From: a virus
DNA: 64,000 nucleotides
Reading direction: 5' to 3' (one strand)
Virus record (IMG/VR): IMGVR_UViG_3300017763_003471
Coordinates: 1 to 64,000 of that record
Positions within the stretch are counted from its first letter, which is position 1. Each line of letters begins with the position of its first letter. A model generated the notes under the pieces. That model made no database searches. It was not told the origin of the DNA and saw nothing but the letters and a program-made list of their open reading frames with translations. Shown in pieces: positions 1 to 64,000 of this stretch. Both the position numbers and the translations under genes were made by a program.

Positions 1-95
1 TCTAAATCGTGCTTAGATAGAAAGTTATTATACTGAGTAGTAGCAAACTGACTAGATTCACTAGAGATACGGTTGTGGATATTAGAAACAATCAT
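1..95 (-). CDS. 5'-terminal fragment of an unidentified phage protein
   Basis: Only the first 31 codons are present (start MIVSNIHNR); the gene continues beyond the left edge. The ATG at 95-93 follows a clear Shine-Dalgarno AAGGAG with 8 nt spacing. A consensus sigma-70 promoter lies directly upstream at 125-153. The Ser/Asn/Gln-rich start suggests no family, so no function is assigned. Confidence 0.7.
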   Translation of the reverse strand, partial: MIVSNIHNRISSESSQFATTQYNNFLSKHDL

Positions 96-124
96 AGGGG
101 AAACTCCTTAATTAAGATATACGT

Positions 125-153
125 AGTATACACGATTAGTTACGGTTTGTCAA
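125..153 (-). promoter_or_regulatory. Strong sigma-70 promoter
   Basis: On the minus strand TTGACA (153-148), a 17-nt spacer and TATACT (130-125) precede the gene starting at 95. It is one of a set of near-consensus promoters in this window that probably act early, using host RNA polymerase. Confidence 0.8.
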
Positions 154-257
154 GTTTTGGCACCCTATAAGGAAACTATAAGTGAAAAATTTCTGCGTAT
201 TTTTTTGGGAAGTGGAACCAGAATAAAAAAGTAGGATCCCATATAGTAAATGAACTC

Positions 258-276
258 AAAAAATGGTCTGCGACCA
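258..276 (-). terminator. Rho-independent terminator
   Basis: On the minus strand TGGTC-GCA-GACCA is followed directly by six T. It lies about 110 nt past the stop of the gene at 385-558, so it probably ends the transcript of the small-gene group at 385-1694. The rest of 96-384 shows no ORF worth calling. Confidence 0.6.
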
Positions 277-384
277 AACGCCACCTAAGGACCAAGCCAC
301 CTTCCGCTATATATACAAAAGTTCCGGAATTATTATTTTATTTTATTTACCAACGCCACCAGGCCAAACCTCGGGCACTATTGG

Positions 385-558
385 TTAGGGTTTTGCCTGT
401 GAACGTTTCCACTTACGATACCCACGTAACCACTCTGTCTGTGATGTCTTATTCTGCTCTAGTAGATAATCCATATCAGGGATAGATACTACAGTACCAT
501 CTGGTGCTATCCAGTGTCCCGTATCATTCTTTACCTTAGGCTGTTTCTTCTTCTGCAT
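385..558 (-). CDS. Small hypothetical protein (57 aa)
   Basis: A Lys-rich 57-residue protein beginning MQKKKQPK and ending WKRSQAKP; no family recognised. The frame stays open up to 600, but the ATG at 558 sits just behind GGAAG and overlaps the upstream gene's 3' end by only 23 nt, so I chose it. Net positive charge could suit nucleic-acid binding, but that is only a guess. Confidence 0.5.
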   Translation of the reverse strand: MQKKKQPKVKNDTGHWIAPDGTVVSIPDMDYLLEQNKTSQTEWLRGYRKWKRSQAKP

Positions 559-901
559 TCTTCCATTCATAATCATCTGTGCTCCAGTTATAGTCACCAT
601 AGTCTATACTGTCACTATCTTCATATGGTATGCATTCTGCAATCTTATTAGTTTCATATAGTTCTGCACTATAGTCTGTGTTCCAGTCTTGTGCATAGAC
701 TTCCACTTCATTACCATTGTGGAACCCTTCTCTGTATTGTATTCTCTCAATACCACCTTGCTCTAGCACGGCCTCTTGTGCTTCTTCTTTAGAGTTAGCA
801 ACAACATCATACTCTACCCATGAGACATACTGTTGTCTTACTCTGTACTTACTCTTACCTATATCCTTATGGATATCATCTTTGTTATACTCTGTCTTCA
901 T
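536..901 (-). CDS. Conserved small phage protein with beta-rich N-terminus (121 aa)
   Basis: The start has a strong Shine-Dalgarno (AAAGGAGG, 6 nt from the ATG). The N-terminal part (about residues 18-50: YRVRQQYVSWVEYDV..., then SKEEAQEAV) has the strand-strand-helix look of small DpnD/PcfM-like domains. The C-terminus is very acidic and Tyr/Asp-rich. It overlaps the upstream gene by ATGA. Function unknown; the domain resemblance is weak. Confidence 0.65.
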   Translation of the reverse strand: MKTEYNKDDIHKDIGKSKYRVRQQYVSWVEYDVVANSKEEAQEAVLEQGGIERIQYREGFHNGNEVEVYAQDWNTDYSAELYETNKIAECIPYEDSDSIDYGDYNWSTDDYEWKNAEEETA

Positions 902-1116
902 CTAGCCTCCTTTATTATAGTTGCATTGTATAGACCGTTTATAGTATATACCAATTTATATCTATCGTAATACGTCTTAGGATCCCATGCTATGTTCTGT
1001 AGCTTCTGTTCCCACATAGCTTTATAGTTAGGGTCTATATCTTCGGGAAGGCGGTGTATGAACTGTTTCAATCTGTCCGCACGTTTCCACTGTGTATTAA
1101 AATCAAATGGTCCCAA
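898..1116 (-). CDS. Small hypothetical protein (72 aa), TTG start
   Basis: A 72-residue basic protein (starts MGPFDFNTQW). The only suitable start is TTG at 1116, preceded by GGGAGAG and placed one base after the upstream stop, which points to translational coupling. It ends with ATGA overlap onto the next gene. No family recognised. Confidence 0.55.
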   Translation of the reverse strand: MGPFDFNTQWKRADRLKQFIHRLPEDIDPNYKAMWEQKLQNIAWDPKTYYDRYKLVYTINGLYNATIIKEAR

Positions 1117-1117
1117 T

Positions 1118-1291
1118 CTACTCTCCCTCTTGTGTAGCTAAACATCCTAACATCAAAAGGATTCCAGTAACGGAAAACATACCGAAACCAATCCAGTTAT
1201 CATTCATTGGGACACCGTTATAACCACCGTCGATACACCCAACACCTAATACTAAGCAGATAATACCGCTAATACCTAATACTGTACTCAT
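1118..1291 (-). CDS. Small membrane protein, two predicted TM helices (57 aa)
   Basis: The start ATG at 1291 overlaps the stop of the upstream gene (ATGA). Two hydrophobic stretches are visible: about residues 4-20 (VLGISGIICLVLGVG) and 36-51 (FGMFSVTGILLMLG), joined by a short polar loop with GGYNGVPMND. It is probably an inner-membrane protein of the early small-gene operon. No function can be assigned. Confidence 0.6.
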   Translation of the reverse strand: MSTVLGISGIICLVLGVGCIDGGYNGVPMNDNWIGFGMFSVTGILLMLGCLATQEGE

Positions 1292-1497
1292 TGATATTCG
1301 CTCCAAACTTCACTCCACATATCATCAACCAGACACTCTATTTCTGAATTATCCCAATTAACATAGTGGTTCTCATTGTTTAATTTAACTGAACTTGCAT
1401 ATGCTTCTGCAACATTCTCTGACTCTTTTATGATGTCAGCAACTTTATCTTCGAACTGTTCTTGGAGTTCCATTATCCATGCTCCGGTCTTACTCAT
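1288..1497 (-). CDS. Small acidic hypothetical protein (69 aa)
   Basis: An acidic, largely helical protein (MSKTGAWIMELQEQFEDK...), no family recognised. The start codon overlaps the previous stop as TAATG, and its stop overlaps the next gene as ATGA. It is a middle gene of an operon driven from 1727-1754. Confidence 0.6.
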   Translation of the reverse strand: MSKTGAWIMELQEQFEDKVADIIKESENVAEAYASSVKLNNENHYVNWDNSEIECLVDDMWSEVWSEYQ

Positions 1498-1694
1498 TAT
1501 ATACTCACTTTCTGGCTTAAATAGGCGTCAGCCAACGCATTAAATTGTTCTAAATAATTGTCGATAGAATCACCATCGGCATCCATATAACAGTCAGCAT
1601 CAACATAGTTCCAGTTGACGTTACCGTTAGCCTTAAGGTTCTCAGGGTTAATAACCGCATCAGCAAAGGCTTGTTCTAGTGTTTTAACTGTCAT
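1497..1694 (-). CDS. Small acidic hypothetical protein (65 aa)
   Basis: The ATG at 1694 (MTVKTLEQAF) was chosen over the upstream frame start at 1718 because it follows GAGAGA at normal spacing and the extra residues fall in the leader. The protein is Asp/Asn-rich and likely helical. It is first in the operon behind the promoter at 1727-1754. No function is recognised. Confidence 0.6.
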   Translation of the reverse strand: MTVKTLEQAFADAVINPENLKANGNVNWNYVDADCYMDADGDSIDNYLEQFNALADAYLSQKVSI

Positions 1695-1726
1695 ATTTTC
1701 TCTCTCTTTCTTTATCATATATTAAT

Positions 1727-1754
1727 AATATAACATGATTCTCGATATTGTCAA
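1727..1754 (-). promoter_or_regulatory. Sigma-70 promoter with extended -10
   Basis: On the minus strand TTGACA (1754-1749), 16-nt spacer and TATATT (1732-1727) with a TGt extension. It resembles the promoters at 30202 and 37915, sharing the spacer element GAATC(A/G)TGT. Confidence 0.75.
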
Positions 1755-2117
1755 GTTTTTTAATAAAGGTTTCCGGGAGGTTTGTTCATGTTTTGTTCTA
1801 GTATTGAGTTCCTGGAGAGGTGGAAAGAGTGCTATGCAAGACACCCTTTTCCGGTATTCTTGTATATTGTACGCCGGGCTACACGCAACTGTTCGTTCAA
1901 CGGTTCAACCCCCGGTAGTTTCACTTAAAGCATAGGGCCCTCTGCATAAATTGTCCCTGTAGCATACGGTTTCCCATAGAGGCCGATATAAGCTATCCGG
2001 TTTTATTTTAAGGACAAAAACCGGATTATGAAAAAGTAGTCCGCAATTCAGTTTATGAGTTTAAAGAGTTCAAAACTAGGGGCACCCCTAAAAAGTACTC
2101 TGGGTCATCTATCCGAA
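1755..2117. other. Non-coding, hairpin-rich intergenic region
   Basis: About 360 bp without a convincing gene on either strand and visibly richer in G+C than its surroundings. It contains a perfect 10-bp inverted repeat (1995-2004 with 2017-2026, ATCCGGTTTT arms) and imperfect pairing of GGGCCCTCT near 1937 with AGAGGCC near 1978. A tRNA-like fold could not be built. It may hold an unrecognised structured RNA or be the decayed remnant of genes. Confidence 0.4.
2077..2090 (-). terminator. Possible weak terminator
   Basis: An inverted repeat TAGGGG/CCCCTA followed on the minus strand by AGTTTTG, 28 nt past the stop of the gene at 2118. The loop is very tight and the T-tract short, so efficiency is doubtful. 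Confidence 0.35.
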
Positions 2118-2465
2118 TTAATTCAGATATAGAGGACCTGTCCATTGTATAGTGTAATCATCGTCAAAGATATTACCTCTAGCGGCATTTAAAGCAGGAG
2201 CCTGCCATCCAGCGGCTTTAAGGATATCACCCTTCGAAAAACACTTACTTCCTTTATTAAAGTCAGACTTAGCGATAAAGCCCCATACTGAACTTCCACT
2301 AATGACTTTGATATACTTTTGACCCTCTTTAAGGGTAATCTTTGAATTAAATTCAGCAATCATGTTCTTGTTAACTTCTGTTAACTCTTTCGTACCGTTA
2401 CGTGAAGTCCACTTGAAATAATCATCTTTGATTGCTTGGATTAAACTGTCTAATTGTTCTTGCAT
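2118..2465 (-). CDS. Conserved phage hypothetical protein (115 aa)
   Basis: The ATG at 2465 follows GAGGG at 7-8 nt spacing and is preferred over the in-frame ATG at 2486. The C-terminal segment GWQAPALNAARGNIF...QWTGPLYL looks like a small conserved domain that I recall from T4-like marine phages; no activity is known to me. It is monocistronic, with its own promoter at 2496-2524. Confidence 0.65.
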   Translation of the reverse strand: MQEQLDSLIQAIKDDYFKWTSRNGTKELTEVNKNMIAEFNSKITLKEGQKYIKVISGSSVWGFIAKSDFNKGSKCFSKGDILKAAGWQAPALNAARGNIFDDDYTIQWTGPLYLN

Positions 2466-2495
2466 TGTTTCCCTCTCATTTCTCATTATGTATAT

Positions 2496-2524
2496 ACTAT
2501 AGCACTGATTCGCGGTTTTGTCAA
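2496..2524 (-). promoter_or_regulatory. Sigma-70 promoter with extended -10
   Basis: On the minus strand TTGACA (2524-2519), 17 nt, TATAGT (2501-2496), with TGc immediately before the -10. It drives the gene starting at 2465. The stretch between it and 2752 holds no gene I can support, only an ATTA-rich low-complexity run near 2727-2745. Confidence 0.8.
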
Positions 2525-2752
2525 GTTTTCAACACAATTAATAAACCGTTATAAGCAACGTAGAGAGACGGTTATGGTACGGTTAAGGATAGTATTAAAT
2601 CCTGGTGCGAATCACTCTGTATCGCACTCTATGGCGTCTTAAAGGGGGGTTTAGCCCATATGTTGCAGGAAAATAAAATAATTACCGTGGAAGGAGGGAC
2701 GTTGTTCCTAAAAGGAATGCTATAAATTAAATAAATTAATTAATTAATTGAA

Positions 2753-2935
2753 TTATTTCCACTTATCGTCTATAGGGGATTTAAACCATACCACAACCTT
2801 AGCTAGAGCGTTTTTAAACCTTTCCGGTATACTGTGCTTAACTGTGTAATTAGGGTGCAGTTCTGGGAAGTATCGCTTATAGTGTTTATTATAGTCTGGA
2901 TTGTGATTTAAATCGTCACTTGGAAGTATCTTCAT
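2753..2935 (-). CDS. Small hypothetical protein (60 aa)
   Basis: A basic 60-residue protein (MKILPSDDLN...SPIDDKWK), overlapping the 3' end of the upstream gene by 20 nt. Shine-Dalgarno is weak. No family recognised. Confidence 0.45.
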   Translation of the reverse strand: MKILPSDDLNHNPDYNKHYKRYFPELHPNYTVKHSIPERFKNALAKVVVWFKSPIDDKWK

Positions 2936-3209
2936 TCTGTTTCTGTCTTTCTTCTTGCTTACTTATATCGTCACTATATGAAGTTCTGTTAGTAACGTAC
3001 TTATGTGTTATAATCCTGTCCCGGTCAGTGGTGTCACTATTCGCAGGCCCTAGGGTGTGTAAGTATCTGTATAAGAGTGGTAGTGAATGTGTAATCATTA
3101 AAACTTTTCCACTAAGATAAGCAGTATGTCGATAACCCTTTGATGTGTGAATATGCTCAAGTATGAATCTTCTGTATCTACTTGCGTCCCGTGTATAGGT
3201 TGTTTTCAT
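2916..3209 (-). CDS. Small basic hypothetical protein (97 aa)
   Basis: Rich in Arg, His and Tyr with a polar Gln/Lys/Asp tail (KQEERQKQNEDTSK). It has no recognisable domain and a weak ribosome binding site. Coding status rests on the open frame and position in the small-gene run. Confidence 0.45.
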   Translation of the reverse strand: MKTTYTRDASRYRRFILEHIHTSKGYRHTAYLSGKVLMITHSLPLLYRYLHTLGPANSDTTDRDRIITHKYVTNRTSYSDDISKQEERQKQNEDTSK

Positions 3210-3272
3210 AGTTTATCTCAGTTAAGTGGTTTAGTTCTGTTTGTTACTATATCCTCTATCGTTAATAGTCTG

Positions 3273-3482
3273 TTATGTGTATTTAACCAAAGTTAGGAAT
3301 TCTTTAAGAGTAATATCTTGACCAGTTCTTCTACGATATATTGAGTAAGCTAAAGCACGGTCATCTGTATCTAATATTGACATGGTACCTTGGTTCAGCG
3401 TGTATCTACCCCATAGTCTACTGTATTCTACTGTTATGGTACGGTTGAGGTATATTGGCTGTGTATCGGTAATCTTGCTCAT
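3273..3482 (-). CDS. Small hypothetical protein (69 aa)
   Basis: Starts MSKITDTQPI; the sequence alternates beta-like (TITVEYSRLWGRYTL) and helical (DDRALAYSIYRRRTG) segments. The nearest GGAG is too far upstream (about 25 nt) to be a clear ribosome binding site. No family recognised. Confidence 0.45.
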   Translation of the reverse strand: MSKITDTQPIYLNRTITVEYSRLWGRYTLNQGTMSILDTDDRALAYSIYRRRTGQDITLKEFLTLVKYT

Positions 3483-3510
3483 ATTAATAAGTCAGTTGTT
3501 TATCAGCTCC

Positions 3511-3538
3511 AAAAAAATTTGCCGAAGAAGTCGCTTCG
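3511..3538 (-). terminator. Probable terminator after the acyl carrier protein gene
   Basis: On the minus strand CGAAG-CGACTT-CTTCG is followed by GC, AAA and seven T. A second short hairpin GGGC-GTA-GCCC (3543-3553) precedes it. Both lie just past the ACP stop codon, so they probably end its transcript. Confidence 0.55.
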
Positions 3539-3566
3539 CTCCGGGCTACGCCCTTGCCTTTTTCTT

Positions 3567-3803
3567 TTAATCAAACTCTCGTAGATACTCTACTAGTTGT
3601 GCGATGTTCGAAATCTTCTCTAATCGGTCGTTGTTGAGTTCTATGTCTAGTTCGTCTTCTAGCGATACCATCATTTCTATTGCATCTAAACTGTCTATTC
3701 CTAGTTCTGAAAACTTGGTTCCCGCACTAATATGTTGTTCTGTTAGAGTTACCTCATGGTCTTTTAATGCTAGTTCTTTAAGTACTTTTAGTGTTTTACT
3801 CAT
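3567..3803 (-). CDS. acpP: Acyl carrier protein
   Basis: A 78-residue acidic helical protein with the canonical phosphopantetheine site GIDSLDAIE (Ser about residue 38), close to the usual 75-80 aa of ACPs. The serine would be charged by a host 4'-phosphopantetheinyl transferase, and the protein carries acyl groups as thioesters in the cytoplasm. The Shine-Dalgarno AAGAAGGG precedes the ATG. It is transcribed alone, divergent from the plus-strand biosynthetic array, with a late-type promoter at 3840-3847. Likely partners (inference) are the ketosynthase, AMP-ligase and desaturases at 30.2-36.7 kb. The fold call is secure; whether it serves fatty acid or another acyl pathway is not visible. 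Confidence 0.93.
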   Translation of the reverse strand: MSKTLKVLKELALKDHEVTLTEQHISAGTKFSELGIDSLDAIEMMVSLEDELDIELNNDRLEKISNIAQLVEYLREFD

Positions 3804-3815
3804 AATCCCTTCTTG

Positions 3816-3823
3816 TATAAATA
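3816..3823 (+). promoter_or_regulatory. T4-type late promoter candidate for the plus-strand array
   Basis: A perfect TATAAATA, the T4 late -10 element, 36 nt before the ATG at 3859, leaving room for a leader with CAGGAG. In T4 this motif is read by gp55-directed RNA polymerase. Short AT motifs arise by chance in AT-rich DNA, but the position is right. Confidence 0.55.
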
Positions 3824-3839
3824 CATTATGTACAGATAT

Positions 3840-3847
3840 TATTTATC
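3840..3847 (-). promoter_or_regulatory. Late-type promoter candidate for the ACP gene
   Basis: GATAAATA on the minus strand, 36 nt before the ACP start at 3803. It fits the NATAAATA variant used by T4-like marine phages and overlaps the divergent plus-strand leader. Confidence 0.45.
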
Positions 3848-3858
3848 AGGAGTTTCCT

Positions 3859-4458
3859 ATGGATCGCAGAGCAATAGCAAATAAAAGAATTAAATTACCC
3901 CTATTCGATAATATGGGTTCTATTACGGGTCCAGAAATTCATCTTTTTAGAGATTGTTTTCACACGGCAAGTTCGACTATGGCTTCTACTAGTGCATTAC
4001 GTTCACGTTCAGGTATGTATAAAGAACAAGATTCTTATATGCCAGCGGGTTATGACCAGCGTGATATCCAAACGTTCCAGCGTACTCGTTATGATGATCC
4101 AGACTATGAGCCTGTAGAAACAGATTTTAATTACTTAGATGAGAGATTTTTAAGACTTAAACCAGCAGTTGAAAGTTTAGAAAAGATATTAGGTGGTCCA
4201 GTATATCGTCTAAGATATGCAGTTATGGAGCCAAATGAGACTTTACCTTGGCATATAGACCAACCTGAATTAGATAGATTTGTATGTGTATTAAATGGTA
4301 TTCAGAGTTTTGAGATTAAAAAACGCAAAGCAGTAGTAAAAGAAATGCAAACTCCTGGAGATGTCTGGTACATTAATACTAATTGGGAACATCAAGTAGT
4401 CAATTCAGACCAAAAAAGACTTGCATTACTTGGCTGTTTCAGATATAATAATGAATAA
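3859..4458 (+). CDS. 2-oxoglutarate/Fe(II) dioxygenase-like hydroxylase (Asp/Asn hydroxylase type)
   Basis: A 199-residue protein. The double-stranded beta-helix metal site is visible in the second half: MEPNETLPWHIDQ (H-x-D, about residues 121-130) and the distal His in TNWEHQVVN (about 176). A basic residue follows in DQKRLALLGCF for 2-oxoglutarate. This pattern matches aspartyl/asparaginyl beta-hydroxylase-like enzymes, which hydroxylate protein side chains or small molecules. The start at 3859 is supported by CAGGAG and by a late promoter; the frame is open further upstream but antisense to ACP. It heads the plus-strand array. The substrate is unknown; two further hydroxylases follow at 16991 and 24088. 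Confidence 0.75.
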   Translation: MDRRAIANKRIKLPLFDNMGSITGPEIHLFRDCFHTASSTMASTSALRSRSGMYKEQDSYMPAGYDQRDIQTFQRTRYDDPDYEPVETDFNYLDERFLRLKPAVESLEKILGGPVYRLRYAVMEPNETLPWHIDQPELDRFVCVLNGIQSFEIKKRKAVVKEMQTPGDVWYINTNWEHQVVNSDQKRLALLGCFRYNNE

Positions 4459-4468
4459 GGATTAAAAT

Positions 4469-5188
4469 ATGTTATATGCAAACGGATGCAGTTTCACTTA
4501 TGGAACTGGTCTAGCCCATAAAGACCGAGCATGGCCTTTTATTCTAGCTGATAAAATGAATATTGATGGAGTAGAGACTGAGGCTCAGCGTGGGGTATCG
4601 AATAATTATATTGTTCGTAATACTATTACTACTATAAGCGATAAATTAGTTAATAAAGAAACAGTTGATTTCGTTGCTATTGGTATGACCGCTCCTAATC
4701 GTAGAGAGCATTTTATTGAGAAAAAGAATTTATTAGTTCATAATATTCCATCGCATGAATATCATGGGAATATTAATTTAGATGAGCAAAACAACCGTGA
4801 TTTAGATTTATTTAATCAGTTGTATATGAAGCATTTCTGGTCACCAGTATATGATTTTCATTGTTATTTAATTCATTTAATGACACTCCAGAATTTCTTT
4901 ACTGCTAATAAGATACCTTATATAATATTTAATTCACTTAATTTAACACCTAATTTATTAGAGCCAACTAAGTTTACTGAGTTATGTGAGCAAAGTGATA
5001 TGGTTTCAGTTTATAAACAATTAGATATGAGTAAAATATATGAAGACCAAACGTTTTTTACTTATATGTATGAAAATAAAAAGTTCTTTCCTGTAGAAGG
5101 AGATGAACGATATATGCATCCAGATGAAGAGGCTCATGCCGAATGGGCAGAGATATTACATGTGGATATTAAAGGAAATAAATCATGA
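4469..5188 (+). CDS. SGNH/GDSL-type hydrolase-like protein
   Basis: 239 residues. The N-terminus has the block I signature NGCSFTYGTG (nucleophile Ser8), and the C-terminus HPDEEAHAEWAEIL resembles block V, where Asp and His complete the triad. Such enzymes are O-deacetylases, esterases or, in phages, glycan-modifying enzymes. No signal peptide is seen, so it should be cytoplasmic or virion-borne. It begins 10 nt after the hydroxylase and overlaps the next small ORF by ATGA, implying co-expression. A second SGNH-like protein occurs at 55329-56111. The specific substrate is not inferable. Confidence 0.65.
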   Translation: MLYANGCSFTYGTGLAHKDRAWPFILADKMNIDGVETEAQRGVSNNYIVRNTITTISDKLVNKETVDFVAIGMTAPNRREHFIEKKNLLVHNIPSHEYHGNINLDEQNNRDLDLFNQLYMKHFWSPVYDFHCYLIHLMTLQNFFTANKIPYIIFNSLNLTPNLLEPTKFTELCEQSDMVSVYKQLDMSKIYEDQTFFTYMYENKKFFPVEGDERYMHPDEEAHAEWAEILHVDIKGNKS

Positions 5189-5301
5189 TTAGAAAGATAA
5201 TTGATATAATTCTTTATCCTTGGACAGAGTTTAAAAGACGTAGAGAAATGAAAAAGAGATTAGAGGAATTAAAGAAGCGTGATCCGTTCATTTATAAATA
5301 G
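5185..5301 (+). CDS. Small basic protein, 38 aa
   Basis: The ATG overlaps the stop of the SGNH gene (ATGA) behind AAAGGA. The protein MIRKIIDIIL...KKRDPFIYK has a short hydrophobic start and a Lys/Arg/Glu-rich helix. I recall small ORFs ending RDPFIY in other marine T4-like phages, which supports it as real. Function unknown. Confidence 0.6.
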   Translation: MIRKIIDIILYPWTEFKRRREMKKRLEELKKRDPFIYK

Positions 5302-5317
5302 GCGTGAACCCGTAATA

Positions 5318-6844
5318 ATGGGTATTAGTGGTGCCATAAATCATGACGCCGCAGTAGCTATTATTGATGAAGGCGAGATTAAATTCGCCGGGCATGCGGA
5401 ACGTTATTCTAAAAAGAAAAATGACCCTGATTTAAATGAGGCTCTATTAACAGATGCTATTCATTATGGGGGTAAGCCTGATTTAATTGCTTGGTATGAG
5501 AAACCAATGCTTAAAAAATTACGTCAATTACGTGCAGGTCAATGGAAATTAAGTTTAGATACGTCTGAATTACCGAGTCAATACTTAGAAAAGTTTCCAC
5601 AATTAAAACATATTCCAATTAAATATCAAAAGCATCATTATACTCATGCCGCTTCAGGTTATTTTACTTCACCGTATGATGAGGCTACGATAGTTGTTAT
5701 CGATTCAATAGGAGAATTCGAAACACTTACGTTCTGGAAGGGACATGGAATGAGATTAGAGAAAGTATATTCTCAGAGTTATCCAAGTTCAATAGGTTTA
5801 TTTTATTCAGCAATGACTCAACGTCTTGGATTAAAGCCTAACGAAGATGAATATATTTTAATGGGTATGGCCGCTTATGGTGATCCACACAGATTATATG
5901 AAGGTAAAGAATTAATTCAACATATATATGATGAGTTCGGTATTATTCATGAGTCTGGATTAGTTGGATATACTATGCAAAAGAATACCCTAATTAAATT
6001 TACACAGAATTTGCATCGTGGTTGTCGATGGTTCTTACCTGAATTAAAAGAGGAACAAGACTTATTCGACTTAGCCGCCGCAACGCAACATGTGTATGAA
6101 ATGATACTATCCGAAATATTAATTAAATCTAAAGCAATGTGTCACTCAGAGAATTTAGTTCTGATGGGTGGTTGTGCTTTAAATTGTAGTGCGAATAGTA
6201 TGATAAAAGATTATTTCAAGTCAGTATGGATTATGCCTAATCCTGGCGATGCTGGTAGTTGTATCGGTGTTGCTCAGAAATATTCACGTGAAAGAATTCA
6301 ATGGAAAAGCCCATATCTTGGACATGACATACCTGGAGAGTATCCTGTCGAAGATGTACTTAATGCTTTACTTCAAGGGTCTATTTGTGGTATAGCATCA
6401 GGTCGTGCAGAGTTCGGTCCACGTGCATTAGGTAATCGTAGTTTATGTGCAGATCCTAGAGGGAATGACATAAAAGATACTGTAAATGAAATAAAACGCA
6501 GACAACAGTTCAGACCGTTTGCGCCTATGATATTAGAAGAATACGTGAATGATTATTTCGATGGTCCTTCAGGTCCTTATATGCAGTTCATAGCTAAGTG
6601 TAAGCACCCAAAAGATTTTCCAGCAATTATTCATAAAGATGGAACTTCACGTGTCCAAACAGTTAACAAAGAACAACATGCAGGTCTACATGAATTATTA
6701 ACACGTTTTTATGATAAAACAGGTTGTCCTATGTTACTGAATACTTCACTGAATATCAAAGGTATGCCAATAGTCAATAACGAGCAAGATGCTAGGGATT
6801 TTGCGAATTATTACAAAACTTTGGTCTTTACAAGCAAGACGTAA
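5318..6844 (+). CDS. NodU/CmcH-family O-carbamoyltransferase
   Basis: 508 residues from the ATG at 5318, whose start MGISGAINHDAAVA matches the family's usual N-terminus (GINxxHDxSA). A GTG at 5279 in the same frame is less likely, because it lies inside the small gene at 5185-5301. Visible signatures: HHYTHAASGYFTSP (metal-binding His residues of the Kae1-like YrdC/NodU fold), VLMGGCALNCSAN, GRAEFGPRALGNRS and LNTSLNIKGMP. Family members use carbamoyl phosphate and ATP to carbamoylate hydroxyls on sugars, Nod factors and antibiotics. In the context of glycosyltransferase-like and radical SAM genes it probably decorates the same product. Confident family call; substrate unknown. Confidence 0.9.
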   Translation: MGISGAINHDAAVAIIDEGEIKFAGHAERYSKKKNDPDLNEALLTDAIHYGGKPDLIAWYEKPMLKKLRQLRAGQWKLSLDTSELPSQYLEKFPQLKHIPIKYQKHHYTHAASGYFTSPYDEATIVVIDSIGEFETLTFWKGHGMRLEKVYSQSYPSSIGLFYSAMTQRLGLKPNEDEYILMGMAAYGDPHRLYEGKELIQHIYDEFGIIHESGLVGYTMQKNTLIKFTQNLHRGCRWFLPELKEEQDLFDLAAATQHVYEMILSEILIKSKAMCHSENLVLMGGCALNCSANSMIKDYFKSVWIMPNPGDAGSCIGVAQKYSRERIQWKSPYLGHDIPGEYPVEDVLNALLQGSICGIASGRAEFGPRALGNRSLCADPRGNDIKDTVNEIKRRQQFRPFAPMILEEYVNDYFDGPSGPYMQFIAKCKHPKDFPAIIHKDGTSRVQTVNKEQHAGLHELLTRFYDKTGCPMLLNTSLNIKGMPIVNNEQDARDFANYYKTLVFTSKT

Positions 6845-6855
6845 TCTGCTATAAT
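6827..6855 (+). promoter_or_regulatory. Sigma-70 promoter with extended -10 inside the carbamoyltransferase 3' end
   Basis: TTTACA (6827-6832), 17-nt spacer ending TGC, then TATAAT (6850-6855). It sits across the stop codon of the carbamoyltransferase gene and 27 nt before the ATG at 6882, so it can start the rest of the plus-strand operon independently of the late promoter at 3816. Confidence 0.7.
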
Positions 6856-6881
6856 ACTAGTATGAATTTGACAGGACAACA

Positions 6882-9659
6882 ATGGCTTACGATGGATTTT
6901 TTCTAACATATAAGAACGATAGAGAGACCAACGAAAGGTACGATAGAATAAAAGAAAAGTACCCTAATTTTCGTATGGTTAAAATCAATTTAGAAGATTG
7001 GAATGACCCTAAGTTAACGTCAGCAATCAAGAAAATTGGTACCGTTGCTAATACTAAACACTTCTGGGTTATTGATCCAGATGTCGAAGTCAATCCACAT
7101 TTTGATTATGACTTTCAGACCAATGAATGGGATGAAAATATAACTCATGTCTGGAATGCTGATGAAAGAAATTCATGGCGTTCAGTTGTTGGTGTCAAAT
7201 TATTTAAGACTAGCGAAGTATTAAAACAATCAGAAGAACATATCAAAGATGCTTATTATTTGACTGGAGAGTTCAAAGAGCATAATACCAAACAATTCGT
7301 AAAATATAAACCAACAACAGAAACATATGAAATATTTTATTGGGAAAAAGACTACGGTAAAGTTAATTTAAAAAGATTAAAACAACGCTTTCCTGAAATA
7401 AAAACAGTTACTGGCGATAATAATGTTGATGTGCATACTAAGTGCAGAGAAATGACTCGTACTGATTTTTATTATTTAATTCATCCTAATACAGAAATAT
7501 TTAATAAATTCGAATTTGATTATTCTTTTGCGTTTGGCTTAGATAAAGAGAAACAAAAAGTAGTTGTATGGCAGAAACAAAATCCAATAACTAATTTAAC
7601 ACGTGAATATCATGGACTAGGATTATTTCCTAAAGAAGGTCCTATGTTTAAAGAAAAAGATTACGAAATATTTAACTTTAAAAAGAAAGCAGTCTATGAA
7701 AAAGATGCTATGTGTAAAGATTTAGAGTTTCCTGTAATTAGAACAAAAGACATGCATGATTTAAGTCACGAAGTTGATACAGATATGTATTGGTTAATTC
7801 ATGATGATGTAGAAGAATTTGATATTAATTTCTATCCATTTATTTACGATAGAGATAAAATTCATAATTTTAAAGTTAATACATCAACTGGTATGCCTGT
7901 GCGTAACGGTGTACGACTTGTTCCTCATAAACCTGATGAAGAACAACAAAAAGATATTGATTTAATTGTAGGTAGATTAAAAGAAATAGAAATAGTTGAA
8001 GCAAGAACAGTTGAAGAAGCAGTTAAACTTGCAAAAGAATATACTTTCTGGATGGTCAATCCAGATTTAAAATTAATTAATCCAATGATTGATGATTTTT
8101 ATCCTGATTTATATAACTTGGGTCCAACACATATATGGAGACAACGTGCAAGAACAGGTAAAGATTTAGGTCATGGTGGATTAGCATTCAGTAATAAAGA
8201 TTATCATCCAGATAATGTAAATCTGCATGATAGTTATGGTATGAGAATACCAGATAAACATAATATTAAAAAGTATTTTACACGTGATCCTTTCAAAGCA
8301 TATAAGCAGTCAAAGGGTAGAGTGTTTTATTGGGTAATAGATACCGCGGTAGAGTTGTTAGATGATTTTCAATTTGATTACTATCCCGATATCTTTTCTA
8401 TCGAAAATGTATTTGCATTTAAAAGTGAAGAAGGCAAAGAGGCTGGAGTATATTTAGTTCATAGACCTCACTTAGATAAGTTTAAACTAACTGAGCAAGA
8501 CTTCTCATTCGATAGATTTAAAAATATTATCAGAGTTGATGAAGTTGCGAGTAGAGTTGTAGGACATCCTGCATTTTATTTCGATGAAGGTATGTATAAA
8601 GAACATGCCAAGTACTTTAACGACCATGAGAATATCGATGTAATTGATGCAAGTAAAGGTCTTGCAAAAGCATATATGAGAGCAACGAAGATGACCAAGT
8701 CAGGTTATTTTTGGGCTATCAATAATGATGTAGAATTAACAGAAGATTTCAGTAGAACATTCTATGTAGACAGACACCATAAATCACATTTTCATGTATG
8801 GCCTAAGTCTAATCCCTACACTGGTTACGTTCATCAATATGGTGGACTGAGCCTTATACCCACTGCCGCTCTAAAAGAATTGAAGCCGGATGATGATAAA
8901 ATTCGTAAGATGAATTTTAAGAATAAAAAGCCAGTCAAATCGAAGACGCCATCATCAGCCGATATACCCTTTGATGTAGTGTTTCTTTCCTATCGTGAAA
9001 AAGAAGCAGAAGAAAACTATGCTAAATTACTTTCACGTGTACCAAATGCAAAACGAGTTCACGGAGTTAAAGGTATCTTTAATGCTCATAAACGTGCGGC
9101 CGAAGTTGCAGATACGAAAATGTTTTATGTACTTGATGCAGATGCAATATTATTAGATGAATTTAAGTTCGAATACTTTCCTACAGTGTGGGACGAAGAT
9201 GCAGTTCATGTTTGGAAGTCTAAAAATCCTATCAATGGATTAATATATGGTTTCGGTGGACTTAAATTATTTCCAACACAATTATTACGTGATGCGAAAG
9301 ATTGGAACATTGACTTTACTACGTCAATTTCAGAAAAGTTTAAACCTATGCCTGTAGTTGCTAACTACACCGCATTTAATACTAACCCATACGACACCTG
9401 GAAGTCTGCTTTCAGAGAGTGTACTAAGTTGAGTTCAGGTATTATTCATAATCTCAAAGCAGATGAGGATAAAGAACGATTAGATACTTGGTGTACTGTA
9501 TCTGATGATAATGCAAAGTATGGTAAGTATTCAGTTGCAGGAGCAAACGCTGGCAGAAAGTTTGGTAGTGAGAACGCAGACAACCCAGAAAAACTAGGAT
9601 TAATCAATGACTATGATTGGTTAAATTCTCAATTTAAACAGGACTTTAACAATGAGTAA
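6882..9659 (+). CDS. Seven-module glycosyltransferase-like protein
   Basis: 925 residues built from seven diverged copies of one module, beginning near residues 61, 196, 302, 388, 482, 609 and 747. Each has an aromatic-rich strand, an acidic motif and a following F-x-F/Y segment (for example FWVIDPDVE, YWLIHDDVE, FYVLDADAI), often with a downstream HVW...NP motif. The last copy is best conserved (DADA, then NPINGLIYGFGG) and is followed by a conserved C-terminal region with SAFRECTKLSSG. It looks like the GT-A-like protein common in marine T4-like phages, where DxD would bind metal and a nucleotide sugar. Most N-terminal modules have lost the DxD and may bind sugar only. It starts the operon downstream of 6827-6855 and overlaps the next gene. 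Catalysis is inferred. Confidence 0.6.
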   Translation: MAYDGFFLTYKNDRETNERYDRIKEKYPNFRMVKINLEDWNDPKLTSAIKKIGTVANTKHFWVIDPDVEVNPHFDYDFQTNEWDENITHVWNADERNSWRSVVGVKLFKTSEVLKQSEEHIKDAYYLTGEFKEHNTKQFVKYKPTTETYEIFYWEKDYGKVNLKRLKQRFPEIKTVTGDNNVDVHTKCREMTRTDFYYLIHPNTEIFNKFEFDYSFAFGLDKEKQKVVVWQKQNPITNLTREYHGLGLFPKEGPMFKEKDYEIFNFKKKAVYEKDAMCKDLEFPVIRTKDMHDLSHEVDTDMYWLIHDDVEEFDINFYPFIYDRDKIHNFKVNTSTGMPVRNGVRLVPHKPDEEQQKDIDLIVGRLKEIEIVEARTVEEAVKLAKEYTFWMVNPDLKLINPMIDDFYPDLYNLGPTHIWRQRARTGKDLGHGGLAFSNKDYHPDNVNLHDSYGMRIPDKHNIKKYFTRDPFKAYKQSKGRVFYWVIDTAVELLDDFQFDYYPDIFSIENVFAFKSEEGKEAGVYLVHRPHLDKFKLTEQDFSFDRFKNIIRVDEVASRVVGHPAFYFDEGMYKEHAKYFNDHENIDVIDASKGLAKAYMRATKMTKSGYFWAINNDVELTEDFSRTFYVDRHHKSHFHVWPKSNPYTGYVHQYGGLSLIPTAALKELKPDDDKIRKMNFKNKKPVKSKTPSSADIPFDVVFLSYREKEAEENYAKLLSRVPNAKRVHGVKGIFNAHKRAAEVADTKMFYVLDADAILLDEFKFEYFPTVWDEDAVHVWKSKNPINGLIYGFGGLKLFPTQLLRDAKDWNIDFTTSISEKFKPMPVVANYTAFNTNPYDTWKSAFRECTKLSSGIIHNLKADEDKERLDTWCTVSDDNAKYGKYSVAGANAGRKFGSENADNPEKLGLINDYDWLNSQFKQDFNNE

Positions 9660-10596
9660 TATAAAAGAAAGAAGAAAGGCTAGGTTTGACAAAAGTAAAA
9701 TTACAAAGTCAGATGACCTTTACGACAGTAAAGATCCGTCAGTAGATATAAGTTCAGAAGAATTACCTGATATTCCTAAAAATGAAACTATTGAAATAAC
9801 AGAAAAGCCTAACAGAAAGACTAAAAGAAGGCGTGACTTACTTGTAAAAGAATACGACTATCAGAAAATGGCAGTTGAATATTCTTTAGAGAACGTAAGT
9901 CAGCAATTACATAATTATCGATGTGCAATGGAATTCTTAGCACACGTTAATTTAACAGACAATGATACTATTGTCGATAGATTTAAAGAAATAATATATA
10001 ACTATCCTAACGTAGATATGAGTACATTTGCAAATAAAGATAATGCAAAACTGTATAGTTGGATTGTACAACAAATGATTTACGTATATGGTCAGAAATA
10101 TATTGGTGTTGTTTATCTATTAGGAGGGGGTATGGGATTATTAGGTTCTATGCTCTTAGATACTAAGATGCGATTTGAGAATATTCGTTCATTCGATATT
10201 AATGGTACGTGTCAGTTCTTAGCAGATGAATTTCACAAAAAAGAATTATTGCAGGATTGGAAATTTAAATCAAATACGCAAGATTTGTTTGAGGTTAATT
10301 ATATAGAAAATGAGTTTCAAACACGTTTAGCTGATGGAAAATTATCTACTCCATACAATGAGATCCCAGGTACTATCATTAATTGCAGTGTAAGTTATCT
10401 AACCAATTTCCAGGATTGGTATGATATGATACCAGACACTAAAAGAGTGGTATTAGTTGGCGAAACAGGAGATGTCCCTAGACCTTTTCCTAGTTCACAA
10501 AATTTCAACTTAAGATTTCCAATGTCATACGAACAGTACAGTGGAGTGATTACAGTTGGATCGAAACAATTCTTTTTGAAAATGGGGCTTAAGTAA
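9652..10596 (+). CDS. Class I methyltransferase-like protein
   Basis: 314 residues. The N-terminus (1-75) is charged and Lys/Arg-rich. The core has a Rossmann-like glycine loop VVYLLGGGMGLLGSML (about 157-172), an acidic strand end IRSFDIN (about 178-184) and the later strand GTIINCSVSYLTNF, an order typical of SAM-dependent methyltransferases. The catalytic proline motif of N-methyltransferases is absent, so another substrate or a non-catalytic role is possible. It overlaps both neighbours, the next of which shares its C-terminal architecture. A paralogous pair with 10596-12008 is likely. Confidence 0.5.
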   Translation: MSNIKERRKARFDKSKITKSDDLYDSKDPSVDISSEELPDIPKNETIEITEKPNRKTKRRRDLLVKEYDYQKMAVEYSLENVSQQLHNYRCAMEFLAHVNLTDNDTIVDRFKEIIYNYPNVDMSTFANKDNAKLYSWIVQQMIYVYGQKYIGVVYLLGGGMGLLGSMLLDTKMRFENIRSFDINGTCQFLADEFHKKELLQDWKFKSNTQDLFEVNYIENEFQTRLADGKLSTPYNEIPGTIINCSVSYLTNFQDWYDMIPDTKRVVLVGETGDVPRPFPSSQNFNLRFPMSYEQYSGVITVGSKQFFLKMGLK

Positions 10597-12008
10597 TGAA
10601 GCCGTATGAAATTGCAGATAGATTAAATCTCCTTTATGGGAATAGTAGACCTATGCTATCTGAATTAGAAAGAGTTGTTAATACTGAGGAACTCAGTAGT
10701 ATATTTACTTTATGCTCTTACTTCTTAGGTAAGAAACATAGAGCGAATATGAATGCTCTAATGAATCTCGTTTATGAGAGACAAGTTTGTGATAACACAT
10801 TCGTCCTGTTTAAAGTGTTAGACAAAATATCTCAAAACGATGATTCATTGGACGCATTAAGAAACTTTATGGCATGTGAAACTATTGATAGAAAATCAAT
10901 GTATCTTGTGTTTAGAGTTTTGAATGGAATGTATCCAGACAATGCAGATACATTAGATGATTTAAAAAATACTATTTGTGCGGAAGGTGGTGAGTTTGAT
11001 AGAGACTTAGTATTTTTATTATTTAATGTACTAGAAAAAATAATAGATGATGAAGAAGGATTAGGTGCATTAAAAAATGTTTGTGGTAATCATAATTTTA
11101 TTAAATCACAAACAGAATTATTATTCAGAGTAATAATGAATATTGAATACCCTGATGATGAAATATTAAGTGCATTAAAAAATATTATTGCAGTTGATAC
11201 TGATCCAGACTTATATTTATTATTTAAAGTTATTCAGGGTTTTGATGAATCTAATGAAGATATTGCTAACGTAAAAAGTGCAACAATATTTAAAACAAAA
11301 GTATTTGAATTAGTTCACACTCTTACTGAAGGCAAGTATAGTATTCCTATGAATATGAAGAAAATGACTAAAAGATTTGAAGGTCAAGCGTTGACTGATG
11401 CATTTAGTAGAGGACAGTTACAGTCTAAACTGTGGTTAATTGACATTGTGAATAATTATGATATAAACTTAGGTAAGACTATTTACACTTGTGCAGGTTG
11501 GTATGGAGTTTTACCAGCATTATTGTTTGAAAGATGCAAGATTGAAGGTAATATCTATAGCTTTGATAGTGATCCTACTACAGATAATCCAGCAGATACA
11601 CTCAATAAAGAGTATATAATTGACAATATGAAGTTCAAATCATTCGTAAAAGATATAGCAGAATTGAAGTTTTCTGAGGAAACACTGCCAATAAAACATT
11701 ATAAATACAGTGATGCAGTTAAGTTCGAAGTCATGGATACAACACATACTATTGGTCATCCAACATGTGTAATCAATACAAGTTGCGAACATATTGCAGA
11801 GTTTGACAAATGGTGGAATGCTATTCCAAAGGGTACACTAGTGATATTACAGAATAATGATTTTATTGAACATGAAGATGAAACAGTTGTTAATACTAAA
11901 ACAGATGTTGATAGTTGGGCTAAAGAGTTGAAACTATCTAAAAATATATTCACTGGGACACTAGAATTGGAGCATTACAACCGGTATATGATTATCGGAG
12001 AGAAATAA
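10596..12008 (+). CDS. Helical-repeat protein fused to a methyltransferase-like domain
   Basis: 470 residues. Residues about 36-235 carry five clear and one degenerate tandem repeat with a 33-37 residue period: LFKVLDKI, VFRVLNGM, LFNVLEKI, LFRVIMNI and LFKVIQGF recur, each followed by D/E-rich turns and LxALKN. This is the layout of TPR/PPR/HEAT-like helical hairpins. The C-terminal half (about 280-470) repeats the Rossmann-like plan of the preceding gene: TIYTCAGWYGVLPALL, IYSFDSDPT, TCVINTSCEHI. A repeat scaffold that presents a substrate to the methyltransferase-like domain is a reasonable inference. The start ATG lies immediately after the preceding stop. Confidence 0.55.
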   Translation: MKPYEIADRLNLLYGNSRPMLSELERVVNTEELSSIFTLCSYFLGKKHRANMNALMNLVYERQVCDNTFVLFKVLDKISQNDDSLDALRNFMACETIDRKSMYLVFRVLNGMYPDNADTLDDLKNTICAEGGEFDRDLVFLLFNVLEKIIDDEEGLGALKNVCGNHNFIKSQTELLFRVIMNIEYPDDEILSALKNIIAVDTDPDLYLLFKVIQGFDESNEDIANVKSATIFKTKVFELVHTLTEGKYSIPMNMKKMTKRFEGQALTDAFSRGQLQSKLWLIDIVNNYDINLGKTIYTCAGWYGVLPALLFERCKIEGNIYSFDSDPTTDNPADTLNKEYIIDNMKFKSFVKDIAELKFSEETLPIKHYKYSDAVKFEVMDTTHTIGHPTCVINTSCEHIAEFDKWWNAIPKGTLVILQNNDFIEHEDETVVNTKTDVDSWAKELKLSKNIFTGTLELEHYNRYMIIGEK

Positions 12009-13304
12009 GTGAAAAATGCTCAAGTCAGAGGTTATATAGACAAAGAGAAAATAAAAGCAAGAGAGGCTTTTAAAGAATTGTTGAAGGAACACCAAAATGG
12101 CAAAGCCGATACAAGTAATTTTTGTGCGGCACCATTTGCACATATGTATGTTCACAGTAATGAAGGGCAAAGAGTTTGTTGTATGTCAACCGAGTACAAT
12201 GTAGTAGAAGATGATACTGAATTAGATTTAAAGAAACGTTGGAGTAATGATTATTACAAAGAGTTCAGAAAGAAATTCTTACGTAATGAACAACCAGATG
12301 TTTGTGTTAAATGTTATAACTTAGAAAGTGCAGGTGGTAGAAGTGATAGAATAAATTTCAATACTATGTACAGTACAAAGATTGAACCAAATATAGAAAC
12401 AGGTAATCAATGGAATGCACCAATAGATATTGACGTTAGACCAGGCAACTTATGTAATTTAAAATGTAGAATGTGCGGACCTATATCAAGTTCACAAATA
12501 GAAAAAGAAGTACAAGATAATCAAGAATTATTACGTCCTATTTTAGGTCATGGAAAGATAATAAGGTCAGATGTTTTAGCAAATGAGCATAATATAGAAT
12601 TTTTATTAGAAGCGGCAGACAAAGGAAATAGAATTAAGTTCTTAGGCGGAGAACCCACTATTATGCCAGAAGTTGATAAGTTCTTAGATATATTAATTGA
12701 TAAGAAATATCTTAATGTTCCATTACATTTTACTACAAACTGTACAAATAATAATAGAAGATTTGTTGATAAATTAGCAAAGTTTAATAACGTATCATTC
12801 AATTATAGTATTGATGGAACTGAATCAGTAGTTGAATATATCAGAACACCAGTTAAATTTAAAACGATAGACAAAACAATTAGATTATATCATGAAATAG
12901 CACAAAAACATCCACATGCGGTAAGTGAAATAAGTTTTACATGGCAAGCATATAATTTATTTAATTTGCTTGATACGATTAAGTGGGCACAAAGTATAGG
13001 TATAACTATGAGACCAGAGATTCTTAGAACACCAGAGTGGTCTTCAATAAGAAATATCCCAGTAGATATTCGTACTCCATACATTTATTCGTTAATAAAA
13101 GAGATTGAACCATGGGAGAACAGATATTCATATAGAGTTATTCCTGCATTATATCAAATGTTGAATGACAAGGAACAATATAATCCTATACATCTAGCAA
13201 GAGCAACAAAGAGATTTGATAAAGTAAGAAATCAACACATAAAAGATTACATACCAGAAATATATGAAATCATAAAAAAGGACTATGATGATTTACAAAT
13301 ATGA
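12009..13304 (+). CDS. Radical SAM protein with N-terminal twitch/SPASM-like cluster domain (subfamily A)
   Basis: 431 residues from a GTG directly after the preceding TAA, behind GGAG. The radical SAM triad CNLKCRMC is at Cys149, 153 and 156, with the following KFLGGEPT strand binding SAM. Unusually, the auxiliary cluster cysteines come first: Cys39, the Cys57-Cys58 pair and Cys99/Cys102 (CVKC). This order fits the N-terminal-twitch radical SAM group rather than C-terminal SPASM. Such enzymes need a second [4Fe-4S] cluster for substrate binding or electron transfer. Paralogs occur at 15454, 20595 and 61400. Substrate unknown; peptide or carbohydrate are both plausible. Confidence 0.85.
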   Translation: MKNAQVRGYIDKEKIKAREAFKELLKEHQNGKADTSNFCAAPFAHMYVHSNEGQRVCCMSTEYNVVEDDTELDLKKRWSNDYYKEFRKKFLRNEQPDVCVKCYNLESAGGRSDRINFNTMYSTKIEPNIETGNQWNAPIDIDVRPGNLCNLKCRMCGPISSSQIEKEVQDNQELLRPILGHGKIIRSDVLANEHNIEFLLEAADKGNRIKFLGGEPTIMPEVDKFLDILIDKKYLNVPLHFTTNCTNNNRRFVDKLAKFNNVSFNYSIDGTESVVEYIRTPVKFKTIDKTIRLYHEIAQKHPHAVSEISFTWQAYNLFNLLDTIKWAQSIGITMRPEILRTPEWSSIRNIPVDIRTPYIYSLIKEIEPWENRYSYRVIPALYQMLNDKEQYNPIHLARATKRFDKVRNQHIKDYIPEIYEIIKKDYDDLQI

Positions 13305-14376
13305 TGAAGTAAGAGCAATACACTTGGAAATAACTGAAAAGTGTCAAGCCGCTTGTCCTATGTGCGATAGAAACGTACATGGTGGTAAAGATAATCCTAA
13401 TCTTGGTATGCATGAATTATCATTACAAGATATTCAGGAGATGATGCCTCCAGAGTTTGTAAAGCAGTTAGAAAGAATTTATATGTGTGGTAACTTTGGT
13501 GATCCTATTGTTGCTAAAGATACATTAGAAGTCATGCAATACTTTCGTTCACAGAAACGGGAGTTAACGCTGGGAATGAATACCAACGCTGGTGCGAAGA
13601 AACCAGAGTGGTGGAGAGAATTAGCAAAGACATTAGGTAACTGGAGTTATGTTAAGTTTGGATTTGATGGACTGAAAGATACAAATCATTTATATAGACA
13701 GAATGTTAATTGGGATATAGCGTGGGAAAATGCGGTAGCGTTTATTGAGGCAGGTGGTAAAGCACATTGGGATTACTTAATCTTTGAACACAATGAACAT
13801 CAAGTAGAAGAGGCTAGAGCATTGGCAGAGAAAACAGGCTTTAAAAAGTTCATACCTAAAAAGACAGGTCGTTTCTTTTCTACAATGAAACAAGTTAAGA
13901 AAGATGAACATCAAGCAAAGAATAGAAAAGGTGCTGAAACACAATTACTACAACAACCAAAGGAAGTTAAGTATCAGAATAAAGCACTAGATAAGATTAA
14001 AGAAATTACAAACAAGCATGGTTCATTAGAAAAGTATTTTGATAATGTACAAATCAGTTGTAAAGTTGCGGCTGAAAAGAATATGTATATTAGTGCAGAA
14101 GGATTAATTCTTCCATGTTGTTGGGTAGCTGGTAATATGTATAAGTGGTGGCAGAAGCCAGGAGAAAATCAAGTATGGGAACTTCTACAACAGTCAGGTG
14201 GTAAAGATGAATTTGATGCTAAGAGACATGGAATAGAATATGTATTAAACAATGAATACTTTTCTCATAGATTAGTAGATAGTTGGAAACAACCAAATGT
14301 ACATGCAGGGAAACCAATGGTATGTTCACAGAAATGTGGTAAAGAGTTCGATGCATTTGCGGAGCAGTTCAAGTAA
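13285..14376 (+). CDS. Radical SAM/SPASM protein (subfamily B)
   Basis: 363 residues; overlaps the previous gene by 20 nt. CQAACPMC at Cys20, 24 and 27 opens the radical SAM domain (LHLE-type strand just before), then MCGNFGDP in place of the usual GGEP. The C-terminal auxiliary cluster region has CK (about 255), PCCW and CSQKCGKEF, a SPASM-like arrangement. It is about 40% alike by eye to the protein at 19370, sharing DGLKDTNHLYR and HNEHQVEEARALA. SPASM enzymes modify peptides or sugars; the substrate here is unknown. Confidence 0.85.
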   Translation: MMIYKYDEVRAIHLEITEKCQAACPMCDRNVHGGKDNPNLGMHELSLQDIQEMMPPEFVKQLERIYMCGNFGDPIVAKDTLEVMQYFRSQKRELTLGMNTNAGAKKPEWWRELAKTLGNWSYVKFGFDGLKDTNHLYRQNVNWDIAWENAVAFIEAGGKAHWDYLIFEHNEHQVEEARALAEKTGFKKFIPKKTGRFFSTMKQVKKDEHQAKNRKGAETQLLQQPKEVKYQNKALDKIKEITNKHGSLEKYFDNVQISCKVAAEKNMYISAEGLILPCCWVAGNMYKWWQKPGENQVWELLQQSGGKDEFDAKRHGIEYVLNNEYFSHRLVDSWKQPNVHAGKPMVCSQKCGKEFDAFAEQFK

Positions 14377-15446
14377 TGGCTGAATTAAAACTAAGATATA
14401 AAGCCAATGATTCGTATCATAGTCAATATGATAGATACGAACCTATAGTTGGTAATGATTATATCGTAGTTGATTGGATGATGGGTAATACCTGTAATTA
14501 TGCCTGTACTTATTGTGATGAGGAGTTTCATGATGGTTCAACTCCTTGGCCAGAAGTTGATGTAGTATTAGAGTTTACAAAAAGATTAACAGACCATTAC
14601 AGAAAGTATGCACCAGGTAAAAGAATACTATGGAACTTATTAGGTGGCGAACCAACAGTATGGCCTAAGTTCTCAGAGGTATTTCATAAAATGAAAGAAT
14701 ATGACTCAAGTTCCAGCGTGAGAATATTGACCAATGGTTCAAGAACCCTACGCTGGTGGGAGAAGAATGCAAATATATTTGATGAAGTTATTATAAGTTA
14801 TCATCCACAAAGTGCAGATTATAAACATGTAACAGATGTATCAAACATACTTATGGATAAGGGAACAATATGTTCTATTCAGTCAGCTATATATCCTCCG
14901 TTACTTGATAGATGTATTGAAGCGGCAAAGTATTACCATGAGAATTCTAAATGTATAACGCATAATTCAAAAGCATTACAAGAAACATTAGGCAGTAACA
15001 ATACGTTTGTATATCCAGAAGGTGCGTTTGAAATATTGCGTAGATATGATGGACAACCAAAGCATTGGCAAGATATAGAACAAAGTGATTCAAAAGAAGC
15101 AGTACATCTTGTAGCAAAAAGAAAGTTCCTTAGAAAAAGTATGGGTAAACAAATGCGTTATCTTAATACTAAGACAGGCAAATCAGTAGTATTCAATAAC
15201 CCAAATCATATTATGGAACAAGGACACAATACGTGGAAAGGCTGGAAGTGTATGATAGGAATTGAAGCATTAGTTGTTCAATTAAATGGAACTATAACAA
15301 GTGGTAACAGTTGTTTTACTAAACTAGTTCATGGACATATAAACAAACCAGATGAAATAGACTTTCCTACAGATGGATTAATATGCCCACAAACTTGGTG
15401 CAGTTGTGTATCGGACACAGAAGTAACGAAAATTAAGGTGAAATAA
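14376..15446 (+). CDS. Radical SAM protein (subfamily C)
   Basis: 356 residues. CNYACTYC at Cys40, 44 and 47, then NLLGGEPTVWP for SAM binding. The C-terminus carries further cysteines (GWKCMIG, SGNSCF, ICPQTWCSC) that could hold an auxiliary cluster. It overlaps the preceding gene by one base (TAATG) and resembles the protein at 22024. The pairing of one B and one C member is repeated at 19370/22024. Confidence 0.83.
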   Translation: MAELKLRYKANDSYHSQYDRYEPIVGNDYIVVDWMMGNTCNYACTYCDEEFHDGSTPWPEVDVVLEFTKRLTDHYRKYAPGKRILWNLLGGEPTVWPKFSEVFHKMKEYDSSSSVRILTNGSRTLRWWEKNANIFDEVIISYHPQSADYKHVTDVSNILMDKGTICSIQSAIYPPLLDRCIEAAKYYHENSKCITHNSKALQETLGSNNTFVYPEGAFEILRRYDGQPKHWQDIEQSDSKEAVHLVAKRKFLRKSMGKQMRYLNTKTGKSVVFNNPNHIMEQGHNTWKGWKCMIGIEALVVQLNGTITSGNSCFTKLVHGHINKPDEIDFPTDGLICPQTWCSCVSDTEVTKIKVK

Positions 15447-15453
15447 ATACAGT

Positions 15454-17001
15454 ATGTCCAAGAAAAACAATCCAGAATTAGAGAAAAACTTAAACGAATT
15501 TGTTCGAAGAACAGGTGCACCTACAAAAACATTTTGTTTGTTACCGTGGGTTCATTTAAGTACAAGACCTAATGGACATATGCGTGTATGTTGTACGGCA
15601 AATGCAAGTTCAGTTGGTCCTACAAATGATAAAGAACACGGCGGAGAAGTAGGTGTTCTAAAAAATGCTGATGGTAAACCTTCAAACTTAAATCATAGTG
15701 ACTTGATGTCAAGTTGGAATAATGATTATATGAAGAATGTTAGAAAGCAAATGCTTAATAACGAAATGCCTCCTAGTTGTATGAAATGTTACAAAGAGGA
15801 AGATGCAGGTCATATGTCAAAAAGATATTGGGAAACAGAGTACTGGTCTCGTAGAGTTGATATGAAAGAGATACTTGATGAGACAACAGAAGACGGTGCA
15901 ATCCCTCCAAAGATTAGATACTTAGACTTGCGTTTAGGTTCTAAATGTAATCTTAAATGTATTATGTGTTCTCCTCATGACAGTTCAATGTGGGTTAAAG
16001 ATTGGATTAAATTACATCCACAGATTGAAAACGAATCATTAAAAGAAACTATGCAATGGGGTAACAAAGGTCAGATAGATGGTGCAACATATAACTGGCA
16101 TAAAAAGAATGATGCATTTTGGGATCAGTTGTATGACCAAATCCCACATATGAAACAGTTATACTTTGCTGGTGGGGAAGCTACAATCATTGAAGAACAT
16201 TATACTTTACTTGAAGAAGTTGTAGAAAGAGGATATGCTCCCGGTATTGAATTAAGATATAACTCAAATGGTTTAGAAATGCCACAACGTTTATTTGACT
16301 TGTGGAAACAATTCAAGCGTGTACGTTTCCATTATAGCGTAGACAGTATAGGTCTTATGAATGATTACATACGTTTTCCAAGTGAATGGGAACACACAGT
16401 AAGACAATTTCATTTATTAGATAACACAGGACCTAACGTAGAAGTTACAGTTGCTTGTGCAGTTCAGGCTCTTAACATATATTATCTTCCTGACTTTGTT
16501 AAGTGGAAGATTGAACAGAATTTTAAAAAGATTAACTTATGGCCACTAGGTGCAGGTATGATTAACTATCACTTTGTTTATCACCCACCTCATTTAAATG
16601 TTAAAGTTTTACCTAAGTGGTTCAAAGAAATGACAGTTGCAAAGTATGACAAGTTTATTGAGTGGCTTGATGCAAACTGGGAAAAATGTGATGGTGTCAC
16701 AAACTATGATGAATGGAAAAATGCAAACTACGGTATTAAAAGACTAAGAGGTATGCTTTCATTTATGAATAGTGGTGACTGGTCACGACAACGTATGCCA
16801 GAGTTTATTGAGTATATCAATAAGATGGACGGTATAAGAGATACAAATTTTAGAGATGTGTTTCCTGAGATGGCTCCTCTTTTAGATTGGACACCAGAAG
16901 ATGGTGAAGATTGGGACGGAGAGTTCGATGATAGATTACTAAAAGAGTTAGAAGATTCAGGGTTTCACGTTAATCAACAGGAGTTAGACATTGACAATTA
17001 A
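15454..17001 (+). CDS. Radical SAM protein with N-terminal twitch domain (subfamily A)
   Basis: 515 residues. N-terminal cluster cysteines: Cys28 (FCLLPW), Cys46-Cys47 (RVCCTA) and Cys109/112 (CMKC). The radical SAM triad CNLKCIMC is at Cys165, 169 and 172, followed by LYFAGGEATI. It is closest to the protein at 20595: both have the LPW...STR.NG...RVCC block and a long C-terminal region with LPDFVKWKIEQ/FTDFLKWKIEQ. Coupled to the hydroxylase that follows by an 11-nt overlap. Substrate unknown. Confidence 0.85.
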   Translation: MSKKNNPELEKNLNEFVRRTGAPTKTFCLLPWVHLSTRPNGHMRVCCTANASSVGPTNDKEHGGEVGVLKNADGKPSNLNHSDLMSSWNNDYMKNVRKQMLNNEMPPSCMKCYKEEDAGHMSKRYWETEYWSRRVDMKEILDETTEDGAIPPKIRYLDLRLGSKCNLKCIMCSPHDSSMWVKDWIKLHPQIENESLKETMQWGNKGQIDGATYNWHKKNDAFWDQLYDQIPHMKQLYFAGGEATIIEEHYTLLEEVVERGYAPGIELRYNSNGLEMPQRLFDLWKQFKRVRFHYSVDSIGLMNDYIRFPSEWEHTVRQFHLLDNTGPNVEVTVACAVQALNIYYLPDFVKWKIEQNFKKINLWPLGAGMINYHFVYHPPHLNVKVLPKWFKEMTVAKYDKFIEWLDANWEKCDGVTNYDEWKNANYGIKRLRGMLSFMNSGDWSRQRMPEFIEYINKMDGIRDTNFRDVFPEMAPLLDWTPEDGEDWDGEFDDRLLKELEDSGFHVNQQELDIDN

Positions 17002-17797
17002 TTACCCAAACATAATCGAAGAAGTATTTAAAGATAGAAATAGTTATAGTTTTGATACTGTACCTAGTGCATTTATAGATGCAATATTCAATGAGCCTAA
17101 GTTTCCAGAGTCAGCAAGATTCAGAAAAGCTAAATGGATTTCACACGAGTCAGGCATCCCTTGGTTAGAGTTAGATGTTCCTGAGTTCGATTGGAAAGCA
17201 TGTTGGGGCGAAGCAATGGCAGTGTATAATGAAGCTATTCAACATAGAAAAAATGATTACGATGAAAGTAACCCAGATGATTATGGACACAGAGGCTGGC
17301 GTAGTTTAACATTACATGGTTTAGGTAAACATGTATCTCAGCATTGGGATAGTAAAGATGTTAAAGCCATGGGTTTTGATTTTAAAAGCGAAGAAGAAGT
17401 GAGAGAAGCATATCATTGGACAGAGATTGCAGACAAATGTCCTAAGACAGTAGAAATGATTAAGTCTATTCCAGGTTATATGTCATTCGATAGAGTTCGT
17501 TATATGTACTTAGAACCAGGCGGATACATTACTCCTCATAATGATTATGAACATAATAAGTTAGGACCATTGAATATATCATTAAACAATCCCGAGCATT
17601 GTTATTTTAAAATGATTGACGATAATGCATATGTTCCGTGGAAACCTGGTCGTATGATTAAGATGAATGTGGGACATCAACATGCAGTGATGAATGATAC
17701 AGATGAAGTAAGAGTTCATATGATTGTACACGGACAGTATGGTGGCAAAAGTTATGAAGATATTATGATAGACAGTTGGGAAAAAGTGAATGACTAA
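16991..17797 (+). CDS. Aspartyl/asparaginyl beta-hydroxylase-like dioxygenase, TTG start
   Basis: 268 residues. The TTG at 16991 follows CAGGAG at good spacing and overlaps the previous stop; no in-frame ATG lies near. The Fe(II)/2-oxoglutarate site reads EPGGYITPHNDYE (H-x-D, about 181-183) and VGHQHAVMND (distal His about 227), with Arg in DEVRVHMIVHG for 2-oxoglutarate. The preceding LNISLNNPEHC strand is typical of the family. It sits between radical SAM genes, so it likely hydroxylates the same intermediate. Confidence 0.8.
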   Translation: MTINYPNIIEEVFKDRNSYSFDTVPSAFIDAIFNEPKFPESARFRKAKWISHESGIPWLELDVPEFDWKACWGEAMAVYNEAIQHRKNDYDESNPDDYGHRGWRSLTLHGLGKHVSQHWDSKDVKAMGFDFKSEEEVREAYHWTEIADKCPKTVEMIKSIPGYMSFDRVRYMYLEPGGYITPHNDYEHNKLGPLNISLNNPEHCYFKMIDDNAYVPWKPGRMIKMNVGHQHAVMNDTDEVRVHMIVHGQYGGKSYEDIMIDSWEKVND

Positions 17798-19391
17798 ACA
17801 CACAGACCATCAACGTTCAACCAATTTTAGCAAGAGAGTTAGATGTGCAGTATTAGATACATCTAAAACTATTGGTGATGACGAAATATCACAATACACT
17901 AGACAGATGACTTATAACTTTCTTAGAAACAATTACAGTCATTATAGACATAAGATTTACGAAGAGGATACAGTTGATAAGATACTAGCAGACTTAGCCA
18001 ATGATCCAGAAGAAAGTGATATTGTTCTTTTAGTAGTTCAAGCATACGGTAACATATTATATGATACGTGGCAACCACTGGAACATGGTTATAGTTTATT
18101 CAGAGAGTATTGCAATCATGATTGGTTAGCAGATGCTAAAGCAAATAAGTTTTTATTAATGGGACATATACTTGATGACCAACACAAAGATAGATGGTTT
18201 AGATTACATGAGCAATGTTTCGTTATCAATTATCCTATGTGGAAAGCAATGGGAAGACCTGCGTTTGGAGACTTTGGGGTTAAGCAACAGGAAGTTAGAC
18301 AGGCTGTGAGAAGTACAGAAAACTTTCATGACGGACATACGCCTAAGTATTTGTCACCGGGAACAGAACAAGAAACAATTAATCGTACAGGCTTTGGTTG
18401 GAATCTAATCAATGAGAGTTTAAAAGCAGGACTATCAGTATTAAACTTTGATGAGCAGGCTCGTAAGACTAAAACATATTTGTATCCAGAGATTAAAGAA
18501 GAACAAGAAGAATTCAAAAAGTTCTTTAGAGAAGATTGTGCTAACTTTAAAGCACACGAAAGTAATCTAGGTCAAACTAAAAAAGACTTCTTACAATATC
18601 AAGCCTATACAGTTCAACGCTCACCAGATGCCATATGGGTTATGAATACAGAGTCAGTAAATGATGTTATATTTGTTCCTAGAAAGTTTCCACTAAAGAA
18701 TATTTACAGTGTAGCCGCAGGATTTAAAACATTTGCATTCTTAAATAATTGGAACCCTAATACTGATGTAGAGAATGTAGGTCTACATTACTTTGATATA
18801 TCAGAGAACAGTTTAGAAGCAAGAAAATGGTTACACACTGAATGGGATCCGAGAGACTTTAATCAGTACTTAGATTATTTACACGATGAATGGTATAAGA
18901 CTGATAAAGCCCTGATATCAATTTATGAAGACTTTGATTTCATGTCACCTAATTGGGATAGTGAAAGAGAAAAAGCAAAAGAGGCATATCAAAAAAGCAT
19001 TCTAAGAATCTTTGATACAATGGAAGACTTCTATGAAATGCATGAGAAAGTTAAACATAATCCTAATATAACATACGGAGTAGCAGATTTATGTAGAGAC
19101 TATCAGCCTCTTGTAGATAGAATTCAACCACATGAAGAAGGATTTGATAGTGTGGTATGGAGTAGTAATTATATTACAACAAGATATACAACGTGGTTAC
19201 TATCATATGAAGAACGTAGAGATATCTACAAAGAAGTAGTAAAGAAAATGTGCGATAAAAACAAACATCTTAGATTGCATAGTGCAGATTGGGATGGTTC
19301 ACCAACTAGAGGAATGAAATTAGAAGAAATTAATCACGCATACGGATATCCGGAAGAGTTATTTTTAAAATGGCGAAGCAAGAGAAACTAA
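17790..19391 (+). CDS. Large hypothetical protein of the biosynthetic array (533 aa)
   Basis: No family recognised. It is Tyr/Trp/Asp-rich and mostly helical; the middle part (PDAIWVMNTESVND, then IYSVAAGFKTFAFL) has alternating strand-helix character reminiscent of the C-terminal domains at 9652 and 10596. There is no cysteine cluster, signal peptide or TM helix. It overlaps the hydroxylase before it by 8 nt and the radical SAM gene after it by 22 nt, so it is probably a dedicated component of the pathway. Confidence 0.6.
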   Translation: MTKHTDHQRSTNFSKRVRCAVLDTSKTIGDDEISQYTRQMTYNFLRNNYSHYRHKIYEEDTVDKILADLANDPEESDIVLLVVQAYGNILYDTWQPLEHGYSLFREYCNHDWLADAKANKFLLMGHILDDQHKDRWFRLHEQCFVINYPMWKAMGRPAFGDFGVKQQEVRQAVRSTENFHDGHTPKYLSPGTEQETINRTGFGWNLINESLKAGLSVLNFDEQARKTKTYLYPEIKEEQEEFKKFFREDCANFKAHESNLGQTKKDFLQYQAYTVQRSPDAIWVMNTESVNDVIFVPRKFPLKNIYSVAAGFKTFAFLNNWNPNTDVENVGLHYFDISENSLEARKWLHTEWDPRDFNQYLDYLHDEWYKTDKALISIYEDFDFMSPNWDSEREKAKEAYQKSILRIFDTMEDFYEMHEKVKHNPNITYGVADLCRDYQPLVDRIQPHEEGFDSVVWSSNYITTRYTTWLLSYEERRDIYKEVVKKMCDKNKHLRLHSADWDGSPTRGMKLEEINHAYGYPEELFLKWRSKRN

Positions 19392-20608
19392 GATATATAA
19401 AATTTGATGTAGGTGTGTTACACTTAGAGTTAACCTCACGATGTAATGCATTATGTCCTATGTGTGGAAGAACTACTGGTATGGATGGTGCAGTAGAAGG
19501 TGGTGAAGTAGTATTAAAGAAACGTGATGATGTACATTTACTTGATACAGATCCACAGTTGTTAACAAACATGATAGAAGAAATGAAACCGTTCTTACCT
19601 AATCATGTTTTTATCAATGGTAACTTTGGTGATCCAATTATGTATCCTCATCTATTAGAGATTATAAGAATGTACAAAGACGCTGGAGTTCCACAAGTAA
19701 CGCTGAGTACGAATGGTTCAGTACATAAACCAGAGTGGTGGATAGAGTTAGCAAGTATAATGAGAAAGCCTGATAAAGTTATTTTCGCAGTAGATGGGTT
19801 AGAGGATACTAATCATTTATATAGAGTGAATACAAACTTTAACAAGATAATGGAAAATGCACAGGCATTCATAGATGCTGGTGGACTAGCAAGATGGGAC
19901 TTTATTGCATTTGCACACAACGAACATCAAATTGAAGAAGCCAAAGCATTAGCAGATAAGATGGGCTTTGTTAAATTTAGATATAAGAAATCTAATCGCT
20001 ATGTAATACCTACACATTATGCAGGCGACAAAGAAGAAAAAGTAGAAACAAAAACAGAATTGAAATTTGTTGCGAAACAACACGTAGCCATGGAAAAGAA
20101 AAAAGCAAAAACTACAGAAGAAAAAGCAAAAGCAATGGCTACTATATTGAAGGCACCAGAGAAAACAGATAATGCAAATACAACAAACAACGTTGAAAAA
20201 GTGATTAAGAAACATAAGACATTTGATAATTATGTAAAAGCTACAGACATTGCTTGTCAGACTATGAGAGATAAAAGTATATTTGTAGATTACGAAGGTA
20301 AAGTTTGGCCTTGTTGTTGGCAAGGACATTACTACAGTAAAGTAGGACATGACATGGCAACACCTAGACGTATCGAAGACAATGCTATTATGAATAGAAA
20401 ATACGGAGAAGGATTTAATGACTTGTCAAAGCATAGCATTCATGATATACTAAACTCACCATACTTTTCAAATGATTTAGTAGATAGTTGGGAGATAAAC
20501 TCTCCTGACAGATTATGGATATGTGGCAAGACATGTGGAAAAGAATTAGATTTCAGAGGAAACGGAGAAAAGAACTTTGAGGATACGGAGATGAATGAAT
20601 ATGCCTGA
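19370..20608 (+). CDS. Radical SAM/SPASM protein (subfamily B)
   Basis: 412 residues. LELTSRCNALCPMC carries Cys25, 29 and 32; NGNFGDPIMYP replaces GGEP as in the protein at 13285. Between about 220 and 285 there is a Lys/Thr/Glu-rich insertion absent from its paralog. The C-terminal SPASM-like part contains IACQT, WPCCWQ and WICGKTCGKE. It overlaps its neighbours at both ends. Paralogy with 13285-14376 is clear. Confidence 0.85.
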   Translation: MAKQEKLRYIKFDVGVLHLELTSRCNALCPMCGRTTGMDGAVEGGEVVLKKRDDVHLLDTDPQLLTNMIEEMKPFLPNHVFINGNFGDPIMYPHLLEIIRMYKDAGVPQVTLSTNGSVHKPEWWIELASIMRKPDKVIFAVDGLEDTNHLYRVNTNFNKIMENAQAFIDAGGLARWDFIAFAHNEHQIEEAKALADKMGFVKFRYKKSNRYVIPTHYAGDKEEKVETKTELKFVAKQHVAMEKKKAKTTEEKAKAMATILKAPEKTDNANTTNNVEKVIKKHKTFDNYVKATDIACQTMRDKSIFVDYEGKVWPCCWQGHYYSKVGHDMATPRRIEDNAIMNRKYGEGFNDLSKHSIHDILNSPYFSNDLVDSWEINSPDRLWICGKTCGKELDFRGNGEKNFEDTEMNEYA

Positions 20609-22022
20609 TACATTTTGCATATTACCTTGGATTAATATCTCAACACGTGCAAATGGAGATTTGCGTGTATGTTGTCATGCCAATCAAGGACCTACTCGAG
20701 GTATCTATAAGAAAGAAGATGGGACAAACTATAATCTTAAACAAGATAAGATTACTGATGCGATTAACTCTCCACTAGCAAAAGAAATTCGTAAAACAAT
20801 GTTAGATAACAAATGGCATGCAGAGTGTATTAGATGTTTACGTGAAGAAAAATCAGGTATGAAGTCCAGACGTATTAACGATGGCGAAAGATTTGCTCAA
20901 CATATAACATTTGAACAAGCGAAAGAACATACCTCAGAAGATGGTACAATAGATTTAAATCATATAAAACAAACTTACTATGATATTCGTTTAGGTAATT
21001 TCTGTAACTTAAAATGTCGTATGTGTTCTCCGATGGATAGTAGTTCTTGGTACGATGATTATGTTAAGATGTGGGGTACAAATAAGTTTAAAGATACACA
21101 TGGTATCGTAGAAATGTATAAGAATAACAAAGGTAGATTTGTATCAAACGATTACGATTGGGTTAAGAAGGATCACTTCTGGGAGAATTTAAAAGAAAAC
21201 GTAAAAGGAATGCAACATGTTTATCTAGTAGGTGGTGAACCTCTTATCATTGAAGAACATTATGATTTCTTAAAGTATTGTGTCGAAGTAGATAAAGCAA
21301 AAGAAATGACACTTGAATACAATACTAACTTAACTAACATTCAACCTAGAGCATTAGAGTTATGGAAACAATTTAAGCAAGTTCAGTTTGGTATATCAAT
21401 GGACGGAATAGGTGAGACATTAGAATATGTACGTAACCCACTTAAGTCAAAACTAATGGAAAAGAATTTAGTAAGACTAGATGAAGTTGGTTTAGAGAAA
21501 ATGAATTTCAGAGCCTGGATAGCATTTACTATTGGTGCCCTGAATGCTTTTCATTTTACAGATTTCTTAAAGTGGAAGATAGAACAAGACTTTGCAGTTA
21601 TATCTCCTATGCTAAAGAATAATCCTAAGCCATTTATTAATGCACACCCAATACATAAACCACATGAATTAGCAACAAGATTTCTACCATTAGAAGTAAA
21701 AGACCAAGTACGTGATAAATGGGAAGAATTTAGAACAGAGTTCAAAACAGAAATAGTAAATAATATTGACTATCATTCACTCGCTAAGAAAAATCCTATG
21801 GCAATGGGAATGATTAAGCCTGCAAACAAAGAGTGGGCTATAATGAAAATGGACCAATTACTTGATAATAATATTAAGTTTATGTATGATGAAGATTGGT
21901 TCACAGAAGAAAATAACAAGAAGTTCTGGCAATACAATGAGAAACTTGATGGAATCAGAAACGAAAACATGGAAAAACAATTACCAGAGTTGTATAACGC
22001 AATGAAGAAATATAAGGTATAA
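20595..22022 (+). CDS. Radical SAM protein with N-terminal twitch domain (subfamily A)
   Basis: 475 residues if the first ATG is used (a second ATG lies two codons later). N-terminal cysteines: Cys8 (FCILPW), Cys26-Cys27 (RVCCHA) and CIRC. The radical SAM triad CNLKCRMC follows FCN-type spacing in RLGNFCNLKC, and VYLVGGEPLI binds SAM. Closely related to the protein at 15454. Immediate neighbours are a B and a C member. Confidence 0.85.
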   Translation: MNMPDTFCILPWINISTRANGDLRVCCHANQGPTRGIYKKEDGTNYNLKQDKITDAINSPLAKEIRKTMLDNKWHAECIRCLREEKSGMKSRRINDGERFAQHITFEQAKEHTSEDGTIDLNHIKQTYYDIRLGNFCNLKCRMCSPMDSSSWYDDYVKMWGTNKFKDTHGIVEMYKNNKGRFVSNDYDWVKKDHFWENLKENVKGMQHVYLVGGEPLIIEEHYDFLKYCVEVDKAKEMTLEYNTNLTNIQPRALELWKQFKQVQFGISMDGIGETLEYVRNPLKSKLMEKNLVRLDEVGLEKMNFRAWIAFTIGALNAFHFTDFLKWKIEQDFAVISPMLKNNPKPFINAHPIHKPHELATRFLPLEVKDQVRDKWEEFRTEFKTEIVNNIDYHSLAKKNPMAMGMIKPANKEWAIMKMDQLLDNNIKFMYDEDWFTEENNKKFWQYNEKLDGIRNENMEKQLPELYNAMKKYKV

Positions 22023-22023
22023 G

Positions 22024-23187
22024 ATGGAAATAGATAAGCAATCACTTAAATGGTCACAGTATGATTTTACTAAGATACCTTTTGATGATATTGTCAAAGT
22101 AGGACAACGTACTTTATTGTATAGAGATTTATTCTCAGTGTCTTGGTTACTAGGTCGTTTCTGTAATTATAAATGTAGTTACTGTTGGCCTTATGCTAGG
22201 TCAGATAGAAAAGACCATAGACCTACAGAATTGTGTTTAGCAACTATTGATGAGATAAAGAGGCAAGCACGTGATAATGGGTTTAATAGTTTTCATTTTA
22301 GTTTATCTGGTGGTGAGCCTACTTTCCATCCAGGATACTTGGACATCTTACAACATTTGGCTGATGATGTCGATAATTGTAATTACACTAGCGTTCATAT
22401 GACTAGTAATATCTCTCGTAAAAAAGATTGGTTTATAAAGTATGCTGAGATAGTAGGTAAAATGCATAGAGCAAGTATTACAGCCAGTTATCATAGAGAG
22501 TTTGCAAAGCCAGAAGAATTTGCAGACAAACTTTTATTATGTATGGAATATGATATACAAGTAACTATTAATATGGTTCTTGTTCCTGAAAGATTTGATG
22601 TTGATTGGGATAATGCATTATACTTTCATAACAGAGGTATTAATGTTACGTTAAAGCCTCAATCTGATCCTACTGCTTCTTTTGTTGTTAAAGGTTATAC
22701 AGATAAGCAATTAGAGATTATGCAGAATGGTATGCCACAACGTGCATACACAGATGATTTACAAAAGACAACAGGTAAAAAGATTATAAGACCTAAGCCA
22801 GCAAAGACTATGTGGAACCAAGACATAATGAATGGTGATGATAAAGGTGTCCCACCAATCATGCAAGTAGAGTTTGAAGATAGCAAAGGCAAGAAGTGGT
22901 ACATAGACCAAGCAGAAAGATTTAATGCTTTCAACTTTAATAAGTTCAAAGGTTGGGATTGTACTAGTGGCTTCAAAGGTGTTATCATAAGAGAACCAGA
23001 CGGAAGTATTAAACGTTCTTACAGTTGTGCAGATGAACCACTAGGATATATCGAAAGTGGATTTAAACTATTTGATAAGCCTAAGCCGTGTATTAGTGAA
23101 AGTTGTGTTTCAAGTGCAGATAGTAAGATACCAAAAAGGGCACCAGGTCACCAAGTAAGAATATATCCAAATGAAAAGATTAGATAA
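22024..23187 (+). CDS. Radical SAM protein (subfamily C)
   Basis: 387 residues, starting 1 nt after the previous stop. CNYKCSYC at Cys47, 51 and 54 is followed by FSLSGGEPTFHP. C-terminal cysteines in GWDCTSG, RSYSCADEP and KPCISESC suggest an auxiliary cluster. It shares layout with the protein at 14376, including W(L/M)xG before the triad. Overlaps the aminotransferase by 17 nt. Confidence 0.83.
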   Translation: MEIDKQSLKWSQYDFTKIPFDDIVKVGQRTLLYRDLFSVSWLLGRFCNYKCSYCWPYARSDRKDHRPTELCLATIDEIKRQARDNGFNSFHFSLSGGEPTFHPGYLDILQHLADDVDNCNYTSVHMTSNISRKKDWFIKYAEIVGKMHRASITASYHREFAKPEEFADKLLLCMEYDIQVTINMVLVPERFDVDWDNALYFHNRGINVTLKPQSDPTASFVVKGYTDKQLEIMQNGMPQRAYTDDLQKTTGKKIIRPKPAKTMWNQDIMNGDDKGVPPIMQVEFEDSKGKKWYIDQAERFNAFNFNKFKGWDCTSGFKGVIIREPDGSIKRSYSCADEPLGYIESGFKLFDKPKPCISESCVSSADSKIPKRAPGHQVRIYPNEKIR

Positions 23188-24091
23188 GATAGATTTATTT
23201 ACAGAACATTGTGAGAATAGAGAACAGGCTATTCGTAAAGCAAAAGCTATTGTAGATGAAGATGTTATTGAGGTAGGAAGTTCAGTTAATATCTTTAATG
23301 ACTCTTATGACTTTTCAATATTACATGACCAAATGGCATTCTTAGAACAATATGATGAGTGGATACATTCTAGTAAAAAGTTTAAGATAATGGGACTTGA
23401 TAAGTTTACTAATAGATTAGTTACTAACGGTATTACTGATGCATTTACCGACTTCTATGAGACTGCAAAATACTTACATGTACTCAGAGGCGAGTACACG
23501 TATCACAGGGACCTAGGGATACCTGTATTAGATACATATAAAGACATACCAATCAATTCATCTTTGATTATAAGTTATCCTTTTAGTGCTACTGGGAACG
23601 TACATTTTGACTGGGATAGAATAATAGAAACATGTAATAAAAGAAATGTTGCTATATTCATAGATTGTTGTTTGTTTGGTGTAGCAGAAGTACCTAGATT
23701 AGATTTAAATCATAAATGCATAACCCATGTAGCATTTAGTTTCAGTAAGACATTCGCTACTGGAGGATTGCGTACAGGTATGTTATATAAAAGAAATGTT
23801 GAACGTACCGCATTGCAATTACAAAATCAACACTTTTATACACAGATGGCTGGAATGAAAATACATTCAGAATTAATGAAAGAGTTCAGTCCTGATTATA
23901 TGTGTAATAAATATAGACAGAAACAAATCGAGTTAGCAAAGACATTAGAAATAGAACCAAGTGATAGTGTTATCTTTGGCATTAGTACAAAAGATAAAGA
24001 CAATCATTTTGAAAGAGACGGATATATTAATAGATTATGTTTGTCTTATGCTTTGCAAGAACACGACAAACATTACGAGGACTTTGAATGA
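23171..24091 (+). CDS. Compact PLP-dependent aminotransferase-like protein
   Basis: 306 residues, shorter than the usual 380-420 of fold-type I enzymes. Key elements are present: TNGITDAF (cofactor phosphate region, about 85-92), SYPFSATG (about 135-142), Asp165 in FIDCC for the pyridine nitrogen, the Schiff-base Lys193 in SFSKTFA and Arg201 in GGLRTG. The missing length is mostly at the C-terminal small domain. In the array it could install or remove an amino group on the product. Trimmed size may mean narrowed specificity rather than loss of activity. Confidence 0.7.
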   Translation: MKRLDKIDLFTEHCENREQAIRKAKAIVDEDVIEVGSSVNIFNDSYDFSILHDQMAFLEQYDEWIHSSKKFKIMGLDKFTNRLVTNGITDAFTDFYETAKYLHVLRGEYTYHRDLGIPVLDTYKDIPINSSLIISYPFSATGNVHFDWDRIIETCNKRNVAIFIDCCLFGVAEVPRLDLNHKCITHVAFSFSKTFATGGLRTGMLYKRNVERTALQLQNQHFYTQMAGMKIHSELMKEFSPDYMCNKYRQKQIELAKTLEIEPSDSVIFGISTKDKDNHFERDGYINRLCLSYALQEHDKHYEDFE

Positions 24092-24777
24092 GTGTAGAAA
24101 AATTAGACATAGAATTCGATTACAAGAGACTTGTAGGAGAGTTCAAAGGACTTGACATTGAACAGAAACTTATTGATAATGAATATCAGATAGCAGTTCA
24201 ATGTAGAGAAGGTATTGAGGGTGAAAAGCAATTAACTGATAGTTGTGGCAGTTTGCTATACGATTGGGATAATTACTTTCCAGAACAAGATTACGAAAAC
24301 TCAGGACCTAAAGTACGTGATGTAGTACTAGAAGAAGATGTATTTAATCTAGTTTGTGATATATGGAAAGGTACATATATAGGCGAAGTAGTAAATGCAT
24401 TATACGAAGAATATGGAGTCCTGAGAGGTAGATTTATGATGTTAGGAATGAAAAAATGTTTAACATATCATAAAGACAACACACCAAGATTGCATATTCC
24501 TTTAGTAACTGATGATAAATGTTTTATGGTTATCGATGATAAAGTATGCAGAATACCATATGGTGGAGTATATAAAGTTGATACTACAAAAAGACACACC
24601 GCCATAAACGCAAGTAAGATATTAAGAACACATTTAGTATTTTGTTTACCTAAGCCAATAATAGATAAATCTAAACCTTTACCGTGGGAAATACCTACTG
24701 AGTTGGGTGGACCTAAAGGTGCAGAGCCTACAAGATTTGGTACATGGGAAAACAAAGGAAGGGAAATAGATTTTTAA
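24088..24777 (+). CDS. Asp/Asn beta-hydroxylase-like dioxygenase
   Basis: 229 residues, ATGA overlap with the aminotransferase. The metal site is visible in LTYHKDNTPRLHIPL (H-x-D, about 131-133), the distal His in TKRHTAINAS (about 171) and the 2-oxoglutarate Arg in ILRTHLVF. This is the third such enzyme in the array. It belongs to the same broad fold as those at 3859 and 16991 but is too divergent to be a recent duplicate. Confidence 0.75.
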   Translation: MSVEKLDIEFDYKRLVGEFKGLDIEQKLIDNEYQIAVQCREGIEGEKQLTDSCGSLLYDWDNYFPEQDYENSGPKVRDVVLEEDVFNLVCDIWKGTYIGEVVNALYEEYGVLRGRFMMLGMKKCLTYHKDNTPRLHIPLVTDDKCFMVIDDKVCRIPYGGVYKVDTTKRHTAINASKILRTHLVFCLPKPIIDKSKPLPWEIPTELGGPKGAEPTRFGTWENKGREIDF

Positions 24778-25235
24778 TGACTGATTTAATAACAGGTTCA
24801 GACCATAGAGGTTATGAATTAAAATGTGCAATAGAGAAACATCTTGTTCCTATTGACAAAGATATAACAAGCGATATAGTAACATATTTAGATTGTGGTT
24901 GCTATGATAGTAAAGCAAAAGTAGATTATCCAGATGTAGTAAAGAGTTTGGCTTTAGAAATGAAGTCAGTTTTTGATAGAGGGATTTTAGTATGTGGTTC
25001 TGGGTTTGGTGTAGCAATAGCGGCCAATCGATATCCACATATTCGTGCAGTAACAGTTCGCACTCCTAAAGAAGCAGAAATGGCAAGACTACATAATGAT
25101 GCAAACGTATTATGTTTAGGTGCAGATTTTACTTCTACAAAAGATGCATTAAAAATTGTTGATAAGTTTTTAACTACCAAATTTGAAGGTGGTAGACATA
25201 AAGATAGAGTTGCTAAACTGACATCGATGCTTTAA
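24777..25235 (+). CDS. rpiB: Ribose-5-phosphate isomerase B (RpiB/LacAB family)
   Basis: 152 residues from the ATG that overlaps the previous stop (TAATG). GSDHRGYELK at the N-terminus, the catalytic-Cys loop VCGSGFGVAIAANR and the HNDANVL segment (normally HNDANVLALG) are all family signatures. The enzyme interconverts ribose-5-phosphate and ribulose-5-phosphate; relatives isomerise 6-carbon sugar phosphates. As last gene of the array it may feed sugar to the pathway or to nucleotide synthesis. Its 3' end overlaps thyA, on the opposite strand, by 23 nt. Confidence 0.88.
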   Translation: MTDLITGSDHRGYELKCAIEKHLVPIDKDITSDIVTYLDCGCYDSKAKVDYPDVVKSLALEMKSVFDRGILVCGSGFGVAIAANRYPHIRAVTVRTPKEAEMARLHNDANVLCLGADFTSTKDALKIVDKFLTTKFEGGRHKDRVAKLTSML

Positions 25236-26082
25236 TAAAAGGCTGAGGGTCGTAACCAATCAATTCAAAATCTTCTATTTTAAAATCATCTATAGACTCA
25301 ACAGTTCTATTAATTTTTAGTTTAGGAAAATGTTCTGCTTGTCTTTCTAATTGCTCTTTGACTGCATCAAAGTGATCCTCATATACGTGACAGTCACCAA
25401 AGATATGATTAAAATCACCAACACCTAACTTACAAACATGTGCAATCATATAAGTTAATAATGAATATGATGCAATGTTAAATGGAACTCCTAAAAATAA
25501 ATCTGCACTACGTTGATACATGTTACAAGATAATTTTCTATCATTAGATACATAGAATTGTGACATAGTATGACATGGTGGTAAAGCCATCATATCTACA
25601 TCCCTTGGATTCCATGCATTAAGAATATGTCTACGTGATTGTGGATTCTCTTTAATAGTTTTTATAATTTCAGCTATCTGGTCAACACCGTTAGAATTTC
25701 TCCATTGAACACCATACACTGGTCCTAAGTTCTTTACTGTATCAGTGTTAGTAAAGCCTAATTCTTTACCTTGCTTGTCAGCATTGTCAGTCCAAATAGT
25801 TCTCTTACCAATTAAATTCTCTCGTTTATCACCGTAATGAATTTCTGCTAGTCTACGTTCATCACTAGACCCTTCTAAGAACCAAAGTAATTCACTTAGT
25901 ATTGCTTTGAAGTTTACTTTTTTAGTTGTTAATAAAGGTAGACCAGCTTCAAGTTGAAAGTTTAAATGTGCATAAAATATACTACGAGTTCCTGTACCAG
26001 TTCGTTCTTGGTCTCGCTTCTCGCCTGTATCCATTACATGTTGTAGTAAGGAAAGGTATTCCTCTTCTTCCCAATTAGCCAT
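25213..26082 (-). CDS. thyA: Thymidylate synthase
   Basis: 289 residues, normal for ThyA. The catalytic cysteine lies in LPPCHTMSQFYV and the folate/dUMP contacts in RRHILNAWNP, QRSADLFLGVPFNIASY and IFGDCHVYEDH. It methylates dUMP with methylene-tetrahydrofolate, giving dihydrofolate that the adjacent DHFR recycles, an arrangement also found in T4 (td/frd). It lies 8 nt downstream of the DHFR gene in one operon. No intron or intein interruption is seen. Confidence 0.97.
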   Translation of the reverse strand: MANWEEEEYLSLLQHVMDTGEKRDQERTGTGTRSIFYAHLNFQLEAGLPLLTTKKVNFKAILSELLWFLEGSSDERRLAEIHYGDKRENLIGKRTIWTDNADKQGKELGFTNTDTVKNLGPVYGVQWRNSNGVDQIAEIIKTIKENPQSRRHILNAWNPRDVDMMALPPCHTMSQFYVSNDRKLSCNMYQRSADLFLGVPFNIASYSLLTYMIAHVCKLGVGDFNHIFGDCHVYEDHFDAVKEQLERQAEHFPKLKINRTVESIDDFKIEDFELIGYDPQPFIKASMSV

Positions 26083-26090
26083 TTACTATC

Positions 26091-26609
26091 CTATTTTCTA
26101 TCCCATATCTCAAATGTACAATGAGGTTCTGGGTATGGGTTTACGTATTTGGTTGCTTTAGTCTTTTTGAATTCTTTTAGATATTCCATAATATCTACTG
26201 TAGTGTCTACTGAAAATGCACCTTCAATTCTAGTTAAAAATATTTTATCACAAAACTTATAACCATCATCATAAAGTTTTTTACCACCTATAATGTATAT
26301 GTCTTTAGTTCCATGTCTTGATTGAATTGCAGTAATGATACTTTCAAGTGAATATTGATTGTGGTCATATAAATCATGAGCACCTGGAAAGTCTTCCATA
26401 TGTTTAGAAGTTATTACGTAATTGAGTCTGTCTTTTAATGGGGCTATTTTTCCTAAACTCTTCCAAGTATTAGAGCCCATGACAACTACATTATCAGTTG
26501 TCCAACCTGCGAACCATTTTAAATCTAGTTTGATTTTTGCCCAAGGTAAATCGTTTTTGTAACCGATGCCACCGTATTCGTCGGCGGCTAAAATCATATT
26601 AATCGCCAT
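26091..26609 (-). CDS. folA: Dihydrofolate reductase
   Basis: 172 residues from the second of two adjacent ATGs, which has better spacing to GGAG. ILAADEYGGIGYKNDLPW (substrate region), VVVMGSNTWKSLG (NADPH), and YIIGGKKLYDDG are DHFR signatures. It regenerates tetrahydrofolate for the downstream thymidylate synthase. It overlaps the preceding gene. Often called frd in T4. Confidence 0.95.
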   Translation of the reverse strand: MAINMILAADEYGGIGYKNDLPWAKIKLDLKWFAGWTTDNVVVMGSNTWKSLGKIAPLKDRLNYVITSKHMEDFPGAHDLYDHNQYSLESIITAIQSRHGTKDIYIIGGKKLYDDGYKFCDKIFLTRIEGAFSVDTTVDIMEYLKEFKKTKATKYVNPYPEPHCTFEIWDRK

Positions 26610-26943
26610 CATCCTTCTCCTGCTTTTTCTTAGCTTCCTTTTCTAAGTACTCTTTAAAATGATTATTTAGTATCTTTTTTACGTTCATTACTACGTTCTG
26701 CCTAATGGCAGGCATATCAATAAACACTTGGATATCTTCTATGGCATCGAATTGCTCTACAAGTTTATCCCAACTAAAGTCATTTGCAACAGGTAGTGGA
26801 TTTACTAGTTCATCGCCTTTTAAAACGACTTGCTGACCGTTTGCTAATTTTACACTGATACTTTTAACGAATGCAGAAGGAATGCTTACTGGAAAGATTT
26901 CTTCCATTACCCTATCAAATTCTCCTTCTCTATCAAATTCCAT
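26599..26943 (-). CDS. Conserved phage hypothetical protein (114 aa)
   Basis: A mixed protein with a strand-rich middle (AFVKSISVKLANGQQVVLKG) and a Lys/Glu-rich helical tail ending KKKQEKDDGD. No family recognised, though the style is typical of small proteins flanking DHFR in marine T4-like phages. Overlaps DHFR by 11 nt and abuts the upstream gene. Confidence 0.65.
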   Translation of the reverse strand: MEFDREGEFDRVMEEIFPVSIPSAFVKSISVKLANGQQVVLKGDELVNPLPVANDFSWDKLVEQFDAIEDIQVFIDMPAIRQNVVMNVKKILNNHFKEYLEKEAKKKQEKDDGD

Positions 26944-27212
26944 TACGATAGTTCGTCCTTATCTTTCATCGAATCTATGTGTTCGATTGCGGCTAAGATT
27001 ACTGCACCTGCTTTTACCAAGTTATCCTTATAATCTTCCGCTGATGGTGGAGTAAGCATAGTGGCTCTCCGTGTATTCTGAACAAGATAATAAGATGCTA
27101 TAGCAACCCAATCATTGGGTGTGTTCTTAATATCTAATTCTGAACCGGGCATATCTGTATGCTTTTCACGTTCACGTGTAATTGCATCTAATATTTCACT
27201 ACGCCTACTCAT
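26943..27212 (-). CDS. Small phage protein, possibly dNTP pyrophosphohydrolase-associated domain (89 aa)
   Basis: The ATG at 27212 (MSRRSEILDA), preceded by AGAGG, is preferred over an open frame reaching 27287 inside the upstream gene. The layout ERE...NDWVAIASYY...DNLVKAGAVILAAIEHID resembles a short phage family often labelled dATP/dGTP diphosphohydrolase domain. Position beside thyA and DHFR suits nucleotide metabolism, but no catalytic residue set is certain. Confidence 0.55.
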   Translation of the reverse strand: MSRRSEILDAITREREKHTDMPGSELDIKNTPNDWVAIASYYLVQNTRRATMLTPPSAEDYKDNLVKAGAVILAAIEHIDSMKDKDELS

Positions 27213-27216
27213 AGTT

Positions 27217-27858
27217 TTATACCTCTGCTGAGGTTGTTTTCGCCGACATAGCTTCCTTAGTAGTACCTTTCGGTCTACCTCTACCACGTTTCGGTTCTTC
27301 TGCCGCCTTTTGTGCTAGAGTTGGATCATACTTAACCGCTTCATTTCTTTTCTTTACAGCCTCGTCCTCTAATAGAACAGCCTGTTGTAAAAGATTTTGT
27401 GCGATTGCTTTATTATCCATTTCACTATTAAGTGCTACTTGTTCGTCAATTCTCTGACCTGGCATTTCGCCTACGTCAGGTGACGGTTCAACTGCTCCCT
27501 CTTTGATATTATCCATTTCTGTAAGAATATCTGCTAGTGGGATTTGTTGTGATGGCGTTGGTTGCATAATCACTGCATCTACTGGTACTTTTTTTAAGTG
27601 ACCACTAGAGTGTAGAGATTGTAACATTGTTTCCCCATTCCAAAATGTTTTACGTTGAAGTGCCTCATGCAAATGATTTGCAGATTGACCTTCAGGCGAT
27701 GTAATTGCCGCCATAAAATCATCATGAAATTTATCTTGCAACATGTCTGAGTAAACTACTAGAGCATGTTCCTTGTCTTCTGGTATTTGCATAAAGACTA
27801 CACTTAGGCGTTGACCCGTGCCTTTATGTCTACCGATATGTTTAGTAATAGTTGCCAT
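27217..27858 (-). CDS. Conserved phage protein with C-terminal AT-hook-like motif (213 aa)
   Basis: The N-terminal 90 residues (ITKHIGRHKGTGQRLSVVFM...) form a conserved-looking domain unknown to me. The C-terminal part is disordered and basic, with KRGRGRPKGT at about 191-200, a classical AT-hook core (GRP flanked by Arg/Lys) that binds the minor groove of AT-rich DNA. It begins just after the 94-aa gene and ends before the 89-aa gene in one operon from 28213-28241. Confidence 0.65.
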   Translation of the reverse strand: MATITKHIGRHKGTGQRLSVVFMQIPEDKEHALVVYSDMLQDKFHDDFMAAITSPEGQSANHLHEALQRKTFWNGETMLQSLHSSGHLKKVPVDAVIMQPTPSQQIPLADILTEMDNIKEGAVEPSPDVGEMPGQRIDEQVALNSEMDNKAIAQNLLQQAVLLEDEAVKKRNEAVKYDPTLAQKAAEEPKRGRGRPKGTTKEAMSAKTTSAEV

Positions 27859-27860
27859 AA

Positions 27861-28145
27861 TTAACTATCCGTTCCTTCTGTAGTTTCAGCAGGCTTTTCG
27901 CCAGCCGCCTCACCAGCCGCGTCTGCCGCCGCCTTTTGTTGTGCTTGGACATGGTCAACGAATGCCTTTACTTTATTAGCGATTGCTCCAACTGATGATA
28001 ATTCCGCGGCTTGAAAAGCGCCACGTTTTGATGCTAGGTCAATAATATTGTAAATATTAACCAAGTCATTTACTGTAACCGTCGGCGCCTCTGCTGGTGC
28101 TTCTGCACTTGCTGGAGCCTCCGATTGTTTATTTGCTTCTGTCAT
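27861..28145 (-). CDS. Conserved small phage protein with Ala-rich tail (94 aa)
   Basis: The Ala/Glu/Pro-rich ends flank a helical core (VNDLVNIYNIIDLASKRGAF, then AAELSSVGAIANKVKAFV). I recall this core in many T4-like marine phages without a known role. Strong Shine-Dalgarno AAAGGAG; first gene after the promoter at 28213-28241, with a leader of about 60 nt. Confidence 0.7.
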   Translation of the reverse strand: MTEANKQSEAPASAEAPAEAPTVTVNDLVNIYNIIDLASKRGAFQAAELSSVGAIANKVKAFVDHVQAQQKAAADAAGEAAGEKPAETTEGTDS

Positions 28146-28212
28146 TGTGTATACTCCTTTGACATTAGTTTAGTTTATTATATATAATAGAATAACTTAT
28201 TATTCAACTACT

Positions 28213-28241
28213 ATTATAACAAAATGAGGGAGTGAAGTCAA
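28213..28241 (-). promoter_or_regulatory. Sigma-70 promoter
   Basis: On the minus strand TTGACT (28241-28236), 17 nt, TATAAT (28218-28213). The spacer end (TTTTGT before TATAAT) matches that at 36687-36715. A small hairpin GAATAA-TAAG-TTATTC starts close to the expected transcript 5' end. It drives the operon ending in thyA. Confidence 0.8.
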
Positions 28242-28256
28242 GCCTTTATTTGATTA

Positions 28257-28799
28257 TTATGCTACTAAATTAACATATTCTTCTGGCCAATCTAAATAAT
28301 TTAACCAAATATGGTGTTTTATCTTTAGTGTAAAGTTCTTTTGAGACATTAGATTATAGAAGTTTGGTTTAATTGGTGTCCTAACTGGCTTAATATCAGT
28401 ACGGGATCCCTTTGCTAGATTACATTTCTTACATGCAGATACCATATTCTCCCAACCAGACTTACCACCTTTTGACCTAGGGATAACATGATCCAGTGTA
28501 AGTTCTTTCGGAGAGAATGCATCTAAACAATATTGACAAGTATAATGGTCACGTATGAATACGTTCCTACGTGAGAAATTTATACCTTCTCTATCCTGTT
28601 GTACGTATTCACGTACGGCTATTACACTTGGAACTTTCATAGTATGATTAGGACTATGTACTTCCCAATCATCATGCCATTCAACTATATTAATCTTATC
28701 AAGCCAGATAAGTTTAATACTTTCTTGCCATGTTAGAGTAGAAAGAGGTGAGAGTCCAAGAGGTTTGTAGTCCGCATTCAATAGTAATGTATCGCTCAT
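28257..28799 (-). CDS. HNH endonuclease
   Basis: 180 residues. CQYC (about 94-97) and CKKC (about 123-126) make a zinc-ribbon pair around the HNH core LTLDHVIPRSKGG (catalytic His about 107) and the NMVSACKKCN step. Such free-standing HNH proteins occur as homing-type or packaging-associated nucleases in T4-like phages. There is no clear Shine-Dalgarno; a strong hairpin lies in its leader. Not obviously inside an intron here. Confidence 0.85.
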   Translation of the reverse strand: MSDTLLLNADYKPLGLSPLSTLTWQESIKLIWLDKINIVEWHDDWEVHSPNHTMKVPSVIAVREYVQQDREGINFSRRNVFIRDHYTCQYCLDAFSPKELTLDHVIPRSKGGKSGWENMVSACKKCNLAKGSRTDIKPVRTPIKPNFYNLMSQKNFTLKIKHHIWLNYLDWPEEYVNLVA

Positions 28800-28823
28800 T
28801 AATGATATTTAGTCTCTTATGAT

Positions 28824-28853
28824 TAGGGAGTTTTGCACTCCCTACTATTTATG
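28824..28853 (-). promoter_or_regulatory. Hairpin with possible late promoter between VWA and HNH genes
   Basis: A perfect 8-bp inverted repeat (TAGGGAGT/ACTCCCTA, loop GCAAA on the minus strand, 28824-28844) directly follows CATAAATA (28853-28846), a NATAAATA late-type element that overlaps the VWA stop codon. No T-tract follows the hairpin, so it looks like a 5' mRNA structure rather than a terminator. Confidence 0.4.
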
Positions 28854-30168
28854 CGGCTTTGTGATAGTAGGCGTGTTCGCCGAATGGTGGGATAATTTGG
28901 TCACTACCATGAATAACAAATAGTGTATCACAATAGTTTGGGTTACCCCAACTACCAAATGGATACCCATCAGTAAACATTACAAACTTATCAGGAATGA
29001 TATCGTTGTTTTCCATGAAAGTAAAGTTACAATCAAAATCAGTACCACCACCGCCTTTGATTTCGTAATCTTTAATCTCATCAGCATTCATTGGTGTGAA
29101 TTCTTTGAAAGAATATTCGTTGACCTCAGTATCGAAAGTCCAAACTCTAAGTCTAAAGTCCTGAAACTGTTGCATGATGCCTCCAACTTCACCCATGAAG
29201 TCGGCTAACATTTTATTGTCAATAGAACCTGAAACATCAAGACCAATACCTAAGTCAATCATAGTATCATTGTTTTGACCTGGAAGATAAACACCCATTG
29301 ACCTAGATTTTCTTGATTGTTTCATCCATGTAAAATCTGATTTAAGTAAACTTAGAATAGATGTATTAAGTAACTGTCTCCAATCCATCTTAGGTTCTGT
29401 CATAGATTTGACAAGTCTTTTAATATCACCAGGCATATTACCAGCACCAGCAGTTTGAGCCGCTTGAACAACAGCCTGTTTCATTTGGTCTTTAAGTTGT
29501 TTTGCCTCTTCCTTAGAAATCTTGATTGGTGCTTTACGTCCTGTAGGATCGTTTTCACCAGTACCACCTGTTGAGTCATTACCATTACCCATGATATGTT
29601 GGTCAAGTGTTTCTTTATCTTGACCTTGACCTGTAGTTTTTAGATACTGATAAATCTCCTCAGTGTACTTACCATGATACTTAGGATCAAATAATGCAGA
29701 CTTTGGCATAACACCAATTCTACTTTCAACACAACCTTGATTAACTTTATAGTCAGCGGCTATGTTCCAAAGTTTAGCATCACGATCCTTCTCATCGAAA
29801 TCAAATAGACGACCACCTTCACCACAATGGTCATAAACACAGTGAAGAACCTCATGACCTACTACAAAGTCAATCTCTTCCGGTGTTAGAGTTCTGAAAA
29901 AATCACAGTTATAATAAAAATGTTTGCCGTCAACTGCGGCTGTTGGACACCATTCTGCCTCAACTAATTTTAATCTTGTAGCAAGTGTACCAAAGAACGG
30001 ATGTTTGATAAGCATTCTAACTCTACCAGCAACAATCATTTCTTTGACTTCCCTATCAGTATAGTCAAATACTACGGGTTCTGCTGAGTTCTCATCAATT
30101 TCGATACCTGCATCTTTTAATGCACCATCTACAATATCGTCAATAGATTTTTGTTCTTGTACTTGCAT
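28849..30168 (-). CDS. Metallopeptidase-like/VWA domain protein (DUF2201 type)
   Basis: 439 residues from the ATG at 30168, which has AAAGG at normal spacing; an ATG at 30192 lies only about 9 nt past the -10 box. N-terminal half: FVVGHEVLHCVYDH, a HExxH-like zinc site (HEVLH). C-terminal half: a von Willebrand A domain with MIDAS motif DVSGS (about 320) and FTDGYP. Such proteins work with MoxR AAA ATPases, probably as chaperone or insertase pairs. The MoxR gene at 36754 has an almost identical promoter and leader, so the two are probably co-regulated although 6.5 kb apart. Confidence 0.8.
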   Translation of the reverse strand: MQVQEQKSIDDIVDGALKDAGIEIDENSAEPVVFDYTDREVKEMIVAGRVRMLIKHPFFGTLATRLKLVEAEWCPTAAVDGKHFYYNCDFFRTLTPEEIDFVVGHEVLHCVYDHCGEGGRLFDFDEKDRDAKLWNIAADYKVNQGCVESRIGVMPKSALFDPKYHGKYTEEIYQYLKTTGQGQDKETLDQHIMGNGNDSTGGTGENDPTGRKAPIKISKEEAKQLKDQMKQAVVQAAQTAGAGNMPGDIKRLVKSMTEPKMDWRQLLNTSILSLLKSDFTWMKQSRKSRSMGVYLPGQNNDTMIDLGIGLDVSGSIDNKMLADFMGEVGGIMQQFQDFRLRVWTFDTEVNEYSFKEFTPMNADEIKDYEIKGGGGTDFDCNFTFMENNDIIPDKFVMFTDGYPFGSWGNPNYCDTLFVIHGSDQIIPPFGEHAYYHKAA

Positions 30169-30178
30169 ATTTGAGTTA

Positions 30179-30234
30179 CCTTTGTTTTTCATTATGTATA
30201 CATAATAACACGATTCTTGATATTGTCAAGTTTT
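30179..30234 (-). repeat. 56-bp promoter-leader direct repeat, copy 1
   Basis: Matches 37892-37947 in the same orientation at 54 of 56 positions, covering -35, -10, the palindrome TATGTATACATA and the start of the leader. It is the promoter region of the VWA gene, and together with copy 2 it brackets MoxR and the seven-gene acyl operon. Confidence 0.9.
30202..30229 (-). promoter_or_regulatory. Sigma-70 promoter, extended -10, for the VWA gene
   Basis: TTGACA (30229-30224), 16 nt, TATTAT (30207-30202) with TGt before it. The perfect 12-nt palindrome TATGTATACATA overlaps the -10 end and could be an operator. Confidence 0.8.
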
Positions 30235-31382
30235 CAACTAACTAAAATACTAGCATTTGTACCGCCAAAACCGAAGGAATTACACAATACAGACGTTATT
30301 TCTGCACTAGTTGACTTATTGTATATCTTTGGACTATATCCTTCTTCAACCTCTTCTACGTTCACCGTAGGCGGTATAATAGCATGTTTTAGAGACATTA
30401 TAGACATAGCTAACTCTACAGAACCAGCGGCTCCCATACAATGTCCTAGTTGAGATTTGTTCGCAGTAATCGGCACTTCTTGTAATCCTAGTCTATTAAT
30501 AGCATCTAATTCAGCATAATCTCCCATAGGAGTAGATGTACCGTGTACATTAATAAGACTAGGTATTCTGCCTTTTAGAGCCTCTGCCATACATTTCTGC
30601 ACTTCTTCTCCGTTAGGGTGAGGTGCGACAGTTTGATATGCATCATTGTTTACTGCATAACCATCTATCTGACAGATTGTTTTATTTGTTTTATTTTTAC
30701 TTAATAAGAATATTGCACCACCCTCACTTAATACTAAACCGTCACGTTTTGTATCATAAGGTCTTGATGCTTTTTCTGGTGTATCATTGAATTTAGTTGT
30801 CAATGCTCTTAATTTACCCATCTGTTTGAATGCATCAGGGTGTATTGTTACGTCTACTGAGCCTGCTAAAGCATGGTCTATCATTCCCATTTCAATCATC
30901 ATAGCCGCCCATATTACACTATAAACACCTGTACTACATGCGGTTAATGTCATTGCACTAGCACCAGTTAAACCATATTTCATGTTTATATTGTGTGCAA
31001 TCATATCAGGACAGTAATGATAAATGTTATCTGCATTGTCCTTATTTGCTTTTAGTATTTCTAAGTACATTGAAAAGCCTGGTGATACAATAACACCTGT
31101 TCTGCTTTTATCTATAATATCTAAATCTATCTTACTTGCTAATGCTAAAGCCCATTGATTAGATTCTGGAAGTCTATCACGTTCTGACTCAGTTATGATA
31201 GGATAATCTTCTGCATTAAAATGAAACTCGCCCGCTACTTTGCTTCGTGTATATCTACTTTCGTTTGGGTCAAACTTAGTAATAGGTCCGTATGCTACTT
31301 TGTTTTCTGTTACGCCCTTCCATGTTTGCTCTAAATCACCGAAAGGTGTAAAGCAAGACAAGTCGTTAATATATACGGTCAT
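30234..31382 (-). CDS. fabF: Beta-ketoacyl-ACP synthase II-like (FabF family)
   Basis: 382 residues, slightly short of the usual 410. The condensing triad is intact: Cys149 in TACSTGVYS, His280 in NVHGTSTP and His314 in LGHCMGAAG, with Lys309. It elongates acyl-ACP with malonyl-ACP, releasing CO2. The partner ACP could be the phage's own at 3567. It is the last gene of a coupled operon (17-nt overlap with the desaturase before it), and the promoter of the next gene begins at its stop codon. Secondary-metabolite KAS enzymes look similar, so chain type is open. Confidence 0.93.
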   Translation of the reverse strand: MTVYINDLSCFTPFGDLEQTWKGVTENKVAYGPITKFDPNESRYTRSKVAGEFHFNAEDYPIITESERDRLPESNQWALALASKIDLDIIDKSRTGVIVSPGFSMYLEILKANKDNADNIYHYCPDMIAHNINMKYGLTGASAMTLTACSTGVYSVIWAAMMIEMGMIDHALAGSVDVTIHPDAFKQMGKLRALTTKFNDTPEKASRPYDTKRDGLVLSEGGAIFLLSKNKTNKTICQIDGYAVNNDAYQTVAPHPNGEEVQKCMAEALKGRIPSLINVHGTSTPMGDYAELDAINRLGLQEVPITANKSQLGHCMGAAGSVELAMSIMSLKHAIIPPTVNVEEVEEGYSPKIYNKSTSAEITSVLCNSFGFGGTNASILVS

Positions 31383-32142
31383 GTTTTAAATCCGTTGCTA
31401 TGAAATATTTAATTACTAACCCGGTTGGGTCAAACTGATACCATTTTTCTTGTGTGGTATAACTTAAACTATTGTTATGATGATTGTTGTGCCAACCTTC
31501 TCCGAATGTAAACAATGCAAGTAACCAACTATTTTTACTATCGTCTCCTGTATCATGGTCTGCTTTACCAAATATGTGTAGCAAATGTACTATACCAAAT
31601 GTACCTACCCAGAATTGATATACACCTGTGATACCTAATACATAACCTGGTAAGATTGGATCAATTAAGAATAGTACAATCATTGCAACTGTTATAATTT
31701 GAAAATAATATCGTTGCATAAATCTTACTTGCGGATCCATATACAAGTCTTTAAAAATTCTTCTTTCTTTAGGGAAGTCTTCATAGAATCCCATTAAGTT
31801 TTCCCACCATGATTTTTCTCTTGGTGAATGAATATCCATGCCTTCTACATCTGCATATTTGTGATGCAATCTATGTCCACCTATAGTAGGAAGTGGTTTA
31901 CCTGGAAAGCCTAATGCACCCCACCAAAGAAGAAGTACTTGTCTTTTCCTTCCTGTCTGATAACTTCTGTGTGCCCAATATCTATGCCAACCAGCAAAGC
32001 CGCCTACCATAGTTGTTATACACCCCCATGCAAATGAATACCAAAAATACTCTGGCGCTGATATGATACTGTAAATTAATACAATATGCAATACAATCCA
32101 TAGTATTCTCATTTTCCAACCATATGTTATTTTATCTAGCAT
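31366..32142 (-). CDS. Acyl desaturase (membrane di-iron, delta-9 type)
   Basis: 258 residues, shorter than cellular SCD-type enzymes (300-380). Three histidine boxes: HRYWAH (about 53-58), HRLHH (about 90-94) and HNNHH (about 219-223, in GEGWHNNHH). Hydrophobic segments at about 10-45 and 145-185 place it in the inner membrane. It introduces a double bond (or triple bond, in acetylenase relatives) in an acyl chain using O2 and electrons. The operon context supplies ligase and ketosynthase. Overlaps both neighbours. Confidence 0.92.
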   Translation of the reverse strand: MLDKITYGWKMRILWIVLHIVLIYSIISAPEYFWYSFAWGCITTMVGGFAGWHRYWAHRSYQTGRKRQVLLLWWGALGFPGKPLPTIGGHRLHHKYADVEGMDIHSPREKSWWENLMGFYEDFPKERRIFKDLYMDPQVRFMQRYYFQIITVAMIVLFLIDPILPGYVLGITGVYQFWVGTFGIVHLLHIFGKADHDTGDDSKNSWLLALFTFGEGWHNNHHNNSLSYTTQEKWYQFDPTGLVIKYFIATDLKHDRIY

Positions 32143-32746
32143 ATTCTATCCTCTCACCTGTACGAAAGTTTCTCCAATTAAATCTCCAAACATCTTGCTT
32201 AATACCATACAATGGGAAATCTTTATGTAATAGAGATAACTTATCTTCATGTGGCCAAACTACATAAGCAAATCTCCATATCTTATGCATCGTACCACTT
32301 CTATCTTCACTGTGGTCTTCTGATGCAGTAGTTACTACACAATCAGTTGCACCTTGTTCTACAGCCCAATCAGCCATGAAAGGAACAAGTCTAGCAAATC
32401 CAAACTCATGATACATTCTTCTACTATTTTGTCTATCGTCTGCCATGTTTCTCCATTCAGGAAGTGTTGCTAATCTATAATTTATCATATAACATTTATC
32501 ATGTACATGAGGCAAATAATGTGCGCCTGCCATTGATACTATTTCATCCTTATGATAAACAAACCACCAATTCTCTTGCTTACCCCATTTACCAAACTTC
32601 AATGCTTTTAAACTTGCATTATTTAGAATACCTACCTTGTCACATTTCTGACAGAATTCTTCTAGGTCTGACTTTAATGTGCTATCGTATTCTACTACTT
32701 TGAATTCATAATTATCTGCACCAGTAAAAGTTTCTAATACTTTCAT
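32132..32746 (-). CDS. GNAT-like acyltransferase candidate
   Basis: 204 residues from the ATG in TAATG with the small membrane gene; the GTG two codons earlier is less likely. WWFVYHKDEIVSMAGAHYLP and YRLATLPEWRN fit the beta4-beta5 region of GNAT N-acyltransferases, and the later FARLVPFMADWAVEQGA helix fits the acyl-CoA/ACP binding region, but the R/QxxGxG/A loop is not obvious. In an operon with acyl enzymes it could transfer the acyl chain to an amine. Family call is moderate. Confidence 0.5.
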   Translation of the reverse strand: MKVLETFTGADNYEFKVVEYDSTLKSDLEEFCQKCDKVGILNNASLKALKFGKWGKQENWWFVYHKDEIVSMAGAHYLPHVHDKCYMINYRLATLPEWRNMADDRQNSRRMYHEFGFARLVPFMADWAVEQGATDCVVTTASEDHSEDRSGTMHKIWRFAYVVWPHEDKLSLLHKDFPLYGIKQDVWRFNWRNFRTGERIEYAR

Positions 32747-32916
32747 TACCACCAGCCCATCAAATGACCGTTACCTAATATAATCATTACACATGTAGCA
32801 ATGTGTAGTAGTACCCAAAAAGTTCTTATGATTAACATTTGTTTGTCATAAGGTTTTGTCTTATCATCTGAATAAGAACCTAAAGCATACTGCCATATTT
32901 TTAATAAACTTCTCAT
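32746..32916 (-). CDS. Small single-span membrane protein (56 aa)
   Basis: Its ATG overlaps the stop of the desaturase before it (ATGA), and its TAA overlaps the next ATG (TAATG), so it is embedded in the coupled operon. A hydrophobic stretch at about 33-49 (FWVLLHIATCVMIILG) would span the membrane once. It could be an accessory subunit of the desaturases, but nothing proves that. Confidence 0.65.
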   Translation of the reverse strand: MRSLLKIWQYALGSYSDDKTKPYDKQMLIIRTFWVLLHIATCVMIILGNGHLMGWW

Positions 32917-33638
32917 CTTCTAGCCAACAATGCTGGTATATAATATCTGCCAGCCCAATCTGTTAAATCTTCGTGTGACATATCTAATCTACTCGCATAC
33001 TTATGATGTATGTCATGGCAACCTTCGCCCATCATCCATATGTTTGCAAAGCCAGTTAGTTTACTAGGACCACCATCTTTGTGAGCCGCATAGTTCAACC
33101 AAGTTAATGCTATCCACATGTGAGTAAAATTAAATGCTTGCCATACAACTAACCAAGGTGTTATGATAAAATGTATTAATGTAAACAATGCATATAGTTT
33201 CCAGTAATATCTATTAACAAAAACTACATCACGTTTTCTTAACAAGAAACGTAAACTAATATAATCTTCTGGTGACTTATACTGACCTAACCACATTTTA
33301 AACAATCCTAACTCTGCTGGATTGTGTGTATCTTTTTCTTTATCTGAATTCTTATGATGATTTAAATGTGAGTAAACATATTGTATAGGACTACCATTAG
33401 CACTCATAACAATACCATATAACATTGCTAAACGTCCTAGTCTATGTGGAACAAACTGGTCGTGACATAACCATCTATGATATGCAATTTGTGATAATGC
33501 ATTTGTAACACAACCATACAAAGTAAAAGCAAGAGCAAGTTGCCATGAACCACCCATATAGAAGTAAGCAGGTATTCCAATTACGGATACTGCTAACATA
33601 AAAAATACTTTCAATGTTACTCTATTTTGGTATGTCAT
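32913..33638 (-). CDS. Acyl desaturase (membrane di-iron), second copy
   Basis: 241 residues. Histidine boxes HRWLCH (about 53-58), HLNHH (about 91-95) and HDIHH (about 211-215, in GEGCHDIHH). Hydrophobic segments near 10-45 and 150-185. It differs much from the desaturase at 31366, so this is an old or separately acquired pair that probably acts at different chain positions or does successive steps. It abuts the halogenase-like gene. Confidence 0.9.
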   Translation of the reverse strand: MTYQNRVTLKVFFMLAVSVIGIPAYFYMGGSWQLALAFTLYGCVTNALSQIAYHRWLCHDQFVPHRLGRLAMLYGIVMSANGSPIQYVYSHLNHHKNSDKEKDTHNPAELGLFKMWLGQYKSPEDYISLRFLLRKRDVVFVNRYYWKLYALFTLIHFIITPWLVVWQAFNFTHMWIALTWLNYAAHKDGGPSKLTGFANIWMMGEGCHDIHHKYASRLDMSHEDLTDWAGRYYIPALLARR

Positions 33639-35314
33639 TATTTCTTTAATGCTTCCTCTAATACTTCCTCATGGCTCTTTCCGTTAAACAGAAACTTTCT
33701 ATGCCAATCATATGCATGTGGAGCCATTTCTCCTTGTGCCTCACTTAATTTTCTGCAATATTCAAACATGATATCTGCTTTATTCATTAATTCTTTTTTA
33801 GTATTTAGTTCAACTGTATCATCGAAATGCCCCATGGCAGTTGCTACAGTCATCCACATATAGTCTGGATATAAACTATTTCCTATTTGATTATAAGGGT
33901 TTTTGTATTCTTTCCATATGGCTTCTTTATGATTATGTTTCTTACCATACTCTTTTTGTTTCTTCCAAAAGTTAGTATCTTCTCTATTCGTAAGTGTATA
34001 ATGATATGCAATAAAGTCTGCAACATGGTCTTCTAAACCGTTCATACTCTTATTGTATGCATGTATACTTCCTGCTGATATAATTTCATCATCTTCTTGT
34101 TGTCGATTTACGAATCTATCTAATAATTGTATACCCCATTGTGATATGTACATTGCATTGCCTTCCATTGGTTCAATAAATGAATGACTCATTCCTATAC
34201 TTAACACATTTTTATTCCATGGTGTGACCATACGTCCTGCTTTCCATGAAATATGTTTTGGTGGTTTGATAAACTCATAACCTTCCCAATACTTTTTAAA
34301 CTTTTCCATTGCATCTTCTGGAGATATCTCAGTTCTATCAAAGATATATCCTGAACCCATTCTATTATATAATGAGATAATAAAGTTCCAACCTTCATCT
34401 TGTGCATATGTTTGTGTGTAAGGTCTAAACTCGTTATAAACATCTTTATATTTTAATGGACCAACTACTGCATCCTGTGTATGAATAAAGTCATAATCAT
34501 GCCATTCATTATTCATTCCACCTACTAATACTTTATGTAAACCTGAACAATCGACAAACAAATCGGCTTCGTGTTCTGTGCCATCTTCTAATAATAGTTT
34601 AGTAATATAACCGTCCTCATCTTTGATGATTTCTTTTACATCACCTATGATATGCTGAACACCTTTAGGTAAAGCAACTTTGTCTCTAATAAGTTCTGGA
34701 AATCTATTTGCATCTAAATGAAATGAGTATGACTGCCAGTCTCCGAGTAAAGGATTGTCATTCATATCAAATGGTGCCTTATTACCGTCCATCAGATAAT
34801 GTTGTTCATGCGTATCTTGTGAGGATTCTTTAGGATTTCTTTTACCCTCACGTACTAATTGTAACCAATAGTCATTCCATTTATCATCTACTCCTGCCTC
34901 GCCTTTAGAGTTAGTAAAATAATCATCAGTTGTTAATTGATTATAAAAACTAGATGTTAGATGTTTTTCTGGCAATGTAAATGAAAATGAATAGTATTGT
35001 ACATCTTCTTTTGGTGCGTTCCAATGGTCTGTAACATGGTGTCGTTTGCCTGGTGAACTCCAACCAACAAACTTATTGCCTAATTTATAAATTGAATTTG
35101 TATAACTCATCCAATCTCTTTCCTCAAGTCCTAAAGTTTCTAGTAAATCATTTACTTGAGGAACTACACTCTCTCCTACACCTATAATAGGAATAGTATC
35201 ACTCTCAATTATTTTAACATCTAACCAAGGGTGTTTATTTTTCATGTAACCTGCAGTGAACCAACCGTTTATTCCACCGCCAACGATTACAAGTTTGTTT
35301 AATTTAGTTTTCAT
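33638..35314 (-). CDS. Flavin-dependent tryptophan halogenase-like protein
   Basis: 558 residues, normal for the family (500-550). N-terminal FAD loop VIVGGGINGWFTAGY (about 9-23) and GVGESVVPQ (about 45-53) are clear. The WxWxIP motif that separates halogenases from monooxygenases is degenerate: the corresponding stretch is EGWNFIISLYNR, keeping the first Trp only. The C-terminal MSHSFIEPMEGN segment (family: FxEPLESTG) is recognisable. It might halogenate or hydroxylate an ACP-bound or free aromatic or acyl substrate, with reduced flavin supplied elsewhere. Coupled to the ligase (2 nt gap) and the desaturase. Confidence 0.82.
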   Translation of the reverse strand: MKTKLNKLVIVGGGINGWFTAGYMKNKHPWLDVKIIESDTIPIIGVGESVVPQVNDLLETLGLEERDWMSYTNSIYKLGNKFVGWSSPGKRHHVTDHWNAPKEDVQYYSFSFTLPEKHLTSSFYNQLTTDDYFTNSKGEAGVDDKWNDYWLQLVREGKRNPKESSQDTHEQHYLMDGNKAPFDMNDNPLLGDWQSYSFHLDANRFPELIRDKVALPKGVQHIIGDVKEIIKDEDGYITKLLLEDGTEHEADLFVDCSGLHKVLVGGMNNEWHDYDFIHTQDAVVGPLKYKDVYNEFRPYTQTYAQDEGWNFIISLYNRMGSGYIFDRTEISPEDAMEKFKKYWEGYEFIKPPKHISWKAGRMVTPWNKNVLSIGMSHSFIEPMEGNAMYISQWGIQLLDRFVNRQQEDDEIISAGSIHAYNKSMNGLEDHVADFIAYHYTLTNREDTNFWKKQKEYGKKHNHKEAIWKEYKNPYNQIGNSLYPDYMWMTVATAMGHFDDTVELNTKKELMNKADIMFEYCRKLSEAQGEMAPHAYDWHRKFLFNGKSHEEVLEEALKK

Positions 35315-35316
35315 AT

Positions 35317-36681
35317 CTACTCCACAAATTGTTCTTTGACAACATGTCTTTGAACTTTTCCCATAGGATTTCTAGGTAATGGGTTTTTAGTAACAATAAT
35401 TTCTTTAGGTATCTCGTACTGAAATAGTTTGTCTTTAACAAAGTCCATCAATTCAAGACTATTTATCTCGCTATCCGTACTGACTACTGCAACTATTTCT
35501 TTCTCTCCTAGACCTCTGTCACGATATGTTACACAAACTTCGTTAACATTATCATGTGGTAAAAACATATTCTCTACTCTAACAGGAGATACATTATAAC
35601 TATTAACTTTGATTAAATCAGTTTTACGTGATTTATAAAATAAAAGATTATGCTGAGTTTCTAATACATCACCAGTACACCAATAGCCATCTTTGTCTAT
35701 AGGTGTTTCTTGATTCAAGTATCCTTCTGTAACACAATCACCTTTAATCCAAGCAACACCATATCTATCTAATTTAAAATCATAGTTATCAGTAATATGA
35801 ATCTGTAAAGGATATGGATCATCTGGAGTTGCTAAGTGTGTAAACATTGGTACATGAGTTTCAGTACAACCATATAAGTTTCTTAATGCAGGTGCTCCTT
35901 TATCAAATAGTTCTTGTAGCATTTCTTTAGGACAAACTGTACTACCGAAACCTAACTCACGCCAATGAGATAAGTCTGCCTCTTTCCATCCTCTTGTTTT
36001 AGATAATGCTAACATCATAGCAGGAACAATAATACCTATAGTAGGTTTGTATTCTTTACATATTTGTATGTAACGTCTAGCATTAAACATTTCACAAATT
36101 ACTGTACACCCTTTCATTAGACCTGGAAGTGTATAAAGATACAGACCACCAATAGTCCAAGGAGGAAGTTGTGAAAGTATTACATCGTCACTTGTTAAAG
36201 TTTGTATTAGTATGTTTTGTATTGAACCTTGAATGCAAGCCATTCTAGTATGTGGGACCGCCTTAGGCTCTCCTGTAGTACCGCTAGTAAATATAACGGT
36301 ATACAAATCATCTGCACCTTTGGCAAACATTAAGCCTTTATTATGTGGCTCTAGTTTTGATGCATCGTCCTCACTTAGAATTATATGATTTGGGTGACTT
36401 GCATTCTTTATACGTTCAACTATCTCATCAGATAAATTGGGAAACGTTGGCATGAATGTTACTCCTAAGGCATCACACGCCAGCACCATTCTTACATAAT
36501 GATATTCTTTTTCACTCGCAAATAATACTCGCTCACCAGGTCTGATGGCTGTAGATAATGTAGCAGATAGTTTCTCCACACTATCAACTAATTCGCTATA
36601 TGTGTATTTCTTATCATGGCATATCAGGGCAGTTTTACTGCCGTGGATCTTTGCCTGTGCTTTAATTGTTTCCCAAATCAT
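35317..36681 (-). CDS. AMP-forming acyl-CoA/acyl-ACP ligase
   Basis: 454 residues, shorter than typical 500-550. Adenylation motifs: IFTSGTTGEPK (A3), NLYGCTETH (A5), YWCTGDV (A7), KTDLIKVNSYNVSP (A8) and the catalytic Lys in NPMGKVQ (A10). It activates a carboxylic acid as acyl-AMP and passes it to CoA or ACP. First gene of the acyl operon. The -10 box ends only 5 nt before the ATG, and no Shine-Dalgarno can fit, so translation is probably leaderless. The substrate (fatty or aryl acid) is not readable. Confidence 0.92.
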   Translation of the reverse strand: MIWETIKAQAKIHGSKTALICHDKKYTYSELVDSVEKLSATLSTAIRPGERVLFASEKEYHYVRMVLACDALGVTFMPTFPNLSDEIVERIKNASHPNHIILSEDDASKLEPHNKGLMFAKGADDLYTVIFTSGTTGEPKAVPHTRMACIQGSIQNILIQTLTSDDVILSQLPPWTIGGLYLYTLPGLMKGCTVICEMFNARRYIQICKEYKPTIGIIVPAMMLALSKTRGWKEADLSHWRELGFGSTVCPKEMLQELFDKGAPALRNLYGCTETHVPMFTHLATPDDPYPLQIHITDNYDFKLDRYGVAWIKGDCVTEGYLNQETPIDKDGYWCTGDVLETQHNLLFYKSRKTDLIKVNSYNVSPVRVENMFLPHDNVNEVCVTYRDRGLGEKEIVAVVSTDSEINSLELMDFVKDKLFQYEIPKEIIVTKNPLPRNPMGKVQRHVVKEQFVE

Positions 36682-36686
36682 ATCTA

Positions 36687-36715
36687 ATTATAACAAAAAA
36701 AAGGAGAGAAGTCAA
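36687..36715 (-). promoter_or_regulatory. Sigma-70 promoter of the acyl operon, leaderless
   Basis: TTGACT (36715-36710), 17-nt spacer, TATAAT (36692-36687). The -35 lies exactly within the loop of the upstream terminator and the T-tract forms part of the spacer. The expected start site coincides with the ATG of the ligase. Confidence 0.8.
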
Positions 36716-36726
36716 GACCTCTCTCC
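36695..36726 (-). terminator. Strong rho-independent terminator after MoxR
   Basis: A perfect 7-bp stem GGAGAGA/TCTCTCC with a 10-nt loop followed by eight T on the minus strand, 27 nt past the MoxR stop codon. It separates the MoxR transcript from the acyl operon. Confidence 0.88.
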
Positions 36727-36753
36727 CTTGGAAACGCAATAAAGTGTCTGCTC

Positions 36754-37881
36754 TTATGCGTTATGAGCCTCGATAATTAACTTACCGTATTTCTTAAAGA
36801 ACTCCTCGATACAAGGAACCTTCCTAGGCTCTAGTGGAAGTTTGTAAACTTTTAGTGCAGTTCTACCACCTAGAACAATCATTTCAGTTTCAAAGTTATC
36901 CATCATGAACCTGAAAAAGTTATCAGCCATTTTGTATAACTCGTCCATTTTGCCTTTGTTCTTTTCGGCATGTTCTTTTAACTCGTAACAAAGTGATGCA
37001 GTTAAAGAAAACATAGCTGAGATTTCCTTAGCTTCCCTAGATACCGTTTTCACCTTACCATTTAAGATATCAGTTGGATTAGGGAGTTTACCTGAAATCG
37101 CTCTGTGAGCCATAAACTTAGTAGCAACACCATCACCGACAGTACCTGCAATCAAGTCATGAAGTTTACTATCATCAATAGTCTCGTCCTTAGTAGGCAT
37201 CAACTGTGATGTAAATGTCCAAGACCTTGGAGTTGCGAAAGCCCTTGATGCAGTTTTAGGGTCAAAGTTAAACAAGTCCATCTTGTTAGATGTTAAGTAA
37301 CCTACAACATCAGAATGGATTTTGTTTTCAAGAGCCCAAGTCTGCCAATCTTCAAAGTCAACACCCATTTCTAAGTGTACAAATCTGTTAGCAAGTGGAG
37401 AAGGCATTCTATAAGCAACACCTCTATCTGATTCTCTGTTACCAGCGGCAACGATTAGAACATTATCAGGAAGTGTATAAGAACCTAACCTTCTATTAAG
37501 AATAAGTTGATAAGCCGCCGCTTGTACTGATTGCGGTGCTTGGTTCATTTCATCTAAAAACAATACAATGTTTTCAAACTGGTCAGCAAGTTCTTGACTT
37601 GGTAAATCAGCAGGAGGAGCCCACATCATTTGACCTGTCTTTTCATTGTAATAAGGGATACCTCTTAAATCAGTAGGTTCCATAAGAGCAAGTCTAAGGT
37701 CAATCATATAACCTGACCTTTCTTGCGTAATAGTATCAACTATTTCAGATTTACCGACACCCGGAGGGCCCCATATAAACACTGGTCTTTGCCTATTAAA
37801 AGCATAGTTGATTTCAGCTTTAATGTCGCTAGGTCTTACGATCCTAACATCCATATCATTCATTGAAACTTGTGCAGACAT
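36754..37881 (-). CDS. MoxR-type AAA+ ATPase
   Basis: 375 residues from the ATG at 37881, which has AAAGGA in front; an earlier ATG at 37905 is nearly at the transcript start. Walker A WGPPGVGKSE (about 38-47), Walker B VLFLDEMNQ (about 105-113) and a sensor segment AAGNRESD (about 145) are visible. MoxR ATPases remodel or activate VWA-domain partners, here most likely the protein at 28849. Promoter and leader are almost identical to that gene's. Confidence 0.9.
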   Translation of the reverse strand: MSAQVSMNDMDVRIVRPSDIKAEINYAFNRQRPVFIWGPPGVGKSEIVDTITQERSGYMIDLRLALMEPTDLRGIPYYNEKTGQMMWAPPADLPSQELADQFENIVLFLDEMNQAPQSVQAAAYQLILNRRLGSYTLPDNVLIVAAGNRESDRGVAYRMPSPLANRFVHLEMGVDFEDWQTWALENKIHSDVVGYLTSNKMDLFNFDPKTASRAFATPRSWTFTSQLMPTKDETIDDSKLHDLIAGTVGDGVATKFMAHRAISGKLPNPTDILNGKVKTVSREAKEISAMFSLTASLCYELKEHAEKNKGKMDELYKMADNFFRFMMDNFETEMIVLGGRTALKVYKLPLEPRKVPCIEEFFKKYGKLIIEAHNA

Positions 37882-37891
37882 ATTTTCATTT

Positions 37892-37947
37892 CCTTTGTTT
37901 TTCATTATGTATACATAATAACACGATTCTTGATTCTGTCAAGTTTT
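37892..37947 (-). repeat. 56-bp promoter-leader direct repeat, copy 2
   Basis: Same orientation as 30179-30234 with two mismatches, both in the promoter spacer. It contains the MoxR promoter and leader. The two copies are 7.7 kb apart. Confidence 0.9.
37915..37942 (-). promoter_or_regulatory. Sigma-70 promoter, extended -10, for MoxR
   Basis: TTGACA (37942-37937), 16 nt, TATTAT (37920-37915), TGt extension, followed by the palindrome TATGTATACATA. Confidence 0.8.
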
Positions 37948-37983
37948 TGGACCTAATTAATTATCCAATAAAATCAACTATTT

Positions 37984-38364
37984 TTAATCTAATTTGGAAA
38001 TAATGTACTTTTGTTCAACCCAGTCTTGTAATCCAAGCAGTGATATTTCAGCCGCAATAGCTTCCTCATACACTCTAAGACGTTGATTCGTTAGTATATA
38101 TGGACTTTTTAAGTATCTATCAAGCACTAGAATCATCTTACCCGATTGCTCAAGTTTGATAAAATCTCCGTCTTTATTGGTTTGTTTGATTACGTACTCT
38201 TTGAAATGGGATTTTAATATATTAGCACCGAATGATGTTAATCTAAAGTTTTTATTGTTTTCAGAGGAACTAATGAAAATATCGTTGAGGCGGAATTCTT
38301 TGCGGCCTGCTTTTCGACCTTTGGTATGTGCATTAAGATACTTTATCAGTTCATCTTTTAACAC
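37984..38364 (-). CDS. Conserved phage hypothetical protein (126 aa)
   Basis: A basic, mostly helical protein (KYLNAHTKGRKAGRKEFRLN...), no recognised domain. It shares one base with the stop of the preceding gene and therefore is coupled to it. RNA- or DNA-binding is possible from its charge. Confidence 0.65.
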   Translation of the reverse strand: MLKDELIKYLNAHTKGRKAGRKEFRLNDIFISSSENNKNFRLTSFGANILKSHFKEYVIKQTNKDGDFIKLEQSGKMILVLDRYLKSPYILTNQRLRVYEEAIAAEISLLGLQDWVEQKYIISKLD

Positions 38365-38654
38365 TAGTCTAACTCTAGTTTCTCGCCTTTGGTCAAAACA
38401 TAAACTTCAAAGTCTTCACAACGGAATAAGCTATTTAATCTTTGTGCCAGGTTGATAGCATGTCCTGGATTAGAGAACGATACTTTCTTATACTTTGGTC
38501 CTGGGAAATTTACTAATGAATTTAAACTACGTAGGTTGATTGCTATTCCTTTGTGAAAAACCGCATACACGGCTTCTGCTTTAAGGACTTGCTCACTTCG
38601 GTAGGTTTTATTATCCGTATGCTCAAGTAGAATAGTTGGTTTAGGTCTTGCCAT
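38364..38654 (-). CDS. Conserved T4-like phage protein (96 aa)
   Basis: MARPKPTILL at the start, then NFPGPKYKKVSFSNPGHAINLAQRLN. I recall close relatives in cyanophage-type T4-like genomes, always without known function. The Shine-Dalgarno AAGGA and a late-type GATAAATA at 38682-38689 precede it. Confidence 0.7.
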   Translation of the reverse strand: MARPKPTILLEHTDNKTYRSEQVLKAEAVYAVFHKGIAINLRSLNSLVNFPGPKYKKVSFSNPGHAINLAQRLNSLFRCEDFEVYVLTKGEKLELD

Positions 38655-38681
38655 ATGAATTCCTTGTTATTTTACTACTTG

Positions 38682-38689
38682 TATTTATC
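38682..38689 (-). promoter_or_regulatory. Late-type promoter candidate
   Basis: GATAAATA on the minus strand, 27 nt before the gene starting at 38654; fits the NATAAATA late motif. Confidence 0.45.
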
Positions 38690-38725
38690 TAAATTTAATG
38701 ATAAATGTTCGTAGTTAACTTATAT

Positions 38726-39997
38726 TTATCTTGCTTTGTTTCTTTGGTCAAGCCATGACTGTAATTGAGCCGGATCCTTTTCATTAAGTATAAAACTAAA
38801 TTCAAGTTCTTCATACCCTGTAAATTCATCACCACGTTTTACTTTAATTGTCATTGTGTCACCAGGAAATGCATGTAATCCTGCTTCGATGATATTCATA
38901 GGTCCGTATACTTCTTTACCATTAATCTCTAAAAAGATGTCACCTTGTTGTACTCCGGCTTCCCATATGGGACTATCTTCATCTATGCCTTCTAAATCAA
39001 CATACATCATCTTTCTATCTTTACGAGGTAAGTCTAGTATCTCTTTATCTTTTAATTCATCATATGTCCATATCTTAAATGAAAATGGTAATTCAGCATA
39101 AGGAACCCATGATACAGGTTCTTCTTCTGTCCAATTGTCTAATATGTAATTAAGAGACCTTTGTGAAATTTCTGATTGTACTGCTAATCCTACACCATCC
39201 CATCCAGGTGTTTGTCTTCCTGGAGATAGAATACTAAGTATAACACCAGCTACTTTTCCGTCCATAGTTAATACTGGACCACCACTGTTACCTTGATTGA
39301 CAACTGCATCTACTTGTAGATGTAATGTATATGGACCTGTACCAAATCTGTTTGTATAACTAATGCTACCTACTGTCGCAGTATAAGGTAAAGACATTCC
39401 ATGACCAATAACTACTATTGGATCACCTTCAGTTATATCTAATCTTGAATCTTTGATAAACTCTAGTGCTTCCCAAGGTTCATCATCTACCTTTTCTACT
39501 CTCAGAACCGCAATATCGGCTACTGGATCAAAGCCTACAATCTCTGCTTCATACGGCCACCATTCTGTAGCAGTATTAATTTCTAACTTAATATTGAGTG
39601 GTAATGCTATTTTTCTTTCTATTACGTGAAAGTTTGTTACAATATATCCATGTGTATCTGTTACTTTAGCAAAGAAACCTGTCCCTTGACCACCTAGATT
39701 GTTAACAAAGGCATCATCGCCCGGTACCATTTTTACTTGTACAACTTGCTTATAACTCTCATGGATAACATGCTTGATATCACGTTCGCCATCAAATCCT
39801 TTACCATTGAATACCCAACCATTCAAATCATATATAAAATTACCAGGACCTTCGCCGACGTTTTCAAATGTCCAACCGATGCCCTCATGTATCTTCTCTT
39901 GTATTTCTCTTACATATGAGTTAGCCACAAATGATAATATCACTGCAACTGAGATAATCCCTGTCCACTTCAACGCCTTCTTAATCATACGAATCAT
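38726..39997 (-). CDS. HtrA/DegP-like serine protease with PDZ domain
   Basis: 423 residues. One N-terminal TM/signal-anchor (about 11-26, after a Lys-rich start) would face the rest to the periplasm. The chymotrypsin-fold triad is complete: His124 (TNFHVIE), Asp161 (DPVADIAVL) and Ser238 (NQGNSGGPV). One PDZ domain follows at about 335-410 (SPIWEAGVQQGDIFLEINGK). Cellular HtrA proteins degrade or refold misfolded envelope proteins. A phage copy might protect the envelope during heavy synthesis of membrane or exported proteins, or act in host takeover. Good Shine-Dalgarno AAAGGAG. Confidence 0.9.
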   Translation of the reverse strand: MIRMIKKALKWTGIISVAVILSFVANSYVREIQEKIHEGIGWTFENVGEGPGNFIYDLNGWVFNGKGFDGERDIKHVIHESYKQVVQVKMVPGDDAFVNNLGGQGTGFFAKVTDTHGYIVTNFHVIERKIALPLNIKLEINTATEWWPYEAEIVGFDPVADIAVLRVEKVDDEPWEALEFIKDSRLDITEGDPIVVIGHGMSLPYTATVGSISYTNRFGTGPYTLHLQVDAVVNQGNSGGPVLTMDGKVAGVILSILSPGRQTPGWDGVGLAVQSEISQRSLNYILDNWTEEEPVSWVPYAELPFSFKIWTYDELKDKEILDLPRKDRKMMYVDLEGIDEDSPIWEAGVQQGDIFLEINGKEVYGPMNIIEAGLHAFPGDTMTIKVKRGDEFTGYEELEFSFILNEKDPAQLQSWLDQRNKAR

Positions 39998-40010
39998 TCA
40001 GATTCTCCTT

Positions 40011-40199
40011 TTATGATTGGAATTTGCCTCCGTCGAGTACCTGGTCCTTGTCTTTATCACTTTCTTTTAGTTCAAGTAGTAAAGTTGCTAGTTCATTTTC
40101 AATGCCTTTTGCCTGTTCGATTGACAAACGGATACTTGTGTCGCCTCTTAAATTTGCTCGATTTATGATAGCGATTAAATCCTTTAAATTTTTATACAT
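40011..40199 (-). CDS. Small helical hypothetical protein (62 aa)
   Basis: Predominantly helical with Leu/Glu heptads (IENELATLLLELKESDKDK), so a coiled coil is possible. Coupled one base to the preceding gene and 13 nt before the protease start. No family recognised. Confidence 0.55.
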   Translation of the reverse strand: MYKNLKDLIAIINRANLRGDTSIRLSIEQAKGIENELATLLLELKESDKDKDQVLDGGKFQS

Positions 40200-40693
40200 T
40201 AATCTTGTTTACTAGCTTTTAGTACCTCTGCTTCAAGTTCTGTCTTAGTCTTGAATGGACCGACGAATTCATAATTATCCAATGTTTCTAATTTGACACA
40301 ATACGTATTACGCCAAACGCCACTAAAATGTAGGCCATAATAGCCAGCGGCATAATATGTTTTGCTTGTATCACTCTTTGTGTAAACAGGTATTTGTTTT
40401 CCAGATTTCTCTTCCATACCTGAGTTACAAGCCTTGTGTTTGCACGGATAACCATTAACTTCGTCAAGTGCCTTTCCGTATTCTACACTGTCTATTTTAT
40501 TGACAAGTTTCGGTGTTAAGATGGCCTTACCATACTTTGTTGTGAGAGCATCAAGGTCTAGGTAGTCAACACCTTTACTCCTCATGATTACTTCAAAGTT
40601 AGAAGTACTATCTTCTTTTCTGATAGTGCCGAGTTTAACTCCAGCATCTTCCAGTATCCAAAACTTGTCTTTTATAATTTCTGTTGTATACAT
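40199..40693 (-). CDS. Conserved phage hypothetical protein (164 aa)
   Basis: A mixed alpha/beta protein with paired cysteines (PCKHKAC, about 83-89) that could bind zinc, and a Tyr/Gly-rich stretch YYAAGYYGLHF. No enzyme motif recognised. Its leader starts with a late-type promoter and a 10-bp hairpin at 40713-40747. Confidence 0.6.
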   Translation of the reverse strand: MYTTEIIKDKFWILEDAGVKLGTIRKEDSTSNFEVIMRSKGVDYLDLDALTTKYGKAILTPKLVNKIDSVEYGKALDEVNGYPCKHKACNSGMEEKSGKQIPVYTKSDTSKTYYAAGYYGLHFSGVWRNTYCVKLETLDNYEFVGPFKTKTELEAEVLKASKQD

Positions 40694-40712
40694 TTAATAC
40701 CCATTGAAACCA

Positions 40713-40747
40713 TTTGCACGAATTAACTTCGTACAAATGTATTTATC
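40713..40747 (-). promoter_or_regulatory. Late-type promoter followed by a 10-bp leader hairpin
   Basis: GATAAATA (40747-40740) followed immediately by TTTGTACGAA-GTTAA-TTCGTGCAAA (40737-40713), ten pairs with one G-U. The hairpin would begin at or near the transcript 5' end and may stabilise the mRNA of the 164-aa protein. No T-tract. Confidence 0.5.
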
Positions 40748-40803
40748 CTTTCTTGTCGGTCTTTTCCACGGTGTCAAAAAAGTTACGTAATGTAAATTTG
40801 ACA

Positions 40804-41778
40804 CTAAGACTTTTCAATTATTTGACGTTCAAACTCACGCAAACGTTTAAACACACTCATTAACTCAATAAGAGTAGGCCATGCTTTAAATAGATATTGA
40901 AGTGAACCTTCTACTCTACCGAATGCACGAATAATCTGTTGCATGACACCTAATGTCACAACCCCTGCCACAATCGCAGGTGCTAAGAACACATAGGCAC
41001 TTAATACGTTTGCTTGTAGATATGTAATACGACCTACATTAAAATACAAATAACGCAAATAAGATTTAAAATGAATTGCCCGAACGCCTTCAAACAGTTC
41101 ATTAATTGTTTTCGGTCTAACGTTACCATCATCTTCTGCAATAACTAATATCTTTCGATATGCGGCTTCTTTCTTTTGTAAGTCATATTCAACTCCTACT
41201 AGACGTAGCAACCAACCTAACCCAATTAAGAATAAAGTACCACCTACTGACCAAACAATAGCACCTGTAATCAATCCGTATTGCCAATCCCCAAAGAAGA
41301 AGATAGGAATACCTACTGATAAACCAAATAGAATAGGAACAAACTGTACTAGAACCATAATTGATTCAATGAAACTTGTACCTAATCCTTCCATGATACG
41401 TGAAAATTTAATCGTATCTTCTTGCACCCTTTGTGCGGCACCTTCAATAGTTCTTGCTTTATCATATACACTATGATACCAATCTACCATTGCAGTACGC
41501 CATCTAAATAAAAAGTGTGCAGTAAAGAAACTCACTGCTACTGCAATAGCAACATATATCATTGCTAGATATATAAAAGTTCCTAAACTAGCCCAATACT
41601 CACCAATAGTGATAGCATTGGGTGTTGCTAAGGCTTTTTGAATCATATCATAAAACTGACCAAACCATTCGTTAATCTTAACATCAATCTCAACTTGTAT
41701 CCAGAGTGATGATAGGATTAATGCTGACCCTAACCAAGACCATAAGGCCCATTCTTTCTGTGTAAAAAATCTAAACAT
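40804..41778 (-). CDS. sbmA: SbmA/BacA-family peptide transporter
   Basis: 324 residues. Strong match to SbmA/BacA: NEWFGQFYDMIQKAL, FLFRWRTAM, IEGAAQRVQEDT (about 117-128), VEAAYRK-type EAAYRKILV and IIRAFGRVEGSLQYL. About 80 N-terminal residues of the 406-aa E. coli protein, its first TM region, are absent, but the conserved core with 6-7 TM segments is complete. SbmA imports peptides such as microcins using the proton gradient and has no ATPase domain. Good Shine-Dalgarno AAGGAG. The presence in a phage is striking; it may import peptides or handle the product of the radical SAM array. Confidence 0.92.
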   Translation of the reverse strand: MFRFFTQKEWALWSWLGSALILSSLWIQVEIDVKINEWFGQFYDMIQKALATPNAITIGEYWASLGTFIYLAMIYVAIAVAVSFFTAHFLFRWRTAMVDWYHSVYDKARTIEGAAQRVQEDTIKFSRIMEGLGTSFIESIMVLVQFVPILFGLSVGIPIFFFGDWQYGLITGAIVWSVGGTLFLIGLGWLLRLVGVEYDLQKKEAAYRKILVIAEDDGNVRPKTINELFEGVRAIHFKSYLRYLYFNVGRITYLQANVLSAYVFLAPAIVAGVVTLGVMQQIIRAFGRVEGSLQYLFKAWPTLIELMSVFKRLREFERQIIEKS

Positions 41779-41788
41779 ATGTAACTCC

Positions 41789-42865
41789 TTATTCTACCTT
41801 TACCTTTATATTATTATTCTTATAATAATTTAAGATAAAGTCCTTACATTCTTCTTGGGTACTATCAAATTTCATTCCAGAATCTTTTATTACCCTTATA
41901 TTATCTTGTTGCCAGCTATGTACTAAGTCTGACTTTATGTTAAACCCTGTCACTTTTTCAACAATATTAAAAGGGTCTTCGCTAAAACCAAATAACCATT
42001 CTGTTGCGTTAATAAAGTTTTGTAGTCTATTTAGTTTCCATTCAAATACGCCACCAAAGTCTTTATCAGTTCTTTTATGTAGTCTAAATTCTGATACTTT
42101 TATATCTGAATGAGTTCCCATAAATGTATCAACTATATCTTCAAAAGAACCGTCAATGTCTTCGTTGTTATAAAATTTATTTTTATTTCTAAGTGCTTGT
42201 TCTAATTGCCAATGATAGTATATGCCTGTTCCTGAGTCATATCTCTTTTTAAACCATTCAAACATTTTATCACCTAATCTCTCTTTGACTCTATCTTGTT
42301 CAAAATTATCCATGGCTTTAAGATGTCTTCTCAAAAACATTCTAACTGAAACTATTCCACTTTGTGTAGCAGGATACATCCATAAACTTTTCATTCCTTC
42401 AAACTGTTCATAATCTCTTTTAGCATAATGTGTTCTTACAATTAATGAGGCTGTACATCTATGCTCTCTAGCAATTTTAATCTTATCTACATGTTTAGGA
42501 AAACGTAACACCCGTGTTGCATCGCCATTAAGATGGTCTAAATGTCTTTTAATATCAAATCTAAAATAATCCCATAATTTAATATTCATTCCCCAAGTGC
42601 TTATGCTATGTAAATCTGTATCATAATGACCTTTTAAAAGAAAAGGTTCTGAATAGTCATAGATATGAGGTGTAGCATACTGACTTCCTATGCTATCTTT
42701 TATTTCGTAATTTGTTAGTGTGGGTTTTTCAAATGGTGCACCAGCTTTATCGGCAATTAGTTCTGTAAGATATTCACCACCACAGCCACCAGAGTAATCT
42801 AAATGATATAGGTTACTCCAATCAGTACCATTTAATGTTAGCCTATCCTGCACAATAAGTCCCAT
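41789..42865 (-). CDS. Hypothetical protein, possibly sulfotransferase-like (358 aa)
   Basis: The N-terminus has LDYSGGCGGEYLTELIADK (about 23-41), reminiscent of the glycine-rich phosphate loop of phage sulfotransferase-like proteins. The rest (KHVDKIKIAREHRC, LIVRTHYAKRD, then a long aromatic-rich helical region) gives no firm family. It overlaps the phosphomannomutase-like gene by 28 nt and precedes SbmA by 10 nt, so the three are one operon. QueC was considered and rejected because the SGGxDS loop is missing. Confidence 0.6.
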   Translation of the reverse strand: MGLIVQDRLTLNGTDWSNLYHLDYSGGCGGEYLTELIADKAGAPFEKPTLTNYEIKDSIGSQYATPHIYDYSEPFLLKGHYDTDLHSISTWGMNIKLWDYFRFDIKRHLDHLNGDATRVLRFPKHVDKIKIAREHRCTASLIVRTHYAKRDYEQFEGMKSLWMYPATQSGIVSVRMFLRRHLKAMDNFEQDRVKERLGDKMFEWFKKRYDSGTGIYYHWQLEQALRNKNKFYNNEDIDGSFEDIVDTFMGTHSDIKVSEFRLHKRTDKDFGGVFEWKLNRLQNFINATEWLFGFSEDPFNIVEKVTGFNIKSDLVHSWQQDNIRVIKDSGMKFDSTQEECKDFILNYYKNNNIKVKVE

Positions 42866-43548
42866 GTGTCTGCATAGTCTTCAACTTGATAACTCTGACC
42901 ATTTTCTAGTTTCTTTACTGCTTCTGAAATGTCATAATCATTTCCGCCTTCCATAGTCTTATCACCTACAAAGATGATATTATCTGACTCATTAAAGTCA
43001 TTAATGATTTGTTGTTTTCCCTTACCTATAGGCATAATATCTAAACCAGTTTCACCAGCGACCTGGGCTACTACATTCTCGTTTCTAAAATTTTCATTGA
43101 ATTCTTTTGCTATAATCCATCGTTCTTTTGTTTCGGTATCATACTTAACATATTCTTCTCTTTGTTTAGTATCAGCACCTCTACCAATTATACTAAAGTT
43201 TAGTAAGCCTGGTCTTGCATCAAAATGTGTACCAGTTCTTAATGGAAATTTACTTTCATCAAGTTGCCTTTGCAGAAATATCTTTGGAACAGGAGGCAAC
43301 ACCCAATCATTATTATAGATGTTATTACCTTTTTCCCAAACTGAATTACCACTACAGTTATAAACTTTGATAACTGAGTTAAATAATGGTTGTCCGATTT
43401 GTTCAATAGTCTTAGGAGCATCACTACCCGTTGCAAGATAAACATTGTTTTCTTCTACAAACTCATTAAAGAAGTTTAAGAAGCCAGTGTCTATCTTACC
43501 TCTACTAGGTGTAAGTGTTCCGTCTACGTCAAATATGTAATGTTTCAT
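42838..43548 (-). CDS. Phosphomannomutase-like HAD enzyme (eukaryote-type PMM)
   Basis: 236 residues, matching the 240-260 of PMM1/2-like enzymes. FDVDGTLTPSRGK supplies the nucleophile Asp7 and acid Asp9. LLNFSIIGR, GLDIMPIGKGK and VGDKTMEGGNDYDI are specific to the PMM branch rather than to general HAD phosphatases. It would convert mannose-6-phosphate to mannose-1-phosphate for GDP-mannose, or a similar sugar phosphate. Overlaps the exonuclease by ATGA. Bacterial PMMs are normally of a different (alpha-D-phosphohexomutase) family, which makes this copy notable. Confidence 0.83.
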   Translation of the reverse strand: MKHYIFDVDGTLTPSRGKIDTGFLNFFNEFVEENNVYLATGSDAPKTIEQIGQPLFNSVIKVYNCSGNSVWEKGNNIYNNDWVLPPVPKIFLQRQLDESKFPLRTGTHFDARPGLLNFSIIGRGADTKQREEYVKYDTETKERWIIAKEFNENFRNENVVAQVAGETGLDIMPIGKGKQQIINDFNESDNIIFVGDKTMEGGNDYDISEAVKKLENGQSYQVEDYADTWDLLCRIG

Positions 43549-44546
43549 TGATGTGGATATGCTTTGTTTAAGATAGCCGCCATTTCATCAGGCGCCTTTG
43601 ATAAATTTTGTAAGTCCCATTCGCCACACCATTTTAGAAAGTTAATGCCTACACCTGCTACTTTCTTAGGTTGACTTGCATCTGCAATAGTCTGAACGAA
43701 ATCTACTTTTAATTCTGTTGGTTGTGCAGTTAGATTGATAAGTTTCTCGTTACGTTCATAGTCTTCACGTACTGTATGTTCAACACCGTTATGGTCTGTC
43801 CACTTTTGTAACATGAAGTTATTCCAATTGAATCCACCTGTTTCTTTGTCTTCAAATGCTTCAACCATTCCTGTTTTGTTACGAGATCCTTTCTTACGCA
43901 CACCTGGATATGCACTAAAGATATTATCACTTGTATCACCACGAATACATTTCTCAAACAGTAACCACTCAGGGTCTGGAGCAGGGAGAAGTTCTTTAGT
44001 CTTTTTGTCTTTCATTGGTGTCATGTTCTTATCATCTTTAAAGAACCCTTCTTTAGTAATGATACGATTTTGTACACCATCATAAATCTTTACATTGTCT
44101 TGTATTAGTTGCATGTAATCGCTATCACTTGATACAATAATATGTTCATCATCTGGATGTGATTCAATAAACAAAGCAATCATATCATCTGCTTCTGCTT
44201 GTTTATTGTGCAACATAGTTACATTAGTTTTATTATTTAAGAATTCAACCATGCTATCATATGCATCAAACATGATTTGATTTTCTTCTTGTTCACGTAC
44301 TGACAAAGCCTCACGTGCAATCTTACGATTTGCTTTATAAGGTTCATAAAAGTCTTTACGCCAACTACGTCCTTCTAAACAAAATACTGCATGGTCGGCA
44401 TTGAACTTGTTATAACACATTTTGACACTACTCATCATAATGTGAAAAGCCATACCGATTTTCATATCGACATTCGCACCACGCATTGCTACGTGTTTTG
44501 CTCTATGATACATGTTGAAACTATCAACAAGAATAAATGTAGCCAT
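43545..44546 (-). CDS. rnh: RNase H / 5'-3' exonuclease (FEN-type, T4 Rnh-like)
   Basis: 333 residues (T4 RNase H 305). Metal-binding acidic residues are visible: ILVDSFNMYHR (Asp8), NKQAEADDMIA (E/DD cluster, about 125), VSSDSDYMQL and RGDTSDNI. It removes RNA primers and flaps from Okazaki fragments, cooperating with clamp and polymerase encoded nearby. Own promoter at 44577-44605 and good Shine-Dalgarno AAGAGGA. Confidence 0.92.
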   Translation of the reverse strand: MATFILVDSFNMYHRAKHVAMRGANVDMKIGMAFHIMMSSVKMCYNKFNADHAVFCLEGRSWRKDFYEPYKANRKIAREALSVREQEENQIMFDAYDSMVEFLNNKTNVTMLHNKQAEADDMIALFIESHPDDEHIIVSSDSDYMQLIQDNVKIYDGVQNRIITKEGFFKDDKNMTPMKDKKTKELLPAPDPEWLLFEKCIRGDTSDNIFSAYPGVRKKGSRNKTGMVEAFEDKETGGFNWNNFMLQKWTDHNGVEHTVREDYERNEKLINLTAQPTELKVDFVQTIADASQPKKVAGVGINFLKWCGEWDLQNLSKAPDEMAAILNKAYPHQ

Positions 44547-44576
44547 TAATTGATCCTCTTAGTTATATACAGTATT

Positions 44577-44605
44577 AGAATAGCACAGGTTGTTCAGTTT
44601 GTCAA
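44577..44605 (-). promoter_or_regulatory. Sigma-70 promoter with extended -10
   Basis: TTGACA (44605-44600), 17 nt ending TGC, TATTCT (44582-44577). It overlaps the stop codon of the gene upstream and drives the exonuclease-PMM-SbmA group. Confidence 0.8.
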
Positions 44606-45066
44606 GAGTATTCGGCAGTATCATCACCGGTTTTTAGTCGTTGAATGATTACACCATCTTTGCTCTTAGTATCAGCAGTTTTTGTTGTACCTTCTTCGTC
44701 TTCAAGGCCTTCCATTACAATGTTTTTACATAAGTCATTGAACCAACTATCTACAATAGCATCGTTGTCTTTTCCTTCGTAACCATTGTCTGCAAGATAC
44801 TCTACAAAGTCTTCGTTAAAGTCAATCTCAAAGAAGCCTGAACCAGGTTTATTCAGTTCAAGTTCCATCTTTAGTACTTTAACCCAAGGTTCACCTTTTA
44901 AAGTTGCTACTTTCTTATCATGGTCATTATTTGTAATATGACCGTATTTTAAATCGACACCAGCTAACGCAATATCACGTTCTTTTTCATCTTTTATCAA
45001 TCTAGCTTGGTCTCTGGCAGTTTCTTCTTCTGACTTAAACCAAGTCTTTGGTTTCATTATATCCAT
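44602..45066 (-). CDS. Conserved phage hypothetical protein (154 aa)
   Basis: An acidic protein with Lys/Glu-rich helical N-terminus (SEEETARDQARLIKDEKERD) and a central DFNEDFVEYLADNGYEG. No domain recognised, but I associate this type with the nucleotide block of marine T4-like phages. Shine-Dalgarno AAAGGA; 4 nt after the rhodanese gene. Confidence 0.65.
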   Translation of the reverse strand: MDIMKPKTWFKSEEETARDQARLIKDEKERDIALAGVDLKYGHITNNDHDKKVATLKGEPWVKVLKMELELNKPGSGFFEIDFNEDFVEYLADNGYEGKDNDAIVDSWFNDLCKNIVMEGLEDEEGTTKTADTKSKDGVIIQRLKTGDDTAEYS

Positions 45067-45070
45067 GTTG

Positions 45071-45409
45071 TTATCCTTTCAATTCAGGCACAGCCTTTAA
45101 TAATTCGTCAATACCTCCCTCAATATAAATCATATTATTATATCCATTATTTTTGAGATACTTAGTAACTTGTTCTGCCTTAGTGCTATCCTGACATAAC
45201 ATCAAACACACGATATGTGTCGGTGCCATTTCAATTTGGTCAGGTATTTCGTACATTGAAATGTTAAACGTTTGTTTAACTGTACCTGCACTTTGACGTT
45301 CCTCTGTATCTCTGATATCTACAAGAATATAATCTTGTTTTTCATACCATTCATCAACGAATTCTTTAACTGTAATACCTAATGCATCATCATTTGTTTT
45401 ATAAAACAT
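45071..45409 (-). CDS. Rhodanese-domain sulfurtransferase
   Basis: 112 residues, a single rhodanese domain. YILVDIRDTEERQSAG (start block) and the active loop CQDSTKA (Cys about 75, after VCLML) are visible, then GGIDELLKAVPEL. It carries a persulfide for sulfur transfer. With nine radical SAM proteins in the window, a role in Fe-S supply or repair is a fair inference. Located 3 nt downstream of metK. Confidence 0.85.
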   Translation of the reverse strand: MFYKTNDDALGITVKEFVDEWYEKQDYILVDIRDTEERQSAGTVKQTFNISMYEIPDQIEMAPTHIVCLMLCQDSTKAEQVTKYLKNNGYNNMIYIEGGIDELLKAVPELKG

Positions 45410-45412
45410 CTG

Positions 45413-46561
45413 CTAACATCCTTCATTTATTTCAGCTTCTAGTGAATCAGCATCTTCATACTGTACACCGTTCCACCCTACATGTTCCCATGGAACTTTC
45501 TTGTCACCAAAGTGACCATAAACACAATTTTCACTGTACTTATAAAAATTAAATAAATCAAATCTATCAATAATACCTTTAGGTGTCAAGTCGATATTAT
45601 CTCTAATAAACCTTTGAATACTACGATTGTGTCCATTACTATCTACATAAATGCTAGTAGGTTCTTTTACACCAATAGCATATGATAATTGTATCTGACA
45701 CCAATCTGCCATGTTATCTGCTACTACGTTCTTAGCTAACCAACGTGCCATATAAGCCGCTGACCTATCTACTTTCGTAGGATCTTTTCCACTAAAAGCA
45801 CCCCCACCGTGAGGAGCAAAACCACCATAGGTATCCACAATAATTTTTCTTCCTGTAAGTCCTGTATCACCGTCAGGCCCACCGATTTCAAATTTTCCTG
45901 TAGGGTTGTAATGTTTGACTGTATCATTGTCAACTAAATCTCCTAATACTTCGTGTACAATGTTCGATAGAGGCATTCTGATAGAATGTTCGTATTGAGG
46001 ACTATGTTGTGACGAGACCACCACTTGGTCTACACGTTTTACCTTGCCACCTTCATATTGTAAACTTACCTGAGACTTTGAGTCAGGTTGTATGTACTCA
46101 TATCCTTCTTCTACTCTTAAACGTTTCAATGCTTTTAGTAGTTCATGTGCATAATGTATCGGAGCAGGCATCATACTTGATGTTTCATTTGATGCATAAC
46201 CAAACATAAGTCCTTGGTCACCAGCACCGAAATCATCAGTACCTAATCCAATGTCACCACTCTGTGCATGAATTTCATTATAGATTTTTAGTTTATCCCA
46301 ATGAAATCCTACTTGTTCATATCCGATTTCTTTAACTTTGTTACGAACAATCTCTTTTATTTCATCATCGCTCACATTAAAGTTTTTTACTTCGCCCGCC
46401 AACGTAACATGGTTGGTAGTTACAAGTGTCTCAATGGCTACACGTGTTGTTTCATCACCTGCTTTAAGTCCAGCATCAACTAGTGCATCACTAATTTGGT
46501 CTGCTACTTTGTCAGGATGTCCACAACTAACACTTTCGCTTGTAAAAATATAGTTATTCAT
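45413..46561 (-). CDS. metK: S-adenosylmethionine synthetase
   Basis: 382 residues, full length. ESVSCGHPDKVADQISDA, GAGDQGLMFGY and GGGAFSGKDPTKVDRSAAY are the ATP-, methionine- and metal-binding signatures. It makes SAM from methionine and ATP. A phage copy fits the heavy SAM demand of radical SAM enzymes, methyltransferases and QueE. Shine-Dalgarno AAGGAG. Confidence 0.97.
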   Translation of the reverse strand: MNNYIFTSESVSCGHPDKVADQISDALVDAGLKAGDETTRVAIETLVTTNHVTLAGEVKNFNVSDDEIKEIVRNKVKEIGYEQVGFHWDKLKIYNEIHAQSGDIGLGTDDFGAGDQGLMFGYASNETSSMMPAPIHYAHELLKALKRLRVEEGYEYIQPDSKSQVSLQYEGGKVKRVDQVVVSSQHSPQYEHSIRMPLSNIVHEVLGDLVDNDTVKHYNPTGKFEIGGPDGDTGLTGRKIIVDTYGGFAPHGGGAFSGKDPTKVDRSAAYMARWLAKNVVADNMADWCQIQLSYAIGVKEPTSIYVDSNGHNRSIQRFIRDNIDLTPKGIIDRFDLFNFYKYSENCVYGHFGDKKVPWEHVGWNGVQYEDADSLEAEINEGC

Positions 46562-46576
46562 ATTAACTCCTTCTGT

Positions 46577-46678
46577 CTAGTATCCGGCTTTACGAATACG
46601 TTGTTCAATTCCTTCGACTTCATTCTCATAAGTCTTATCTTCCTCATGCCTAGATGCGGTACCATCGTCATGTTGCAT
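46577..46678 (-). CDS. Possible 33-aa peptide between queE and metK
   Basis: An ORF (MQHDDGTASR...RIRKAGY) filling the otherwise empty gap, starting 5 nt after the queE stop and ending 15 nt before metK. The Shine-Dalgarno is weak. It is highly charged. It may be real by position or just a spacer. Confidence 0.35.
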   Translation of the reverse strand: MQHDDGTASRHEEDKTYENEVEGIEQRIRKAGY

Positions 46679-46685
46679 ATCATAT

Positions 46686-47582
46686 CTAGGTTCCCCAGGC
46701 ATTCCCGAAAAGGCTGATGTGTAATCTTGGCGTGAACCGCCACCCTTTCTCCATGCAAAGTTCTGCCACATCTTTGATTGTAAGATTATATTCTTCACTT
46801 CTACCACCCAAAGGCATAAGGTATACAGGGCATTCAATACCCACTGCACGATACTCTTTGACGGCTCTATCAGCATCATCAACATCTGTACTATCAGAAA
46901 CAACAAACTTAAAATACATACTAGACCCAGGAACGTTACTGTAATCACTAGCGATATCAGGTTTGATAGCAGTGTCCCAAGGTTCTCCCGAAACTGGGAG
47001 TTTTGGAGAGCAACTAAATGTTGTTTTAAATCTTGCCCTAGTTGAGAGATATTCTTTAAACTCTGGGTATAAACTTTGTGTAGTGTTTGTTTCAAATGTA
47101 ACATTTTTTAAGTCTTGCATCCTTTCGTGTTCAAACAAGTCGATGTACAATCGTTGCCATGCTAACAATGGTTCACCGCCTGTCATAATTAAATGAACGT
47201 CTTGTCCGTTATCTTGAACCCATTTACCATTAGGTGTTAAACTTAATAAATGTTCAACAACTTCATCCACAGTTCTTTGCATATTGAATTTTTTAAATTC
47301 AGGATAGATACTTGCGTATGTATCACAGCCTGTGTGTATGATTGGTAAATCTTCAAATTCTTTTGTTGTTTCGTGTACTCCTTTATCAATTAAATCTTTT
47401 ACTTCGTCATTGTAACGATTGCCCATTTTGTGTTTTTCATCACGCATTGGTTCACTTCTATCTAAACCAAAGTTCATGCATCGAAAGTTACAACCAAAAG
47501 TACGTAAAAATACACTAGGTACTCCTACATATTTGCCTTCACCTTGTACAGAATAGAATGCTTCTGAATATCTCAGTTTCAT
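46686..47582 (-). CDS. queE: QueE-like 7-carboxy-7-deazaguanine synthase (radical SAM)
   Basis: 298 residues, longer than cellular QueE (about 210-250). SVQGEGKYVGVPSVFLR is the family N-terminus. The cluster motif is split: Cys31 and Cys35 (GCNFRC) are followed by Phe where the third Cys is expected, and the usual C-D-T appears as TGCDTYA at Cys86 after an insertion of about 48 residues. LIMTGGEPLLAW and FETNTTQ bind SAM and substrate. It converts carboxy-tetrahydropterin to CDG. One nucleotide separates it from folE; both serve the deazaguanine pathway. Confidence 0.92.
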   Translation of the reverse strand: MKLRYSEAFYSVQGEGKYVGVPSVFLRTFGCNFRCMNFGLDRSEPMRDEKHKMGNRYNDEVKDLIDKGVHETTKEFEDLPIIHTGCDTYASIYPEFKKFNMQRTVDEVVEHLLSLTPNGKWVQDNGQDVHLIMTGGEPLLAWQRLYIDLFEHERMQDLKNVTFETNTTQSLYPEFKEYLSTRARFKTTFSCSPKLPVSGEPWDTAIKPDIASDYSNVPGSSMYFKFVVSDSTDVDDADRAVKEYRAVGIECPVYLMPLGGRSEEYNLTIKDVAELCMEKGWRFTPRLHISLFGNAWGT

Positions 47583-47583
47583 T

Positions 47584-48261
47584 CTATTTGTGCCCTTTCA
47601 TACTAAGCATTAGATTATAAAACTCTTGCTTAAGATTTGAATCCTCTCTAAATTTGCCTAACATAATTGCCGTAGTCATATCGCTTTCGTGTTCTTTAAC
47701 ACCTCTATGTGTCATACAATGATGTTCTGCTTTAACAACAACTGCAACGTTTGGAGTCTTAGAATACTGTACAAGTTTCTCCGCAATTTGTGTTGTCATT
47801 TCTTCTTGAATTTGAGGTCTTTCTGCAATGTGATGAACAAGTCTATTAAACTTAGATAGTCCAATAACTTCTTCTTCTGGAAAGATACCTACCCAACATC
47901 TACCTACAATATTTTGAAAGTGATGGGCACAAGTACTACGAATAGTAATTGGACCTGTCGTATACAAGTTGTTATATCCCATATTAGGAAAACTTGTTAC
48001 TCTTGGTTCTGGTACATAACGCCCACCAAATGTTTCATGTAAAAACATTTTAGCTACACGTTTTGCGGTTTCTTGTGTGTTGTGGTCGTTCTCTGTATCG
48101 ATAACTAAACTTTCTAATACTTGTTGCATTGAAGTTTGTACTTCGTTTTGAAGTGATTCCATTTCACCCGGTTCGATGAAATCGGCTATATTATCGTTAC
48201 TATGAAACTTGCCTTTAGCAGATTTGATCCGCTCTCTGATTATTTCGGAAGTCTTTTTCAT
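47584..48261 (-). CDS. folE: GTP cyclohydrolase I
   Basis: 225 residues. Zinc ligands Cys111 and His114 (CAHHFQ) and Cys182 (HHCMTHRG), with GLSKFNRLV in the substrate loop. It opens GTP to dihydroneopterin triphosphate, the first step of 7-deazaguanine (and folate) synthesis. It is transcribed with queE from the consensus promoter at 48329-48357 through a 5' hairpin. Confidence 0.97.
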   Translation of the reverse strand: MKKTSEIIRERIKSAKGKFHSNDNIADFIEPGEMESLQNEVQTSMQQVLESLVIDTENDHNTQETAKRVAKMFLHETFGGRYVPEPRVTSFPNMGYNNLYTTGPITIRSTCAHHFQNIVGRCWVGIFPEEEVIGLSKFNRLVHHIAERPQIQEEMTTQIAEKLVQYSKTPNVAVVVKAEHHCMTHRGVKEHESDMTTAIMLGKFREDSNLKQEFYNLMLSMKGHK

Positions 48262-48292
48262 TTATACTATGTTCCTTATATTTTAGTTGTAT

Positions 48293-48324
48293 ACTGTATG
48301 GTGGTAAACCCACCCATATACAGT
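48293..48324 (-). promoter_or_regulatory. 5'-terminal hairpin of the folE-queE mRNA
   Basis: Two pairing blocks, ACTGTAT/ATACAGT (7 bp) and GGTGG/CCACC (5 bp, loop GTTTA on the minus strand), with a 3-nt bulge. The expected transcription start lies at its outer base, so it probably caps the mRNA. No preQ1 aptamer consensus is visible. Confidence 0.55.
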
Positions 48325-48328
48325 TATT

Positions 48329-48357
48329 ATTATACATGAGTGGGAGTTTAATGTCAA
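48329..48357 (-). promoter_or_regulatory. Perfect-consensus sigma-70 promoter of folE-queE
   Basis: TTGACA (48357-48352), 17 nt, TATAAT (48334-48329). The -35 overlaps the stop codon of the glycosyltransferase gene. Confidence 0.88.
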
Positions 48358-49436
48358 TCATTAATTTCGTTATATTTATGCAATTCAGTAACTAAGTCAT
48401 TTACTGAATAAAAGTTACGTACATTCTCAATTTCTTTATTCATAGATTCGCTCATATCTGAGTTCTTATTCATTAAGATACGAATATGCGTTTTAATCTG
48501 TTCTATATTCTCTTTTACTGCATCTAAACTAGTTGTCCATTCACTAGGATATTTAAACGTATCTGACCACATTTCTGTATAAGATAGTCTGTCTGGTACT
48601 AATGGTATAGCACCAACTACAAGTCCTTCAAATACAGATATACCCAAAGTCTCTTGTAAGTTGGCACTAAAAACCATTTTCGCCTTACCAAGCATTGTGT
48701 GGTATTCTTCCTTAGATAGATTAAGTTCTTGACACTTTACCCAATTATACTCAGGCATTTGCTCTGAGAGATAGTCAAAAACTTCTGGTTGCTTTTCAGG
48801 CGCTAACCTGTGAGGAAATAATATCATGTCCTCTTTCGCCATACCTTTATAGTTTGCTAAATCGCTTTCTATATATTCCATAGGCCAACCCACTTGTCGA
48901 ATAGAGTGAAGGAGTTGCCGGTCGATATCCCTATCGTCCTCAAAAAATGTCTGGGTAAACATGTCAATATGAAATTTAGTTGCAAAGTAGTTATCATCGA
49001 AACATTCATACATTGACATTTCAGCATTTCGGACCCATGGTTGGTTCCCTATCAATCTTCCTAGAAAGTCTTGAGGGTCATACGAACCTGCATGCCACAT
49101 ACCCCCAATCCGGATTTTCACCCCAAGTAATTCAGCCATATATTTTAACTGTATTACTGTAGGGTTCCAGGCATCAGCATACAAAAAGTAATCACCATCT
49201 TTGATTTTGCCTTCGCAAAACATTTGAGATATTTTTGTTATCTGTGCCGCCTTGTAGATGTTTGTACCACCAAAGTTCAGAAAAGCACCGGGTGTAGTGG
49301 CTTCGGGAATGCCTGCCCTAGGGCCGTCTATCACCGTCACATTCAAACCGTTGCTTCCAAGAACTTTTGGGAAATGTGTCTTCCATTGCTTAGTGTAGCG
49401 GGATTCAACACTTTCCAAATCTACAAGATATATCAT
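48354..49436 (-). CDS. GT-B-fold glycosyltransferase (GT4-like)
   Basis: 360 residues. The C-terminal half is typical: LFPHRLAPEKQPEVFDYL (donor-domain strand and helix), then NLQETLGISVFEGLVVGAIPLVP, an E-x7-E type nucleotide-sugar site. The N-terminal acceptor domain is less clear. It sits between flavodoxin (ATGA overlap) and folE in the base-modification block, so it may glycosylate a modified DNA base, or alternatively a surface glycan. Confidence 0.8.
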   Translation of the reverse strand: MIYLVDLESVESRYTKQWKTHFPKVLGSNGLNVTVIDGPRAGIPEATTPGAFLNFGGTNIYKAAQITKISQMFCEGKIKDGDYFLYADAWNPTVIQLKYMAELLGVKIRIGGMWHAGSYDPQDFLGRLIGNQPWVRNAEMSMYECFDDNYFATKFHIDMFTQTFFEDDRDIDRQLLHSIRQVGWPMEYIESDLANYKGMAKEDMILFPHRLAPEKQPEVFDYLSEQMPEYNWVKCQELNLSKEEYHTMLGKAKMVFSANLQETLGISVFEGLVVGAIPLVPDRLSYTEMWSDTFKYPSEWTTSLDAVKENIEQIKTHIRILMNKNSDMSESMNKEIENVRNFYSVNDLVTELHKYNEIND

Positions 49437-49864
49437 TCAATTTCCTTTAGTAGTTCTTTAAACCATTCTTCTGAACCTTCAGTGCCACAATCACATTCTA
49501 TAATATTTTTAATACGTGTTGCACCTAGTTCATCTAGTTTACTGTTTATTTTATTACCTGCTCCACAAAAAGTCTGATGTGAACTATCACCTAATGCACA
49601 AACAGAATATGTAAGATTTTTAAATTGACTAGTTGAGTTCTCTAACCAATCCCAAAACTCGTCACCATTATGAGGCAAATCACCATCACCTGTAGTTGAT
49701 GTAACCACAACTGCAAGTTTCATTTCTTGTAGTTTATCAGCAGTTACATCGTTGAGTTCAACTAAGTTGACCTCATGATTTCTTTTCTTAGCAATCACTT
49801 CAAAATTATCTGCAACGTCTTCTGCATTACCAGTCATTGAAGCCCATAAAATATTAATTAACAT
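49433..49864 (-). CDS. Flavodoxin
   Basis: 143 residues. The FMN phosphate loop ASMTGNAEDVA (about 8-18), STTGDGDLP (about 56-64) and LGDSSHQTFC give a short-chain (MioC-like) flavodoxin. It transfers one electron, for instance to radical SAM enzymes. In a window with QueE and eight further radical SAM proteins this is the obvious use. It lies between APRT and the glycosyltransferase. Confidence 0.92.
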   Translation of the reverse strand: MLINILWASMTGNAEDVADNFEVIAKKRNHEVNLVELNDVTADKLQEMKLAVVVTSTTGDGDLPHNGDEFWDWLENSTSQFKNLTYSVCALGDSSHQTFCGAGNKINSKLDELGATRIKNIIECDCGTEGSEEWFKELLKEIE

Positions 49865-49865
49865 A

Positions 49866-50426
49866 CTACTCCTTTAAGATACTATAAACATTGTATCCCT
49901 TAGATTTTAGTTTAGCAGAACCACCTAAGAAAGTCAAGTCCATTATACTTCCTATTCCTATTGTTTCTGCACCCATACGTGTAATCAATGACGTTACTGC
50001 TTCCAGTGTTCCACCGGTTGCAATAACATCATCAAGTACTAGAACACGGTCGCCTTCTAACACTGAATCAGTTTGTAGGTGTAGTTCGTCCGTACCGTAT
50101 TCAAGTTCGTATTCTGTAAAAATTGTTGGTCCTGGTAACTTGCCTTTTTTTCTAGCCATAGCAAATGGCCTATTCATATCTGCACTTAAGTATCCTGCTA
50201 AAGGAAACCCACGTGCTTCTAATCCTACGATTCGAGTGTAATTATAAGCTACTTGAGTAGCATACATCCAATCTTTTATAAGTGTCATGCATTTAGATAA
50301 ACCATCTTGGTGATTAAAAATACTTGCCATGTCTTGATACATGATGCCAGGTTTAGGATGGTCCGGAACTACCCGAACCATTGCTTGTATATCTTCTGCT
50401 AGAGAATTTTTATAATCAAGTTCCAT
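49866..50426 (-). CDS. apt: Adenine phosphoribosyltransferase-like
   Basis: 186 residues from the ATG at 50426; the frame continues to a TTG two codons upstream. The PRPP loop VLVLDDVIATGGTL and IVGLEARGFPLAG are APRT signatures, and PGIMYQDM (family: PGIxFxDI) lies near the N-terminus. It converts adenine and PRPP to AMP, saving de novo purine synthesis. Together with the purine permease two genes upstream it forms a salvage set. Overlaps the QueD-like gene by 11 nt. Confidence 0.92.
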   Translation of the reverse strand: MELDYKNSLAEDIQAMVRVVPDHPKPGIMYQDMASIFNHQDGLSKCMTLIKDWMYATQVAYNYTRIVGLEARGFPLAGYLSADMNRPFAMARKKGKLPGPTIFTEYELEYGTDELHLQTDSVLEGDRVLVLDDVIATGGTLEAVTSLITRMGAETIGIGSIMDLTFLGGSAKLKSKGYNVYSILKE

Positions 50427-50868
50427 ATTCAATCAAAGCCCCATTTTCTCCATCTTCGGATACTTCAATTTTAACACTACGACCGGGATACTTATCTGCA
50501 ATCTTATCAAACAAATCATCACTCATCATTTCACATGACTTGTAATCTAGTTCTAAAGTCTTCTCTGCATATAGTTTCTCTAGCCAACGTTTGAATTGAA
50601 TAAACTCAATATCCCTGTCGTTGTGTGTAACTGTAATTGCTACACGAAAATGAAAGATATGTCTATGAGGATATCCTAGAAAACTAACATCATACTCATC
50701 GCCAGTTGCTAACGCAGGGTCATCAAGTGCCGCTGGATACTTGTGTATACCTTCTTTCTGAAATGTAACCCAAATCCATCTTGTTGCATTTTGTTTTTGT
50801 TTTTTAATATCATCTTCCATATTAGCCTTTCTACTTTCGTTTAGCATGTAGTTATAGTAACTACCCAT
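50416..50868 (-). CDS. queD: QueD-like 6-carboxy-tetrahydropterin synthase (6-PTPS family)
   Basis: 150 residues, T-fold. Candidate zinc ligands: His42 (GIHKYP), His68 and His70 (PHRHIFHF, the HGH-like motif). Cys112 (YKSCEMM) and the C-terminal SEDGEN with Glu are in the right order for the catalytic residues. It would make 6-carboxy-tetrahydropterin from the FolE product, the substrate of QueE. The sequence is of the diverged phage type, so specificity is inferred from the folE-queE context. Confidence 0.78.
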   Translation of the reverse strand: MGSYYNYMLNESRKANMEDDIKKQKQNATRWIWVTFQKEGIHKYPAALDDPALATGDEYDVSFLGYPHRHIFHFRVAITVTHNDRDIEFIQFKRWLEKLYAEKTLELDYKSCEMMSDDLFDKIADKYPGRSVKIEVSEDGENGALIEYGT

Positions 50869-51064
50869 TTAACTGTGACCCTAATTCATTTTCTAGGGAT
50901 ACAATTTCTTCTTTTAATTTCAATTTTTCAACCTTTTTGCCTTGAACGTCTTGATACTTATTATAATCTTTTTTAATCTGATTGTCAAGTGCCCTGTGGA
51001 CCGCTCTGAGTTTTTCAAGTCTGTGTGCTTTCTTTTTAGCGAATGCTCTTTGTCCTGATGCCAT
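50861..51064 (-). CDS. Small basic coiled-coil protein (67 aa)
   Basis: The ATG at 51064 follows AAGGAGG; an in-frame start at 51106 has no support. The protein begins MASGQRAFAKKKAHR and has Leu/Lys/Glu heptads (VEKLKLKEEIVSLENEL) consistent with a coiled coil. Eight-base overlap with the QueD-like gene. Function unknown. Confidence 0.65.
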   Translation of the reverse strand: MASGQRAFAKKKAHRLEKLRAVHRALDNQIKKDYNKYQDVQGKKVEKLKLKEEIVSLENELGSQLNG

Positions 51065-51093
51065 TTTGTCCTCCTTAGTTAAAAATGTTGGAT

Positions 51094-51118
51094 TATAGGG
51101 GAACAATGCTCCCCTATA
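51094..51118 (-). other. 9-bp hairpin between the permease and downstream genes
   Basis: TATAGGGGA-GCATTGT-TCCCCTATA on the minus strand, perfect 9-bp stem. A T-run follows only after about 12 nt, so it is a weak terminator or an mRNA-processing/stabilising structure. Confidence 0.5.
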
Positions 51119-51128
51119 AATACTTATC

Positions 51129-52421
51129 TTATTGTACTACAAAATAGAGTACTGATACTGCCGCAATAGCAAGAGAACCCATATTAAGTTCACTATGTCT
51201 ACCACTTGCCGCTTTGATTACTACATGAGCAATAAAGCCTAAAGCAATACCATAAGCAATATTAAATGTTAGTGGCATGATAATTGCCGCCAATACTGCT
51301 GGTGCATATTCACTTACATCATCCCAATTAATATCTTTAAGATTACGTAAGAAATACGTAGCGATAAAGACTAACGCAGGTGCAGTTGCATATGCTGGAA
51401 TGCTTTGTGCCAATGGTGCTAACACCAAACACAATGCAAACAAGATTGCTACGACAACCGCAGTTAATCCTGTCTTACCACCTTCTTTAATACCAGCACC
51501 ACTTTCAATATATGAAGTTGTGTTACTAGTACCTGCTAAAGCACCAATAGTTGTTGCAGTTGAATCTGCTAGAAGGGCTCTGTCGATACCTTCTACTTCT
51601 CCCTTCTTATTCACTTTCCCTGTAAGGTTGGCAACACTTGTAAGTGTACCTGCCGTATCAAAGAAATCAACAAATAAGAATGCAAATGCTACACCGATGA
51701 AACCGGCTGTTGCAATCAAACTAAAGTCTAATGTAAATGCATGTGCTGGACTTGGAACTGCACCAACTACACCATTAAGGTCAGCGATACCTGTGATCCA
51801 AGCAATCACACTTACGGCTAAGATACCAATAATAATTGAACCTGGTACTCCTCGCTTATCTAAGATTGCCATTAATGCAAAACCTAGACCTGCAAGTAAT
51901 ACTGGCCAACTAGAAATGTCTCCTAGTCCAACTAGTGTTGCTGGATTATCAACAACGACACCTGCATTCTTAAGACCGATAATAGCTAAGAACAGACCAA
52001 TACCTGCTCCTATACCTAGCTTCATGCCTTTCGGGATACTATTAATAATATACCTTCGTGCTGGTGTCATACTCAAACCAAGAAACACAACACCTGCGAT
52101 AAACACAGCCGCTAATGCTTGTTGATATGTGTAACCCATACCAAAAATAACACCGAATGCAAAGAAGGCATTCAGTCCCATTCCTGGAGCAAGTGCTACA
52201 GGCCAATTAGCCCATAGTCCCATGATTAAGGTACCCACTACCGCCGCAATAATTGTAGCGGTGAATACTGCACCAAAATCCATTCCAGTACCTTCGGTTG
52301 ACAAAATCGCAGGGTTTACGACTGTGATATATGCCATAGTAAGGAATGTCGCAAGACCGGCCATAACTTCCGTTCTGACGGTCGTATTCTTTTTAGATAA
52401 TCCAAAAAGTTTTTCTAACAT
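51129..52421 (-). CDS. AzgA/PbuG-type purine permease
   Basis: 430 residues with about 12-13 hydrophobic segments. The N-terminus (EVMAGLATFLTMAYITVVNP) and VALAPGMGLNAFFAF are signatures of the guanine/hypoxanthine/adenine permease branch of the NCS2-like superfamily, as are FVDFFDTAGTL, GTSNTTSYIESGAGI and GGKTGLTA. It imports purine bases by proton symport in the inner membrane. Good Shine-Dalgarno AAGGAGG. A phage copy next to APRT points to purine salvage during infection. Confidence 0.94.
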   Translation of the reverse strand: MLEKLFGLSKKNTTVRTEVMAGLATFLTMAYITVVNPAILSTEGTGMDFGAVFTATIIAAVVGTLIMGLWANWPVALAPGMGLNAFFAFGVIFGMGYTYQQALAAVFIAGVVFLGLSMTPARRYIINSIPKGMKLGIGAGIGLFLAIIGLKNAGVVVDNPATLVGLGDISSWPVLLAGLGFALMAILDKRGVPGSIIIGILAVSVIAWITGIADLNGVVGAVPSPAHAFTLDFSLIATAGFIGVAFAFLFVDFFDTAGTLTSVANLTGKVNKKGEVEGIDRALLADSTATTIGALAGTSNTTSYIESGAGIKEGGKTGLTAVVVAILFALCLVLAPLAQSIPAYATAPALVFIATYFLRNLKDINWDDVSEYAPAVLAAIIMPLTFNIAYGIALGFIAHVVIKAASGRHSELNMGSLAIAAVSVLYFVVQ

Positions 52422-52442
52422 AGTTAGTTCCTCCTTTTATCG

Positions 52443-53984
52443 TTAACCAAATAAGTCTGATACTGTATCAGGTGTTTCGTATTCTTTACGTTTACCTTTT
52501 ACGGCTTCTACAAATTCATCTGTCTTAACGTTTGCTTCCTCAAACTCCATAAAGTCTGGAGTTGTCGAAATGTTTTGAACACGTGATCCTTCACACTTAC
52601 GTAAAAATGCTTTAAAATCACTTAACATGTCCATTGGTTTATCTGATACAAAAAGTTCTTCAACAAACTTTGCAAAGTACAATACTGTATCAGGTACAAC
52701 ATCACTTAACACATTAGTTTTACCTAAATTCATGTTGTGAATATCAATCTTGTCACGTAACATTTCATATTCGTGGTCGAATCTACGTAATGCATCTTGC
52801 ATACCTCGAATATGATACTCCGTATTATGTGCTTGAATTAATATATAGGATAGACTATCCCAACTTGATTTTGCTTCCTTCTTGTTCCTATTCAACATAC
52901 CTGGTTGCATGTAGTTGATATCACGCATATTAAGTCGTGAACCAATAGCACCTTCATACATCCAAGGTTGATCCGGATTAGAAATATCTTGTCTCCAGTT
53001 CAACTTTTTAGTTTTATAAGACCAAGCACCTCCGCTCAAGTCAGGATAATCGTATGCCAAACCTTTAGATGCAGTTATATAGGGAGAGGCCGCATCAAAA
53101 GATATTGTGATATTTGGATTAACATGCTCTCTTAGTTGTCTTTGAATGGCTGTTAAGAAACAACCCCATGGGAGAACGCTAATGCCTAGAACGTGTATCC
53201 AAACATCGTCACCTGCTAACATGCCATCATCACGCATTGTGATTAATCGCCTTAGCAGAAGTTCTGCATCACCGGCATGGTCACCAGCCATAGCCCAACC
53301 TTCAAATGCTCTATCGCCATAGACTTTAGGATCATTGAATTGTTTGACTGCCTGATACCATTTCTCACTAGTATCCCAATTAGCACCATGTAGTGTATTG
53401 AGAAACTTAGTTTTACCCGGGATACGGTTATCAATAAAAAATTTGTGATTGAATATTGTTTTCTCTAAACATTCATCAGCAGATTTTAAACCTGTTTTAT
53501 CACGATACTGTGGAAGATAACCCCACATAGGAATATCAAGTGTCATACTATAATCACAGTATTCTTCTAACCATGTCATAATACCACATCTTGTCTTTTG
53601 CCAATCTGCACCATTTTCAAACTGAGACCAGTCAAGTTTCCAAGCACCACTACCAATCTGATAGCCTCCTGAATCTCCTACTAGTACTGTGTTTTCTCTG
53701 TTACGATTGACAACCATTCCATCATCGATTTTAGAACCTTCTAAATCAAGATTGGCATGACCTGCCGAATAAAGACCATGAGAATAATGCACATAGCCTT
53801 TATCTTTGTCCAGTATATTTAATCCGTCTAAGCCGTGTTCGAAACCTTTTGGAATACGTTCTGGTGGGAACATATCTGTTTTGTCCGCATAATGTTGAGA
53901 GATTTTACGAACATAGAAATTCGAAATAGCCGGCAAGAAGATTGCATAACCGGAACTTAGATTATTTCTACCTAAGTCAATCAC
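52443..53984 (-). CDS. dpdA: TGT-fold transglycosylase, DpdA-like
   Basis: 513 residues from a GTG start just after the clamp gene. TGT-family hallmarks: LVGDSGGYQI (Asp104, the general acid/base position of DSGGFQ), SMTLDIPMWGY, LNTLHG, a GWAMAGDHAGD loop and SFDAASPYI (Asp296, at the nucleophile position of FDCVLP). DpdA proteins swap guanine for a 7-deazaguanine in DNA. FolE, QueE and QueD-like in the same block support a DNA role over tRNA. It lacks an obvious zinc-binding CxCxxC tail. A tRNA- or other nucleobase-specific enzyme is the alternative. Confidence 0.75.
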   Translation of the reverse strand: MIDLGRNNLSSGYAIFLPAISNFYVRKISQHYADKTDMFPPERIPKGFEHGLDGLNILDKDKGYVHYSHGLYSAGHANLDLEGSKIDDGMVVNRNRENTVLVGDSGGYQIGSGAWKLDWSQFENGADWQKTRCGIMTWLEEYCDYSMTLDIPMWGYLPQYRDKTGLKSADECLEKTIFNHKFFIDNRIPGKTKFLNTLHGANWDTSEKWYQAVKQFNDPKVYGDRAFEGWAMAGDHAGDAELLLRRLITMRDDGMLAGDDVWIHVLGISVLPWGCFLTAIQRQLREHVNPNITISFDAASPYITASKGLAYDYPDLSGGAWSYKTKKLNWRQDISNPDQPWMYEGAIGSRLNMRDINYMQPGMLNRNKKEAKSSWDSLSYILIQAHNTEYHIRGMQDALRRFDHEYEMLRDKIDIHNMNLGKTNVLSDVVPDTVLYFAKFVEELFVSDKPMDMLSDFKAFLRKCEGSRVQNISTTPDFMEFEEANVKTDEFVEAVKGKRKEYETPDTVSDLFG

Positions 53985-53987
53985 TTT

Positions 53988-54743
53988 CTAGTTACCTGAT
54001 TTAGCTGGTAAGATGTATTCGTAGAGTCCAATGCCACTGTCTACTTGTATCATCATTGCACCTTGGTCTGAAATTTTAACACTCATCGTGCTAGTATCAC
54101 CAAGTTTCAAGATTGTTAATACAGTTGATAGAGGGAAACTCCAACCAGTGTTTAGTTCACCGTTTACATTCTGTGCGAATGGAAGTTCTACTCTGTCAGT
54201 TGAACGGTCACCGATAAAGAATTTCAGTACACCGTCTACTGTCTTAACAGTAAATAGTGGATCATAGGCTCCTAGAATACCTGAAAAGTATTGTAAGTCC
54301 TTGATTGCTTTTTGTGTTGGCATAACTTCAACGTCCCATTTAGCACCTTTGAAGTTTGCAGTTTTGATTTGTGCATCTACCAGTTCACTTACGATTACAC
54401 GATAAGTTGATTCCATTGCACCTGGAATTGAAAACGATAGTTGAGTAGGAACCATTTCACCATTACGTTCTTCATGTCCTACTTCGACACCAGCTTTCAC
54501 TGTTTTACCTTGATTATCTTCTCCCTCGTAATTAAGATAACCACTTAGTACGCCTAGTCTACCAAGACCAAACTTACCTTTAAACTCTGCTACTGGTGTA
54601 TGTAGTTTACCCCTTAACACCACTGTTCTATCATCATCCATAGCATCAATCGTTGTACCAGTATCATCTGTAGTGACCTTAGCCGCTTGAATAATACCTA
54701 ACGAATGCGTATGTTTAACGATATCTTTTAATATATCTTGCAT
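53988..54743 (-). CDS. 45: Sliding clamp, T4 gp45-like
   Basis: 251 residues (T4 gp45 is 228). Start MQDILKDIVKHTH, then GLGRLGVLSGYLNYEG and FSWPLS-like GWSFPLSTVLTILKLGD, in the style of the trimeric T4-type clamps that tether DNA polymerase and late transcription proteins. Promoter at 54775-54803 and AAGGAG Shine-Dalgarno. Confidence 0.88.
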   Translation of the reverse strand: MQDILKDIVKHTHSLGIIQAAKVTTDDTGTTIDAMDDDRTVVLRGKLHTPVAEFKGKFGLGRLGVLSGYLNYEGEDNQGKTVKAGVEVGHEERNGEMVPTQLSFSIPGAMESTYRVIVSELVDAQIKTANFKGAKWDVEVMPTQKAIKDLQYFSGILGAYDPLFTVKTVDGVLKFFIGDRSTDRVELPFAQNVNGELNTGWSFPLSTVLTILKLGDTSTMSVKISDQGAMMIQVDSGIGLYEYILPAKSGN

Positions 54744-54774
54744 GTTATTAGTTCTCCTTATGGTTTAATATACT

Positions 54775-54803
54775 ATATTAACACTAATCAATACCAATGT
54801 CAA
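54775..54803 (-). promoter_or_regulatory. Sigma-70 promoter, extended -10, for the clamp gene
   Basis: TTGACA (54803-54798), 17 nt ending TGT, TAATAT (54780-54775). The -35 lies inside the 3' end of the methyltransferase gene. Confidence 0.75.
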
Positions 54804-55329
54804 TACTCTTTTTAACTTTTCCTGCTACTGGATTATCTACCCAATGTATTTGATTAGGAGGCATAAAACCCCATATAAACCAAGCATTCCCAAAAGTAGG
54901 TGATCCTTTTCCAGTAAAATCTATCCTATAGTTATACACAAGTGCAGACATTCCCTTGTCCATAAACATCTTCCCTCGCTTCGCACCCTGAAAACTTGTA
55001 ACAGGAAGTAATAATGCAAAGGGTTTTTCTAAAGAATAGCAGTGTTCTAAAAACTGGTCTTTCTTACTATACGGTGGATTTGTTATAATGCCATCAAAGA
55101 CATCACTCCGTGTACAATCAAAGAAATCCCTAGAGCCAGAAGGCACAATAGAATAACCGAATTTTCGAAATCCCGACACAATGCTACCACTTCTTTCACT
55201 AGTCGCTTCATAATAAGTTTTCTCCTTATCCAAGTATTTGAGTAAAGGCATAACTTGGTCTTCTGGAGTGTAACATTCATCAGAAGACTCATTAGTTGCT
55301 CTACGATTTATTAGTTCAGTGTATGACAT
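54784..55329 (-). CDS. N6-adenine DNA methyltransferase-like protein
   Basis: 181 residues. GIITNPPYSKKDQFLEH contains the NPPY catalytic motif (about 79-82), and YYEATSERSGSIV could be a degenerate SAM-binding region; the short length suggests no separate target recognition domain. Related phage proteins act as orphan adenine methyltransferases. It overlaps the SGNH gene at the start codon. Confidence 0.75.
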   Translation of the reverse strand: MSYTELINRRATNESSDECYTPEDQVMPLLKYLDKEKTYYEATSERSGSIVSGFRKFGYSIVPSGSRDFFDCTRSDVFDGIITNPPYSKKDQFLEHCYSLEKPFALLLPVTSFQGAKRGKMFMDKGMSALVYNYRIDFTGKGSPTFGNAWFIWGFMPPNQIHWVDNPVAGKVKKSIDIGID

Positions 55330-56111
55330 TACCTTGACATCCTGTTAACATTAACAATCTTTTTTGCTCTTTCTAATACAGGTGCAATAAAGTCTCTTAC
55401 CATTTCTTCATTGGCAAAGTCATTAAAGTGTGTTTCATCACAAAGTATTTTTTCTTCACCATACTTTTCTGCGTAATAATCGTGTGCATTCTTACCATTA
55501 AAATCTACATACAGTGAATCACCCAACATTGATTTAAAGCCTGGATGAACAAAAAAGTCCCAAGACTTATGCCATGTTACAACTTTTATATTCAATAGTT
55601 TACATAGTTTGATTGCTTGATATACATCTAACATACCCCAAAATTCTAATGACATATTGCTTACAGCCATTTGTTCTTGTGTTTCTTTCCAATACATAAA
55701 AGCCTTCTTAGTTTTTGCAAACCAGTCTTCTTCCATATCTTGCGTTAATGCTCTCATAAATTCATACATAGATGCTGAATCTCTATACACATCATCTTCG
55801 ATAACAGACATATCACTTACTTCTTCTATTCTTTTATAAGGTTGACTAAGACATTTAAAGTTCAACTGTGACCTATTGTTTACTAACTCCATTAATAAAA
55901 TATCAATGTCATGTTTTTCTTTTAAGTACACAATCTTATTTAGGTAAAGTTCTGTACCTTTGCTTGAACAAGCAGAATTAAAAAACTTTATATTAGTTGT
56001 GTATTGATTTAGCCATTCTTCGAAAGGCAATGCTAAATTGTTTTCTTTAGTTTCATAATTATGATGTCTGCCTACACTATAACTAGACCCGACTATTCCT
56101 ACTTTACACAT
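55329..56111 (-). CDS. SGNH-like hydrolase (260 aa)
   Basis: GIVGSSYSVG at the N-terminus has the GxS nucleophile block (Ser9 or Ser11), and LCDETHFNDFANEEM near the C-terminus supplies the Asp/His pair. The N-glycine and Asn blocks are plausible in NSACSSKG and ELVNNRSQ. Cytoplasmic by sequence. Placed just after DNA polymerase, away from its SGNH relative at 4469. Confidence 0.6.
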   Translation of the reverse strand: MCKVGIVGSSYSVGRHHNYETKENNLALPFEEWLNQYTTNIKFFNSACSSKGTELYLNKIVYLKEKHDIDILLMELVNNRSQLNFKCLSQPYKRIEEVSDMSVIEDDVYRDSASMYEFMRALTQDMEEDWFAKTKKAFMYWKETQEQMAVSNMSLEFWGMLDVYQAIKLCKLLNIKVVTWHKSWDFFVHPGFKSMLGDSLYVDFNGKNAHDYYAEKYGEEKILCDETHFNDFANEEMVRDFIAPVLERAKKIVNVNRMSR

Positions 56112-58901
56112 TTAAAACTCAAATAGATTTGTAAATTGTTCAGATGCATCAGCATCACTTAGGTCCCACTTAAGAACACCAATAAGATTATCTAGTTTCT
56201 TATCAATGATTGTTGCTTCCATTAACTCATCATCAAAAGGAAGTTCTTGAAACCATTCAGGGATACGTTTTTCATCAATTGGATATGCAACACTTGTCAT
56301 TTTTAACGCATTAGGTTTTAGTTTACATACAATAGTTTTCATACCATCAACAATCTCAATAGAGTATTTGTCTGCATGAAGTTCACGTAATGTATTCCAA
56401 TTCAAAGCCGCACTGACATGACCTGGCAAATGAATTTTATCTTTCTTATTATCTTCGCCTTCTAGTTTGAAATCTTTGCCTTGTTGCTTTGCAATCTTTT
56501 TTACTTTATTTCTATACATAGTAAGATTGTTAACACGTTTAGGAGTACCCTTTTCCCAACCAGGCTTTGCTCTGAATTCTTTTTTAAACTCTTTAACCAT
56601 TTCGATTACGTCTTGTTCCGTTCCGTCTGTTAAAATTTTAACAAGAACATCACTCAAAAAGTTCTGCATATAATCAGGAGTATCACTACGTTTCAAGTCG
56701 AGACCCATAGCTTTTACTTTACCAGGTTTACCATCTACGTCTTTTCTTACACCCTCATCATCAAAAATAAGCATTGCATAACGTTTCTTCTTAATAAAGA
56801 TACCCATACTTGCACAGTTCTCTCGACCTGCCGCAATAATTTCACCTTGCTTACGTGGAGAATTAAAGAAGTCTTTCATAAAGTCAGGGAAACTTGCATT
56901 GACTTGATTTGCAATCTCATCATACAGTTCAATAACTTTTTCTCTAGTCCATTCAATCTTACCTTCATCAATGTCTTCCTTGTAAACAGGATACATAGAA
57001 TAATAGATACTATCTGTATCGCCATAGATGATGGACTCGCCTTTGTAGTCATAAGTACCAGCAATTACTTCATTAGTTTTAGCACCCATATGTCTTGTGA
57101 TACAACGACCAGATAGAGTTGTACTCTGACCAATACGTTTATCATAGAAACGACACCCTGGATTTAGAATCGCACCATACAAACTATTCAAGTTAATCTT
57201 TTTAACTAGTTGTCGTTTATCCCAGAACGCAATCTTTTCTTTATCACCTTCTTCAATAGCTTTCTTCTTGTTCGTTTGTAGTATCTTACGTTCAGCATAC
57301 CAACGTTCTAATAAACTAGGAATGATACCTTGTACGTCTTGTTTAAGAACAGTGCCATTGGCAGTAATAGCCCATTGCAAGTCGCTATGAAATACTAAGT
57401 TATGTATCTCTGCACCAGTCATGTCTGCTACTTCGCCTGACTCTAATTTAAGATTAATCTTTTCTGTCTTATCTTTTTCATTGACTAGTCTGAATTCTTC
57501 TGCACTAAACGTATCTTCCCAAGCCTGAGCCGCACCGAAACCTTTACTACCATTTCGTCTACCATGTGCAATTCTATCACCAATCATCTTCTCTGTTAGA
57601 GTTGGCTCAAGTTGTGCAACAATAGTTTCTGGAGACATATTCAATGCACGAATGATTGAAGGATAAAGTGAATTGATATCAATACCTGATACCCATCGTT
57701 GAATACCTGTCTTTGGATTTGCCACAAAAGCACCTGCGGCTTTTTGTTTCTCTGCTTCTTCTAGTTCTGCATCAGTTGGTTCGATATCATCTTCTCCCCA
57801 ATCTTTAGCTTTTCTATCAGGCACGACCATATCTCTACGATGTGCCTCATTAATAATCGCTTGTTCTGTAACTGCAACTGCACCCATAGTTGTTTTGATA
57901 TTAACTGTGTTGTCGTGTGCAATCTCATTTGCTAAGTCAATGAATTGTAATTTTTTATCTAAGTTGCCTAGTAGTGCAACGTCTTGTCTGTTATATTCAA
58001 TGTACTTGTAAAAATCTCTGTTGTATAATTGGTCAAGAGTTCCATCATATGGAACTTTGTTTTCACCAAGTTCATACTCACCAATAGCATCAAGTGAATA
58101 TGAATGCATTTCATGATATGTATACTTACGATAAAGTTCAAGATAGTCTAAGTGAATACGACCTGACAAGTCATATGTGATTTGTTCTCTACCATACTTA
58201 ACTACCCGTCTTTCGTGTGGAAGTAAATCCCACAAACAAAGTTTACGTGTATGTGATTTACTCATCATACGAGTAATACGTCTAACTGTATATGGGATAT
58301 CAAAACCTTCTGAGTTCCAGCCTGATAAAACATCTGCATCATCAATCAATGCAATGAAGTCATTTAACATATCTACTTCGTCAAGATATAAAAATGTATC
58401 ATCGAATTGTTTACAGATTCGTTCTGCTTCCTCTAGACCTTCTCCTTCTTGCATATGCTTAGGAGGGATAGCAAACGTAACTAGTTTATCTAACCACTGT
58501 AGATAAACAGTAATTGCAGTGATAGGCATAAAGGGATCCTCTGGAGGAGCAAATCCCTTATCTGCATCAAAGTCTACCTCGATATCAAAAAACGCAACAT
58601 GTAGCTTTGGAGAATCTACACCGTTGTAGTTCTCACTTAAACATCTTACTTCTGGTTTGATATCGCTTTCGTATAGTGATTTACCTGAGTTTATTCTTCG
58701 CTCTTTGTGTAAATCTTTTAATCGTTTGCATTTAATCTCACGTACTTTGTCACCATGAATACTAGTGTGTTGTCCTCTAGGATCTTTGACATAAAATGTA
58801 CGCCATGCAGGGAAGTCGTTATAGACACGTTTTCCATTGACACGTTCTATGACTTGAACAATGTCTTTATCTCTGTTGTAATAGGCGTCTACATAACTCA
58901 T
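56112..58901 (-). CDS. 43: Family B DNA polymerase, T4 gp43-like
   Basis: 929 residues (T4 gp43 is 898). Exonuclease motifs: FDIEVDFD (about 105, Exo I), SGWNSEGFDIPY (about 193-204, Exo II) and YNRQDVAL (about 303, Exo III). Polymerase motifs: DINSLYPSI (A, about 408), KINLNSLYG (B, about 568) and YGDTDS (C, about 626). The full set of catalytic aspartates is present, so both activities should be intact. No intein is seen. It is co-transcribed with dsbA from 59216-59244. Confidence 0.98.
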   Translation of the reverse strand: MSYVDAYYNRDKDIVQVIERVNGKRVYNDFPAWRTFYVKDPRGQHTSIHGDKVREIKCKRLKDLHKERRINSGKSLYESDIKPEVRCLSENYNGVDSPKLHVAFFDIEVDFDADKGFAPPEDPFMPITAITVYLQWLDKLVTFAIPPKHMQEGEGLEEAERICKQFDDTFLYLDEVDMLNDFIALIDDADVLSGWNSEGFDIPYTVRRITRMMSKSHTRKLCLWDLLPHERRVVKYGREQITYDLSGRIHLDYLELYRKYTYHEMHSYSLDAIGEYELGENKVPYDGTLDQLYNRDFYKYIEYNRQDVALLGNLDKKLQFIDLANEIAHDNTVNIKTTMGAVAVTEQAIINEAHRRDMVVPDRKAKDWGEDDIEPTDAELEEAEKQKAAGAFVANPKTGIQRWVSGIDINSLYPSIIRALNMSPETIVAQLEPTLTEKMIGDRIAHGRRNGSKGFGAAQAWEDTFSAEEFRLVNEKDKTEKINLKLESGEVADMTGAEIHNLVFHSDLQWAITANGTVLKQDVQGIIPSLLERWYAERKILQTNKKKAIEEGDKEKIAFWDKRQLVKKINLNSLYGAILNPGCRFYDKRIGQSTTLSGRCITRHMGAKTNEVIAGTYDYKGESIIYGDTDSIYYSMYPVYKEDIDEGKIEWTREKVIELYDEIANQVNASFPDFMKDFFNSPRKQGEIIAAGRENCASMGIFIKKKRYAMLIFDDEGVRKDVDGKPGKVKAMGLDLKRSDTPDYMQNFLSDVLVKILTDGTEQDVIEMVKEFKKEFRAKPGWEKGTPKRVNNLTMYRNKVKKIAKQQGKDFKLEGEDNKKDKIHLPGHVSAALNWNTLRELHADKYSIEIVDGMKTIVCKLKPNALKMTSVAYPIDEKRIPEWFQELPFDDELMEATIIDKKLDNLIGVLKWDLSDADASEQFTNLFEF

Positions 58902-59162
58902 TTATAGGGTACGTCCTACAGTCTCTAACACTTCCTCAACATCAGCAAAGTCTTGTTTTGCTTCTGTTAGTTTTGCCTTATGTGCTAGGCTAATCGCTTT
59001 ATTTAGAACACCTGGTTTGATATCAAACTCATCAGCGATTGCTTTAACTGTATCACGTAGACCACCTTTTAGGTCGTCAACTTCTTGTAGTACTGAGCAT
59101 CCCTCATCTACTAATTGCTTTAACTTAGCTTTGTCTTCTGTACTTAATGTATCTATTGACAT
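58902..59162 (-). CDS. dsbA: DsbA-like dsDNA-binding late transcription protein
   Basis: 86 residues (T4 DsbA is 89). The helical layout and the segment DTVKAIADEFDIKPGVLNKAISLAHK match the T4-type double-strand DNA-binding protein that modulates late transcription. Good Shine-Dalgarno AAGGAGG. It directly precedes the polymerase gene, with no gap. Confidence 0.8.
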   Translation of the reverse strand: MSIDTLSTEDKAKLKQLVDEGCSVLQEVDDLKGGLRDTVKAIADEFDIKPGVLNKAISLAHKAKLTEAKQDFADVEEVLETVGRTL

Positions 59163-59181
59163 ATAGTCACCTCCTTAGGTT

Positions 59182-59214
59182 AAAAAAGAGTGTCCCATTT
59201 CTGAAACACTCTTT
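59182..59214 (-). terminator. Rho-independent terminator overlapping the dsbA transcript start
   Basis: A perfect 9-bp stem AAAGAGTGT/ACACTCTTT with a 12-nt loop (59185-59214) followed on the minus strand by a six-T tract. It ends the transcript of the 626-aa gene. The reverse orientation also gives a few T. Confidence 0.85.
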
Positions 59215-59215
59215 A

Positions 59216-59244
59216 ATAATACATTAAGTGACTACGAAAGTCAA
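59216..59244 (-). promoter_or_regulatory. Sigma-70 promoter of dsbA-polymerase
   Basis: TTGACT (59244-59239), 17 nt, TATTAT (59221-59216). The start site, about 7 nt downstream near 59209, falls inside the upstream arm of the terminator stem. Confidence 0.7.
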
Positions 59245-59258
59245 TAGTTATTTTGAAA

Positions 59259-61139
59259 TTATTCTTTATTTCCGCCTGTCATTGCACTGACAAACTTTGC
59301 ACCTGGACTTGCCTTAATCGCTTTTTTGATAACTTTTCCACCAATGGCTCTTGCCGCCGCACCCGCTAATGGGGCTAATGGAGCCAATTCATTTACTTTC
59401 TGTGCAAGTGCATCAATCTTTACAAAGTCTGAGTCAGTTAGGTCTGACATTTTCTTTGGATTAGATTTTAGTTTGATGTTCTTACCACCAACTGAGATAG
59501 AGTCACCAGCTTTCTTACCTTGCTTAGCCGCTTTATCTAGTTCTTTGTAGAATTCATTGTACTCTGACATTGCAATTCTAGCCGAATTGTTAACAATTCT
59601 GTCTGCTACATCGTCTGCATTGAATACTTTTACTTTAGACTTTTTGATTTGTCCACCAGTTAAATCTGATGCCTTATTTTGTATACCAGCACCAACGGCT
59701 TTTGCTACTTTACCGATAATTCCACCAGCCGCTTGAGCAGGACCAGATTTACCTATAGCTTTTGCAGTATCAATACCTTTCTTAGCCATGTCAGCGCCTT
59801 GTTTAACTTTACCAGCTACTTGACCTACTTTCTTTGCTACGTTCATAGCAGTATCTAGTTTGCCTTCTTTCATAGAACCTAAGGCAAAGTCTGCAATCTT
59901 AAGCATACCAGCTTTAGTTTTTAGCATGTTGTCAATTTTTTCTCTGTTAGCATCGTTTACTTTATCATAAACTTGTGTAACAGCCGATGCAGTAAATAAA
60001 TCTACTTTCATCTGACCATCATCAAATTTAACAGGCATGTTTTGTTTGTCTGCTACAATTTTCTTTAGAGTATCCATTGCACCTTCTTCAATCATTGCTG
60101 ATTCTTCTACTGCCAAATTTGCATCGATACCAGCAGTTGATTTCATTCCCCAATGTTCAGCCGCCTTTTTAGCCGCTCCGTATGAAGAAGTCGCATGACA
60201 TTCGTGTTTGCCTTTATCAGCATGTACACAAATGTATGGTTTTTCATCTGCTTCTGAAACTGATTCATTTGCATGACCAAGTTCTTCCATTCTCTTAGCA
60301 ACCATAGGTCTAACATCTTTGTTACCTTCGTCTTGTGCAACGTACATATCATCTAATAGTTCATCATCAAAAACAAATCCCATAATCATGTCACTTGTTT
60401 CTTCACTCGCTGGACGAGGTTTAGACATAAACTCATTATATTTTGCAACAGCCTCAGAATATTCTTCTTCTGGTTGACCATCATATTTCATTAAGCCACC
60501 AATCATAGTGCCTTCTTTAATACCCATTGCTTTTGCTTGGTCTTCAAGTTCTGCTTTTCTACGCATTAATTCTTTTTTAAGTTCTTCGTTTTTACTTGTG
60601 TCAGGGTCCATCTGAATATCTTGTAATGCTTTACGTTTAGCCATATAATCTTCTTTATTTTTAAGAGCAGTTGAAGATTCTTCGATACTTTCTTCTGTAT
60701 CATCAGGCTTATTCGCCATTACCGCATCATAGTCTGCCATTTCTTCATCGTTTGGCATTTCTTCTGCATCTGGTGTTTCCATATCCATACCTGGTTGTTC
60801 TGGAGCCACATCCATATCTGGTTGTTCTGGAGACATGTCCATATCACTTGGTGCTTCAGGATCCATTGCTGGAACTTCAGGAGCCATTGCAGGAAGACTT
60901 TCACCACCACCTAAATCTAGTGTGTGCATTCTAGCCGCTAGACTATCTGACATACGTTCATATGCTTCGTATGATTTATTATGTTGGCTTGAAAATGTCT
61001 GTGCAATATCATGTATTGCATCACGGGCATTCTTGCCACCTTCTAATTCTGTTTTGAGTTGTTCCGTACCACGGTTTAAGTAATCTTCAAACTCATCGTT
61101 ATTGATTACAAAACTCTCGGTTAATTGTGTAAGTTTCAT
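59259..61139 (-). CDS. Large virion-type phage protein with acidic PEQP repeats (626 aa)
   Basis: Starts MKLTQLTESF, a style common to head- and core-associated proteins of marine T4-like phages. About residues 75-155 are Met/Pro/Asp/Glu-rich with repeated MDMSPEQP and MDVAPEQP-like units, likely disordered. The region 365-500 is Lys/Ala/Gly-rich (MAKKGIDTAKAIGKSG) and the C-terminus repeats such Gly/Ala/Lys blocks. No enzyme motif. A structural or prohead-core protein is my best guess. Confidence 0.55.
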   Translation of the reverse strand: MKLTQLTESFVINNDEFEDYLNRGTEQLKTELEGGKNARDAIHDIAQTFSSQHNKSYEAYERMSDSLAARMHTLDLGGGESLPAMAPEVPAMDPEAPSDMDMSPEQPDMDVAPEQPGMDMETPDAEEMPNDEEMADYDAVMANKPDDTEESIEESSTALKNKEDYMAKRKALQDIQMDPDTSKNEELKKELMRRKAELEDQAKAMGIKEGTMIGGLMKYDGQPEEEYSEAVAKYNEFMSKPRPASEETSDMIMGFVFDDELLDDMYVAQDEGNKDVRPMVAKRMEELGHANESVSEADEKPYICVHADKGKHECHATSSYGAAKKAAEHWGMKSTAGIDANLAVEESAMIEEGAMDTLKKIVADKQNMPVKFDDGQMKVDLFTASAVTQVYDKVNDANREKIDNMLKTKAGMLKIADFALGSMKEGKLDTAMNVAKKVGQVAGKVKQGADMAKKGIDTAKAIGKSGPAQAAGGIIGKVAKAVGAGIQNKASDLTGGQIKKSKVKVFNADDVADRIVNNSARIAMSEYNEFYKELDKAAKQGKKAGDSISVGGKNIKLKSNPKKMSDLTDSDFVKIDALAQKVNELAPLAPLAGAAARAIGGKVIKKAIKASPGAKFVSAMTGGNKE

Positions 61140-61375
61140 TATTTTGCTCTCTTAATCATTGGACTCTTGACAGGCTTATTATAAACTAAGTTACCTACAT
61201 CGGCAGAAAAACCCATCTTATAGTTCTCTTGTTTCTTTTTATTCTTAGGTGTTAGATACCCAAAAGGATCTACTGCCTTTCTGGCATCTTTAGCCTTCGT
61301 TCCCGGTGTCATTGGAAATGCCACACTAGCGAAACTACCACTAAAATTTTCACCTAATAATTCGTTTATTTTCAT
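61139..61375 (-). CDS. Small conserved protein with MKINELL start (78 aa)
   Basis: The ATG at 61375 (MKINELLGENF) was chosen over an in-frame TTG at 61390. The MK(I/L)xxL N-terminus matches that of the following 626-aa protein, suggesting similar processing or targeting. Basic C-terminus. The late-type GATAAATA ends 5 nt before the ATG, so the mRNA may be leaderless. Confidence 0.6.
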   Translation of the reverse strand: MKINELLGENFSGSFASVAFPMTPGTKAKDARKAVDPFGYLTPKNKKKQENYKMGFSADVGNLVYNKPVKSPMIKRAK

Positions 61376-61380
61376 AATAC

Positions 61381-61388
61381 TATTTATC
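61381..61388 (-). promoter_or_regulatory. Late-type promoter candidate, leaderless
   Basis: GATAAATA on the minus strand, 5 nt upstream of the ATG at 61375, with no Shine-Dalgarno between. Fits NATAAATA. Confidence 0.5.
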
Positions 61389-61399
61389 AAATTAATTAA

Positions 61400-62722
61400 T
61401 TATTTTAAATTTACTAGTTCATTGAAGTGAGGGAAATGCTCTGAATATGAGATTTTTCTTCTATCCTCTAGCATTTTAAACTGTTTTTGAGCAAGTAACT
61501 TAGTCTTTTCTGGTACTTCACTCGCTACTAAGTCTTTCATTGTATTCATTAATCCAATATATCTTTGTTTTTTATAAAAATTACCAGACATATTCTTAAA
61601 ATACTCTATTTGTTCTTGTACTGTATCTGCATGATGAGGCTCTAATGAATCTATCGCTAAATGCTCTGGATTATCTACCCAATTTTGATGCATTAATATT
61701 GTCTTATCATAATCATATTTGTTTATCTTGTCATTAAGATATACTAAGAAGTCTTTAAAATAAGGAAGACTTAAACTGTTATGGGCACAACCAAATCCCA
61801 ATACTAAATTATCTATTTCTTTTGATTTCTCAAAGAATAAATCTAAATTCTCGTCCCATTTAGCAAAGTCTAATCCCCACCTAATTAACTCACTCTGTCT
61901 ATGTAATGCTTCACCCGATAGTTGCATTTCATAACGTATATTTGGTGTTCGATTTACTAGTTCAATAAATTTATCAAATTTCTTTTTAGGAAAGTTTAAA
62001 TTAGTTGTAACTGTAATTACTACTATCTGTCCTTCCCTATGTGTGTCGTTAATATTCATCATAAAGTTTTCAATAAATCTAAACATATGGTCAGTAAAGA
62101 ATGGCTCACCACCTAGCAAACTAAAATTAACATGACCTTGACCTACAAGTTTCTTATCCCAATATCCGTTTAATATCTCTAGTGTCTTATCAAACATTGC
62201 ATCATCTGTATCTGGAAATCTTTGACCTAATTCTTTCTGCCAACGAGTACTAGAACCTCCCCAACAATAAACACATGCCATATTACATTTGTTTGTTAGT
62301 TCTATTTCAATGAATTTAAAGTTATCATGTTCCATCATATCTCTATGGAACTGTTTTGCTAAATTAGGGTGATTACCTGCTTTTTGATATTGTCTTTTTA
62401 AACGATAATCAAAATTCTTATTATATTCAGTTCTTACACTACTGCCACCAGCATCTTCTGTTCGCCAACAACCTACGCAATCAGGACTACGTGTACCTCC
62501 ACTTAAGTCGTACTTTCTTTTTTGAAGTATAGGGTGATTGAATAAGAAATCTTCTGTAAGTGTATTGTAATCAAACGTAAGTTCTTCCATTTGTTTGTTA
62601 GTGTATTGAGTTTTACAACACCACTTAACAGTTCTTTGAGGTAAGGATATAATAATGTCGTTCCAGTTTTTGAAACACATCGTATTATATAAATTATGAA
62701 GATTTGGATTTATTTCATTCAT
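61400..62722 (-). CDS. Radical SAM protein with N-terminal twitch domain (subfamily A)
   Basis: 440 residues. N-terminal cluster cysteines Cys16, Cys35-Cys36 (KWCCKT) and Cys82/85 (CVGC). Radical SAM triad CNMACVYC at Cys146, 150 and 153, then FSLLGGEPFF. It is the eighth of its kind but lies apart from the array, between structural-type genes, and is more distant in sequence. ATGA overlap with the HAD fusion. Substrate unknown. Confidence 0.85.
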   Translation of the reverse strand: MNEINPNLHNLYNTMCFKNWNDIIISLPQRTVKWCCKTQYTNKQMEELTFDYNTLTEDFLFNHPILQKRKYDLSGGTRSPDCVGCWRTEDAGGSSVRTEYNKNFDYRLKRQYQKAGNHPNLAKQFHRDMMEHDNFKFIEIELTNKCNMACVYCWGGSSTRWQKELGQRFPDTDDAMFDKTLEILNGYWDKKLVGQGHVNFSLLGGEPFFTDHMFRFIENFMMNINDTHREGQIVVITVTTNLNFPKKKFDKFIELVNRTPNIRYEMQLSGEALHRQSELIRWGLDFAKWDENLDLFFEKSKEIDNLVLGFGCAHNSLSLPYFKDFLVYLNDKINKYDYDKTILMHQNWVDNPEHLAIDSLEPHHADTVQEQIEYFKNMSGNFYKKQRYIGLMNTMKDLVASEVPEKTKLLAQKQFKMLEDRRKISYSEHFPHFNELVNLK

Positions 62723-64000
62723 TTTTTCTTTGTACGCAGTAGCTTCTTAGGTTTCCCATCTTTATCTACATCATTACCAAACTTTTTAGCTTGTTTAGTA
62801 ATTTCGTTGGGACCTACGTCAACTGTGGTATTTATGCCAGGTATAACTCTACCTACGCCAGCCGCTTCTTTAACATCTTTTATACTGAATACTTTCTTAA
62901 TTGCTTGTACTGTATTTGCAGTAGTTGTTGTGTGATGTTTAATTGCGATACCACCAGCTGATTGCCATGCATCGACATTCTTACCAAAATCATCAATTAA
63001 CAAGTTCGGACTACCGTCTTGTTTCTTTGCATATTTTGATTTATTATGGTCAATGATAACTTGCTCTGGTTTAAAGAAGTTTAAATGTTTTCTCACCCAC
63101 TCTCTTTTGCCAGGATCTACGTTAGGATCATTTGCTAGAGGGGAACTCAATATTTTGTATTTGCCTTTTACAGCCTTAATTGTTTGTAGCAAATCTTTGT
63201 AACCTGCTAATGTTGGCAAGTCTTCCCAGAAGTTTGGAGTACTAACAATCTTCTTTAATGCTTTGCCTATATCTTTCTTTGGTATATCTCTGTATGACTT
63301 AACGCCAACTAGTCTAGCCCATTCATTGAAGAAATCAACTAACACACCGTCCATATCAACATATACATCTGGTGTAGATGTCTCTGCTTCTGTTGTCGTT
63401 GTTGGCTTTGTACTTTTCTTATTCTTAAAACTATCGTACTTATTTTTTGCCCAATTATATGCCGCACCTGTTGATGTAACTCCACCTGCTATCTTAGGTG
63501 CAGGGTCATTTCTCAGAAACTTCGCTACATGAGGTGCCGCCATTCTGGCGCCATGTGCTATTGCTTGTCCAACAGGAACTATCCATTCATCTGTCTTATC
63601 TTTATCTAAACCTTTTTCTATTGCTCCCATGTAATCAGGTATCTTTGTCTTAACCCATGGGCCTCTGTGCATAAATCTTGCACTCATCATAACATTTACA
63701 CCACGTAATTCTTCTGGATCAAATATCATTACTTGATATTGTCTCTTTTCATTATCAACACCTACTACTTCTACATTCATTTCATCATACTTCTTACCTT
63801 TGTAAGTAATACCATGTCCTGTCATAAATCTAGCAACCGCTTCGAATAGTGCATTTTCTCTAACTGGAACTTTGCTTAGTAGTTGTTCTTTGCTTAGTTT
63901 ATAGTTAGATTTCATCCACTCATCTTTTAAATCAGCAATCATCTTACCAAGATTAGGACCAGCTACATAACCTCTTGCTAGTAAGTCTTTACCATTGATT
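62719..64000 (-). CDS. Partial gene: nucleotidyltransferase-tail/HAD phosphatase fusion
   Basis: The frame stays open to the right edge, so the 5' end lies outside the window. The first visible residues NGKDLLARGYVAGPNLGKMI look like the C-terminal part of a tRNA-nucleotidyltransferase/poly(A)-polymerase-type protein (GxDL...GP.LG). About 180 residues on, DVYVDMDGVLVDFF supplies a HAD DxD nucleophile site, with LSSPLANDP and NLLIDDFGKNVDAW later, as in 5'(3')-nucleotidases and polynucleotide 3'-phosphatases. Possible RNA repair or nucleotide scavenging role. The N-terminal family is tentative. Confidence 0.65.
   Translation of the reverse strand, partial: INGKDLLARGYVAGPNLGKMIADLKDEWMKSNYKLSKEQLLSKVPVRENALFEAVARFMTGHGITYKGKKYDEMNVEVVGVDNEKRQYQVMIFDPEELRGVNVMMSARFMHRGPWVKTKIPDYMGAIEKGLDKDKTDEWIVPVGQAIAHGARMAAPHVAKFLRNDPAPKIAGGVTSTGAAYNWAKNKYDSFKNKKSTKPTTTTEAETSTPDVYVDMDGVLVDFFNEWARLVGVKSYRDIPKKDIGKALKKIVSTPNFWEDLPTLAGYKDLLQTIKAVKGKYKILSSPLANDPNVDPGKREWVRKHLNFFKPEQVIIDHNKSKYAKKQDGSPNLLIDDFGKNVDAWQSAGGIAIKHHTTTTANTVQAIKKVFSIKDVKEAAGVGRVIPGINTTVDVGPNEITKQAKKFGNDVDKDGKPKKLLRTKKK

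Follow-up and report, generated by a model that had tools for sequence, protein, structure and literature searches.

Core and accessory genes in a radical SAM-rich gene island of a jumbo T4-superfamily phage

Organization of the gene island

The analysed window (64,000 nucleotides, positions 1 to 64,000 of the IMG/VR record IMGVR_UViG_3300017763_003471) carries a run of plus-strand genes between positions 3604 and 25235, in which the open reading frames starting at 12009, 13285, 14376, 15454, 19370, 20595 and 22024 encode seven radical SAM (rSAM) proteins. Open reading frames were called mechanically and the start sites are therefore approximate. The run begins with a gene for a cupin-like protein (3604..4458; Cupin_2, E 4e-4, below the cut-off), followed by genes for a DUF6071 protein (4469..5188; 38.4 bits, above the cut-off) and for a carbamoyltransferase with NodU/TobZ-type domains (5279..6844; Carbam_trans_N, E 1e-42, and Carbam_trans_C, E 1e-52). 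The next gene, designated G (6882..9659), encodes a glycosyltransferase-like multidomain protein (446 bits) with seven G-domain matches, the last of them full-length; its match in Pfam is weak. Two members of a methyltransferase-like family, M1 (9652..10596; 314 bits) and M2 (10596..12008; 336 bits), related to each other with E 4e-9, separate G from the rSAM genes.

The first four rSAM genes are A1 (12009..13304), B1 (13285..14376), C1 (14376..15446) and A2 (15454..17001). They are followed by H1 (16991..17797), encoding a 2OG hydroxylase (Asp_Arg_Hydrox, 61 bits), and by U (17790..19391), whose product is predicted to combine a GT-A-like N-terminal domain with a class-I-methyltransferase-like C-terminal domain (AF2 pLDDT 81.7). 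Profile and phage-record searches gave neither a family match nor a phage match for U; its Foldseek matches, to LH3 and NNMT, were weak, and hhalign aligned it to M with a probability of 74. Collagen-like GXY repeats, sought because of the lysyl-hydroxylase-like idea, were found nowhere in the record. The remaining rSAM genes B2 (19370..20608), A3 (20595..22022) and C2 (22024..23187) precede genes for a PLP aminotransferase of the class I/II fold (23171..24091; 25.2 bits, cut-off 19.7), a second 2OG hydroxylase H2 (24088..24777; Asp_Arg_Hydrox with a C-terminal DUF1674) and, as the last gene of the run, a RpiB/LacAB sugar-phosphate isomerase (24744..25235; 154 bits).

From 6882 to 25235 consecutive genes overlap or lie at most 7 nt apart (gaps of -34 to +7 nt). 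The two hydroxylases (starting at 16991 and 24088) and the aminotransferase (23171) which the original prediction had listed among the rSAM genes are present. Its carbamoyltransferase (5279) and methyltransferase-like genes (9652 and 10596) share the strand of the 12009-23187 segment but are located upstream of it.

Three architectures of the rSAM proteins

All seven proteins contain the CX3CX2C motif and auxiliary-cluster cysteines, and they are of three architectures. They all match PF04055, six above the cut-off; the seventh, A2 (25.6 bits against a cut-off of 29.5), is an rSAM protein beyond doubt because it scores 437 bits with the N-terminal-twitch rSAM family N_Twi_rSAM (NCBIfam NF033640, cut-off 170 bits), to which A1 (294.8 bits) and A3 (353.1 bits) also belong. 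The SPASM profile PF13186 (cut-off 21.5 bits) matches the C-terminal part of B2 (22.8 bits) and the N-terminal parts of A2 (21.7 bits), A3 (23.4 bits) and, below the cut-off, A1 (19.7 bits), with no match in B1. The B proteins have GNFGDP at the position where GGEP is expected, and C-terminal cysteines that are SPASM-like in B1. C1 and C2 are of the CNYxCxYC type (CNYACTYC in C1) and each has four more conserved C-terminal cysteines, which are invariant among the C proteins (C313, C335, C356 and C361 in C2). The order of the genes is A-B-C-A and then B-A-C, so that the "two A-B-C rounds" of the original prediction are not two identical sets.

Viperin was the top Foldseek match of the C2 model (pLDDT 89.7) and was rejected as an assignment for the C proteins: the TM score was only 0.36, the similarity was confined to the core, and both proteins fall far below the cut-off of the viperin family NF038283 (46.6 bits for C1 and 39.7 bits for C2, cut-off 180 bits). 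The nearest solved structures include SkfB, anSME, TigE and EpeE. Matches of A, B and C are scattered across a large number of rSAM families and extend over little more than the core domain, and deducing the chemistry from solved relatives was likewise rejected. In the family profile search none of the seven exceeded the cut-off of a characterized sugar-active family or of a RiPP maturase.

Phylogeny of the rSAM proteins

Duplication of one A-B-C block within this phage lineage was considered as the origin of the seven genes, and the best BLAST pairs, A2/A3 (34% similarity), B1/B2 (32%) and C1/C2 (21%), would speak for it. The phylogeny that had been proposed as the check comprised 294 A, 176 B and 95 C sequences, and in its trees these pairs are not sisters. 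The smallest clade with both A2 and A3 holds 89 of the 294 leaves, that with B1 and B2 holds 120 of 176, and C1 and C2 are joined only by the whole tree; the clades thus span much or all of each family at unequal depths, and the relatives of the two members of a pair are separate. As far as these alignments resolve them, the trees refute block duplication, and we consider it scarcely credible.

B1, A2 and C2 each fall into a clade of their own in which viral and bacterial sequences are mixed. These core clades comprise 38 leaves for A (support 0.857, and 0.976 one node in), where A2 stands with Bdellovibrionota, 60 leaves for B (support 0.977) and 40 leaves for C (support 0.891), the last on a stem of 1.9 that separates it from C1. 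A1, C1, B2 and A3 lie in other clades and are accessory paralogues. With accessory rSAM genes in lower case the plan of the window reads G, M, M, a1, B1, c1, A2, H1, U, b2, a3, C2, in which C2 is the conserved last core gene.

Conservation of the core in viral contigs and in Bdellovibrionota

The search of marine viral contigs suggested earlier revealed relatives of C2 with 63-100% identity in about 80 contigs; for the core as a whole, relatives occur in more than 80. Eighty viral loci were fetched by C-type queries alone, and 66 of these had sufficient upstream sequence. Every one of the 66 has at least three rSAM genes, the commonest count being seven or eight. Core A lies inside the flank in 43 of them, and core A together with core B in 31; when 20 contigs with core A and/or core B beyond the flank were searched over their whole length, both genes were found in 18 (matches with at least 52% identity for core B and at least 58% for core A). 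The order B-A-C is kept in 35 of the 37 distinct loci that have all three genes. All 35 viral loci compared have an M gene within 8 kb of core B, and 32 of the 35 have a G gene within that distance.

Searching 50,697 phage records gave no match for C2 or M1, and core A and core B matched at 22-25% identity only. Among isolate phages a nucleotide search for relatives returned a thymidylate-synthase fragment alone. No description of the core was found in the open-access literature searched, which is no proof that none exists.

When bacterial and archaeal genomes were scanned with the B family, the top of the list was occupied mainly by metagenome-assembled genomes (MAGs) of Bdellovibrionota. In contigs L180, L189, L192, L197, L199, L209, L228 and others, core B, A and C genes lie side by side, often with G or M nearby. 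These loci and L190 share the core A, B and C clades with the phage; they differ from it in being bacterial contigs with the trio adjacent or nearly so and with accessory rSAM genes absent or outside the trio. Many of the bacterial loci are MAG contigs, and L177/L208 and L187 resemble phage contigs binned with bacteria. The 493.6-kb contig L190 argues for a chromosomal location, since the neighbours of its trio (S49 peptidase, MoxR and DUF58) are of chromosomal type. L228 has GT2 glycosyltransferase genes near the trio, one directly following it, and also a gene for a QueC-like protein.

The recurrence of the trio with nearby G and M genes in both viral and bacterial settings indicates that the unit is a G-M-B-A-C core into which variable accessory rSAM genes and tailoring enzymes have been inserted.

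Gene exchange within the island

Synonymous divergence from the relative L014 is 0.10 in C2, 0.21 in G, 1.13 in B2 and 1.69 in A1; such a range inside one operon indicates gene-by-gene replacement. The dN/dS ratio against the same relative is 0.05-0.20 in each gene tested, so function is being maintained. Other relatives have a QueC-like gene inserted between A2 and H1 or a SGNH-like gene ahead of C2, and in L054 the homologues of H1 and U are fused. A G-M fusion is encoded at 124955-126568 of the record studied here, and none scored above threshold in the other loci. Several rSAM genes in tandem are combined in the island with genes for tailoring enzymes, and the set varies among relatives, as in the rSAM-rich modules of T4-like phages.

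The phage genome and its second rSAM array

The record is 138,591 bp long and has two more rSAM genes outside the operon. Its DNA polymerase has its closest counterparts in phages of 360-490 kb, among them Phosso and Atu_ph07, and the genome carrying the operon is that of a marine jumbo T4-superfamily phage. A 342,607-bp IMG/VR contig with 17 rSAM genes has this operon too, with 100% identical proteins; matching positions show that the contig overlaps the record in reversed orientation, which implies a genome of probably 360 kb or more.

Five rSAM genes form a second array, located about 19-28 kb upstream of the first base of the window. On one side it is flanked by G and GT8-like genes and on the other by genes for two epimerases, a DegT aminotransferase, a C-methyltransferase and a cytidylyltransferase/mannose-phosphate-isomerase-like protein. 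It adjoins open reading frames resembling two families (24 and 19) that follow tail genes in relatives. Two minus-strand genes of the window may serve rSAM enzymes: that for S-adenosylmethionine synthetase MetK (45413..46561; three Pfam domains), a possible source of SAM, and that for a flavodoxin (49433..49864), a possible electron donor.

Comparison with known rSAM-rich phage systems

An rSAM gene cluster of biosynthetic size is indeed present in a phage, and no characterized pathway was found for it, as the original prediction had it; rSAM-rich phage clusters as such are not unprecedented. The Campylobacter T4-like phages CP220 and CPt10 carry 11-12 rSAM genes, with a central module of five exchanged among relatives and flanked by nucleotide-sugar-transferase-like genes (PMC2853527). 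They resemble the present phage in being T4-like and in having many rSAM genes and an exchangeable module, but differ in an amidinotransferase and in rSAM proteins that reach at most 115 bits with the B family and 63 bits with the C family (22-29% identity). Pelagimyophages have rSAM cassettes in a host-recognition island (PMC7029224); there and in Mosig EXVC030M, between the tail-fibre genes and VrlC, rSAM genes are accompanied by those for a carbamoyltransferase, an aminotransferase, Asp_Arg_Hydrox proteins, a desaturase and methyltransferases, a mixture similar to that of the present island. The rSAM proteins of Mosig EXVC030M, however, reach only 108 bits (B) and 47 bits (C), and the core trio is lacking. 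The 183-kb T4-like genome TARA_ERS488813_N000010, whose 12 rSAM genes were read as Fe-S metabolism (PMC5332604), is, going by its description, likewise a marine genome of T4-like type that is rich in rSAM genes.

Possible product of the island

The best explanation, which we put forward tentatively but which may well prove right, is that the island synthesizes and decorates a product of the glycan type. The five-gene core (G, M and the rSAM genes B1, A2 and C2) would make one common intermediate, and the exchangeable accessory enzymes (rSAM proteins A1, C1, B2 and A3, the hydroxylase H1 and the glycosyltransferase/methyltransferase-like fusion U) would decorate it, so that each phage lineage would end with its own variant of the product. 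The scaffold would be a glycan or a glycoside. Its sugars might be supplied or modified by the carbamoyltransferase, RpiB and the epimerases, DegT aminotransferase and C-methyltransferase of the second array; G would join them and the rSAM enzymes would alter unreactive carbons, using SAM from the phage MetK and electrons from the phage flavodoxin. A glycan of the host surface or of the virion, affecting recognition or superinfection, is the likely use.

Support for a glycan, our best guess, comes from the place of G in the core, from the GT2 genes neighbouring the L228 trio, from the deoxysugar genes beside the second array, and from the carbamoyltransferase and RpiB. The lack of any rSAM protein above the cut-off of a characterized sugar-active family speaks against it, as do the weak Pfam match of G and the failure to recognize a flippase, a ligase or an initiating sugar transferase in the annotated parts. 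Among 20 array-bearing contigs DegT was found in 3 and epimerases in 9, mostly distant from the array; this weakens the glycan reading and makes the deoxysugar link a peculiarity of this lineage. Hydroxylases, QueC-like proteins and AMP ligases of related islands would also suit amide or peptide chemistry.

In the main rival explanation the substrate of the rSAM enzymes would be a peptide or protein: a ribosomal peptide encoded elsewhere in the genome, or the tail-fibre proteins of the phage, with G/GT8 and the hydroxylases acting on the same protein. SPASM and twitch rSAM enzymes are often peptide maturases, SkfB, anSME, TigE and EpeE being among the nearest structures, and many related contigs have tail genes immediately upstream of the island, family 35 being a tail-collar protein. 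The absence of a PqqD/RRE domain from all 20 array-bearing contigs weakens this alternative; the gaps of at most 7 nt leave no space in the operon for a precursor gene, so that neither hallmark of a RiPP rSAM maturase system was found nearby, and none of the rSAM proteins passes a RiPP-maturase cut-off. We regard peptide modification as unlikely.

Still more doubtful is the reading of the island as a pathway to a diffusible small-molecule natural product, directed for example against competitors or at host control. Its gene content is of pathway size, and the same phage encodes a ketoacyl synthase, a tryptophan-halogenase-like protein, an AMP ligase, a desaturase and a SbmA/BacA-type transporter; these genes, however, are located outside the island and on the opposite strand, and no gene for release or self-protection was recognized within the island. 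Hypermodification of phage DNA, by deazaguanine or another base modification, is very improbable: a QueE-like protein (phrog_2076, 179 bits), the QueC-like proteins recurrent in related islands and the B-type relatives in CP220 would fit it, but the QueE gene, which has the opposite orientation, is distant from the island, and modifying phage DNA makes no sense for a trio that is also found in bacterial MAG contigs.

Implications

No agreed function has emerged for the rSAM-rich modules of T4-like phages, which have been on record since 2010. Telling a conserved core apart from exchangeable extras, together with the presence of the core trio as adjacent genes in Bdellovibrionota, makes a testable system of three to five genes out of what was an intractable seven-gene tangle of an unculturable phage. 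On a broader view, which we consider possible though rather doubtful, the island would exemplify phage-borne combinatorial biosynthesis, in which a fixed G-M-B-A-C core, found alike in predatory Bdellovibrionota and in uncultivated phages of aquatic habitats, produces molecules of an undescribed class, and exchangeable tailoring genes, those for rSAM enzymes included, vary them by lineage. If so, such lineage-wise variation would parallel the way in which O-antigen loci vary a surface glycan, and large aquatic phages would both carry complex biosynthetic pathways and reshuffle them.

Results and discussion

The source record of the window (G000, 138,591 bp) is a fragment of a jumbo phage. It overlaps, in opposite orientation, the 342,607-bp contig G008, on which locus L013 carries the operon with 100% identity at the protein level, so that position p of G000 corresponds to position 118784-p of G008. 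A second array of five accessory-type radical SAM (rSAM) genes, which lies upstream of the first base of the window by roughly 18.7-28.1 kb (G008 137439-146886), is flanked by deoxysugar genes on one side and by a glycosyltransferase-like gene (G) and two GT8-like genes on the other. Two N-twitch-like rSAM genes also lie outside the operon, at 61400-62722 and G000 108097-109449, both on the minus strand. In locus L141 and related loci a C-type rSAM gene is adjoined by a small cysteine-rich protein (family 51), which resembles a split-off C-terminal auxiliary-cluster domain.

The minus strand at 30234-36681 encodes consecutively a ketoacyl synthase, a fatty-acid desaturase, a GNAT-like protein, a desaturase-like protein, a tryptophan-halogenase-like protein and an AMP-ligase (the GNAT-like protein and second desaturase assigned by eye), a row that constitutes a second pathway-like set. 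A phage-encoded SbmA/BacA-type peptide transporter (462 bits) is found at 40804-41778 (minus strand). A further run, G000 73742-79893 (L009:9742-15893, plus strand), comprises an AMP-ligase fragment and a QueC-like protein, together with genes that by eye resemble those for sulfotransferases and 2OG hydroxylases. On the minus strand, a QueE-like protein adjoins a GTP-cyclohydrolase-like protein (the latter by eye) at 46686-48261, and a 513-aa protein at 52443-53984 appears TGT/DpdA-like by eye; family and PDB searches returned no match for it. By eye, the phage also appears to encode a proline-catabolism protein resembling PutA and a symporter of the sodium/solute type (G000 133169-136015 and 71659-73146, minus strand).

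In a single protein encoded at G000 124955-126568 (L012:3955-5568, minus strand), a G domain at the N-terminus is joined to a methyltransferase-like (M) domain at the C-terminus. This fusion suggests that G and M work jointly.
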